Positions 1 to 41,648 of a stretch of DNA of 41,648 nucleotides are shown piece by piece. The stretch comes from a marine gamma proteobacterium HTCC2080 (lineage in GTDB: Bacteria > Pseudomonadota > Gammaproteobacteria > Pseudomonadales > Halieaceae). The notes beneath the pieces are model-generated. The model had not been told where the DNA came from and made no database searches. It was given only the letters and a program-made list of their open reading frames with translations. A program made the position numbers and the translations under genes. Each line of letters starts with the position of its first letter. Position 1 is the stretch's first letter. Where the stretch lies: positions 1-41,648 of the forward strand of contig AAVV01000018.1 of NCBI GenBank assembly GCA_000169115.1, in the 5' to 3' direction.

Positions 1-902
1 GTGGTTGTAAATCCGAGATCTGACCATTCCCCTGGAGGCACCGTACGGTCTTGCTTTCCAGTAATCAGCAACGCCGGCATACCTCCAGATTTCACAGGAG
101 GATCTAAGTATCCCCGATGGGGCAAACCAATAATCGGCGCAATCGCCCTAAACATCTGGGCGCTCAATGCTGTCCTGCCAAGATCCCAGGTAAACATACC
201 TCCATTTGAACCACCCACAGCAAAGACTCGGCCTGAGTCAATGCATAAGTTTTCCGCTGCCGCCTTAGCGAGTGCAACTGCGTAATCGACATCGTCATCA
301 GTGCATTGCGTCCAAGAGCAACCATTTTGAGCCACATCAGAACAAGACGCATAGTCATAGTTAGTGGTGCGGGCGTCATCACAGATCGCCTCCGTATCGC
401 CGCTGATCGCCAGGTTTAAACCGTCACCATCGAGACCCGTAGTGGACCCGGAAAAGCTCCATGAGGCGGGTGAGCGCCTGGCTTCCTCTGGCCCCAGGCC
501 AACCGGTGCAACCAATACGTATCCTCGGGCTTCCAACTCAGTGCTAACAACGCCTTTGTCGAGAAACTCTCCGTTCCCTCCTCCCCATCCGTGAAAGGCA
601 ACAATTAGGGGCGCTGGCTCACTCGGATTATAAGACTCAGGAACAAAAACTCGAAAATCACGGCTCAAACCATCCCGCTCGAGAGAATAAATTCCAGAGC
701 TCCAATTGGACTCACCGCAAAGACCACCATCGTCGGCAGCTCCACGCTTAACACTCGAACGTGCCTGAACAGCATCGCTTAACTCAGCAAAGTGGGCCCC
801 CGGGCTGCTACTCGATGCCCCCTGGACCCCGGCGCTTGCAACTGCAACCATCGACGACAACAGAATTGGCAAAAGGTGCGCACTCAACTTTAAAATCAAC
901 AA
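1..902 (-). CDS. Secreted esterase, PHB-depolymerase/feruloyl-esterase-like (partial)
   Basis: Reading the minus strand gives one open frame that runs off the left edge. The first residues (MLILKLSAHLLPILLSS, then a small-residue run ending ASA-G) form a Sec signal peptide. Visible alpha/beta-hydrolase features are an oxyanion-hole segment FHGWGGGNGE, a nucleophile elbow GGSNGG containing the likely catalytic Ser, and GKQDRTVPPGEW with the likely acid Asp. The catalytic His would lie beyond the edge. Several Cys in the middle (CDDAR, ASCSD, NGCSW, QCTDD) fit disulfides of an exported enzyme. The start is a TTG at 902, with AGGA about nine bases upstream and an in-frame stop shortly before it; the first in-frame ATG (851) would destroy the signal peptide. 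The family cleaves polyester or aromatic ester bonds outside the cytoplasm; the substrate is not predictable here. Confidence 0.85.
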   Translation of the reverse strand, partial: MLILKLSAHLLPILLSSMVAVASAGVQGASSSSPGAHFAELSDAVQARSSVKRGAADDGGLCGESNWSSGIYSLERDGLSRDFRVFVPESYNPSEPAPLIVAFHGWGGGNGEFLDKGVVSTELEARGYVLVAPVGLGPEEARRSPASWSFSGSTTGLDGDGLNLAISGDTEAICDDARTTNYDYASCSDVAQNGCSWTQCTDDDVDYAVALAKAAAENLCIDSGRVFAVGGSNGGMFTWDLGRTALSAQMFRAIAPIIGLPHRGYLDPPVKSGGMPALLITGKQDRTVPPGEWSDLGFTT

Positions 903-1265
903 ATCAAGGGTTCCTGTTTATAGGAGCGATGGGCAGACAAGATACCCGAGTCATGATTGCAGCTACAACCACCTTGTCACTATCCCACAGCGATGACGCT
1001 GAATAACCACGCCCCCGCAAATACGGTCGACGAGCAATAAGCTAGGGTGTTGTTAATTATTGATCCAGCGCCGTGGGCTCACTACTGAAAACCTGAGTCG
1101 AACAAATTAGCCAAAAATGCTAGCAGCCAGAGCCCATAATCTGGAGAAGTGGCTCACAGTCGGCGCATAAATAGACGGTGAAATTCAGAAACAGTTGAGT
1201 ACTGGTCAAAATTTAGTATCTTGGGACGGTGGCGTCTAATGGCCATCTTATTCCAAGGGGGAATT
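903..1265. other. Intergenic region between divergent genes
   Basis: This 363-base stretch separates the divergent esterase and lipoprotein genes and must hold both promoters. No convincing ORF or RNA gene is visible. TTGAGT at 1195-1200 and TAGTAT at 1214-1219 resemble promoter elements for the lipoprotein gene, but their 13-base spacing is too short for a standard sigma-70 site. Confidence 0.5.
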
Positions 1266-2090
1266 ATGAAAAAAGTAAGCCTACTCATGATCGCATTGAT
1301 CATCACCGCGTGCGGTGGCAAACCATCGGAGCCTGAAGCGGCGGCCGCAGTGACCGCTGAAGAAATTGAAGTTGTCGTCGAAGCTGCTCAGGAGACGTCG
1401 TCCCTACCTGCCATGGTCGAATTCGTATGGCACAGCAAAGCCGAGGGATTCAGTGATGACGCACTGTGGTCACATACTGAGTACTGGGCCAACGTTGCAA
1501 CTGAAGCGGGTTGGGATCTTCGCTTATCCGCAATTCATACGCCACGTGTCGAAAATGAAAACTTTGATTTTCTTTGGGTCATGGTCTGGCCAACTGTCGA
1601 AGCCCGTGACAACGCATGGGCCGACTGGGGCGAAAATCATGAAGCCGCCTGGCTTGAGCTTACCAGCGAAACCTTCACTTACTCAGCCGATAATGCTTAC
1701 GGTTTTGCCCCAACCTCTGGACGTCCAGCCACGACAATGAACACCACTGGTACGGGTATTGTGGAATACATTTTCTGTTCATACCGTGAGGGTCAGGGCG
1801 AAGCCCAACGCATGGCCTTTGAGAGCATGCACGGGGATTTCGTCGATGCTTTTGAAGCCGAAATGGGTGCGAGCAGTTATTGGTGGGCCATCATGAATCC
1901 ACTGTTTGAGCCAGCAGCAGAGAATAACTTTGACTACATGTGGGCTAACTTCTTTGCCTCTGACAGTGAGCGCGATGCCATTTACTCAGCCTACGGGGCC
2001 TCTGAGCACTCGAGTCAGGAACAAGTGGATGCGAGCTGTACCGATCCAGCAAGCTTTGATACAAGGATTATCTTCACAGCTGGCGCATAG
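1266..2090 (+). CDS. Lipoprotein with two copies of one domain, function unknown
   Basis: A 274-residue protein with a clear lipoprotein signal (MKKVSLLMIALIITACGG; lipidated Cys at about residue 16). The start at 1266 is preferred over an upstream in-frame one because AGGGGG sits four bases before ATG and the signal peptide begins there. The mature part has two similar halves, roughly residues 50-130 and 166-250. Each begins with a short strand (EFVWHS / EYIFCS), continues through an acidic helix and a W-rich stretch, and contains NFDFLWVMVW / NFDYMWANFF followed by a helix with E-R-D and ENH / SEH. This suggests an internal duplication, possibly of a small dimeric alpha-beta fold, but I do not recognise the family. 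It stands alone and is followed by a strong terminator. Confidence 0.85.
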   Translation: MKKVSLLMIALIITACGGKPSEPEAAAAVTAEEIEVVVEAAQETSSLPAMVEFVWHSKAEGFSDDALWSHTEYWANVATEAGWDLRLSAIHTPRVENENFDFLWVMVWPTVEARDNAWADWGENHEAAWLELTSETFTYSADNAYGFAPTSGRPATTMNTTGTGIVEYIFCSYREGQGEAQRMAFESMHGDFVDAFEAEMGASSYWWAIMNPLFEPAAENNFDYMWANFFASDSERDAIYSAYGASEHSSQEQVDASCTDPASFDTRIIFTAGA

Positions 2091-2104
2091 TTGGCAACGC
2101 AAAG

Positions 2105-2131
2105 AACCCCACCTCAGTGTGGGGTTTTTTT
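2105..2131 (+). terminator. Rho-independent terminator after the lipoprotein gene
   Basis: The stem is AACCCCAC (2105-2112) pairing with GTGGGGTT (2119-2126), with a six-base loop, followed by a T run. It begins 14 bases after the lipoprotein stop codon. Confidence 0.9.
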
Positions 2132-2240
2132 ATGCCTGTTACTATCAGTAAACAGTGTCTTATCAGCCGCGGCTTCAGCCTGCCCTGCGACTATAGTCTG
2201 CCAGGTGTTTTCTGGAGTCACCGTCTAATTTGAGTAGCTA

Positions 2241-2894
2241 ATGTGTAACGATAAAAAAATTAAGCTTGATGACGCGTATTCTCTGAAGACGCCAGCGGAT
2301 AATGTTGCGCTATATCGCAACTGGGCCGAGACCTACGATACCGAATTCGCCAGAGATCGTGGCTACCAGTACCCCCAACAGATAGCGGACATTTACAGCC
2401 GATATGCAGGCGCTCATGACGTCCCCGTACTAGATGTGGGCTCAGGAACAGGGCTGGTAGCATCAACTATGCGGGAGCACCACGCCATAGACTCGCAACT
2501 CACTATTGACGGGGTCGATATCTCACCCGAAATGTTAGAAGTCAGCAAGAAAAAAAACCTGTACCGCCAGCTTTTTGAACGCGATCTAAGTCAATCGATT
2601 GAGCTACCAAAGAATCATTACGGCGCCGTCGTCAGTGCAGGCACTTTTACCCATGGCCATGTTGGACCTGAGGCGCTTGCAAAACTCTTGCCTCTTTGCC
2701 GCTCGTCCGCACTCTTCATCTTAGGAATTAACGGCACGGCTTTTGACCAATACCACTTCGGCTCGCACCTCGCAGCTTTGCAGGCTGACAGGCAAATCAC
2801 CCCCATCGAATTTGTGCGCGTGACATATTACGCCAATGCCGACGATGACCACGGAGCCGATCAGGGGTTCGCCGCTATATTTCGAAAAGCCTAA
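2241..2894 (+). CDS. Class I SAM-dependent methyltransferase
   Basis: A 217-residue protein with the SAM-binding motif I VLDVGSGTGLVA (around residues 65-76), an acidic motif II region GVDISPEMLEVS, and a post-motif region GAVVSAGTFTHGHVGPEAL typical of small class I methyltransferases of the UbiE/COQ5-like superfamily. The N-terminal YRNWAETYDTEF segment is common in this group. It would transfer a methyl group from S-adenosylmethionine to an unknown small molecule or protein in the cytoplasm. It is convergent with the acyl-CoA ligase gene, so it is probably not part of that transcript. The ribosome-binding site before ATG is weak (GAG only). Substrate assignment is not possible from sequence. 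Confidence 0.88.
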   Translation: MCNDKKIKLDDAYSLKTPADNVALYRNWAETYDTEFARDRGYQYPQQIADIYSRYAGAHDVPVLDVGSGTGLVASTMREHHAIDSQLTIDGVDISPEMLEVSKKKNLYRQLFERDLSQSIELPKNHYGAVVSAGTFTHGHVGPEALAKLLPLCRSSALFILGINGTAFDQYHFGSHLAALQADRQITPIEFVRVTYYANADDDHGADQGFAAIFRKA

Positions 2895-3031
2895 ACTGTC
2901 ACCGTTAGCTAGACCGCTCTTTTCGCGAGCCCTCGCTTATCCCATCGCAGATATTTTATGCTCTTATAAACTCGAGGTGGTATCTCAAAGCCTCAGCCGG
3001 CAAGTAACGTTTAGCGGCTGGTTAAACTCAG

Positions 3032-4585
3032 TCAGATCCGGGAAATCAAGCGTTCTTTGAGCACAAATTTTTGTACTTTTCCTGCAGGATTTCTGGGTAA
3101 CTCATCAACGACATGAAGCTCTCGAGGCTGCTTGTAACGTGCCAACTTTCCTGCAAGAAAATCACTCACAGACTTGATGGAAATATCAGAGGAATCGTCA
3201 ATAACCGCTACAGCGACAACCTTCTCACCCCACTTATCATCAGGAAGGCCGAGCACAGCGACCTCCTTGACACCGGGCAGGGCTAACAACTCACCCTCTA
3301 CCTCAGCGGGGTATACATTCTCACCACCTGAGATGATCATGTCTTTCTTTCTATCACAGATGAAAAGATATCCATCATCATCAAGATAACCAATATCACC
3401 CGTGAGAAACCAGCCGCGATTATCAAATGCATCACGCGTTGCTGCCTCAAGGCCCCAATAGCCGGCTGTCACATTGGGGCCTGACACGCAAATTTCACCA
3501 CGCTCCAGAGCGGGCACTACTGCTCCGCTGGCATCAACAATACAAACCTCCGTAAACATCAGGGCTTTGCCGGCAGATCCTTTTTTAGTGACGGAATCTT
3601 TGCTGCTCAAAACGCTGACGTAGGGCGCAGTTTCCGTCAATCCATAGCCCTGACAAAACTGAACACCTTTTTCCAAATAGGTCTCAATCAGTGGCAAAGG
3701 AACCGGCGCCGCCCCACAATTAAAGGCTATGATTGAGCTGAAGTCTGTTGCCTCGAATGTGCTTTCATAAGTCAACATATCGAACATGGTGGGCGCGCCA
3801 AACATTGTAGACACTTGGTACTTTTCAATGTCAGCCAAAATTCGTTTAGCGTCGAATGCTTGATGCAGGACCACGTGCACACCACTTACCAGCGATGGGT
3901 GAGTCGTGACATTCAACCCCCCGATATGAAACAAGGGCGCACAGGTCAGTGTCGTCCCGCGCATAATTTCTTCCATAAATTTAGCATTCAGCAAGTTCCA
4001 GAAAATATTTCCGTGACTTAACAACGCCCCCTTGGGGCGGCCAGTCGTTCCCGACGTATACATAATTAACGCAGTATCGCTCTCCGTTACCTGCGCGGGG
4101 ATTAGGCTCCTTCCGGCCATCTCGATGGCGTCATTGGCTAGGGCGCTGTCTAGGGCTGTCCAGCCACGAGAATTAAACCCGACGCTGATCAAGTGTTTAC
4201 AAGGTAATTCATCTTCGTATCCGTCAATAAGGTGTGCGGTAAATTGATCCGCAAAAAGAACCTTAAGGCCCGAATCATTGGCGATAAACTGTACCTCTTG
4301 AGAGGTCAATCGATAGTTCAGTGGCACGAAGATCGCACCTACCAGACTACTCGCGTATAGCACCTCTAGAAAACGCGGATGATTTTGTCCCAGGTAGCCC
4401 ACACGATCGCCTGGCTCTATATTCAACGACTTCAAGAAGTACGCGACTTTTCCGATGTTTTGCGCCAATTGTTCGAATGTTTGTGTGTCGCCTTCGTAGG
4501 TCAGGGCTGGATCCTGAGGGGTCATTTTGGCCCTGCGCATCACCATATGCCCCATTCCCACAGAGCTTTCATTATTTCGGTTCAT
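3032..4585 (-). CDS. Acyl-CoA ligase (AMP-forming, class I adenylate-forming family)
   Basis: A 517-residue adenylate-forming enzyme that would activate a carboxylic acid to its CoA thioester through an acyl-AMP intermediate. Visible motifs are the phosphate loop MYTSGTTGRPKG (residues about 176-187), GYGLTETAPYVS, the hinge region GDIGYLDDDGYLFICDRKKD, ISGGENVYPAEVE and the C-terminal NPAGKVQKF holding the catalytic Lys. The start at 4585 is preferred over an upstream one at 4621 because AGGA lies six bases ahead and the protein then begins near the family's usual N-terminus. It is the nearest CoA ligase to the P450/monooxygenase genes and could activate the ring-opened acid of that pathway (inference). 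Chain length or ring specificity cannot be read. Confidence 0.93.
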   Translation of the reverse strand: MNRNNESSVGMGHMVMRRAKMTPQDPALTYEGDTQTFEQLAQNIGKVAYFLKSLNIEPGDRVGYLGQNHPRFLEVLYASSLVGAIFVPLNYRLTSQEVQFIANDSGLKVLFADQFTAHLIDGYEDELPCKHLISVGFNSRGWTALDSALANDAIEMAGRSLIPAQVTESDTALIMYTSGTTGRPKGALLSHGNIFWNLLNAKFMEEIMRGTTLTCAPLFHIGGLNVTTHPSLVSGVHVVLHQAFDAKRILADIEKYQVSTMFGAPTMFDMLTYESTFEATDFSSIIAFNCGAAPVPLPLIETYLEKGVQFCQGYGLTETAPYVSVLSSKDSVTKKGSAGKALMFTEVCIVDASGAVVPALERGEICVSGPNVTAGYWGLEAATRDAFDNRGWFLTGDIGYLDDDGYLFICDRKKDMIISGGENVYPAEVEGELLALPGVKEVAVLGLPDDKWGEKVVAVAVIDDSSDISIKSVSDFLAGKLARYKQPRELHVVDELPRNPAGKVQKFVLKERLISRI

Positions 4586-5003
4586 ATCGAGTCCTAAAAA
4601 TTTCAACGCAGCAACTGGCAAGAGCCCTTAGCAAGCCCGGCTGAAGATAATGTCATTTATACATATTTTTTTAAAGATATATTATCGCTCAGACACATAA
4701 TGGCCGGTGAATTTCGGGAAGAAAGTGAGTAGGAACCAACTCAAGGCGATGGGTAATTAATAAGCCCATAGAAAACGATGGAAATCGTTAACACTGCCAG
4801 TGTGACGTATACGCACTTTTACTCAGCATTACAGCGCCTGACGGTGCAATGGAAGCAGCCCATGAGACCGACGATCGATCGTCATTGCTGGAGCGCCGCA
4901 AGCCGCTTACGAGAAAAAGACTTTTGAATAAAGCAAAAGAATGTTCGTGGTTCAACTCATTGATGAGGCTAGCGACCTCATGAATATATGACCCGTAGGG
5001 ACA
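4586..5003. other. Intergenic region upstream of the acyl-CoA ligase
   Basis: No gene is convincing in these 418 bases. The part next to the ligase gene is AT-rich (about 4641-4690) and should contain its promoter. ATAATGTCA at 4647-4655 is identical to the left arm of the palindrome at 7731-7751, so the same regulator could act here, but the second arm is only weakly matched. The remainder (about 4700-5000) shows nothing I can name. Confidence 0.5.
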
Positions 5004-6398
5004 TTAGCTGCCAAGACGTCGCAAAGCACCTTTGGTCAAAAAACGATCATACGCATCCGGGATATTGGCCTCTGAACGATAGCCGCCAACCACCTCCTTG
5101 ACTTGCTCTAGTCGGGTCACGCGATTGGTTTGCACATCGTGAGCATGAACTCGCGTCCATGACCAGTAAGGGTGGTCACCGTCCATCACGCGAGATTTAC
5201 CGTTATCATAAAGGGAAAATGCGCCGTCGAAAGATCGATAGATTTTTCCCTGTCGATCGAAGCTCACCATACTAACCGGTAGCATTGTGCGGGCATCGAA
5301 AGCGACTCGCTTTTTGCCTACGGGCGCCCTGGGATACCCCGTGGGTTCTGCCTCTACAACCAGCACTTCCGGAATAAGCTCTACCGAAGTATTCCAGAAA
5401 GTCTCGCCGTGTTGTCCGCCATGAACATGGCCCTCCCAATTGGCAGAGTCAGATTGCCAACCACTGTTGATAGCGGCAAGCATCGGGCCTCGGTTCACCA
5501 GTTGAAAATTTCCCCACGTCAAGAAGGGATCTCCTGCTGCCCAGGCATCTGACATGTAAATGGTAGAGCCCGGGATCATAGGTTCAAATCGCTGATTTGT
5601 AGGAAATCGCCTTACCCGCTTAAAGGCAGGTAAATAACCATACAGCTCGGGATAACGATTTTGATCATAGGGCCATATGTTGAGATAAGAAGTCCCGCGG
5701 GTGTCACTGGGCGTTAAAAAAAACACCGACTGAAACCTCAGCTTATCCTCATGGCCCTTCATGTAGGGCTGGGGGTCCAAAACGAGACGTCCTGTCGCAT
5801 TCATCTCGACCCAGCAAGATTGGTACTCGTAGGCGACCTTGCCGTTAGGGTCAAGGTCATACTCTTTCACAGCGTACAGGGAGACATCATGGCGACCCCA
5901 GCTTAGCGTAGCCCCTGCAAAAATTTCAGTTGCTGATTGCGGGTCGGGAAATGGATTGCCACCTATCCAAGGGGCACCCTCCTCAGTCACGACATTGCCG
6001 TCTTCAGCAAACCGAGCGCGCCCCTGATTTCTGAGCGTCGCCTCAATGTATTCCCAAGGACTTAGACGGTATAAGTCCGTAGTGGCAGGAATAACATCCA
6101 ACTTTCTTCCCATCTCAGAGACTTGCAGATACTGAATGGGGTCTAGTAATTCCCGAACGTAGTGAACATTACTCGCATCTATAACACTGCCCTCTGAAAC
6201 CTTTCCTTTTGTATAGTCGGTGAGAGAAGCTAGTTCGTCTGGATAAACCCCTTCGGTAGAACCTCGAGCAGCCAATGCAGGCCAAAGCGGCATAAGAACG
6301 CCGGTGGCTAATGCCCCGTTAGCCATCCCCTTTAAAAAATGGCGACGAGAAAAGTCGTGGTTAAACTTTTTGATGTGCAACGTTCTTCTCTCAGTCAT
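5004..6398 (-). CDS. DUF1329 family protein, Tat-exported (copy 1)
   Basis: About 464 residues of the DUF1329 family, whose biochemical function is not established. The N-terminus carries a twin-arginine signal, SRRHFLK, followed by a hydrophobic stretch ending PALAARG, so export in folded form to the periplasm is expected. It aligns along its whole length with the protein at 16650-18023: shared blocks include YTKGKVS, EATLRNQG, PWIGGNPFPD, LSWGRHD, FKRVRRFP, QRFEP and TGYPRAPVGKKRV. The start is uncertain: ATG at 6398 lacks a clear ribosome-binding site, while TTG at 6380 matches the start of the paralogue and follows a purine-rich stretch. It is in line with the ferredoxin reductase gene 73 bases upstream, suggesting co-transcription. 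Confidence 0.9.
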   Translation of the reverse strand: MTERRTLHIKKFNHDFSRRHFLKGMANGALATGVLMPLWPALAARGSTEGVYPDELASLTDYTKGKVSEGSVIDASNVHYVRELLDPIQYLQVSEMGRKLDVIPATTDLYRLSPWEYIEATLRNQGRARFAEDGNVVTEEGAPWIGGNPFPDPQSATEIFAGATLSWGRHDVSLYAVKEYDLDPNGKVAYEYQSCWVEMNATGRLVLDPQPYMKGHEDKLRFQSVFFLTPSDTRGTSYLNIWPYDQNRYPELYGYLPAFKRVRRFPTNQRFEPMIPGSTIYMSDAWAAGDPFLTWGNFQLVNRGPMLAAINSGWQSDSANWEGHVHGGQHGETFWNTSVELIPEVLVVEAEPTGYPRAPVGKKRVAFDARTMLPVSMVSFDRQGKIYRSFDGAFSLYDNGKSRVMDGDHPYWSWTRVHAHDVQTNRVTRLEQVKEVVGGYRSEANIPDAYDRFLTKGALRRLGS

Positions 6399-6471
6399 CG
6401 GCAACAGGAATAAGCCAAAATCGAGAACCTTTCGTCATCACGGGGCAACGAGAACAGCGCACGAATCTCAG

Positions 6472-7677
6472 TCATACAAGCAATGATTTTAGATCGACCG
6501 AAGAATCGGCCAGCTTTTCCACATCGACCTGGAGACCATAAAGGCGCTTCCCCACCATAAAGGCTCTGGGGAAGTTAATTGCCTCAACTGCCACCAGCCG
6601 ATTGTCGTGTAAGTAAAAGGTCGCAAACTCATGCTCTTCCTGCCTACCGCGACAGACACTGCTAGTCCCATCAGCTGAAAAGCCAACTGCTTGAAGTTTG
6701 CTTGAAAATTGATCACTCCAGAACCAAGGAACAGATCGGTAGCACTTGTCTTCACCCAGCATATTCACAGCGGCAACTTTGGCTTGATCTGTAGCATTAG
6801 GCGCAGATTCCAGCCGCAAGCGTCGATTTAAATAGTGGTTAGGATGATTGGTGCAGTCCCCTGCTGCATAAATATTGGCTACCGACGTTCTGCACTGCTC
6901 ATCGACTAAAATTCCATTGTCGCACTCAACACCCGCTGACTCCGCTAGCTCGGTATTAGGGATCGCGCCAATTCCCACAAGAATCAAGTCAGCCTCGATC
7001 ACACTATTACGACATACCACACGCTCTGCGCAAACCTCACCCTCTATGCTGAATATCTCTGAATTACACTGAATATCTACGCCCTGAGAGCGATGTAAAT
7101 TCTCAAAGTAGTGACTCATAGTCTCGGTAGTCACGCGCTTAAGAAGCCGGTCCGCTGACTCAAGCACCGTTACGTCTAATCCAGCTTTAATCGCCACTGA
7201 AGCAAATTCAAGTCCTACGTAACCGCCGCCAATAAGACAGACTCGTTTAGCCGTTGCCATAGCGCCCTTGAGCTTTTCAACATCGGCTATGGTTCTCAGG
7301 TAATACACTCCTGGCAACTCAGCGCCCGGAATTAGGAGCTGGCGTGGTCGCGCACCGGTCGTAAATAGCAGCCGGTCAAACTTTATTTCGCAATCTTTAC
7401 TTGTCTGAGCGATACCTGACTCGGGATCAATCCTTGCAATGGTGGTTTCCTTCAACAGTTCTATCTGCTGCTGCTCATAAGTCGTTTCAGGCCTGACCAA
7501 CAAACTGTTGTAGGCAAGCGCACCTGACAGGTATCCCTTTGATAGGGGTGGACGCTCGTAAGGAGCATGGGGTTCGGACCCTGCTAATTTGATATCGCCG
7601 TCGTACCCCGAGGCGCGCAATTGCAGCGCCGCAGTACCTCCGGCCTGGCCCGCCCCTACAATTAACACACCCGACAT
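6472..7677 (-). CDS. Ferredoxin reductase, FAD/NAD(P)H-dependent (putidaredoxin-reductase type)
   Basis: A 401-residue flavoprotein with an N-terminal FAD fold (GAGQAG, residues 8-13), an ERPPLSKGYL segment typical of rubredoxin and putidaredoxin reductases, a second dinucleotide fold for NAD(P)H (GGGYVG, about 150-155) and IYAAGDCTNHPN near residue 275, which contacts FAD. It lacks the redox-active CxxxxC of disulfide reductases, as expected for this branch. It would pass electrons from NAD(P)H to the 2Fe-2S ferredoxin at 9117-9431, which in turn reduces the P450 at 11592-12839: a class I bacterial P450 chain as in camphor hydroxylation. The start is supported by GGGAGGAGG shortly before ATG. 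It is divergent from the tandem-MarR regulator. Confidence 0.93.
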   Translation of the reverse strand: MSGVLIVGAGQAGGTAALQLRASGYDGDIKLAGSEPHAPYERPPLSKGYLSGALAYNSLLVRPETTYEQQQIELLKETTIARIDPESGIAQTSKDCEIKFDRLLFTTGARPRQLLIPGAELPGVYYLRTIADVEKLKGAMATAKRVCLIGGGYVGLEFASVAIKAGLDVTVLESADRLLKRVTTETMSHYFENLHRSQGVDIQCNSEIFSIEGEVCAERVVCRNSVIEADLILVGIGAIPNTELAESAGVECDNGILVDEQCRTSVANIYAAGDCTNHPNHYLNRRLRLESAPNATDQAKVAAVNMLGEDKCYRSVPWFWSDQFSSKLQAVGFSADGTSSVCRGRQEEHEFATFYLHDNRLVAVEAINFPRAFMVGKRLYGLQVDVEKLADSSVDLKSLLV

Positions 7678-7727
7678 TTGCCTCCTCCCGGAGCAGAGTT
7701 ACGCATGAAATTCCTCCGCGATTTGGC

Positions 7728-7757
7728 ATCATAATGTCACAATGATATTATCTACAA
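7728..7757 (-). promoter_or_regulatory. Likely promoter of the ferredoxin reductase gene with palindromic operator
   Basis: On the minus strand, TTGTAG (7752-7757) and TATGAT (7728-7733) form a sigma-70-like pair with an 18-base spacer. The spacer plus the edge of the -10 box is filled by an imperfect inverted repeat at 7731-7751 (arms ATAAT-N-TCA and TGA-N-ATTAT around three bases). Such placement fits a repressor site, and the neighbouring MarR-like gene is the obvious candidate to bind it. The -35 box is weak. Confidence 0.5.
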
Positions 7758-7773
7758 AAGACATATTTTAAAT

Positions 7774-7785
7774 AATGATGTCATT
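7774..7785. promoter_or_regulatory. Short inverted repeat between the operator and the MarR-like gene
   Basis: AATGA-TG-TCATT is a 12-base inverted repeat with perfect five-base arms, about 22 bases from the larger palindrome and about 53 bases before the regulator's ATG. It could be a second, autoregulatory site; this rests only on symmetry and position. Confidence 0.35.
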
Positions 7786-7838
7786 CAATTTCGAGTTGCT
7801 GTGTGCGACCATTGAGCAATCCAGTTGGTTTTATAGAT

Positions 7839-8966
7839 ATGCCGAAAACAGAAGCTTCACACCAAGCACACGTAAAATCTGTAGACAGAGCCCAAGCGGC
7901 TCGCCTACTACTTGAGCTTCTCTACCGAGTGCACTACATAGTCGGCATGAAGGTGCAAGACACGCTTAGAACAAATGATGGCCTAGATCGCCACCAGACT
8001 GCAGTACTTTGGATTATTCGTTCCGAGGGTACAGACGGCAGATCCATCTCCAGAAAGTACGTAGAAAAGCAACTGACGAGTTGGTATGACATCAGCAGTA
8101 GCGCTATTTCCAAAGCCATTCGTGGACTAGCTTCCAAGGACATCGGATTTCTTAATATTACCGAGAGTCCCAACTCGGGTAGAGAAAAGCTGATTGAGTT
8201 AACACCGGCTGGTGTCTTTTTTATGCAAAAAATGACTCGCAATGGATCAGCAATGTGCGAATGGTATTTGGAGAACATGTCCCAGTGGGAATCAGAAGTT
8301 GATGTCTGTCTGTTCATCTACACAAAAATCACTGCACTGTTTGGAAAAATGATCGATGCCGAGCGGCGCGACGCTGGCGAGCCAGTTGCCTATGCAGCGC
8401 CACAGGAATCGGTACTCCATCACCCCCTAACCCATGTCATCACAGAAAAGAGCTATTCATGGGATGAAATACCGACTGTCCCACGCGAGTATGTCCCGCT
8501 GATGCAGCTCAATATCTTTTTTCCAATTCACTACAAAGCGGGAAATAAACTCGAGCTGGTGATGCGCAGCGGCACTGACTTAAGCCGGCAACAAATCATC
8601 ATTCTTCTATTAATGTTTGGCGAAGGGGAAAACCACTCAAAAATGGCGCGCAAACGCATAGAAGCCGCGTTAAGTAGCTGGTTGGAGCTGACGAGTAGTT
8701 CAGTCTCGAAGGCGATCCGCTCACTCACCACTCGCGAGGTTGGCTTGTTAACGATTGATGAGAGCCCTGAATCTGGCCGGGAAAAAATCGTTCAACTGAC
8801 CCCTAAAGGCAGGAAATTTGTTTCTAAACTGGTCGAAAGTGGCGTTAACTACCTTCAGACACTGGTAGACCAACTGGGCGATGACGAGCTGGACATGGTC
8901 GTTCACATTTTCGAAAGAACAAACGCCATTTTTGACAGCTACCCAGGGCCTTTTCGCGTCGGCTGA
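7839..8966 (+). CDS. Regulator with two tandem MarR-like winged-helix domains
   Basis: A 375-residue protein consisting of the same domain twice, about residues 18-171 and 218-366, with a linker of roughly 45 residues. The recognition-helix region is almost repeated (SSSAISKAIRGL and TSSSVSKAIRSL), each preceded by LTSW / LSSW and followed by a wing ending ESPNSGREKLIELTP / ESPESGREKIVQLTP. Ordinary MarR proteins are about 140-180 residues and bind palindromes as homodimers; here the two subunits appear fused, giving a built-in pseudo-dimer. The start at 7839 (ATG) is chosen over GTG at 7803 because homology begins later, but neither has a good ribosome-binding site. It sits between the reductase gene and the P450 operon, so control of the catabolic genes is the simplest role (inference). 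Confidence 0.85.
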   Translation: MPKTEASHQAHVKSVDRAQAARLLLELLYRVHYIVGMKVQDTLRTNDGLDRHQTAVLWIIRSEGTDGRSISRKYVEKQLTSWYDISSSAISKAIRGLASKDIGFLNITESPNSGREKLIELTPAGVFFMQKMTRNGSAMCEWYLENMSQWESEVDVCLFIYTKITALFGKMIDAERRDAGEPVAYAAPQESVLHHPLTHVITEKSYSWDEIPTVPREYVPLMQLNIFFPIHYKAGNKLELVMRSGTDLSRQQIIILLLMFGEGENHSKMARKRIEAALSSWLELTSSSVSKAIRSLTTREVGLLTIDESPESGREKIVQLTPKGRKFVSKLVESGVNYLQTLVDQLGDDELDMVVHIFERTNAIFDSYPGPFRVG

Positions 8967-9116
8967 ACACCCACCCAAGCTCTCGCGGGGGCCGCTGTCG
9001 CCAAACTCAGAGCGCTTGTGAGATTAGGGTGTGACTGTTCTACTGCTTAAGAGCAGACATTATCAAGCCCCTTCCGGGTTACCCAAACACGTCACCTCAA
9101 AGCGCCATTACAGCGC

Positions 9117-9431
9117 TCAGAAACCCTCCTCTGGCGCCACAGTAATTTTCATACCCTCCATTGCTTCAGTCACGATCAGCTGACAGGAAAGTCGGCTATC
9201 TTCTTGGGCGAACTTCAAAAACTCAATGACCTCAGCTTCGTCATCACTAGGAGGAGGAAGATCGGAAACCCACGCCTCTCCGATAAACAGATGGCATGTT
9301 GCACAAGAACAAGAACCGCTGCAGGTTGCGTCCACAAGATCATGAGTCCGCAGAGATAGCATCAGAGACTCGCCAACCGTAGCCTCAACCGTGTGCTCCT
9401 CGCCCTGTCTATCTGTAACCAATAGTTTCAT
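9117..9431 (-). CDS. 2Fe-2S ferredoxin (adrenodoxin/putidaredoxin type)
   Basis: A 104-residue protein with the vertebrate-type ferredoxin cluster motif: C37-x5-C43-x2-C46 (CSGSCSCATCHLF) and C83 in RLSCQL. C41 is an additional Cys inside the loop. This family carries single electrons from a flavin reductase to a class I P450. The reductase (6472-7677) and P450 (11592-12839) are both in the locus, completing the chain. It is the last gene of the same-strand run, 41 bases after the DUF3237 gene, and converges on the MarR-like gene. The start is preceded by GGAAG. Confidence 0.94.
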   Translation of the reverse strand: MKLLVTDRQGEEHTVEATVGESLMLSLRTHDLVDATCSGSCSCATCHLFIGEAWVSDLPPPSDDEAEVIEFLKFAQEDSRLSCQLIVTEAMEGMKITVAPEEGF

Positions 9432-9472
9432 ACCACATGCTTCCAGTTCAGGTGCCGCAGAAACGGCAAAAA

Positions 9473-9928
9473 TTAAAGTATTTCGTAGACGTCGTAACCC
9501 AGCTTACCGCCGCCAAACTTGGTCATCTTACCGACGGCCATTATATCATTTAACCAGGCAAACTTTTCCGAGCTTGTCTCAAAATTTGGGGCCGAGCGCA
9601 GATAAAGATCCTCTCCAGTCAACACTTCGCCGGCTGCCGAACGCGCCGCTAGCTCCTCGGTCATTCTGACTACTCCACCGTAGTAGCAATAAATTGTGTC
9701 ACCCTCTTCCGTTCTCATGGCAAGGCGCGCGTCGATTTTCCAGTTACCGTTGTCCTGAATTCTTGCCCAGTCTCCGCTAGGCCCGATCATTTCACCGCGC
9801 AGCAAAGGTCCTTCGAAACTACCTCCGGTGACATTAATCACAACCAAACCAGGCGTGGCGACCACAGGCGGCTCGAAACTGATATCTATGCTCATCAGAA
9901 ACCGGCTATCTATTCCAGATTCAGACAT
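9473..9928 (-). CDS. DUF3237 family protein
   Basis: A 151-residue protein matching the DUF3237 (UPF0311) pattern: a lipocalin-like small barrel with GGSFEGPLLRGEMIGPSGDW near residues 35-54, an acidic-aromatic middle, and a C-terminal TGEDLYLRSAPNFETSSEKFAWLN. The function of the family is not established, though members turn up beside catabolic oxygenases. It lies 28 bases after the Baeyer-Villiger enzyme gene and 41 before the ferredoxin gene, so it is very likely co-expressed with them. A role on a pathway intermediate (isomerisation, hydrolysis or carrying) is plausible but unproven. GGGAG eight bases before ATG supports the start. Confidence 0.88.
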   Translation of the reverse strand: MSESGIDSRFLMSIDISFEPPVVATPGLVVINVTGGSFEGPLLRGEMIGPSGDWARIQDNGNWKIDARLAMRTEEGDTIYCYYGGVVRMTEELAARSAAGEVLTGEDLYLRSAPNFETSSEKFAWLNDIMAVGKMTKFGGGKLGYDVYEIL

Positions 9929-9956
9929 ACTTATAACTCCCTAGCTGACTAATTAT

Positions 9957-11573
9957 TTATGAAAAAGAAAACCCGCCGAGGCCACTGGCACCAGCTTCAC
10001 ACTGCTCTCTGTAAAGCGGGAATCCTCCAAAGAAGAACACGACATTACGCGGTTTTCCCTCAATGTTATCGCCCATGTAATAGTTATCCGACTTAGGAAA
10101 TAGCGTCATGTTGCCGATATCGTTAGTAAACTGAACGTATTGTCGTTCTGCATCGACATCGGGCTCTATCGTGTCGGCATTATGTGTTCGAAGTTCTTCA
10201 AACAACCGACAAATAAAATCACCCTGATACTCAGCAAGTAGTATTGGGTTATAGAAAGGGCTGTGAGGACCATTCACCCAAAACAGATTTGGAAAGCCAT
10301 TGGTCATCATACCGAGGTAACTTGTCAGCCCCTCTGACCAACGATCCTTGAGAGTCCGGTCGTTTCGTCCTCGGACATCAATTCGATCCATAGCCCCGGT
10401 CATGACATCAAATCCCGTAGCGAAAACTACCGCATCTAATTCAAGCTCTTCACCACCGACGATAATTCCAGATGCGGTAAATCGCTCAATCGGTCGCTCG
10501 TTCAGATCCACTAAATCTACATTGGCCTGATTGAAAACCTCGAGATAATTCGTCTCAGGTGATAGTCGACGCGTTAAAATTTGATAGTCCGGGCAAAGCT
10601 TCTCTGCCAATTCGGGATCATCGACTCTCTCGCGGATTTTTTCTCGAGCAAACTCGGCCAAAGTTTCATTCGAAGTCTCGTCCAACAGGCTATCGGTATA
10701 AGCGTAATAAGGTGAAAGACCGCCAGAGGCCCATCGGTTTTCGTACTCCGCCCTTCGCTCTTCAGGGCTGACCTCGAGTGCGGACTGCGATGGCAGCGGC
10801 GCTAATTCTGAGTGCACGAGGGTAAAGCCCGCAAAAGAATCGTACTGCAACTGACGCAGCGACTCGTAGTTGGTCTTTATATTGGCAACTTGCTCTGCAT
10901 TAACAGGACGATTTTGAAGTGGAATCGTATAAGACGGCGTCCGTTGCAACACATAAAGCTGATCCGCTTCTTTCGCCACTTCAGAAATTACCTGAATGCC
11001 ACTAGAGCCCGTGCCAATTACAGCCACTCGCTTCCCTGCAAATTCCGGCGCCTCTTGCGGCCAACGGCTGGTCATAAACTGCTCGCCCCTAAAGCTCTCC
11101 AAGCCTTCAAACCGCGGTTCCACCGGCGCTGAAATGAGGCCAGTCGCCATAATGCAATATTGAGCGGACACAACATCACCCTGATCGGTTGTCACCAGCC
11201 ATCGACGGGTTACTTCATCGAAAATAGCGGAGACGACGCGAGTGCCAAACTGTATTTTTTCATTCAGATTAAATCGTTCAGCAACATGATTCGCATATCG
11301 CTCGATCTCTGGTTGAGCCGCGTACCGCTCAGACCACTGCCACTCCTGCTCTAACTCCTTGGAAAAAGAGTAAGAGTATTCGACACATTCGATGTCTACT
11401 CGAGCACCCGGATAGCGGTTCCAGTACCAGGTACCCCCTACGCCATTACCTGCCTCAAAGCAGGTTACGGAAAGGCCCGCTTCCTGCGCTTTATAGGTCA
11501 TGTAGAGGCCGGCGAAGCCAGCTCCTACTACGACCATATCAACTTGCAATTGTGGCTTTCCTGAATCAGACAT
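9957..11573 (-). CDS. Baeyer-Villiger-type flavin monooxygenase
   Basis: A 538-residue class B flavoprotein monooxygenase. It has the FAD motif GAGFAG (17-22), the Baeyer-Villiger type I signature GGTWYWNRYPGARVD (46-60), a second dinucleotide fold GTGSSG (187-192) for NADPH, and TRRLSPETNYLEVFN (334-348), where the conserved active-site Arg is expected. The usual fingerprint F-x-G-x3-H-x3-W-P is present at 161-172 except that its His is Met167. The family inserts one oxygen next to a ketone to give an ester or lactone, using NADPH and O2. Between the P450 (18-base gap) and DUF3237 genes, it would follow alcohol-to-ketone oxidation. GGAGGG precedes the ATG. The changed fingerprint leaves open a hydroxylase-like activity. 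Confidence 0.92.
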   Translation of the reverse strand: MSDSGKPQLQVDMVVVGAGFAGLYMTYKAQEAGLSVTCFEAGNGVGGTWYWNRYPGARVDIECVEYSYSFSKELEQEWQWSERYAAQPEIERYANHVAERFNLNEKIQFGTRVVSAIFDEVTRRWLVTTDQGDVVSAQYCIMATGLISAPVEPRFEGLESFRGEQFMTSRWPQEAPEFAGKRVAVIGTGSSGIQVISEVAKEADQLYVLQRTPSYTIPLQNRPVNAEQVANIKTNYESLRQLQYDSFAGFTLVHSELAPLPSQSALEVSPEERRAEYENRWASGGLSPYYAYTDSLLDETSNETLAEFAREKIRERVDDPELAEKLCPDYQILTRRLSPETNYLEVFNQANVDLVDLNERPIERFTASGIIVGGEELELDAVVFATGFDVMTGAMDRIDVRGRNDRTLKDRWSEGLTSYLGMMTNGFPNLFWVNGPHSPFYNPILLAEYQGDFICRLFEELRTHNADTIEPDVDAERQYVQFTNDIGNMTLFPKSDNYYMGDNIEGKPRNVVFFFGGFPLYREQCEAGASGLGGFSFS

Positions 11574-11591
11574 TAAGGATCCCTCCGTCTT

Positions 11592-12839
11592 TTAAGCAGG
11601 CACGAAATTAACCGGACAGCTTGAGGGTCCGTAGTTAATAAAGTTTCGATCTTGGTATGTCACAGGGGCACTACCCGGGTCGACCCGCTGATAACGGTCC
11701 AAGATGCCGTTGATCATGGCTGCCGCCTCATTTCGGGCAACAATGGATGCGATGCAGTGGTGGATACCATGGCTAAAGGTCAAGTTTTTCCCAACATTCG
11801 GACGGTTCAAAATAAACTCGTGGGGACGCTCAAACATTTCAGGATCGTGGTTTCCCGCGCCGAAAAAGACGCAAACCCACTCACCTTTCTTGATGGGCGT
11901 ACCGCCGATTTCAGTATCCTCTAGACACTCTCGGAATAGTCTCTGAATCGGACCATCCCGTCGAATGCTTTCCTCTAGGAAGGGTCTAACCAGCGATCGG
12001 TCATCGCGCATTTGCTGATAAAGCTCAGGCATTTCCAGCATAGCAGCCACCTGATTACCAATCAGAAACACACTGGATTCAGCACCACCAGCGACCATCG
12101 TGATACAGAAACGCACAACTTCCTCAGGAGTCAGCTTGCGGCCATCGTCTCCGCTAGCCTCGATGAAGCCTGTCAGCAAATCGTCATTTGCCATTCCACG
12201 TTTGATCATGTCGTATCGCTGACCCACCTGATCGGTGTAATACTCATGAAGCTCCACGTTTGATTGAGCCTTCTCAGACATTGTCATTGTAGAGGTGCCC
12301 ATGTAGGCGTCAGCCCAGCCTCGGATCTTTTTAAAGTCTTCAGCCGGTGTACCCAAAAGCTTCGCAATGTACTTTGGCGGCAAATCAGCGGCTAAGTTCG
12401 TCATGACATCTAAATGCCCGGAGCCTTCTTCATTGAGCATATCGGCAACGGTTTCGTGTAGCCAAGGCGCAACATCTGCTTCAACACGTTTAGGGGAAAA
12501 GGCCTTTCTAGCGATAGTACGTAGCCAGGTATGCTCAGGCTGATCATGATTAACCAGCATCAGTGTGGGAGCGTCTGATTGTTCCTGCATGCGGTCACGC
12601 GAAGAAAAGATTTGGTGATTAGAAGCCACATGAATAAGGTCTTTGTATTTCAAAACCGCCCAAGAAGGTATGGGCTCATCCATTCCTTCCACTGTGCCCG
12701 GTGGATACCCCCGCACACCAAATTGCAGAGGCTTATCACGCAACATATCGTAGTAAGGGAAGGGGTTACGAATCACCGCAGCTTGTTCCAAATCACGAGC
12801 GTGAAACTCGTCTCCTGCAATCACTAAATCATCTGACAT
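11592..12839 (-). CDS. Cytochrome P450, soluble bacterial class I
   Basis: A 415-residue P450 without membrane anchor. The haem-ligand loop is FSHGIHHCIAS with the Cys at about residue 362; the Gly usually found two residues after the Cys is Ala. The K-helix ExxR is in EESIRRDGP, and the I-helix oxygen-activation motif reads AGGAESS (acid Glu, then Ser where Thr is common). It would hydroxylate a hydrophobic substrate using electrons from the ferredoxin (9117-9431) and reductase (6472-7677). It follows the dehydrogenase gene by 23 bases and precedes the Baeyer-Villiger gene by 18, a tight operon. AGAGGA upstream of ATG supports the start. The CYP family and substrate cannot be named from inspection. 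Confidence 0.95.
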   Translation of the reverse strand: MSDDLVIAGDEFHARDLEQAAVIRNPFPYYDMLRDKPLQFGVRGYPPGTVEGMDEPIPSWAVLKYKDLIHVASNHQIFSSRDRMQEQSDAPTLMLVNHDQPEHTWLRTIARKAFSPKRVEADVAPWLHETVADMLNEEGSGHLDVMTNLAADLPPKYIAKLLGTPAEDFKKIRGWADAYMGTSTMTMSEKAQSNVELHEYYTDQVGQRYDMIKRGMANDDLLTGFIEASGDDGRKLTPEEVVRFCITMVAGGAESSVFLIGNQVAAMLEMPELYQQMRDDRSLVRPFLEESIRRDGPIQRLFRECLEDTEIGGTPIKKGEWVCVFFGAGNHDPEMFERPHEFILNRPNVGKNLTFSHGIHHCIASIVARNEAAAMINGILDRYQRVDPGSAPVTYQDRNFINYGPSSCPVNFVPA

Positions 12840-12862
12840 TTCAATTTCCTCTTTAATTTTGT

Positions 12863-13690
12863 TCAGGTGGCGTAAAAACCGCCGTCAATAACCAGTTCTG
12901 AGCCCGTGACATAACGGCTCGCATCTGATGCGAGATAAACGACACCGGCCGCAATATCGGAGGGTTGACCTGCCTCTCCCATCGGGACCGCAGCTAAAAA
13001 CCCAGCTTCTGACGCTTCCATGCTGGGAGCCACGCCAAGTGCAACAAGTTGTTCATGAAATAAGGAACCCATGTCGCTGTCGATGATTCCGGGGTGTATT
13101 GAGTTGCAGCGAATATTCGTTTTTAACAGCGCACATTCCGCTGCCACCGATTTCGACAACAATCGAACCGCACCTTTTGAAGCGTTGTAAGAAGCCAGAG
13201 CAATAGTTCCCGAAAGACCCATAACTGACGACATATTTATAATTGAGCCACCGCGACCGCTGACTCCATCGGGTCGCATTGCTCTCAAGGCATGTTTGCA
13301 ACCCAAGGTTGGTCCAGCGACATTGACATCCTGAACGCGCCGAAATTCATCAATATCGAGGTCAGCAAGAAAGTTCATTGGAACAATCCCCGCGTTATTT
13401 ACCATGATGTCGATGCCACCAAAGGTAGAGACCGCTACCGCTACCGCTGACTCCCACTCGAGTTCATTGGTAACGTCGTGCTTCATCCAAGCCGAATGCC
13501 CCCCTGCTGCATTCAATGCGTCTGATACCGCTTTTGCACCTTCGTCGTTCACGTCAGTTGCAAGTACTGCTGCGCCAGCAGACACTAACGCCCTGCAAAT
13601 CTCCGCACCTAAATTACCGCCAGCTCCGGTAACCAAGGCAACCTTGCCATGCAATTGAAACGCGGCTTTGTAGTCTTTTACTTCACCCAT
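12863..13690 (-). CDS. Short-chain dehydrogenase/reductase
   Basis: A 275-residue classical SDR: cofactor motif TGAGGNLG (21-28), VNNAG (97-101), structural Asn in DVNVAG (about 123), Ser in NMSSVMG (about 154-155) and catalytic YNASK (Tyr168, Lys172). ATDVND after the second strand has an acidic residue typical of NAD preference. In this locus it is well placed to oxidise the alcohol made by the P450 to the ketone used by the Baeyer-Villiger enzyme, like the camphor pathway's hydroxycamphor dehydrogenase in role though not necessarily in family. GGTGGTG lies before ATG. It is first in the enzyme block, 110 bases downstream of the DUF1302 gene. Confidence 0.93.
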   Translation of the reverse strand: MGEVKDYKAAFQLHGKVALVTGAGGNLGAEICRALVSAGAAVLATDVNDEGAKAVSDALNAAGGHSAWMKHDVTNELEWESAVAVAVSTFGGIDIMVNNAGIVPMNFLADLDIDEFRRVQDVNVAGPTLGCKHALRAMRPDGVSGRGGSIINMSSVMGLSGTIALASYNASKGAVRLLSKSVAAECALLKTNIRCNSIHPGIIDSDMGSLFHEQLVALGVAPSMEASEAGFLAAVPMGEAGQPSDIAAGVVYLASDASRYVTGSELVIDGGFYAT

Positions 13691-13800
13691 AAATCACCAC
13701 CATTTATACCTATTTTTTTGTTCGCTCAGCGGCCATTAGCGCCGTTCAGGCTTTAAGATTGGTATCTCATCTCCTGAAGGCGCCGTCTCCTTGCGCGAGG

Positions 13801-15642
13801 TTAGAACTGATAAGTCAATCGAAAAGCCAATTCTTCAACGAAATCGAAAGTCGACATGGCATCCATGTTGTCGTCACCCCCGCCCACAAAATTGGCGAAC
13901 AGCTCAGCACTAATCGACTTGCTAGGCTTGTAACGAATCCCAGGCTGCACGAGATAGCCGCCCTCTGTGTCGTACAAGAAAGCAAAATCGGTACGCCATT
14001 TCAGTGTTGGCGAAGGCTGTTGAAATGCAAATGACACAGCGTTGAAGCTACTGCGACCCGTAGGTGGTCCAAAAGTGTTCGCACCATAACCGTCTAAGTG
14101 GCGACCAAAAATATCGCTCTCAGATTTATGCAGCCACTGAAAGACCATGTAGGTTGCAGGGAAACCTTGCGAGAACCTGTGGTACTTCTCGACCACCAAC
14201 GAAGTTATGTACTCATCTTCAACGAGGAAGTCGGCTCCCAGTAATGATGGGTCAGTAAAGACGCGATCTGGTGTGTAGGTCGCTTCGAACCGAACAATTA
14301 ATTGATCGATAAACGAATCCGGTTCGCCAAAAAACATATAGTTAGCACCGAACCCGTAAATCTCCTCTCGATGGAATGTGCGCTCAATATGGCCTTTAAA
14401 TTCTCCCAGTCCAAGATTTGGTGAGAAAAACGCATCCAGTACTGTGGTTGAAAGAGCGTAGTTATCTACTGGCGTATCCGGTGGCAATCCAAAGTTGCCC
14501 AACGCGCCGCTCACTAGAGCTTGTGCCGCCGGGAAATCATCAAGGAGGGCCTGAAGGTTGCTACCGTTTAGGCGTGACCCTGCGGCCTCTGTCATCCACT
14601 GCTCCGCGGAATAAATGCCCAATCCGCCTGAAATTGGCTCAAAGGGAGTCTGGGCCAAAAGACCACCAATGCCAGGATCAGCGATCCCGGCGCGATCGAA
14701 AACGTTAATTCCAGATTCCGTCCAGCGGAAGGCGCCATCAGGATTCATCCTGTCCGTAAAAGTAAACTGCAAGCCCAATTCACCGATCTGGCCCCGTAAT
14801 CGAGCACCGAAATTGAACTCGTCGTCGACTGCATCAAAGCCCTCCTCTTGATGCACTGTAAAAGTGGAGGTGATGGGGTTGTACGGCGTATTAGCATTTG
14901 ATAGCACCGTAGGCTGGAACTCCTGTATCCATCCCTCAAGCTCCCAGTCGTTTTGGAAGCGATAACTACCGCGGATGCCTAGAGCAGGAACGCGTTTGTC
15001 CGAAAACTCTTCCGACGCCCAATCAAACGCCGAGTGTCGACGCAGGTCTAGGCCATTGGGGTTATCCAGCACCCTGAAGAAAATAGATTCGCCCCATGCA
15101 ATCTGCTGATTGCCTATTCGCAACCACAAGGGCCCGGAGTTGTAATCTAAGTAGAGCGATGGCAAGTCAACCATGTAGTCAGAGCCACAAACCTCTAAAC
15201 GCGTGGCACATTCACCACGAAAAGGCGACTCAAAATAGTTGGTCTCACCGGGACCACTATCGTAGGTATCCCATGCATAGAGTCCGCGCACTTTGGCAAC
15301 GAGCTTCCAATTGTCATTGATAGTAGCGTCAATATCGATCTCGGCCCTGGTAAGCATGACGTTCCAGTCGTTGCTCTCGGTAAATGATGCGGGTCGAGTT
15401 ACGGTTCCCGGGGGTATACCCAACAGCTGGTCGACCACATTAGGGGCGGCCACGCCGTTGTAAACGTTACCAGACTGGTTCCATGGATTTTCGTTTTTGC
15501 TGTCGATACTGTAGGCGCCCTCCTGCCGGACAAATCCGGAGACATACCAGTCAATCGCGAGCGCTGACTGAGAAAGCCCTGCCAATAACATGAGGCTTGC
15601 TTTTGTGAGAGTTCTGTTGACCCCTCTTTTATTTATTTTCAT
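13801..15642 (-). CDS. DUF1302 family outer-membrane protein
   Basis: A 613-residue protein with a Sec signal peptide ending QSALA, followed by IDWYVSGFVRQEGAYS and a series of amphipathic strands, ending in LAFRLTYQF with the terminal Phe expected of Bam-inserted barrels. The DUF1302 family is predicted to form outer-membrane barrels and often accompanies DUF1329 genes; its substrate is unknown. The start at 15642 (ATG) is chosen over an adjacent GTG because AGAGGA then has a better spacing. It lies 24 bases after the YCF48 gene. An uptake or export pore for a hydrophobic compound is the natural inference. Confidence 0.92.
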   Translation of the reverse strand: MKINKRGVNRTLTKASLMLLAGLSQSALAIDWYVSGFVRQEGAYSIDSKNENPWNQSGNVYNGVAAPNVVDQLLGIPPGTVTRPASFTESNDWNVMLTRAEIDIDATINDNWKLVAKVRGLYAWDTYDSGPGETNYFESPFRGECATRLEVCGSDYMVDLPSLYLDYNSGPLWLRIGNQQIAWGESIFFRVLDNPNGLDLRRHSAFDWASEEFSDKRVPALGIRGSYRFQNDWELEGWIQEFQPTVLSNANTPYNPITSTFTVHQEEGFDAVDDEFNFGARLRGQIGELGLQFTFTDRMNPDGAFRWTESGINVFDRAGIADPGIGGLLAQTPFEPISGGLGIYSAEQWMTEAAGSRLNGSNLQALLDDFPAAQALVSGALGNFGLPPDTPVDNYALSTTVLDAFFSPNLGLGEFKGHIERTFHREEIYGFGANYMFFGEPDSFIDQLIVRFEATYTPDRVFTDPSLLGADFLVEDEYITSLVVEKYHRFSQGFPATYMVFQWLHKSESDIFGRHLDGYGANTFGPPTGRSSFNAVSFAFQQPSPTLKWRTDFAFLYDTEGGYLVQPGIRYKPSKSISAELFANFVGGGDDNMDAMSTFDFVEELAFRLTYQF

Positions 15643-15666
15643 CACGTTTCCTCTGTTTGACTATTT

Positions 15667-16650
15667 TTATTGCAATTCAACTTTCAAAATATTCGCTCTA
15701 TGTCCTGCTAAAAGAATCATTGGCGTGCCCAGCGAGCTTTCCGGTGAGACTTCTAGGCCCTGATACCAGCCCTGCAAAAAGGCCGCATTGTCATTGAGAA
15801 TCCAGTGGTCACCGCCGTCGTCGCTAACAATCAGTTGTCGCATACCGGTGGCAACAATCACGCCGCCATCTATGCTGGTTACATTCAGTAAAATATCCGT
15901 GGTGGGTGTTTTTATGGTGGCCCAGGAAGTGCCGGCATCAGACGTCGACAGCAGCGTTCCTTCCTGCCCCACCGCATAGCCAATACCGGAGCTATCAATA
16001 TTCAAACCAAATAATGAAGGCTCACCACGCTGCCGCGTTGCCCAGGACTTGCCCTGATCAAGGGACTGAAGAATCAGAGAGAATTCACCCACAATGGTGA
16101 TGACGCCCTGCTCGGAAATATCAACGTCGTACAGGTGGGGATCAACGTAATCATCAAGGACTTCAAACCAGTCAACGATTGATGACGTCCAGCTTTGCCC
16201 TCCATCGGTCGAAACCAAAATGCTACCGAAAGCCCCAACGGCGACTGTTAGCCCATTTGCTTGTGAATGGGCCACACTCATCAGACGCGCATCAGAACCT
16301 GTTGATACCGCCTGTATAGCGCCGTTCGTACGCCGATATACCTCACCACTTTGACCGACATACAGCTCGATTCCACGGCCACACTCGACGTCTAGCAAAG
16401 CAACCTCCGCAAATCGTTCCGACTCAATCCACGTATCACCGCCATCTGCAGATGACAGAATCAAGCCTGCCTCGCCCACGGCAATCGCTTTCGCTTCATC
16501 GACACACAGCCCGTAAATCGCCTCATGCTTAAACCCTGCATGAACACTTTGAACATTCGTTTTTTCTAAGCTGAGAGAATTGGCCAGCGCTAAGCCGCTG
16601 ACCAATGGAAACATCCAGAAAAAACTAAAGCGAAAAAGCCGCCGTTGCAT
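15667..16650 (-). CDS. YCF48/BNR-repeat exported protein
   Basis: A 327-residue beta-propeller-like protein with a signal peptide (MQRRLFRFSFFWMFPLVSG, ending ALANS). At least five BNR-type turns are visible: SSADGGDTW, STDGGQSW, SLDQGKSW, STSDAGTSW and SDDGGDHW, each after a hydrophobic strand of the AVGxxG kind (IAVGEAG, VAVGAFG, GYAVGQEG). The family is related to the photosystem II assembly factor YCF48, but in non-photosynthetic bacteria it is mostly uncharacterised. The ATG at 16650 shares its first base with the stop of the DUF1329 gene (TGATG), pointing to translational coupling; a longer reading from 16716 lacks a signal peptide at its start and was rejected. Confidence 0.9.
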   Translation of the reverse strand: MQRRLFRFSFFWMFPLVSGLALANSLSLEKTNVQSVHAGFKHEAIYGLCVDEAKAIAVGEAGLILSSADGGDTWIESERFAEVALLDVECGRGIELYVGQSGEVYRRTNGAIQAVSTGSDARLMSVAHSQANGLTVAVGAFGSILVSTDGGQSWTSSIVDWFEVLDDYVDPHLYDVDISEQGVITIVGEFSLILQSLDQGKSWATRQRGEPSLFGLNIDSSGIGYAVGQEGTLLSTSDAGTSWATIKTPTTDILLNVTSIDGGVIVATGMRQLIVSDDGGDHWILNDNAAFLQGWYQGLEVSPESSLGTPMILLAGHRANILKVELQ

Positions 16651-18023
16651 CACGCACCCAGTCGCCGAATTGCAGGAATGGTCATGTACTTCTCGTACAG
16701 ATCGCCCTGATTCCAACCAGACTTATATCCACCTCTAATCTGATCTGCCTGATAAAAACGGCTCATTCGATTAGTCTGGATATCGTGCACATGGCACTTT
16801 GTCCACGACCAGCCTGGGTGAGCACCATCCATTTTGGTGGTGTCGCCGTCGACGTATTGGCTTGTGGTCGCTTCAACGGACTTCCACAACTCTCCGCGAC
16901 GATCGTAGGTCACGCAGCTGGTAAACATCATGTTTCGTGTATCAAGCCAGACACGCTTTTTCCCAACAGGTGCTCTGGGATAGCCAGTTGGCTCCATGTC
17001 AACAACGATGCATTCGGGCACCAATTCCATAGCCGTTTCAAAGAACGTTTGACCCTTTGGACCACCATGCACGGAAGGCTCTGAGTTTGGATTACTGCCG
17101 TGCCAGTTTTGAGAGACACCACCCAGCATCGGCTTACGCTCGACAACCTTGTAGTTACCCCAGGTCAACATGGGATCGCCCGCACACCATCCGTCAGACA
17201 AGAACAGGGTGATTCCGGGAACCAAGGGCTCAAATCGCTGACTTGAGGGAAAGCGCCTTACGCGCTTAAACGCCGGTATATAGCCGTAAAGGTCTGGAAA
17301 ACGACGCTGATCGTTATACCAAGTGCTTACAAATGAGGTTCCCCTTGAATCATTTGGGTAGGTAAACCAGATCGAGTTATAGCGGAGTATGTCTTCCTTA
17401 CCTGGCCAGTAGGGCTCACTACTGTTAACTAGCCCAATAGTGTTCTGTTCACTCCAGCAAAAGTCATACTGATATTGTTCACTGCCATCAGGTCCGATGT
17501 CCCAATCTCTAATCCCGTAAAGCGCCTGATCGTGACGACCCCAGCTTAGCGTGAGGTTCGCGTATGCCTCTAATCCTGTCTTGGCATCGGGAAATGGGTT
17601 ACCGCCAATCCAGGGTGACCCGTCTGCGGTGATCACATTGCCGTTCTCGTCGAGCTGAGCCTTACCCTGATTGCGGAGTGTAGCCTCGAGATATTCATGG
17701 GGAAAAAGCTTGGTAACGTCAGTAGTGGATTTGACGATCTTGATCTGCCTACCCATATCTTTGACTTCGATATAGGCGATTGGGTCTAACAGATCTTTCA
17801 CATACTCGACGTTGTCCGCCGTAATCATGTCACCCGTGCTCACTTTTCCCTTTGTGTAACCCTCGATTGAAAGCAGTTCGTCAGGGTACGCCTTGGTAAT
17901 ATCTTGAGCGTTCGATATCAAAGGCCAAAGCGGCGCAAGTACACCAGCACCCAAAGCTCCTTTACTGACAGTTTCAAGAAAATGTCGCCGGCTAAAGTTG
18001 TGATCGTATTTTTTGATATGCAT
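16650..18023 (-). CDS. DUF1329 family protein, Tat-exported (copy 2)
   Basis: A 457-residue paralogue of the protein at 5004-6398, similar over the full length. It begins MHIKKYDHNFSRRHFLE, with the twin-arginine motif at residues 10-14 and a hydrophobic stretch after it, so periplasmic export by Tat is expected. Conserved blocks with the paralogue include YTKGKVS, YLEATLRNQGKA, SPWIGGNPFPDAK, LSWGRHDQALYG, KRVRRFPSSQRFEPL and PTGYPRAPVGKKR. AGGTGGA lies before ATG. Its stop overlaps the YCF48 start by one base, and the MMPL transporter gene lies 71 bases upstream, forming the DUF1329-YCF48-DUF1302 envelope group. Function of the family is unknown. Confidence 0.93.
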   Translation of the reverse strand: MHIKKYDHNFSRRHFLETVSKGALGAGVLAPLWPLISNAQDITKAYPDELLSIEGYTKGKVSTGDMITADNVEYVKDLLDPIAYIEVKDMGRQIKIVKSTTDVTKLFPHEYLEATLRNQGKAQLDENGNVITADGSPWIGGNPFPDAKTGLEAYANLTLSWGRHDQALYGIRDWDIGPDGSEQYQYDFCWSEQNTIGLVNSSEPYWPGKEDILRYNSIWFTYPNDSRGTSFVSTWYNDQRRFPDLYGYIPAFKRVRRFPSSQRFEPLVPGITLFLSDGWCAGDPMLTWGNYKVVERKPMLGGVSQNWHGSNPNSEPSVHGGPKGQTFFETAMELVPECIVVDMEPTGYPRAPVGKKRVWLDTRNMMFTSCVTYDRRGELWKSVEATTSQYVDGDTTKMDGAHPGWSWTKCHVHDIQTNRMSRFYQADQIRGGYKSGWNQGDLYEKYMTIPAIRRLGA

Positions 18024-18094
18024 GTTTTTCCACCTGTTTATTTTTTTTCTAAATTTTTTTGTGAGGGCTTTACTGTTTACCCATCACTCCCTGA

Positions 18095-20527
18095 TCAAAT
18101 TGAAACAGAGGAGACCGCCCCCTCTGGCTGCCCTACTTCGCGCTCAAGAACCATCAAATCCTTTGAGGCAAGAAATTTTGGCCGCACCAACCAAACCTCC
18201 AAAGGAATTACGACAAGTGCAATTACCATGTTGATAAGCATCACCATCACTAACAGCAACCCCATATCCGCAAGGAATTTCAAGTCGGACAGGAAGTACC
18301 AGGGCAAGATCGCAATCAGAACAATAGTCGCGGTAAAAAGTATGGCCTTACCTGTCGTCGCTACGGCCCTATCGATTGCCTTTGCATAGTCTTCTCGCTC
18401 AGAAAACTCCTCACAAATTCTGCTTAATAAATAAATGCCGTAGTCGATACCTACCCCGACGCCGATGGCCGTAATTGGCAGCGTATTTACATCGAGGCCA
18501 ATCCCTAACTGAACCATCACGGCGCCCAAAAGTAGGTTTGATATATTTACAGGTATGAGCAGTAAGATGCCTGCGAGAACAGAGCGGTAGGCGTAACTGC
18601 AGGTTGCAAGAATGACTAAATTGAGCAATCCCAGTATCACCCACTGGTAGTCATCGACAGTGTCATTGATCGACTGCTGAAGAGCGATTGTTCCACTGCC
18701 CAAGCGCACCGTGAAGGCCTCGTGATCGACGCCAATTGACTCTACTGCAGCGGCTGCCTGCTGCAGCGCAACGTCGACGGTTTCCTGTTTATTGTCTTTG
18801 TACCAGAGTGATACTGTGGAGTTTTGCTGAACAAAGTCTGTTACGTGAAGAAAAGCTTTAGGACCCGTGCCAACCATCACGGCATTGGCAGCAGCTGTGA
18901 CCGCACCTTGCTCCCGATCTAAGGGAGACCATTTAGGGTGACCACCGCTAAACAAGCGGTTGGCCTCCGGCAAATAGTCCGCGAAGGAAAGTGTCGCTAC
19001 TGGCGGCGCTTCACCCTGCTCGAGGATATTTTGCAGGGCCAGCATAGAAAACACCGTATCCGCTTGTCGCGATACACGCCGTGGGTTGGTGGGATCCTTT
19101 GCTTCAAAGACAATTTCGAGGGTATTTAGCCCGGCAAAATGGCTATTAATTTGCGAGACAGCCTGATTGTAGTCTGAGTCCTCCCAAAGCAGATTTGAGC
19201 CTTCCACGGGATTGCCGACTTTTATTTGCAGCACCTGACCAATACTAAAGACAACCACCACTAACAAAGCCGACGCCGTAAAGCGTGCGCGCCTGCCATG
19301 GCTTAATTTCCCAATAAAAGCCAAAGCACCATAAATGAACCGATGACTCCCCCCACTACCTGCCTCATGCCCAAGAATACGCTGGACATTCTTAGGCTCA
19401 GGAAGCCATGAAAGAATAATGGGTGAAAGAAGGACATTTGTTGGAAACAAGATTAAGGCCCAAAACCCGCAAAATAGAGCGAACCTTTCCATCGCCGGAA
19501 TGGGTGCAACCATTATAAGAAAAAGACCCGCAGCGTCTGTCAAAATGCCAAGAAACCCGGGCGCCATCATTACCTTCAGCGCCCGCTCGGCAGCGGCGCG
19601 CTTGTCTGGGCAGGTCTGATAAATTTCGTAATAACGCTCTACAAACTGGACACAGTGGCTAAACGACCTTGCGACCAGTAGCAAAGGAACAACCATGATC
19701 AACGGCTCAATGGGTGTACCCAACCAGCCGACAAACCCAAAGCCCCAAATTGCGGCAACAAAACTTGTTACCAGCGGCGTCACAACTCCAGCAACATTTG
19801 ACATATACAGCGCTAAAGAAAGCACTAGCGCCGCAATTGTCACTCCGAAGATTGCTAACATTTCTTGCTGATGGCTATAAACCCAGCCCGTCAGTATAGG
19901 TTGTCCTGCCACATAGACATCGTGCTCTGCATCGCTATTATCCGCCGCGAGCTGTTGTACGTAATCGAACACATCTGCGTAGTCCAGCCGGCGCTCGATA
20001 AAGGTCGCCGTAATTAGCGCTGCCGTGTCGTCCCCGGCGACAAGAAAGGCCTTCGCGTTGGGCGCCTTAGCTAAACGTGACTGAAACTCCAAAACCTCCT
20101 CAGAATTTGCCGGAGCACGGTCCCCCATTAGCGGCTGACTGTCGATGCCGAAGGGCGTTGCTTTTGAGTAACGGGCTTTTTCGGTTGCCACAGACAAAAT
20201 CTGATCGTGATCTACGCCAGGAGCCAGATCGATATCTCGCGTAATGTCCCAGACTTTTTGCAGCGTGGCTGCGTTGTATATATCGCCCTCACGCGCCTTC
20301 ACCATAATAGTGACGGTCAGCGGGTTACCAAAATTGGGGTGGTCTTTGTAGGTTTGTACAAACGGATGATCTTTAGGCAGTAAATCTGAAAATATGGTTT
20401 TTAGCTCAACATGTTGGAGACCCCAAGCGAAGAACAGCGTTGTCATCAACAGTAACAAGGACGACGGCCCTCTGTTTCTCATCAATACAGAAGCTAAGCG
20501 ACTGCTAATTTTTGAGACTGCTGACAT
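18095..20527 (-). CDS. MMPL/RND-superfamily transporter
   Basis: An 810-residue inner-membrane protein with the two-fold RND layout: one N-terminal membrane helix, a large periplasmic loop, a helix cluster (about residues 210-385, including GFVGWLGTPIEPLIMVVPLLLV), then a repeat with a second loop and helix cluster (about 620-790) containing NTLPITAIGVGVGIDYGIY. The latter resembles the proton-relay region of MMPL and predicted-exporter proteins (Asp in GVGIDYGIY). Such pumps move lipids or hydrophobic small molecules using the proton gradient. It is the first gene of the long minus-strand run and precedes DUF1329-YCF48-DUF1302, a set that recurs together in proteobacteria. Direction of transport is not evident. 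Confidence 0.93.
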   Translation of the reverse strand: MSAVSKISSRLASVLMRNRGPSSLLLLMTTLFFAWGLQHVELKTIFSDLLPKDHPFVQTYKDHPNFGNPLTVTIMVKAREGDIYNAATLQKVWDITRDIDLAPGVDHDQILSVATEKARYSKATPFGIDSQPLMGDRAPANSEEVLEFQSRLAKAPNAKAFLVAGDDTAALITATFIERRLDYADVFDYVQQLAADNSDAEHDVYVAGQPILTGWVYSHQQEMLAIFGVTIAALVLSLALYMSNVAGVVTPLVTSFVAAIWGFGFVGWLGTPIEPLIMVVPLLLVARSFSHCVQFVERYYEIYQTCPDKRAAAERALKVMMAPGFLGILTDAAGLFLIMVAPIPAMERFALFCGFWALILFPTNVLLSPIILSWLPEPKNVQRILGHEAGSGGSHRFIYGALAFIGKLSHGRRARFTASALLVVVVFSIGQVLQIKVGNPVEGSNLLWEDSDYNQAVSQINSHFAGLNTLEIVFEAKDPTNPRRVSRQADTVFSMLALQNILEQGEAPPVATLSFADYLPEANRLFSGGHPKWSPLDREQGAVTAAANAVMVGTGPKAFLHVTDFVQQNSTVSLWYKDNKQETVDVALQQAAAAVESIGVDHEAFTVRLGSGTIALQQSINDTVDDYQWVILGLLNLVILATCSYAYRSVLAGILLLIPVNISNLLLGAVMVQLGIGLDVNTLPITAIGVGVGIDYGIYLLSRICEEFSEREDYAKAIDRAVATTGKAILFTATIVLIAILPWYFLSDLKFLADMGLLLVMVMLINMVIALVVIPLEVWLVRPKFLASKDLMVLEREVGQPEGAVSSVSI

Positions 20528-21241
20528 TTACGGCCCTTTAAATTTGTTATGGGCTGAAATTACACCCCATTTAGTAATATGTCCATAGGAAACCTTTATC
20601 TTTTGACAATAAGGGTTTATTACACTTTGTCGGGGGCGAGGTAATAACTGACTAAGAGTCAATTTAAGTATTTTAACGGTTTCTGGGAGCGAAACGGCAC
20701 CTTTCGTAGACAACGAACCCCGGAGTGGGCCGCAGGCTAATTCACCTCAAGGCCCTTGGTCTGAGCTGAACTATTCCCGCAAGGGTATGGCCTATTTTTT
20801 GATCCTAAGCAGAGGTATTCCCTAACCCATCCGCCCCCCCAGTTAGGCGAAACATGCATCAATCGATGACCTATTTGCCGTTTGCATAAAAAATTATTCG
20901 ACAGGCCGTGGGGACACAATGCCGCCAAAACTTCTGACTAACCGAGTGCAGCAAACTTAGGCGGATCCTAGCGATAGAAGGTATAGCGCCCTACCAAGGG
21001 CAGGAATACGAAGGGATAAAACAAAGTACGAATAGTATTGGTCTTGTAGAAATCACCACCTGGTAGATCGCAACCTGAAACAACTTATTGAGAATTAGCT
21101 AAGCGAGACAGCCAATGCCCTTATTCCCCGATTCCCCAGGGGGTCACTCGACACGCTGGATCGTTTAGAACAAACGAACGCCGAGGCGAATAGAAACGCG
21201 CGAGGATTCAAAACCGCAAATAATGAAGTGGCTCTGAGGCG
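20528..21241. other. Long intergenic region, no convincing gene
   Basis: These 714 bases separate the transporter gene from the large secreted-protein gene, both on the minus strand. The transporter promoter must lie in it: TTGTCA (minus strand, near 20605-20610) is a good -35 element but no good -10 is seen at the right distance. Two ORFs of about 60 codons on the minus strand lack ribosome-binding sites and recognisable features. The stretch contains frequent stops in all frames and no clear RNA gene. Confidence 0.5.
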
Positions 21242-23410
21242 CTACAGATCCGGGTAATAGGTGTCAGTCCAAGTTGTATTCGTGCAATCGACATCGGGCG
21301 CGCTTTCAAGCCCAACGCCATTATCACTGACGGCTTCAGGATGCATGACGCTAATGATCACCGGCACGAAGCCCACCTCATGGCCCGGGAGTGGCTTAAC
21401 CAATTGTCCCGGATCTATTTTTGCAAGATGTGGATCCTTATCATCCGGCATAGGGGCCCCGCTATAGTTGATAAAGACGGGTTTTGTCGGTTGCGGTGTT
21501 GAGTGCGTGTTGATCAATTTATGAAGTGACTCAATCTGGCTCTGCAGGCTTTCCAAGTATTCGGGGGTGTATGTTTCAGGGTGGTTCTGAGCTGCTGTCA
21601 GCATCGCCGGCTGCTCGATAAATTTGTACCAAACATAGGTAGCCGTTGCGCCGCTTTGCAACAGTGTGTGATAACGCGCTCGATCGCCAATTTCCCAATT
21701 TTCAAAGTCAGGATGGGATGTGTCTCGCTCTTTATAGGAGAAAAATCTGTGCACCTTGCGCGGCACACGAATAACGTCATCGGGGGCGGCAACAATTTCA
21801 GCATTGTACTGGTGTGGATGATTTGTATATTCCTCTGAGGCTCCCTCCTCTACCTGCCACTTCGTCTCTAACCGTCGGACATAGCCATAGCCATTTGATT
21901 GTTCGTTAAGGTTTTTTTGCTCGGCGTTACTAAAGTTCCAATCAACGTACCCAAGATGCCCATCAAAGCCGACCTGATAATCTGGCGTCACAACATAGCG
22001 GTATTCTTCCCCTGCTTTATCTTCAATAATTTTTAACCGCTGATGCGTGCTTTGATAAATATTATCGAACGCACGATTCTCCGTGGGAATCAGAGCACTC
22101 TCCAATGAGCCATCACGTAATGCCGCTGAATAGCCATCCATAGACGCTTGAGAAATGCTTTGGGGATGCGCCAGTATGTACTCCCGCTCTTTGACAGATG
22201 GAAATTTCGGTAACGGCACATAGAACAAATCGTCGGTCAGTTTTAGAGTGCCACTGACGTAGTATTCATTAGCGTTGCCATAGTTTGCTTGGGATCCTTT
22301 AGTAGCAAAGCTGCCGAAATTATCGCCATAGTTTTCTAAGGTCTCTCCAAAGGACCCTTGTGAGATTTTTTCCGGATCGACCCAATTAAAATATTCCGGG
22401 ACGTAGCCATTAATAGGGCCTTGATAATCTTGAGTCTCTACAAAGCTCATCCAAAATTTGAAATCCTGAGGATGATTAAAGGTAAGATAGGACCATCCCC
22501 AGCCAGCCCAAATTCCGTTGTCATCATCGAACGGCGCTTGCTCCATATCAAACCCGATATTGCTTCCCGGAATGGTCAACACCCGATTCGAGATTTGCAG
22601 CATCGAAAGCCACCGATCACCAATGATCCGCTCGTACAAACCGCTGCCCATCTGAACATCGCTACAGGCATGGTAGGCGTCGCCAACCCCCGCAACGTGC
22701 AACGTCGGGTAATAATAGGGCCCGGCGGTTTTTGGGTTTTGCCAAAGCCCGCCTTCGATCGAGTTTACGCCGAAAGAGCTCAGCCAAGAACCAAACCAGC
22801 CAAACTGCTCACCCCATTCCAACCCATGACGGGTCGCTTGATGAACCCGAATAAAAATAAACTTACCGGCCCCTGGGGATTCCGTCGCTTGGTGATTAAA
22901 GCCTTCAGGGCCCCCCGCAATACTTAAGCCCGCACTATTATCGAAAAGCTCAAAATCGGTCGGTGGCGCAGGCATGTAGGAAGGAACTTTTGTGCCACTA
23001 TAAGCATCGATATCTTGTGCAATTATATTGATCTCAACCGAAGACTCCGTCGTGCCAGCGTCACCGGAACAGCGTAATATATATCGCTTAGCACCTGTTT
23101 CAGTCTCGGTAATCTGCTCGGATCCCGACACCGCTTTTGCGCCCTGCCAAGCACCCTCACCTGTACAGTTAGCGGCATAGCGACTCTGCCAGGTCAACGT
23201 TAACAGTCCGTCCACACTGACATTGGCTCCAGAAGCAGTGAAGCTCACCTCGGGTGGACCCAGATTTTCCCCCATTTGAATCGACGTTATAGAACCCAGA
23301 AGTCTTGAAAAAAAAGGGCTAGGGGCGGCGTGAAGCGTATCAATCGGCCAGGCAGCAGAAACCATCAACGTCAGTATGCCCAGCGTTTTGGTTTTAACTC
23401 TCAAAGCCAT
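21242..23410 (-). CDS. Large secreted protein with N-terminal Ig-like domain, function unknown
   Basis: A roughly 722-residue protein. From the ATG at 23410 it begins with a basic, hydrophobic leader (MALRVKTKTLGILTLMVSAAWP, ending TLHAAPS), consistent with export. An Ig-like module follows (about residues 45-130): PPEVSFTASGANVSVDG, then LTLTWQSRYAANCTGEGAW, a GSEQ turn and YILRCSGDAG, with paired Cys, the type often appended to secreted enzymes. The remaining 590 residues are rich in aromatic residues and glycine (GIWAGWGWSYLTF, GYVPEYFNW, YGYVRRLETKW) and are probably a beta-rich globular domain; I do not recognise the family. GGAG directly abuts the ATG, so a slightly different start is possible. 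It stands alone, 714 bases from the transporter gene. Confidence 0.8.
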   Translation of the reverse strand: MALRVKTKTLGILTLMVSAAWPIDTLHAAPSPFFSRLLGSITSIQMGENLGPPEVSFTASGANVSVDGLLTLTWQSRYAANCTGEGAWQGAKAVSGSEQITETETGAKRYILRCSGDAGTTESSVEINIIAQDIDAYSGTKVPSYMPAPPTDFELFDNSAGLSIAGGPEGFNHQATESPGAGKFIFIRVHQATRHGLEWGEQFGWFGSWLSSFGVNSIEGGLWQNPKTAGPYYYPTLHVAGVGDAYHACSDVQMGSGLYERIIGDRWLSMLQISNRVLTIPGSNIGFDMEQAPFDDDNGIWAGWGWSYLTFNHPQDFKFWMSFVETQDYQGPINGYVPEYFNWVDPEKISQGSFGETLENYGDNFGSFATKGSQANYGNANEYYVSGTLKLTDDLFYVPLPKFPSVKEREYILAHPQSISQASMDGYSAALRDGSLESALIPTENRAFDNIYQSTHQRLKIIEDKAGEEYRYVVTPDYQVGFDGHLGYVDWNFSNAEQKNLNEQSNGYGYVRRLETKWQVEEGASEEYTNHPHQYNAEIVAAPDDVIRVPRKVHRFFSYKERDTSHPDFENWEIGDRARYHTLLQSGATATYVWYKFIEQPAMLTAAQNHPETYTPEYLESLQSQIESLHKLINTHSTPQPTKPVFINYSGAPMPDDKDPHLAKIDPGQLVKPLPGHEVGFVPVIISVMHPEAVSDNGVGLESAPDVDCTNTTWTDTYYPDL

Positions 23411-23580
23411 CTCCAATCTAATTGCTTTTACTGACGAAAACCTAGCGAGTTTTAGGATGGAAAGCTCTAGGAAAAAAACCGCCAACAATCTTACTAGCAA
23501 GATAAGGGGGTAATAAAATTAATGTTTTATACTTGATTATGAACACCGAGAAGCATTTTTGCGCCCAAAACGCATAGCGC

Positions 23581-23949
23581 TTAATCCTCAACATGAAACA
23601 GTTTATTGAGAATTAACCACTGCCCTTCAAGCTTGATGAAAGAAAGCGTGTCCAAAAACACCAGTCCAAGGTAAGCGTCACGGACGCGAGCCACTGCCGT
23701 TTTCCCTGCGACTTCCAAAGAAATTATTTCTAACCTAGCCACGTCCCCTTTTGATTTCGGCGACGGTTGCTGAGCAGCCACAAAATCGCCGAACTCCGAT
23801 ACCGTCATATGTTGATAGCCATTTGGGAGGTAACCGGATATCCATGCATCGGGGTGAAAAGCGGCATGCGCTTTCTCGCTGCTGGATTCATACATGCAGT
23901 TGAAATAGACCTGAATGACGCTTTCTATTTTCTGCTTATCGGTCAACAT
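23581..23949 (-). CDS. NTF2-like small protein (putative lumazine-binding/SnoaL type)
   Basis: A 122-residue cytoplasmic protein with the pattern of the putative lumazine-binding NTF2-like family: an N-terminal helix IESVIQVYFNCMYESSSEKAH, AFHPDAWISGY, a central MTVSEFGDFVAAQ helix, then strands LEIISLEVAGKTAVARVRD and FIKLEGQWLILNKLFH. The cone-shaped fold commonly binds small hydrophobic molecules or acts as an isomerase or dehydratase, but many members have no known activity. AAGGGGG four bases before ATG marks the start. It is between the large secreted protein gene and tRNA-Cys and shows no operon partner. Confidence 0.85.
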   Translation of the reverse strand: MLTDKQKIESVIQVYFNCMYESSSEKAHAAFHPDAWISGYLPNGYQHMTVSEFGDFVAAQQPSPKSKGDVARLEIISLEVAGKTAVARVRDAYLGLVFLDTLSFIKLEGQWLILNKLFHVED

Positions 23950-24067
23950 GAAACCCCCTTGCGTTAGTAGTTAGTGCTCGCAGAACAAGCATAATCCCCA
24001 GCTAGATTACACGCCAACCCCTGCGAAAACCGTCCGAACAGCTACACATCGAATTTTGGGAAGTAAA

Positions 24068-24141
24068 TGGAGGCTCGGGTCGGAATCGAACCGGCGTTGA
24101 CGGATTTGCAATCCGCTGCATTACCACTCTGCCACCGAGCC
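24068..24141 (-). tRNA. tRNA-Cys (GCA)
   Basis: The minus strand folds as a 74-base cloverleaf. The acceptor stem pairs GGCTCGG (24135-24141) with CCGAGCC (24072-24078), followed by discriminator T and an encoded CCA (24068-24070). The anticodon loop has TTGCAAA with anticodon GCA, and the T arm contains GGTTCGAATCC. It lies downstream of pgsA in the same orientation, as cysT does in Escherichia coli, although no glycine or leucine tRNA accompanies it here. Confidence 0.97.
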
Positions 24142-24362
24142 TTGGAGAAACTTTCTAGGAGATCGCTACAGCGCCGCTGCAGCAGGCGCGAAGTATACGC
24201 ATGCCGTGCCACAGCGGCAACGGTTTAGGCTGAAATGTCTCGCTTGATAGGGTTAGAGGGACGCACGACCGTGACACCTCTCAGATTGATGCGCGGCGCG
24301 CTCTTCCCCAGTCCAAAGCAAAGCCTAGCTAACGACCAAGCTCTACCGGCTAGCCTTAACCG

Positions 24363-24932
24363 TTACAGCCCTTCACTTTCTCGAATCACCGAGAAAAATG
24401 AACGGAGGTACACCACCATAGACCACAACGTCAAAAGCACCGCGACGATCAGCACCGTCTTTCCCAAAATGAACCAGCCGGTGTTGGTATATTCAGGTAG
24501 TAGCAACAACAGAAATGAGATCGCTATCATTTGCAAGGTCGTCTTCACCTTAGCAATCTGATTTACAGCTACCGAGGCTTCTTTTCCTAGCCTCGCCATC
24601 CATTCCCGAAGGGCGCTAACCACAACTTCGCGTCCTATTACTACGCATGCGCACAGGGTAATTAACACGTCGTCAAACCGCGCGGTCAGTAACACCAATG
24701 CAGTAGCGACAATGAGTTTATCGGCAACGGGATCTAAAAAAGCACCAAATACCGTGGTCTGACCGGAGCGCCGTGCTAACCAACCGTCGAGCAAATCAGT
24801 GAGCGCGGCGGCACCAAACAGAGCCGCTGCACCCCAATTACCCCAGGGTGATCCCAAATGCGCGAAAAGCACCAAAATAGGGATGGCAGCGATACGCAGC
24901 AGCGTCAGTATATTCGGTAAGTTAAGGGGCAA
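24363..24932 (-). CDS. pgsA: CDP-diacylglycerol--glycerol-3-phosphate 3-phosphatidyltransferase
   Basis: A 189-residue inner-membrane enzyme that makes phosphatidylglycerophosphate, the committed step to phosphatidylglycerol and cardiolipin. The CDP-alcohol phosphotransferase motif D-G-x2-A-R-x8-G-x3-D-x3-D is intact (DGWLARRSG, then FGAFLDPVADK), all catalytic aspartates present, with several hydrophobic helices around it. The N-terminus PLNLPNILTLLRIAAIPILV is typical of PgsA. The start is a TTG at 24932 with GAGGA six bases upstream. It follows uvrC by 86 bases, the uvrC-pgsA order seen in many gammaproteobacteria. Confidence 0.96.
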   Translation of the reverse strand: MPLNLPNILTLLRIAAIPILVLFAHLGSPWGNWGAAALFGAAALTDLLDGWLARRSGQTTVFGAFLDPVADKLIVATALVLLTARFDDVLITLCACVVIGREVVVSALREWMARLGKEASVAVNQIAKVKTTLQMIAISFLLLLLPEYTNTGWFILGKTVLIVAVLLTLWSMVVYLRSFFSVIRESEGL

Positions 24933-25018
24933 ACGCTAATCCTCGATAACAATATTTTTGCGGTCTGTACGTCTTTACGCCGATGAGTGTGGCACACCCT
25001 GTCCCGATCAAAAAGGAT

Positions 25019-26845
25019 TCAATCATTGATGCTGTGCAAGTGGTCATAAATTGTTTGAGCGAGGCTTGAACTAATGCCCTCAATTTTGACTAACTCTTCA
25101 ACACGGGCTCCTGATACTCCAGATGCACTACCAAAATGTCGTAGCAATTCCCGACGGCGTTTAGCGCCAACTCCAGGAATACCCTCCAAGGTGGATGTTT
25201 TCCGAGCCTTCGCACGTCGTGCCCTATGCCCTGTAATCGCAAACCGATGCGCTTCATCTCGAATTTGTTGAATAAGATGAAGGGCGGGATTGTCACCACG
25301 GAGCACCGACTCTTTACCTGTCTCCCCATCTACGAGGGTTTCAAAGCCAGCTTTTCGAGTTGTGCCCTTCGCCACGCCGAGCACGCGCACGTTTTCTATA
25401 CCGTAGTTCCCAAGCACACTCATTGCCTGGGAGACCTGCCCTTTTCCACCATCAATAAACAGCACGTCGGGTAAGCTTCCTTCACCGGCGGCCAGACGCT
25501 TATAGCGACGCTCTAACGCTTGCTGCATAGCGGCGTAGTCGTCGCCAGGCTGAATACCCTCAACGTTAAACTTACGATAATCGGCTTTGCGCGGCCCGGA
25601 GTTATCAAATACAACACAAGACGCCACGGTAGCCTCACCAGAGCTGTGACTGATATCAAAACACTCCATCCGACTAGGTGGCGTATCGAGATCGAGCTCT
25701 CGCCTTAAACTTTCGAGCCTGCCCGCCATGGTTTGCTTGCCACTAAGATGAGCGGTCAAATTTGTGTCGGCTGTTTGCTGCGCCATTTCTAGCCAACGCG
25801 CTCTCGCCTCACGGACTTTCGAGCGAATCTCTACTTTGCGCTCCGCGCGGATACTCAGGGCTTCTGCTAGTGATTCAGCACCCTCGGGTAAATCGGTCAC
25901 GATAATTTCGTGAGGTATCACCTGCTTACCTGATAAATAAAACAACGGCATAAACGCCTCTAAAACGGCATTAACGTCTTCATCTAGACGGGTTGGCGGA
26001 TAGTAGGTTCGACTCCCAAGAACCCTCGCCTCACGAATAAATAAGACCTGCACACACGCAGATCCACCGGCTACAGCAACCGCCAGAACATCGAGGTTAC
26101 CTCGAACTCCTTCAATCCCTTGAACAGATTGCACTTTTTGTAGCTGCATGAGCTGATCACGTCGTTCCGCTGCCTCCTCAAAGCGCAAATCGGTAGCGGC
26201 ACTTTCCATTTCATCGGCAAGCCTACCCATGAGTTCCTGAGATTTTCCCTTTAAGAATAACTCCGTCTTTTCTACTTGCTCAGCATAATTTTCATCGCTC
26301 ACTAGCCCTACGCAAGGCCCACTGCAACGGCCAATTTGATACTGTAAACATGGCCGAGAACGATTCCGGAAATAACTATCCTGACACTGCCTCACCTTCA
26401 AAACCTTCTGTAACAAATGCAACGTTGATCGAACCGCACCAGCACTGGGATACGGACCAAAATATTCACCTTTGCGCCGCTTAGGTCCTCTGTGAAGGGC
26501 CAGTCGCGGCCATCGATCATGACTGCTTAGATAAATGTAAGGATAAGACTTATCGTCCTTTAAACTAATGTTGTAGGGGGGCCTATGCTCTTTGATCAGA
26601 TTGTGCTCAAGCAGCAAGGCATCGACCTCTGTGCTCGTCACCGTCACTTGGATATCCTGAATTCGATTAACCAGTGCCATGGTCTTAGCCGTGAGCCCAC
26701 TTGCGCGAAAATAACTCGTCACGCGATTTTTAAGATTTTTTGCCTTACCAACGTAAAGCAAATCGCCCTCTTTTCCGTACATCTGGTAAACACCAGGACG
26801 CGTCGTCAGGCTCTTCAGGTAATTTTCAGCATCAAAAACAGTCAT
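25019..26845 (-). CDS. uvrC: Excinuclease ABC subunit C
   Basis: A 608-residue nucleotide-excision repair nuclease that cuts on both sides of a lesion together with UvrB. It has the N-terminal GIY-YIG nuclease (RPGVYQMYGKEGDLLYVGKAKNLKNR-like region, residues about 17-42), a Cys-rich patch (CLQYQIGRCSGPC), a UVR helix that contacts UvrB (about 205-240), the RNase H-like C-terminal nuclease with ECFDISH and FIDGGKGQ, and a terminal helix-hairpin-helix pair (EGIPGVGAKRRRELLRHFG, KIEGISSSLAQ). Length is normal. Its ATG overlaps the murB stop by four bases (ATGA). Confidence 0.98.
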   Translation of the reverse strand: MTVFDAENYLKSLTTRPGVYQMYGKEGDLLYVGKAKNLKNRVTSYFRASGLTAKTMALVNRIQDIQVTVTSTEVDALLLEHNLIKEHRPPYNISLKDDKSYPYIYLSSHDRWPRLALHRGPKRRKGEYFGPYPSAGAVRSTLHLLQKVLKVRQCQDSYFRNRSRPCLQYQIGRCSGPCVGLVSDENYAEQVEKTELFLKGKSQELMGRLADEMESAATDLRFEEAAERRDQLMQLQKVQSVQGIEGVRGNLDVLAVAVAGGSACVQVLFIREARVLGSRTYYPPTRLDEDVNAVLEAFMPLFYLSGKQVIPHEIIVTDLPEGAESLAEALSIRAERKVEIRSKVREARARWLEMAQQTADTNLTAHLSGKQTMAGRLESLRRELDLDTPPSRMECFDISHSSGEATVASCVVFDNSGPRKADYRKFNVEGIQPGDDYAAMQQALERRYKRLAAGEGSLPDVLFIDGGKGQVSQAMSVLGNYGIENVRVLGVAKGTTRKAGFETLVDGETGKESVLRGDNPALHLIQQIRDEAHRFAITGHRARRAKARKTSTLEGIPGVGAKRRRELLRHFGSASGVSGARVEELVKIEGISSSLAQTIYDHLHSIND

Positions 26846-27873
26846 TTGACGCTATCACCAGAGACGCCTAAAACCTCTGGCTCAATTACCAGTTCAACTC
26901 CAAACTTTTGCAGTACCGACTGCTGAATGGCCTCTGCCAAACTCAGCACTGCAACCGATGAAGTCGCCGCTAGATTCACCAAAACCAAACTATGAGCTTC
27001 TGAAACGGCCACACCATCGACTTCTTTCCCACGCCAACCTAAATCATCGATCATCCAAGCTGCTGACAACTTCATCATATTAGAGTCTGTTTCATATTGG
27101 GGTAGCAGGGGAAATTGAGTCCGAAGCCTTTCGGCGGCAGTGCTGGTAACCAGCGGGTTCTTAAAAAAACTGCCCACATTTGGCGTCTGCGAGGGATCTG
27201 GCAAGCGCTGACTGCGCACCTTAATCACCGCTTCAAAAACATCACGGTGACTGGGTTTAAATTTATGTAAAGCCGCTTTCAGCGTGGGATACGAAGTGTT
27301 AACCGAAGCATCGCGATTGAGCTTAAAGTCGACCGCTGTGATGATCAGCGACCGCCCACCCTTTTGTTTAAAGATACTTGAGCGATAGCTAAATTGGCAG
27401 TCATCAGCAGACAAGTAAACGACTTCGCTCGTTTGAATATCTATTGCTTGTACCCCCACGATTCGATCAGCGACCTCAACGCCATAGGCCCCAATGTTTT
27501 GCACAGGGGCGGCCCCCACTGACCCGGGAATTAGCGCAAGATTCTCAAGGCCATAGTAGCCTCGCTCGGTACACCAGCTTACAAATTTATGCCAGTTCTC
27601 ACCTGCGGCCACACGAAGTCGCACCTGCCGTCCGTCGTCCCGTTGAAGCACAATACCCTTCATGGCAATATTAATAACCAACCCGGGCAGATGTTCTTGA
27701 AGTACAACATTACTCCCCTCGCCCAAGGGTAATACCTGAAGCTCACGGGCGCTGCCCCACTGAAGTAACGCTTGCAAAGACGCGAGAGACTCGACCTGTG
27801 CAAACCACTGCGCTATGGCAGCTAAGCGCAGCGTGTTGCAGGAGCTTAAGGATACAGACGGATCAGCTGCCAT
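26842..27873 (-). CDS. murB: UDP-N-acetylenolpyruvoylglucosamine reductase
   Basis: A 343-residue cytoplasmic flavoenzyme that reduces UDP-GlcNAc-enolpyruvate to UDP-MurNAc with NADPH in peptidoglycan synthesis. FAD-binding and catalytic segments are visible: LGEGSNVVL, PGSVGAAPVQNIGAYGVEV, the Tyr in FSYRSSIFK, and NVGSFFKNPLV holding the proton-donating Ser. The extra loop in the last third and the overall length fit the type I (E. coli-like) form. It starts three bases after the kdsB stop and overlaps uvrC by four bases, so it is part of the same transcript. GGTGGG precedes its ATG. Confidence 0.97.
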   Translation of the reverse strand: MAADPSVSLSSCNTLRLAAIAQWFAQVESLASLQALLQWGSARELQVLPLGEGSNVVLQEHLPGLVINIAMKGIVLQRDDGRQVRLRVAAGENWHKFVSWCTERGYYGLENLALIPGSVGAAPVQNIGAYGVEVADRIVGVQAIDIQTSEVVYLSADDCQFSYRSSIFKQKGGRSLIITAVDFKLNRDASVNTSYPTLKAALHKFKPSHRDVFEAVIKVRSQRLPDPSQTPNVGSFFKNPLVTSTAAERLRTQFPLLPQYETDSNMMKLSAAWMIDDLGWRGKEVDGVAVSEAHSLVLVNLAATSSVAVLSLAEAIQQSVLQKFGVELVIEPEVLGVSGDSVK

Positions 27874-27876
27874 AAA

Positions 27877-28626
27877 TTAGCCCACCAAGAGGCCACGAGC
27901 ACGCTCGAGATCTTCTGGCGTATCGACACCGGCGGGGACCGGCTCAGAGGCCTCGCAAACTCTAATAATGTGCCCTTGATCCAAAGCCCGAAGTTGCTCC
28001 AAGGATTCCAGTGTCTCCATCACCGACGGCGGCCAAGCGGCAAAAGCCTGCAAAAATGCAGCACGATATGCATACAAACCAATGTGACGCCGCGCTGCGG
28101 CCAATAAAAGACTTGATGATTTTTCAGTCTGATCGCGCTGAAACGGAATCGCAGCCCTCGAAAAGTAAAGCGCGTTACCCGACATAGAGGCAACAACCTT
28201 CACCACTGAGGGGTCATCGAGCTGTTCTGCACTAGCCAGCAGCTCAGATAAGGTTGCAATACTGGCCTCGGGGTGCTCAATTAACTCTAGGGCCACTTGC
28301 TTAATATTTGCAATCGGCATCAAGGGCTCGTCGCCCTGTACATTCACGACAATACTATCTTCAGCCCAGCCACGTTGTCGTACTACCTCGGCAAGCCGAT
28401 CGGTACCTGATGCGTGATCGGTGGATGTCATAGCCACATCGGCGCCCTGCGCAGTCATCACTTCCGCAATGCGCGTATCGTCGGTTGCTATAACAACCGA
28501 CTCAGCACCCGCAGCGCAGGCTTGGCGCCAAACCCACCAAATCATTGGCCGCCCGCCAATATCTAATAAAGGCTTACCGGGCAATCGCGTGGAGGCAAAA
28601 CGCGCTGGAATTACAATGTTGAACAG
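27877..28626 (-). CDS. kdsB: 3-deoxy-manno-octulosonate cytidylyltransferase (CTG start)
   Basis: A 249-residue enzyme that activates Kdo as CMP-Kdo for lipid A-core assembly. The conserved N-terminus FNIVIPARFASTRLPGKPL is complete only when translation begins at the CTG at 28626; the nearest standard start in frame, TTG at 28584, would remove the IPAR nucleotide-binding segment. A perfect GGAGG lies seven bases before the CTG, and the resulting length equals that of typical KdsB. Other family motifs are IATDD, NVQGDEPLM, GLYAYRAAFL, ESLEQLRALDQG and VDTPEDLERAR. The gene overlaps the lpxK end by 16 bases. Confidence 0.95.
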   Translation of the reverse strand: MFNIVIPARFASTRLPGKPLLDIGGRPMIWWVWRQACAAGAESVVIATDDTRIAEVMTAQGADVAMTSTDHASGTDRLAEVVRQRGWAEDSIVVNVQGDEPLMPIANIKQVALELIEHPEASIATLSELLASAEQLDDPSVVKVVASMSGNALYFSRAAIPFQRDQTEKSSSLLLAAARRHIGLYAYRAAFLQAFAAWPPSVMETLESLEQLRALDQGHIIRVCEASEPVPAGVDTPEDLERARGLLVG

Positions 28627-29624
28627 GGGACGGCCTCCGCTTGATTAAATTGCGCGCCCAACCGGCGTAATAAGACTTTGGGGACTTTTGTGGAAATTAC
28701 TAATATCCAAATACGTTCATCATTTATCCCACAGAGTTTAACGGCATCTTTTTCAGTCACAACAATAACATCTGCTGCAATAGTAGCCAGATCAACTTCT
28801 GTCAGGGAGTGATGGTCTGGAAACGCATGGGATTGGACAGTTAAACCCAATGAATTTAAAGCCGAAAAAAACTGATCCGGCTGGCCAAGGCCAGTGACGG
28901 CCGCCACGCGCAGACCCTGCCACTGCTTTGCAATGCCCTCTGCTGCTAAGACCTGTGCTGAGTGCCTGTGTTCAAAACCCTCAAGCTGATAATGGAAAGC
29001 CGATTCTTCGTTCTCACCATTACGCACTAGAACCCAGTCAACGGAATCAAGCCGAGCAGCAGGCTCACGTAAAGGACCCATGGGCAGCAGACGGCCATTG
29101 CCCAATCGCCTCTCCCCATCGAGCACGACGATTTCAAAGTTTCTGGGCAACTTCAAATGTTGAAGACCGTCGTCAGACAAAATAATCGTGGGCGCGAAAG
29201 CTTCAATTAGTGCTGTAGCAGCTGCATATCGGTTTTTACCCACCACAACAGGCACGTTAGCCCGTTGCGCGATTAGTAAAGGTTCATCGCCCACAAGCGC
29301 CGCAGGCGAGGAGCGCTGAACGATACACGGGCCCTCTCCCACGGTGCCACCATAGCCACGGCTGATGATTCCCACTTTATGACCTTGAACTACTAATGCC
29401 TCGGCAAGCGCAATGAGGACGGGAGTCTTGCCCGTTCCACCAACGGTAATCCCACCCACCACCACAACAGGAACTGGCAGCGAAGCGGGGGTTACCCAGT
29501 AGCGGCGCCAGCGTACCACCAGACCCGTAATCAAACTTAAGGGCCAGGCGAGCCAAAGCCACCCAGCTCCTTCATACCATCCACGAGTCAAACAGCGCTC
29601 AAACCGCTGCCGCCAAACCATCAT
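28611..29624 (-). CDS. lpxK: Tetraacyldisaccharide 4'-kinase
   Basis: A 337-residue inner-membrane-associated kinase that phosphorylates the 4'-position of the lipid A precursor to give lipid IVA. It has an N-terminal hydrophobic segment (GAGWLWLAWPLSLITGLVV), a phosphate loop GGITVGGTGKTP, and the family blocks GIISRGYGG, LVGDEPLLIAQR, LSDDGLQHLKL and VVTEKDAVKL. Length is normal. Its ATG overlaps the msbA stop (ATGA), and its 3' end overlaps kdsB, so translation of msbA, lpxK and kdsB is probably coupled. Confidence 0.97.
   Translation of the reverse strand: MMVWRQRFERCLTRGWYEGAGWLWLAWPLSLITGLVVRWRRYWVTPASLPVPVVVVGGITVGGTGKTPVLIALAEALVVQGHKVGIISRGYGGTVGEGPCIVQRSSPAALVGDEPLLIAQRANVPVVVGKNRYAAATALIEAFAPTIILSDDGLQHLKLPRNFEIVVLDGERRLGNGRLLPMGPLREPAARLDSVDWVLVRNGENEESAFHYQLEGFEHRHSAQVLAAEGIAKQWQGLRVAAVTGLGQPDQFFSALNSLGLTVQSHAFPDHHSLTEVDLATIAADVIVVTEKDAVKLCGINDERIWILVISTKVPKVLLRRLGAQFNQAEAVPCSTL
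28634..28638 (-). promoter_or_regulatory. Ribosome-binding site deciding the CTG start of kdsB
   Basis: GGAGG on the minus strand, seven bases before CTG (28624-28626) and inside the lpxK coding sequence. No comparable site precedes the TTG at 28584. Confidence 0.75.
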
Positions 29625-31444
29625 GACTGGACGATTTCCTGCTTATGCAGGCGTGCATATAGTGGGCTCTCTGTTAGCAGTTGCTGGTGTGGACCGAAGG
29701 CCACAATTCTGCCTTGATCCATCACCACGACTCTATCCGCGTTTTCAATCGTCGACAAACGGTGAGCAATCACCAGCGTTGTTCGATCTTCACAAAAAGC
29801 TGCTAAGGCCTCTTGAATATAGGTTTCAGATTCTGTGTCTAGCGCAGAGGTTGCCTCATCAAGAATCAAAATTGGCGCATCTTTTAACAGTGCTCTCGCG
29901 ATCGCTAAGCGCTGCTTTTGACCTCCAGATAAACCGGCACCGTCATCACCCAACAGGGTATCTAGGCCCTGAGGCTGTGCCTCAATAAACTCAATCGCGT
30001 GAGCCTTCTGAGCCGCCATCAGCACCGCATCGTATGACGCATCTCTCATTTCACCAAAAGCAATGTTGTTAGCAATAGTATCGCTAAACAGGCTAATTTC
30101 TTGAGATACAACCCCGAACTGCTTCCGGTAATCAGCCAATTCGTACTCTTCAATCACTAAATCGTCGAGACGGATTTCACCGTGCTCAGGAGCGTAGAAG
30201 CGCAGCAAGAGTTGCACCAACGTCGACTTTCCACTGCCTGAACGTCCGACAAGCGCAACCGTTTCACCGGGTTGAAGCTGAAGTGAAATATTTTCCAGCG
30301 CGTATTCGGTAGCCCCTGGGTATCGAAAGCTTAAATGCTCGATCGCGATCTCACCCTTTGCGCGTTTAACGGGTGTGGTGCCACGGTTGGGTTCAGGTGG
30401 AATATCAATTTGTGCAAAAACATCCTCCGCTGCGGCAAGCCCGCGCTGAATAATGCTCTGCACGCCACTGAGAGTTCGTATTGGTTTACCCATTTGAGCC
30501 GCCGCGGTGATAAAAGCCACCAATGAGCCCGCGGTAAATCCAGCGAGTATTGCCGGGTCCAGCGCAAACCAAAATAGCGCGCCTAAAGCCAGAGCTAATA
30601 ACGTTTGAATCACAGGTGTAGAAACAGCCTGAACAAACGCCAATTTTAAGCTTTGGTTGCGATTGAACAGGCTCGCATTGGTGAATTTGGCGACTTGTTG
30701 TCGCGTCGCAGCAAAGACGCGAAGGGCTTCAAAGGCCCCCAAGGATTCGCTACTGACTTGAGTGACAGAGCCCATGGAGTCTTGAATACGACGGCTGTAA
30801 CGCCGAAAATGACGACCCACAATCACAACGACCAAGCCAATCGCAGGTGCGACCGCAAAAAATATCAGCGTCAAACGCCAATTGAGATACAACATATAAG
30901 TCACAAGAGCCATAACCGTCAGGCCCTCACGCAAAATCGCTTTTAGGGCGTCACTTGCGGCACCCGACACCTGCTCAACGTTAAATGTGATCTTACTCAG
31001 CAAATTACCGCCGGTATTGGCATCGTAATATCGTCGCGGCGCTGCCATCATCACGTCAAACAATTCAACTCGGAGGGTATGAACCACGCTTCGCGCCACG
31101 ACATTCATGTAGTAGTTACCTACGAAAAATCCCAGCGCCCGACCCAGCGAAAGCACCACCGCAGCAACAGGCACAGCCACTCGAGCATAATCCAGAGGGG
31201 CTTTGTCGCCCGGAGGCCAAAACCAATGCGCCGCCGCGGAAACTAAGCCCAATTCAACTTGACTGCTCTGGCCCAATGAATCTAATAAAAACTGAGTAAG
31301 ATCTGCCAACAGAACACTGCCCAGGGAGTACACCAAAAACCCGGCAACGCTGAAAAGAAACGCAGCCGAGTAAGGCACAACGTAGGACAAAAGGCGACGA
31401 TATAGCCCCCAATCACCGCTGGTCTGTCTTGTTGGATCAGTCAT
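29621..31444 (-). CDS. msbA: Lipid A export ATP-binding/permease protein
   Basis: A 607-residue ABC half-transporter that flips core-lipid A across the inner membrane as a homodimer. The N-terminal part holds six membrane helices (about residues 20-330), and the C-terminal ATPase has Walker A GRSGSGKST, signature LSGGQKQRLAIARALL, Walker B ILILDEATSALD and switch His in VIAHRLSTI. The ATG at 31444 is chosen because it opens with TDPTRQTSGDWGLYRRLL, as in the family; the longer reading from 31471 lies inside exbD. It overlaps exbD by eight bases and lpxK by four, in an operon devoted to the outer membrane. Confidence 0.96.
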   Translation of the reverse strand: MTDPTRQTSGDWGLYRRLLSYVVPYSAAFLFSVAGFLVYSLGSVLLADLTQFLLDSLGQSSQVELGLVSAAAHWFWPPGDKAPLDYARVAVPVAAVVLSLGRALGFFVGNYYMNVVARSVVHTLRVELFDVMMAAPRRYYDANTGGNLLSKITFNVEQVSGAASDALKAILREGLTVMALVTYMLYLNWRLTLIFFAVAPAIGLVVVIVGRHFRRYSRRIQDSMGSVTQVSSESLGAFEALRVFAATRQQVAKFTNASLFNRNQSLKLAFVQAVSTPVIQTLLALALGALFWFALDPAILAGFTAGSLVAFITAAAQMGKPIRTLSGVQSIIQRGLAAAEDVFAQIDIPPEPNRGTTPVKRAKGEIAIEHLSFRYPGATEYALENISLQLQPGETVALVGRSGSGKSTLVQLLLRFYAPEHGEIRLDDLVIEEYELADYRKQFGVVSQEISLFSDTIANNIAFGEMRDASYDAVLMAAQKAHAIEFIEAQPQGLDTLLGDDGAGLSGGQKQRLAIARALLKDAPILILDEATSALDTESETYIQEALAAFCEDRTTLVIAHRLSTIENADRVVVMDQGRIVAFGPHQQLLTESPLYARLHKQEIVQS

Positions 31445-31859
31445 TGGACCCACCCGGGGTTTGCGCTGCAATCGTCAACTGGTGAAAACCAAGGGCACTC
31501 GCAGCATCAAGAGCCGTGACAACATAGCGGTGTGCAACTGCACCATCTGCTGCGATAGTAATGGGAATATCACGATTATCCTTCGCCTCAGCACGGAGCG
31601 CACGACGGAGGTCGATGGGCTGGTTAGACACGGGCTTGCCATTGAGGGTGAACGTCCCGTTGGCCGCTATCATCAGCTCAAGTTTACTTGCGCGCTGGGG
31701 CGCTGGCTCGCCCTCTGCCTCCGGAAGATTAATGGCTAACTGCGTCGCCTTGGTGAAGCTGGTTGATACCATAAAAAAAATCAACAATAAAAAAACAACG
31801 TCAATCAGTGGGGTCAAATTAACTGACAGTTCATCAGAACGCTTTCGACGAAATCTCAA
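31437..31859 (-). CDS. exbD: ExbD/TolR-family proton-channel component
   Basis: A 140-residue protein with one N-terminal membrane helix bearing the key Asp (NLTPLIDVVFLLLIFFMV, residues about 15-32) and a periplasmic domain (about 45-140). With ExbB it would form a proton-driven motor that energises a TonB-type partner. The start is TTG at 31859 and overlaps the exbB stop by four bases (TTGA), suggesting coupled translation. No tonB gene is adjacent; the pair instead precedes msbA, a recurrent arrangement in gammaproteobacteria, so its partner is not evident. Confidence 0.94.
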   Translation of the reverse strand: MRFRRKRSDELSVNLTPLIDVVFLLLIFFMVSTSFTKATQLAINLPEAEGEPAPQRASKLELMIAANGTFTLNGKPVSNQPIDLRRALRAEAKDNRDIPITIAADGAVAHRYVVTALDAASALGFHQLTIAAQTPGGSND

Positions 31860-32479
31860 AGGTCGTATTCCGTTTTCTTGCCCGTGTGTAGCGCGTCGAC
31901 CAGCTTGATCGAAACCTGCTCCAGGCCAACAACAATAGTGTCAATTTTCCCGGTAAAGTATCGGTGCATAACTAGAGCAGGAATCGCCACCACCAAGCCT
32001 GCTGCAGTGGTAATCAACGCCTCCGAAATACCACCTGCCAGCGCATTGGCATTACCCGTACCCTGAACCGTTATTTCGGTAAAGACGCGAATCATGCCGA
32101 CGACGGTACCCAAAAGGCCCAGTAACGGTGCCACAGCCGCTACAGTCCCCAAGGTGTTTAAGTAGCGTTCCAGATCATGGACCACGTGTCCTGCAGCTTC
32201 CTGAATACTCTCTTTCATGACGTCACGCCCCTGGCTACGATTGGCCAATCCCGCAGCCAAAATGGCACCCAGTGGAGACCTGTGTCGCAGCGCTTTGAGA
32301 CGCTGGGCATCAAGCTCTCCAGCTTTGAGTTGCTTCCAGACATTAGCAAGCAGATGTGGCGGAGCAATCCGATCCGGATTTAGTGCCACAGAGCGTTCAA
32401 TAGAAATACCCAAGGCAATAACCGAGCATAAAACGATGACCGGCATAACCCAGCCACCTGCGGCAAGCAAATCAAACAC
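31856..32479 (-). CDS. exbB: ExbB/MotA/TolQ-family proton-channel protein
   Basis: A 207-residue inner-membrane protein with three helices: VMPVIVLCSVIALGISIERSV near the N-terminus, and the family core TLGTVAAVAPLLGLLGTVVGMI with ALITTAAGLVVAIPALVMHRYF further on. These are the TolQ/ExbB residues that line the proton path. The GTG at 32479 is preferred because GGAGG lies eight bases upstream and the sequence then opens directly with the first membrane segment; an upstream start at 32554 would overlap comEC and add an unlikely leader. It pairs with exbD and begins the operon running through msbA to pgsA. Confidence 0.94.
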   Translation of the reverse strand: MFDLLAAGGWVMPVIVLCSVIALGISIERSVALNPDRIAPPHLLANVWKQLKAGELDAQRLKALRHRSPLGAILAAGLANRSQGRDVMKESIQEAAGHVVHDLERYLNTLGTVAAVAPLLGLLGTVVGMIRVFTEITVQGTGNANALAGGISEALITTAAGLVVAIPALVMHRYFTGKIDTIVVGLEQVSIKLVDALHTGKKTEYDL

Positions 32480-32535
32480 ATTAAGGTCCTCCAATTGTCT
32501 GCCAGTATACCCGTGGCAAGCCCCGTTAGCCCCAT

Positions 32536-34731
32536 TCAGGGCAGACTTAGCCAATAGGGAATATTGCCATCTCTCAACGACTCAATGTCAATCTCTTGAG
32601 GTCGAACAGTAATGGTCACCCCGCCTTCCCGCGCAGTGTCTAAGATGCCAATGCCCCGCTCCTCCAGGCGCTGCAACACTCCAGCGCGAGGATGGCCAAA
32701 ACGGTTGGCTCGCCCTGCGCTGATCACGGCAAGTGCTGGATCGACCCACTTCAGAAAAGAAGCCGCTGTAGAGGTATTACTACCGTGGTGAGCTACAATT
32801 AAAATATGGGCTTTGAGTTCTTTTCGCCAGTATCGAATCATTTCGCGCTCACGAACAGCACTCACATCACCTGCAAGTAATATAGTGACTTGGGCATGAC
32901 TCACCTTTAGAACACATGATCCGTCGTTATCGTCGCCGGGGCCATTTAGAACAGTCACAGTGAGCTCAGCGCTGCGAAAGAGAACCTCACCCACACGGCA
33001 TGGCGCTCCTGCATAACCTATCGCGCTTTTTGTGGGATAGTGCGCTTCGAGGTCTGCCAGCCCACCGGAATGGTCGCGATCAGAATGACTGATCACCCTA
33101 ATAGTAATGTCCTTGGTACCCAAACGATCCAAGTATGGAATCAGCACTTTTTGCGCCTGGCTGGCTCCCAAGGGCGGCGCGTCTCCGGTGTCATAAACTA
33201 ACGTTTGCCCCGCGGCGGCTAAGACAACCGACAACCCCTGACCCACATCAAGCACTGAAAGTTCAATCGTAGTGTCATCAAGACGGTGTGAAGCCACCCC
33301 CACGAATGGATTTAACATGGCACTATCAGGAATCACCTGCTCTAAGGCTTCAGCACTGCGTAAAACTCCCATGCCTACAGCAACAGCACTCTGCCATGCC
33401 AGATTATCGACACTGCCCCACAACATAACCCAAACAATTCCCACAAGCGCTAAGGGGACCATCAAACTCGCGATAAACGGAACTAACAAAACATTCGCAA
33501 TAATTGCCGCCAACGTCATTTGGCCAAACCAAAAAACTGTTACCGGTGCCATGAAGAGCACCAGTACAACTTGAGTGGCCATTATTCTCAGTAACCAACC
33601 ACGAAGATGGGGAAAGTTCTTTGGTGTAAGCTTGGTGACTACCCCAATCAAAATCCCCGTAGCGGCCATACTAAGCCAAAAACTCCGCCCTAAAATTGCA
33701 AAGTAATTGGTGATCAAAATAATCAGCGCAGCTGTGATAAAAATTTGCCAGAGGCTTGATCTTCGTGAAGTAAGCCGAAGTAGGCCTCCTAGGAACAGCA
33801 TGATCAGTGCACGCTGTGTAGGCAGACTGAAGCCAGCTAACCCCGCATAAATGGTAGCCACGCTAAGGGCTGGTAGCATGGCCCAGTCGCGTTTTATCAA
33901 TGCGTAGGGCCATATAAAAATAAGGGCACGTCGACTCAATAGCCAAATGCCAAAAAACACCAAACTGAGATGCAAGCCACTGACGACAAAAGCATGAGTA
34001 ATCCCTAGAAATCGAAATCGCCCCCAATCTGATTGCACTATCGAGCGCCCAGTTCCAAGAACCAAAGCCTCTAACAACCCGACCGCCCTGTACGGCCCCT
34101 CAAGGCCCTTCAAAGCGCCCGCTAATTTTTCCCGCAGACGATTTAGGTAACCCGATGGTGCTGTCAGCACAACGACCTCGGACACATTCAATCGCCCATA
34201 GATTCCGCGAGCTAACCACTGTGCCTGATCGGGAACCGAACCAAGATTCCATTGCGAACTGTTAGGCGCTAACCGCCCTTTTAGCGCCACCTTGGCACCA
34301 AGGGGAATAGACTGCGCCCCACTTACCCCATAAACCATAAGGCTACTGGGACTGCCGCAATCCATCAGACCGTGTATTGCACCAGCCAGCCTAAAGCTCT
34401 GTACAAGCTCGCCAGACGCCGACCTATATTTCACCGGCAAAGATACCACCGAGCCAGTAACGGCCACCTGGCTACGATAACAACTGGGCTCAATGAATTC
34501 CGTAGACCAATGCCACCCCCAATAGCACGCCACAATTCCTGCAATAACCACGTATATGCCGTGCTTGGTATACCCTGCAATGAACGCCAAACCGCCAAGA
34601 ACAATAAAGATTAGTGCCCCCCAATAAACGGGCAGCAACAGTGATGTGACCAGTATTAGTAACATCGGCAAGGCGCAATTGCGGCATATCCACAAAGTGC
34701 GAGTGTGGTTACTGTCGATAAAAGTCGTCAT
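32536..34731 (-). CDS. comEC: ComEC/Rec2-family DNA uptake channel protein
   Basis: A roughly 731-residue inner-membrane protein for passage of single-stranded DNA during natural transformation. It shows an N-terminal membrane pair, a DUF4131-like domain (about residues 65-170), the competence helix bundle (about 200-480, with THAFVVSGLHLSLVF and AGFSLPTQRALIML), and a C-terminal metallo-beta-lactamase domain with VLDVGQGLSVVL, SHSDRDHSGGL and VAHHGSNTST, all expected metal ligands present. The start at 34731 is chosen by family resemblance; an earlier one at 34770 is possible and neither ribosome-binding site is strong. It is divergent from the DUF2062 gene. Confidence 0.95.
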   Translation of the reverse strand: MTTFIDSNHTRTLWICRNCALPMLLILVTSLLLPVYWGALIFIVLGGLAFIAGYTKHGIYVVIAGIVACYWGWHWSTEFIEPSCYRSQVAVTGSVVSLPVKYRSASGELVQSFRLAGAIHGLMDCGSPSSLMVYGVSGAQSIPLGAKVALKGRLAPNSSQWNLGSVPDQAQWLARGIYGRLNVSEVVVLTAPSGYLNRLREKLAGALKGLEGPYRAVGLLEALVLGTGRSIVQSDWGRFRFLGITHAFVVSGLHLSLVFFGIWLLSRRALIFIWPYALIKRDWAMLPALSVATIYAGLAGFSLPTQRALIMLFLGGLLRLTSRRSSLWQIFITAALIILITNYFAILGRSFWLSMAATGILIGVVTKLTPKNFPHLRGWLLRIMATQVVLVLFMAPVTVFWFGQMTLAAIIANVLLVPFIASLMVPLALVGIVWVMLWGSVDNLAWQSAVAVGMGVLRSAEALEQVIPDSAMLNPFVGVASHRLDDTTIELSVLDVGQGLSVVLAAAGQTLVYDTGDAPPLGASQAQKVLIPYLDRLGTKDITIRVISHSDRDHSGGLADLEAHYPTKSAIGYAGAPCRVGEVLFRSAELTVTVLNGPGDDNDGSCVLKVSHAQVTILLAGDVSAVREREMIRYWRKELKAHILIVAHHGSNTSTAASFLKWVDPALAVISAGRANRFGHPRAGVLQRLEERGIGILDTAREGGVTITVRPQEIDIESLRDGNIPYWLSLP

Positions 34732-34858
34732 ACTTAGCGCCGATTGGCGGCTCAGCCTTGAGTTGAACACCCGACCCTAGCCGATCAAATAGCGGTAATG
34801 ACCAGGGATGAAAATTAACCGGGTCTGTAAACTTTCTAACTCGTGAATTTTTGTATCC

Positions 34859-35386
34859 ATGGCACGAAAGCTTTTTCAGCGGCTCACACCTTCTCAGCAG
34901 CAACTCAGAGATATACCTGGGTTGCACTTGCTGGGTGACTGGATATACGAGCCCAACCTTTGGCATATCAACCGCAGCTCTACAGCTATGGCATTTGCTA
35001 TTGGACTATTTTGCGCCATGGTGCCAGCGCCCGGCCAAATTTTTGTGGCCGCTTATGCCGCAGTAAGGCTTAGGGCTAATCTGCCGTTAAGCATAAGCCT
35101 CATTTTCGTTACCAACCCTTTCACAATGCCGGTGATCTACTACGCGGCTTATGAGCTCGGCGCGTTTTTTTTGGACACCCCCGTCAAAGCAATTGAGTTT
35201 GAGATCAGCTGGAGCTGGATCACGCAAAGTCTTGGTGCCATTTGGCAGCCTTTTTTACTGGGCTGCCTCGTGATCGGGTTAATTAGCGCAACGATTGGCT
35301 ACCTCACGATCAATATTCTGTGGCGCTGGCGTGTGGTCCTCGCTTGGCGGCAACGTGCCTTTGACCGTAAACCCACAAAACTCTGA
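34859..35386 (+). CDS. DUF2062 family membrane protein
   Basis: A 175-residue protein with the DUF2062 pattern: an N-terminal basic amphipathic part, NRSSTAMAFAIGLFCAMVPAPGQIFVAAYAAVRLRAN-type segment (about residues 39-75) with the conserved small-residue and Pro turn, SLIFVTNPFTMPVIYY, and a final helix VIGLISATIGYLTI before a basic tail. Function is unknown. It is the only plus-strand gene in the right-hand part, divergent from comEC and convergent with lolE (11-base gap). A DUF2062 gene beside comEC and lol genes is a common gammaproteobacterial arrangement. Confidence 0.93.
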   Translation: MARKLFQRLTPSQQQLRDIPGLHLLGDWIYEPNLWHINRSSTAMAFAIGLFCAMVPAPGQIFVAAYAAVRLRANLPLSISLIFVTNPFTMPVIYYAAYELGAFFLDTPVKAIEFEISWSWITQSLGAIWQPFLLGCLVIGLISATIGYLTINILWRWRVVLAWRQRAFDRKPTKL

Positions 35387-35396
35387 GCGAACGTCG

Positions 35397-36614
35397 TTAC
35401 TGATTAGCGAGCGCCTGAGCAACCGGTACACGCATGGCGCGCCTGGCGGGCACGACTGCCGCTACTAGACACAGCAACACCGAGGCGCACCATAGCCACA
35501 AAGCATCACCTGCCCTGACGTCAATGGGCAAGAAATTGAGCGGGTAGACGTCGGTATTAAGCAGCTTTCCGCCCATCAACCATTCTAGCCCTGACGCTAG
35601 CGCGGGAATCAACTGAGCTAATCCGAAGCCCAGCACCAAGCCCACCGACGCACCCAACACACCGATCCATAATCCCTGCAGTAAAAAAATCCACAATATA
35701 TCTTGCCGGCTCGCCCCCATTGCCTGAAGCATCGCAATAAAACCCCGTCTGTCGATAACCACTAGCACCAGCGAAGACACCACGTTAAAGGCAGCTACAG
35801 CAATAATCGAAAGCAGTAATAGCGTCACTAAATCCCGGGACAAACGGATCGCAGCATATAAATTGCCATGCCGTAATGTCCAATCCGTCACATAAAATGA
35901 TGGGGGTAACGTTCGAGCAAAGTGCCAGCGTGTCTCTGGCGCCTCAAAGAGTTGTTGCAACTGAAGAGCTAGCCCTGTTGCTGTCAACTCATCACCAAGC
36001 AGGGTTGCCGTATATTCAAAATCGGCCAACATCAGGGCCTCATCCAACTCGGTTCCTGAATCTATCAAAGCCACAACGTGCAGCGCGACTGTCGCCGGAA
36101 GCGTCTCAAACCTGAAGGCGTCCCCAGGAACGATAACACTCAGCTTATCGCCAATCTCGACTCCCAGTCGCTGGGCCATGCCAACGCCCAGAACTACTTC
36201 CCCAGGCTGAAGGGCTAGCTTTGATGGTTTTGACCAAGCTTCCCAGCGTTGCCAGAGCGGAGCTGTTACACCCAACATTTTCGCCGCAGTGACTCGCACA
36301 CCCTGAACAGCCAATAAGTCTCGCTCGTAAAAGAGACCCGCTCCGGTGATCCCCTCAGCACGCTGGGCGTCGGCCTGTAATTGATTCCAAGCTTCTAAAT
36401 CCGCAAAACCGTGAATACTGACATGGGGGACAACACCAAGAATACGTTCTCGCATTTCTCGCTCAAAGCCGTTCATTACCGATAGCACCGCCAGTAATAT
36501 AGCTACCGCGAGGGTCAGACCGACCACTGACAGTCGGGAGAGAAATCCCGACAAACCCCTTCCCCGATCAAGGACCTGACGCAGGGCAAAGCTAATACGC
36601 TCAGACCAAGGCAC
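35397..36614 (-). CDS. lolE: Lipoprotein-releasing system permease (LolE-type)
   Basis: A 405-residue permease subunit of the LolCDE complex, which extracts lipoproteins from the inner membrane and hands them to LolA. Features are a first helix with VAILLAVLSVMNGFEREMRERIL (residues about 36-58), a large periplasmic domain (about 60-265), and three C-terminal helices (LLLLSIIAVAAFNVVSSLVLVV, GVLGASVGLVLGFGL, LWLWCASVLLCLVAAVVPARRAMR). It is similar to the LolC protein at 37286-38545, as expected for the heterodimer. It overlaps lolD by 14 bases. Calling it LolE rather than a second LolC rests on gene order. Confidence 0.92.
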   Translation of the reverse strand: MPWSERISFALRQVLDRGRGLSGFLSRLSVVGLTLAVAILLAVLSVMNGFEREMRERILGVVPHVSIHGFADLEAWNQLQADAQRAEGITGAGLFYERDLLAVQGVRVTAAKMLGVTAPLWQRWEAWSKPSKLALQPGEVVLGVGMAQRLGVEIGDKLSVIVPGDAFRFETLPATVALHVVALIDSGTELDEALMLADFEYTATLLGDELTATGLALQLQQLFEAPETRWHFARTLPPSFYVTDWTLRHGNLYAAIRLSRDLVTLLLLSIIAVAAFNVVSSLVLVVIDRRGFIAMLQAMGASRQDILWIFLLQGLWIGVLGASVGLVLGFGLAQLIPALASGLEWLMGGKLLNTDVYPLNFLPIDVRAGDALWLWCASVLLCLVAAVVPARRAMRVPVAQALANQ

Positions 36615-37293
36615 GCGGCAAATCCGATAGGCACCCTGACTCTAACACCAGCTGCCTATCCATTTTTTCGGCAATCTTCGGATCGTGCGTAACTATAATG
36701 AAAGCTGTGTCTCCCCAATCGATCGACTCGATTAGATTCAACACAAGCTCCGCAGATTCAGGATCAAGGTTACCTGTTGGTTCGTCCATCAGAACACAGC
36801 CGGGCTTATTTGCGAGAGCTCGAGCAATCGCTACGCGCTGCCGCTCTCCACCACTTAGTGCTGCGGGCTTATGACGCACTCGTTGACTTAGGCCTACCCT
36901 ATCGAGCAACGTCGCGGCACGCTCTTGGGCCACCCCTTTGGCCTCACCGCCAATGCGCATTGGCATAGCGACGGCCTCCAAAGCGGTGAACTCAGGCAAC
37001 AGATGATGGAACTGAAAGACAAAGCCTAACTGGCGATTCCGCCACTGACTCCTAGCCCGCTCTCCCATACGACTCAAGGACTTGTGGGAAACCAGCACCT
37101 CGCCAGCTGTGGGGGTATCTAAGCCGCCCAAAAGATTCAGCAAAGTTGATTTACCCGAACCAGACCGACCAACAATGGCAATACGCTCGCCTTGCTCAAG
37201 CGCCAGTTCAACGCCCTGAAGTACTTTTACCGAGTTAGACCCATCCTGGTAACTCTTCTCCAGGCCAGAACAGCTGAGCACCACGTCAACCAT
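36601..37293 (-). CDS. lolD: Lipoprotein-releasing system ATP-binding protein
   Basis: A 230-residue ABC ATPase driving lipoprotein release. Walker A is GRSGSGKSTLLNLLGGLD, the Q-loop region FVFQFHHLLPEFTALEAVAMP matches LolD, the signature is LSGGERQRVAIARAL, Walker B VLMDEPTGNLD, and the switch His is in IIVTHD. It overlaps lolC by eight bases and lolE by 14, so the three subunits are translated from one message in the order lolC, lolD, lolE. Confidence 0.97.
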   Translation of the reverse strand: MVDVVLSCSGLEKSYQDGSNSVKVLQGVELALEQGERIAIVGRSGSGKSTLLNLLGGLDTPTAGEVLVSHKSLSRMGERARSQWRNRQLGFVFQFHHLLPEFTALEAVAMPMRIGGEAKGVAQERAATLLDRVGLSQRVRHKPAALSGGERQRVAIARALANKPGCVLMDEPTGNLDPESAELVLNLIESIDWGDTAFIIVTHDPKIAEKMDRQLVLESGCLSDLPRALV

Positions 37294-38545
37294 TGTTAAG
37301 CACCTCGACCGGTGAAATTCGTGAGGCTCGCCAGGCCGGATACACAGTTGCTATAACGCTAAGCAAAAGAGCTAGGCCCGTGGTGATTGCAACATCTCCC
37401 CACTGCAACTCAGAAGGCAGTCGCCCAATGTAATAAACCGAAGGATCAAAGAGCTGCACACCAATTAATTGCTCCATAATGACCGCAATATCGGATACCC
37501 ATAGTGCGAGTAAAACCCCCAAGACAGCTCCGATCGCAATCCCCACCGATCCAATTAATAAGCCATGGCCCAGGAACAGACCCATAACGCCTAGCGAGGT
37601 AAACCCCATGACTCGCAACACCGCTATATCACGAGCTTTTTCAGTAACTGACATGGTAAGGGTTGAAACAATATTGAAAGCAGCTACGGCGATAACCGCA
37701 AGCAGCAAAATACCCACCATTATTTTTTCCATCTTAACCGCAGAAAATAAACTGCCCTGTGAGTCTCGCCAGTCTGTAATAACTAGATCTGAAGGAGAGG
37801 ACACCGCGGTTGTCATACGCAACATCTCACGCAATGGGGGCGCTGCGTCAGCCACGTTATCAGGACTACCCAGATCGATCTGCAAGCCGTCTACTCCCCT
37901 CCTAGCAAACAAACGCCCAGCCGTTTCCAAACTCACATAAGACTGAACAGCGTCGATACTTGAGCCCACTTCAAATTCAGCCACCACAACCAGCTTACGA
38001 ACCCGAGGGAACACCCCTAGAGGTGTTACCGACAGTGTTGGCAGGACCACCTCAATAACATCTCCAGCCATCGCTCCCAGCTGTCCTGCAAGAGTGCTGC
38101 CCAATGCAATGGTAAAAGGTTGGCTCTGAAGCAAACCTAGATCGCCTGAAAGAATTCGCTCATGCAGGTCGCTGACACCTCGCTGTGCCTTAAGATCTAT
38201 ACCGGTAACTTGGCTCCCCACACGTCGAGATCGAGACTGCAACAGCGCTATATCCTCAATGAAGGGGGCGACACTTTGCACGGAAGGCACCGCTTGCAAC
38301 TCGCTAGCCAGCTGCTGCCATTGGGTCAACGGATTACCCGGCGAGGACACAACAGCATGAGGAACTAAGGACAAAATGCGGTCTCTCAATTCGAGAGCAA
38401 ACCCGTTCATGACGGACAAGACGGTGATTAGACTCGCAACACCAAGAATCATGCCCAGCATAGATGCGCGAGAAACCAGCCTAGCAAACCCCTCCCGCCT
38501 ACCCGTGAAGGTGTAGCGGATCATCATATCGCGGGTGAAGGACAC
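37286..38545 (-). CDS. lolC: Lipoprotein-releasing system permease (LolC-type)
   Basis: A 419-residue inner-membrane permease with the LolC/E layout: N-terminal IRYTFTGRREGFARLVSR, first helix GVASLITVLSVMNGFALELRDRIL, a periplasmic domain (about 65-270) that would contact LolA and the lipoprotein, and three C-terminal helices ending SVIATVYPAWRASRISPVEVL. The GTG at 38545 follows TAGG by five bases; an in-frame stop three codons earlier excludes a longer protein. ATG codons six residues later are the only alternative. It lies 19 bases after nqrM. Confidence 0.94.
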   Translation of the reverse strand: MSFTRDMMIRYTFTGRREGFARLVSRASMLGMILGVASLITVLSVMNGFALELRDRILSLVPHAVVSSPGNPLTQWQQLASELQAVPSVQSVAPFIEDIALLQSRSRRVGSQVTGIDLKAQRGVSDLHERILSGDLGLLQSQPFTIALGSTLAGQLGAMAGDVIEVVLPTLSVTPLGVFPRVRKLVVVAEFEVGSSIDAVQSYVSLETAGRLFARRGVDGLQIDLGSPDNVADAAPPLREMLRMTTAVSSPSDLVITDWRDSQGSLFSAVKMEKIMVGILLLAVIAVAAFNIVSTLTMSVTEKARDIAVLRVMGFTSLGVMGLFLGHGLLIGSVGIAIGAVLGVLLALWVSDIAVIMEQLIGVQLFDPSVYYIGRLPSELQWGDVAITTGLALLLSVIATVYPAWRASRISPVEVLNNG

Positions 38546-38564
38546 CTCAGCCTATCTGTTGAGG

Positions 38565-38789
38565 TTAATCTCGGGGGTCATGCGCCTGTACGCCCGACCT
38601 GTCGTCAGAAAGTCGGGTCTCTGTCTCGCATACCTGAGGATCGCCGCCACAAAGATCGCATTTGCTATCGATCCCCATACGTCCTATGCCCCCACATGTT
38701 CCACTAATAGGAGCTCTTCCGGCAATGACGCCCACTGCCATTGCAGTCATGATGGCAGCAAAGGCTAAAAAGGTGACCACAAAAATCAC
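38565..38789 (-). CDS. nqrM: Na+-NQR maturation protein NqrM
   Basis: A 74-residue protein with one N-terminal membrane helix (VTFLAFAAIMTAMAVGVIAG) and a Cys-rich part GTCGGIGRMGIDSKCDLCGG with a further Cys in PQVCE, matching the DUF539/NqrM family. NqrM is needed to assemble the iron site between NqrD and NqrE. The start is GTG at 38789 with GGGAG eight bases upstream. It follows apbE by 31 bases, completing the nqr-apbE-nqrM arrangement. Confidence 0.95.
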   Translation of the reverse strand: MIFVVTFLAFAAIMTAMAVGVIAGRAPISGTCGGIGRMGIDSKCDLCGGDPQVCETETRLSDDRSGVQAHDPRD

Positions 38790-38820
38790 AAGTGTAACTC
38801 CCTGTCGTTAATCCAATACT

Positions 38821-39870
38821 CTATCCCGATGCGGCGTTAGACGCCAGAAAGGGACCAAATTTTGTGCTCCACACCGGCTTTAGTGCGTCTGCGTCTCGGT
38901 ACACTAGATAAACCGCAAGCCCCACCCGCTCGGCGAGATCCAGTGCTCGCTCAGTGCCCAAAACACAAAGCGCAGTGGCCCATGCGTCTGCCAGAGCGGT
39001 TGACGGATGAATTACAGTGACGGAGACCAAATCGTGTTGTACCGGGTATCCTGTGCGCGGATCAATAATATGCGAGTAGCGCTGTCCGTCACGCTCAAAA
39101 TAATTGCGGTAGTCCCCAGAGGTAGCAACTCCAACGTCGGAAACATTGACCGCTGCCTGAAAAGTGCCTCGCCCCTGTTCCGGACGCTCAACGGCAATAC
39201 GCCAGGCATCACCCCGCGGACTGTGACCTCTAAGTTGTAGCTCTCCACCAACTTCCAGCATGAAGTTTTTAACACCCAACTCGTCCAGCTCATCGCCAGC
39301 GAGATCGACTCCGTACCCCTTTGCAATCGAGGAAAATTCGAGGGATACGCCTGCCACACGCTTACTCAGATAGCGAATACTAGGCTGCCAATTGAGTCGA
39401 CTTAAACCCACAACTTGAAGCGTCGATGCAATAACAGCGTCGGTGGGAATTTGAGTGGGCCCACCCGGACCGAATCCCCAAAGATCAATGAGTGGAGCCA
39501 CCGTCACATCATAGGCACCCTCGGTAGTCCGGGTGATTTTCATCGCCTCGTTAAGCACGTAGGTAAAGTCCCAATCAACCTCCATGACCTCATCGGCGGG
39601 CAGCGCGTTGAACTCGCTTATCAATGATTGGGGGTCATAGGTGTTCATGCTGACATTTACGACTTCAAAGGCAGCACGCACAGCTTTTTCAACGACGTCA
39701 GGGGCAGGCAAGGACTCATCGGGCAAATACACCAAGGACCAGCCCGTGCCATAAATACTGCCCTCCAATTTAACAACATTAGAAGACTTTGCGCAGCCCT
39801 GCAGGCCTATAAGCAAAACGACCAGCACGATGGCTGGCCGGAGACGTACCCATGATAAAATTTTAGCCAC
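38821..39870 (-). CDS. apbE: FAD:protein FMN transferase (lipoprotein)
   Basis: A 349-residue periplasmic lipoprotein (lipobox LIGLQGC near residue 27) that attaches FMN covalently to threonines of NqrB and NqrC. Family motifs include [10 protein letters not shown], the [13 protein letters not shown] segment, [10 protein letters not shown], the flavin and metal region [30 protein letters not shown] and [12 protein letters not shown]. It begins at a GTG (39870) that overlaps the nqrF stop by eight bases, supporting service to the adjacent NQR complex. Confidence 0.96.
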
Positions 39871-41086
39871 CGAAGTCGTCTAGGAAAATATTATCCCGCT
39901 CGACGCCAAGGTCAACCAACATTTTTATTACCGCCGCATTCATCATGGGTGGCCCGCACATGTAGTACTCACAATCTTCAGGTGCTGGGTGATTCTTTAA
40001 ATACTCTTCGAACAGCACATTATGAATAAATCCCGTCAAACCATCCCAGTTATCTTCGGGTTGAGGATCTGAGAGAGCTGTATGCCAGGTGAAATTTTCG
40101 TTTTCCGCCTGCAGCCCATCGTAATCCTCGACGTAAAACATTTCTTTAAGCGATCGGGCGCCATACCAAAAGGTTATTTTGCGCTTTGAATTTAGGCGTT
40201 TCAGCTGATCAAATAGGTGGGAACGCATTGGGGCCATTCCAGCACCGCCACCGATAAACACCATTTCAGCGTCCGTCTCCTTTGCGAAGAATTCGCCAAA
40301 TGGCCCATAGACGGTAATTTTATCGCCGGGCTTCAAGTCAAAGACCCAGCTGGACATAATGCCGGGAGGAATACCTTCGCTGCCGGGAGGGGGGGTCGCA
40401 ATCCGAATATTGAACTTTACAATTCCCTTTTCTTCGGGGTAGTTCGCCATGGAATAGGCACGAATTGTGGTGTCCTCGCTCGCTGATCCGTATTTGAAGA
40501 ACCCGAAACGCTCCCAGTCGCCTTTGTACTCCTCGCCAATCTCAAAGTTGTCAAAATTAACGTTGTGGGGCGGGCACTCTAACTGCACGTAACCACCGGC
40601 TCTAAAGTCAACGCTCTCGCCCTCCGGGAGTCGCAGCACCAACTCCTTAATAAAGGTGGCAACGTTATCGTTAGACTCAACGGTGCACTCCCACTGCTTG
40701 ACACCGAAAACCTCTTCCGGAATCTGAATGCGCATATCCTGTTTAACGGGAGTTTGGCAGGACAGCCGCCAGCCATCATTAGCTTGCCGACGGGTAAAGT
40801 GTGATTCTTCAGTTGGCAGCATTGAGCCACCACCATCGCTCACCTGGCACTTGCACTGAGCACAAGTGCCACCGCCGCCACAGGCACTCGCCAAGAACAG
40901 ATTCGCATCAGCGAGGGTCTGGAGTAATTTTCCGCCCGCAGGAACCTCAATAGTTTTTCCACCATTGATTTCAATACTCACGTTGCCGGAGCTCACCAAT
41001 CTGGAGCGCGCAGCCAAGATGACCATGACCAAGGCCAGCACAATAGCTGTAAACATTCCAACGCCATATACAATTGTCATATCCAT
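39863..41086 (-). CDS. nqrF: Na+-translocating NADH:quinone reductase subunit F
   Basis: A 407-residue subunit where NADH enters the sodium-pumping complex. It has an N-terminal membrane helix ([18 protein letters not shown]), a 2Fe-2S domain with [10 protein letters not shown] near residues 69-78 and a fourth Cys in RLSCQTPV, an FAD domain with [11 protein letters not shown], and a NAD(H) domain with [16 protein letters not shown] and [12 protein letters not shown], ending [10 protein letters not shown]. It is 32 bases downstream of nqrE. Length and motifs are normal. Confidence 0.98.
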
Positions 41087-41118
41087 TACTGTTTAAATCC
41101 TCTCCCTTGCCATCATCA

Positions 41119-41648
41119 TTAGATGTCGATGCCACCGAAGGACATAAAGCCCAAAGACATCAATCCCACTGTGATAAAGGTTATTCCCAGCCCCTGCAAC
41201 CCATCCGGCACATCACTGTATTTTAATTTTTCACGTATTCCCGCGAGCGCAACAATCGCCAACGCCCAGCCAACCCCTGCGCCTGCACCAAAAACTGCAC
41301 TCTCGCCAAAGGTGTAATCACGCTCCACCATTAACAGAGACGCACCTAAGATGGCACAGTTCACTGTGATCAGCGGCAGGAAGACGCCTAGAGCGGCATA
41401 TAGCGCTGGCACGTAGCGGTCGAGAAACATCTCCAGTATCTGAACCAGTGCAGCAATTACACCAATATAACTAAGCAGCCCCAGAAAACTGAGATCTACA
41501 TCGGGTAGCCCGGCCCAAGCAAGCGCGCCATCAGCCAGTAAATATTGGTAGATTAAGTTATTAACCGGGACGGTGATTGTTAGAACGACAACAACCGCGA
41601 CACCCAGTCCAAAAGCGGCCTGAATTTTTTTGGAAACTGCCAAAAACG
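41119..41648 (-). CDS. nqrE: Na+-translocating NADH:quinone reductase subunit E (partial)
   Basis: The C-terminal 176 or so residues of an inner-membrane subunit; the frame stays open to the right edge (FLAVSKK at the boundary), so roughly 25-30 N-terminal residues are outside the window. Membrane helices and conserved blocks include [43 protein letters not shown] with the Cys near the NqrD-NqrE iron site, and [23 protein letters not shown]. It belongs to the nqrA-F operon that continues beyond the edge. Confidence 0.97.

Follow-up and report, generated by a model that had tools for sequence, protein, structure and literature searches.

A P450–BVMO-like gene cassette shared by marine Gamma- and Alphaproteobacteria, a probable catabolic module for a hydrophobic compound

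In Pseudomonas putida, the camphor pathway combines a P450, a putidaredoxin-type ferredoxin, an FAD reductase, a dehydrogenase, a Baeyer-Villiger step, and CoA ligation, and its monooxygenases are diketocamphane monooxygenases (FMN) and OTEMO. For transport of hydrophobic compounds, the closest described system is AmeABCD of Castellaniella defragrans, which the available part of PMC6394551 ties to monoterpene metabolism; AmeA is a DUF1302 protein, AmeC has relatives among photosystem II assembly factors, and the authors favor export over uptake. DUF1302/DUF1329 proteins are also described as required for growth of P. putida on Tween 20 (PMC10866462, in part), and hence a transporter of this kind does not point to terpenes alone. 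Among DUF3237 proteins, some are reported to open rings: in the accounts available, PinX carries this domain, is 42% identical to PhcG and 38% identical to PhcF, and like them decarboxylates lignin-type furan or phenylcoumaran acids, while PhnH forms a cyclic ether. In clades HTCC2089 and Ga0077536, numerous genes for P450s and BVMOs have been noted (PMC8371827, in the part available). Among the papers listed in our literature searches, we found no description of the P450–BVMO-like cassette treated here.

The window is a stretch of 41,648 nucleotides from the marine gammaproteobacterium HTCC2080, whose genus is probably Luminiphilus. Domain and profile matches place the P450, ferredoxin, reductase, short-chain dehydrogenase/reductase (SDR), BVMO-type enzyme, and ligase where a sequence-only reading had put them (Table 1). 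The interval it drew, 3032-13690, was too short, as the same-strand run extends to 20527 through genes for DUF1302, YCF48-like, DUF1329, and MMPL proteins. These make up an AmeABCD-type HAE3 RND set, which precedes an SDR–P450–BVMO-like–DUF3237–ferredoxin run with gaps of 18 to 41 bp. The four protein families are those of Castellaniella, likewise beside genes for a hydrophobic substrate (PMC6394551, in part); here, however, the set adjoins a P450-BVMO cassette and reads D-B-C-A in the direction of transcription. The shorter interval also encodes a DUF1329 protein that begins with a twin-arginine motif and a regulator built from two fused MarR domains, whose halves share 32% identity (157 residues, E 1e-35). 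The acyl-CoA ligase scored 490 bits against NF004837 (cutoff, 476).

Table 1. Features of the cassette and the adjoining transporter set (positions in the window)
Product	Position	Strand	Evidence
AMP-forming acyl-CoA ligase, long-chain fatty acid-CoA ligase class	3032..4621	-	PF00501 3.8e-86, PF13193
DUF1329 (LolA-like) protein, twin-arginine N terminus SRRHFLK, second copy	5004..6404	-	PF07044 1.3e-59
Ferredoxin-NAD(P)H reductase	6472..7677	-	PF07992 1.2e-67, PF14759
Regulator, two fused MarR-type domains	7803..8966	+	PF13463, self-comparison
Putidaredoxin/adrenodoxin-type 2Fe-2S ferredoxin	9117..9431	-	PF00111 2e-7
DUF3237 beta-barrel protein, candidate C-O lyase/ring-opening enzyme	9473..9928	-	PF11578 2.1e-29
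Type I BVMO-like flavoprotein	9957..11573	-	phmmer, NCBIfam, alignment and fingerprint
Class I cytochrome P450, P450PL2-related	11592..12839	-	PF00067 6.7e-21, motifs, Foldseek
SDR	12863..13690	-	PF13561 7.7e-53, PF00106; motifs NNAG, YNASK
DUF1302 protein, AmeA-like, predicted outer membrane	13801..15645	-	PF06980
YCF48-like protein, AmeC-like	15667..16716	-	PF14870; as predicted, overlaps DUF1329 gene 16650..18023
DUF1329 protein, AmeB-like	16650..18023	-	PF07044
RND/MMPL transporter, AmeD-like	18095..20527	-	PF03176

The P450 carries the heme-Cys loop FSHGIHHCIA and an ExxR motif (ESIR); with a separate ferredoxin (CX5CX2C; PDB matches 3lxf, putidaredoxin, and terpredoxin) and an FAD reductase of the PF07992/PF14759 type, it forms a class I bacterial system. 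These parts, together with a dehydrogenase, a Baeyer-Villiger-type enzyme, and CoA ligation, are common to the camphor pathway, to which the cassette adds a DUF3237 protein, the AmeABCD-like transporter, and, in some sister loci, an alpha/beta-hydrolase. Calling the locus camphor-like holds as an analogy of chemistry but not as membership. Among P450s of solved structure, the closest is P450PL2 from Parvibaculum lavamentivorans (PDB 9lw0, 363 bits, the next match scoring 167; 43% identity over 403 alignment columns and TM 0.93 by Foldseek), and no entry labeled as the camphor P450 (CYP101) was found among the best 60 of its 422 PDB matches. The diketocamphane-OTEMO pair is likewise unmatched, with a single flavin monooxygenase and no luciferase-like domain in the ten main open reading frames (ORFs) scanned. 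The available part of PMC13101868 names a Parvibaculum BVMO, not P450PL2.

We compared gene neighborhoods at 80 loci with P450 relatives, 7 having a P450 at least 71% identical to ours and 73 a P450 at most 56% identical. The sequence-only reading had held that it would fail if the P450, SDR, monooxygenase, and ligase did not co-occur in other genomes. An SDR (at least 69% identical) and a BVMO (at least 66%) were present at all seven close loci, although the three Luminiphilus carriers among them are close relatives and not independent counts, and the ligase was present at four (L043, L045, L046, and L047). The seven belong to Luminiphilus, SAR92, and alphaproteobacterial PS1/Rhodobiaceae. 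While the cassette P450 is of the same type as P450PL2, neither a BVMO of more than 33% identity nor a nearby DUF3237 gene was found at any of the other 73 loci. The cassette P450s are further set off as one clade (support of 100/100, 6 of 6 cassette rows in a tree of 30 rows) on a long stem of 0.76 changes per column, and that clade spans Halieaceae, Porticoccaceae, and Rhodobiaceae/PS1. One genome from another family of the same order, G334, which we take to be HTCC2207, has the identical gene set and order at 53 to 77% identity; judged from the sequences, such a shared order puts the locus far beyond chance. In order-level samples of 390 genomes, a BVMO of at least 60% identity occurred only in the window's own genome and G334, and the same two genomes held the P450s of at least 77% identity. 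Among viral contigs, one stretch was matched by pattern, and none encodes a P450 relative.

Cassette composition varies between loci. The SAR92 cassettes carry the ferredoxin reductase (52 to 53% identical) and the second DUF1329 copy (72 to 73%). Locus L047 has no ferredoxin reductase and carries DUF1329 and MMPL genes, including that second copy, only as fragments, and L049 consists of SDR-P450-BVMO-ferredoxin plus a regulator, with no DUF3237, ferredoxin reductase, ligase, or hydrolase gene within the 21 kb seen.

Because the gene order is common to three lineages, the P450s form one clade, and the P450 and BVMO are matched in rarity, the proposal that these genes constitute one pathway is now supported; the sequence of hydroxylation, oxidation, Baeyer-Villiger insertion, and CoA ligation is still one that we infer. 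The same observations bear on whether the locus might instead be a detoxification island, in which the P450 and BVMO would act on different compounds that the RND system exports. MarR regulators frequently control efflux, which would suit such a role, as would the description of AmeABCD as an exporter in Castellaniella (PMC6394551, in part). However, an island of that kind fits poorly with a gene order kept across three lineages, with the presence of an acyl-CoA ligase in 4/7 cassettes and of a hydrolase in 3/7, and with a P450 and BVMO that are equally rare and occur in the same genomes, and we regard it as quite improbable.

We favor, with a probability of about 70%, the reading that the cassette is a surface-ocean catabolic module for one hydrophobic, probably cyclic, terpenoid-like compound and that it has spread, probably by horizontal transfer. 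The AmeABCD-like envelope system would handle the compound at the membrane, and electrons from NAD(P)H would pass through ferredoxin reductase and ferredoxin to the P450, which would hydroxylate an unactivated carbon. The SDR would then convert the alcohol to a ketone, beside whose carbonyl the BVMO-like flavoprotein would insert oxygen to give a lactone or ester. This product would be opened by an alpha/beta-hydrolase (acting perhaps in trans in Luminiphilus) and/or by the DUF3237 protein, and the ligase would feed the resulting acid into beta-oxidation, all under presumptive control of the fused double-MarR regulator. What the sequences themselves establish is the gene content and order, the co-conservation, the clade structure, and the motifs; the individual reactions and their succession, the direction of transport, the regulation, and the class of substrate are our proposals.

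Two Rossmann GxGxxG motifs (GAGFAG and GTGSSG) flank the fingerprint region of the flavoprotein, and the signature GGxWxxxx(F/Y)P(G/M)xxxD, as defined in the available part of PMC10682829, is present as GGTWYWNRYPGARVD at residue 46. The type I BVMO fingerprint FxGxxxHxxxW(P/D) is not matched: the protein reads FRGEQFMTSRWP, with Met for His. We therefore call it BVMO-like. The Met is found in all eight distinct cassette proteins and the His in all eight distinct other BVMOs with the first signature, so Baeyer-Villiger activity is not to be taken for granted. In 7 of 8 cassettes (L048 being cut off), a conserved RR occupies the stretch where the active-site Arg (R337 of PAMO) is expected; PAMO itself lies outside the alignment. 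Searching the literature for variant BVMO fingerprints returned the motif definition and no account of variants.

A phmmer comparison of this protein with the PDB ranked first the entries named phenylacetone monooxygenase, at 507 bits, and steroid monooxygenase, at 497 bits, with OTEMO at 399. Phenylacetone and steroid monooxygenases take acyclic methyl ketones or side chains as substrates. It is accordingly possible, though we think it the lesser prospect, that the BVMO-like enzyme takes such a substrate and that the ester is cut by the alpha/beta-hydrolase with no ring being opened. The cassette hydrolase's best-scoring types (enol-lactonase, BioH, and perhydrolase/arylesterase) include esterases, and the route proposed for subterminal alkane oxidation in Thalassolituus, also a marine gammaproteobacterium, follows the same logic of alcohol dehydrogenase, BVMO, and esterase (PMC6304351, in part). 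That BVMO groups with EthA types, however, and its three genes have distant locus tags (same source), while the DUF3237 protein would have no obvious role in acyclic chemistry, the reported family functions that we found concerning oxygen rings. The resemblance to steroid monooxygenase also raises the idea of steroids as the compounds degraded, in which case the P450 and BVMO would act on ring D or on the side chain, and several steroid-binding P450s (26 to 30% identity) appear in the P450's Foldseek list. This is unlikely in our view, since the curated cutoff for the steroid hydrolase HsaD (NF045632, 400 bits) was reached in none of the seven carrier genomes, the best scores being 191 to 197 bits (G000, G334, and G089); HsaD was the single marker used, and some carrier genomes are incomplete.

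The cyclic-substrate module that we prefer would include a ring-opening step. The sequence-only reading had recognized no lactone hydrolase, which is true of the window but not of the cassette: three of the seven cassettes (SAR92 and one Rhodobiaceae genome) include an alpha/beta-hydrolase in which Ser, Asp, and His are conserved. Homologues of 44 to 45% identity occur outside the cassette in 3/3 Luminiphilus carriers versus 1/8 noncarriers searched, and the Luminiphilus homologue sits in a separate operon, adjoining a luciferase-like monooxygenase. The DUF3237 protein scored 102.6 bits against PF11578 (cutoff, 24), and its predicted model (pLDDT 83) matches 3c5o and 3g7g (E 1e-11) in Foldseek, as well as 4pux and the Penicillium herquei structures 6jjs/6jjt, which we take to be PhnH. 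The earlier suggestion that DUF3237 might open the ring has gained some support by analogy with PinX and PhcF/PhcG, likened to the cassette protein by family and description. Unlike PinX, PhcF/PhcG, and PhnH, the cassette protein has P450, SDR, and BVMO neighbors.

More speculatively, and doubtful as it stands, the ring route may be new in two steps: a Met-fingerprint BVMO lineage with changed flavin chemistry or substrate range and C-O cleavage by DUF3237 without hydrolysis, opening an oxygen heterocycle. Such a route would have moved between surface-ocean Gamma- and Alphaproteobacteria, its target being an algal terpenoid that is abundant and with which these bacteria have yet to be connected. 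SAR92, PS1, and the OM60 type (Luminiphilus) are common in the plankton of the surface ocean, and a regulated cassette that they share for one hydrophobic compound would suggest an unrecognized marine carbon source. The conserved Met offers a natural test of the role of the fingerprint His, and DUF3237, a family of poorly known function, gains a defined metabolic setting. HTCC2207, the presumed identity of G334, is a cultured strain, which makes the question open to experiment.

The long (double-MarR) form of the regulator occurs in six of the seven cassette loci, and a regulator lies near P450 relatives at 73 of 80 loci by tblastn, which we prefer to the ORF-based count (38 of the 60 loci with a P450 ORF), too low because genes were missed in G+C-rich genomes. 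In a search for a shared operator in 16 intergenic regions (the window and four cassettes), the most frequent 7-mer was A+T-rich and occurred in 10 regions. The highest maximum in 200 dinucleotide resamplings was also 10 (mean of maxima, 6.4), and we claim nothing from it. An ATGTCA-like word, chosen by eye, recurs in the intergenic regions.

Our main reading, which we put at roughly 70% probability, is that the cassette is a catabolic module for one hydrophobic, probably cyclic compound; confidence stops there because the parts beyond SDR, P450, BVMO-like flavoprotein, and ferredoxin are less uniform among relatives. The pathway chemistry is of a known kind, and the literature searched for P450/BVMO cassettes held no described member of this gene set. 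In the window (contig C8 of the 3.58-Mb HTCC2080 genome), the genes from SDR to ferredoxin form a single run with intergenic gaps of 23, 18, 28, and 41 bp. As genes of four transporter families (DUF1302, YCF48, DUF1329, and MMPL) lie directly upstream on the same strand, with gaps of 110 bp (DUF1302-SDR) and 71 bp (DUF1329-MMPL), we extended the feature to 20527. Their spacing leads us to infer a single transcript for these nine genes.

Features of the cassette and related loci (L numbers, loci read in other genomes or elsewhere in the HTCC2080 genome; C numbers, contigs of that genome)
Feature	Location	Strand	Remarks
Acyl-CoA ligase, DUF1329 (twin-arginine start), ferredoxin reductase, 2Fe-2S ferredoxin, DUF3237, BVMO-like flavoprotein, P450, SDR	window 3032-13690	minus	
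Regulator, two fused MarR-type domains	window 7803-8966	plus	halves 32% identical
ATGTCA/TGACAT words	window 7678-7802, 4622-5003		
752-aa ORF, perhaps secreted	window 21242-23500		without Pfam match
Alpha/beta-hydrolase homologue	C19:136344-137141		44% identical
HsaD-like hydrolase	C21:256727-257515		
Second BVMO (L130)	C20:91556-93142		44% identical, His fingerprint
Second DUF3237 gene (L139)	C11:43235-43636		30% identical to first
MMPL and DUF1329 fragments	L047 8327-8953, 15087-15335		

The sequence-only reading had inferred one pathway from these genes, an idea that would fail if their homologues did not occur together in other genomes; they do co-occur elsewhere. Named genomes were scanned with the P450 alignment, a search that detects a relative only if it shares either of two short peptides; 83 loci were confirmed, of which 80 were kept (L043-L122). 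Neighbors were sought within 10 kb to either side by tblastn (E 1e-6), though several contigs are shorter than this. The P450 was at least 71% identical in seven loci (L043-L049), and all seven carried an adjoining SDR (at least 69%) and BVMO (at least 66%). Ferredoxin and the fused regulator were found in six of the seven (L048 ends early), DUF3237 in five (L048 ends before its place; none seen in L049), the ligase in four (L044 and L048 end before its place; none seen in L049), and the ferredoxin reductase in four (none seen in L047 or L049). Among the other 73 loci (P450 at most 56%), neither DUF3237 nor a BVMO above 33% was found, and weak BVMOs (27 to 33%) occurred in four. In G334, taken to be the SAR92 strain HTCC2207, the whole set of nine, ligase through SDR, is found again with order and orientation kept (53 to 77% identity; one extra gene). 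Conversely, a BVMO at E 1e-160 or better occurred in 4/390 order genomes, namely, our own, G334 (70%), and two at 48 to 50%, which had no related P450 in the surrounding 20 kb. The proposal that the genes act as one unit is thus well supported.

The P450 is rare. Two same-genus genomes hold P450s 98% identical to that of the window, and four of the 140 genomes sampled from the family, ours among them, had matches at E 1e-80 or better. In the larger samples, where scoring was confined to the best few P450 candidates per genome, 14/390 genomes passed in the order sample (own included; G334 at 77% and 12 of one genus at 42 to 44%), as did 2/369 class and 3/398 phylum genomes at E 1e-100, own included in each. 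The nearest solved structure is P450PL2 of Parvibaculum (43% identity, TM 0.93). In a tree of 30 picked sequences (the window plus 29 loci, with L044 and L048 left out), the six cassette P450s formed one clade (support, 100/100; stem, 0.76 changes per column) spanning Halieaceae, Porticoccaceae, and Rhodobiaceae/PS1. Since the cassette is present in two classes, this distribution would be best read as horizontal transfer.

PDB entries named phenylacetone monooxygenase gave the BVMO-like protein its highest score (507 bits); next came those named steroid monooxygenase (497), an entry labeled Baeyer-Villiger monooxygenase (474), cyclohexanone monooxygenases (435 at most), and OTEMO (399). The first BVMO signature and the two Rossmann motifs are retained, but the fingerprint His is replaced by Met. 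This residue was Met in 8/8 distinct cassette proteins and His in 8/8 distinct others with the first signature among the loci read (29 matches with redundant copies counted, 16 Met and 13 His); two weaker own-genome relatives (L006 and L008) did not fit the search pattern and were left out of the count. In HTCC2207, Tyr also replaces the first Phe. The fingerprint rule places the cassette protein outside the canonical type I BVMOs; overall similarity makes descent from one very likely. The second BVMO in the genome lies about 1.3 kb from a 42% SDR homologue, and L137 holds a similar SDR-BVMO pair; the pairing may therefore be older than the cassette.

No lactone hydrolase had been recognized in the sequence-only reading, which holds for the window but not for sister cassettes: in L045 (strain H921) and L046 (HTCC2207), an alpha/beta-hydrolase gene (268 to 272 aa) of opposite orientation separates the ligase from the DUF1329 gene, and in L047 (Rhodobiaceae Ww491) one occupies the equivalent place. 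Its best matches are of the 3-oxoadipate enol-lactonase, BioH, and bromoperoxidase/arylesterase types, with NCBIfam scores far below curated cut-offs; all four hydrolases aligned share GWS(I/L)GG together with one Asp and one His. The hydrolase is absent from the probable Luminiphilus cassettes reaching its place (the window and L043; L044 ends before it). Homologues lie elsewhere in our genome, adjoining a luciferase-like monooxygenase, a TetR regulator, another ligase, an APH-family protein, and another SDR, and in two sister genomes (45%). The presence of this form in 3/3 carriers versus 1/8 other genus genomes (chosen among those listed as at least 90% complete, not all such genomes) is suggestive, but the three carriers are close kin and the gene lies in a different neighborhood. 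HsaD-like hydrolases also occur in our genome and in the carriers G334 and G089 (191 to 197 bits; curated cut-off, 400).

The DUF3237 structure model (pLDDT 83 from 6 sequences) matches DUF3237 structures. The DUF3237 protein PinX is reported to decarboxylate lariciresinoate, opening its furan ring, and its homologues PhcF/PhcG to decarboxylate and ring-open a phenylcoumaran acid. PhnH of Penicillium herquei (149 aa; structure solved) is reported to act in the making of herqueinone, where it forms a cyclic ether through hydroalkoxylation. Given this match and these functions, a fair guess is that the cassette protein would break a C-O bond in an oxygen ring. We take 6jjs/6jjt to be the PhnH structure from organism and date, and the link from PhnH to DUF3237 is our own. 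The co-occurrence of DUF3237 and the hydrolase in three cassettes suggests that they do different jobs. Within the same 20 kb as the second DUF3237 gene lie 27% P450 and 31% SDR homologues.

The four transporter families, which are those of AmeABCD, flank the cassette in L043, L045, and L044, where the contig end truncates the set, and lie on its other side in L049; the L046 and L048 contigs end before this place. Only fragments were found in L047, perhaps decayed transporter genes. According to the respective reports, AmeABCD deletion lowered monoterpene tolerance in Castellaniella (PMC6394551), and Tween 20 use in P. putida needs DUF1302 and DUF1329 proteins (PMC10866462). The same four families occur near a 43 to 44% P450 in Zavarzinia (L082 and L114).

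A MarR-like gene occurs in 73/80 P450 loci; therefore, the P450-regulator pair would be older than the cassette. The fused form, possibly a one-chain MarR dimer, was found outside the cassette loci in L056, and its shorter relatives adjoin most related P450s. ATGTCA/TGACAT words also occur upstream of the ligase in L045 and L046, as a perfect and a near-perfect inverted repeat, respectively; as a candidate operator, they were not above chance in a test of intergenic regions. Clustering found members of one family (about 136 aa) at 33/80 P450 loci, and a SnoaL-like protein (133 aa) lies near the P450 in L032. Nothing matching the 752-aa ORF lies at the corresponding position of the sister genome (locus L027), where about 540 bp separate MMPL from a lumazine-binding-like gene.
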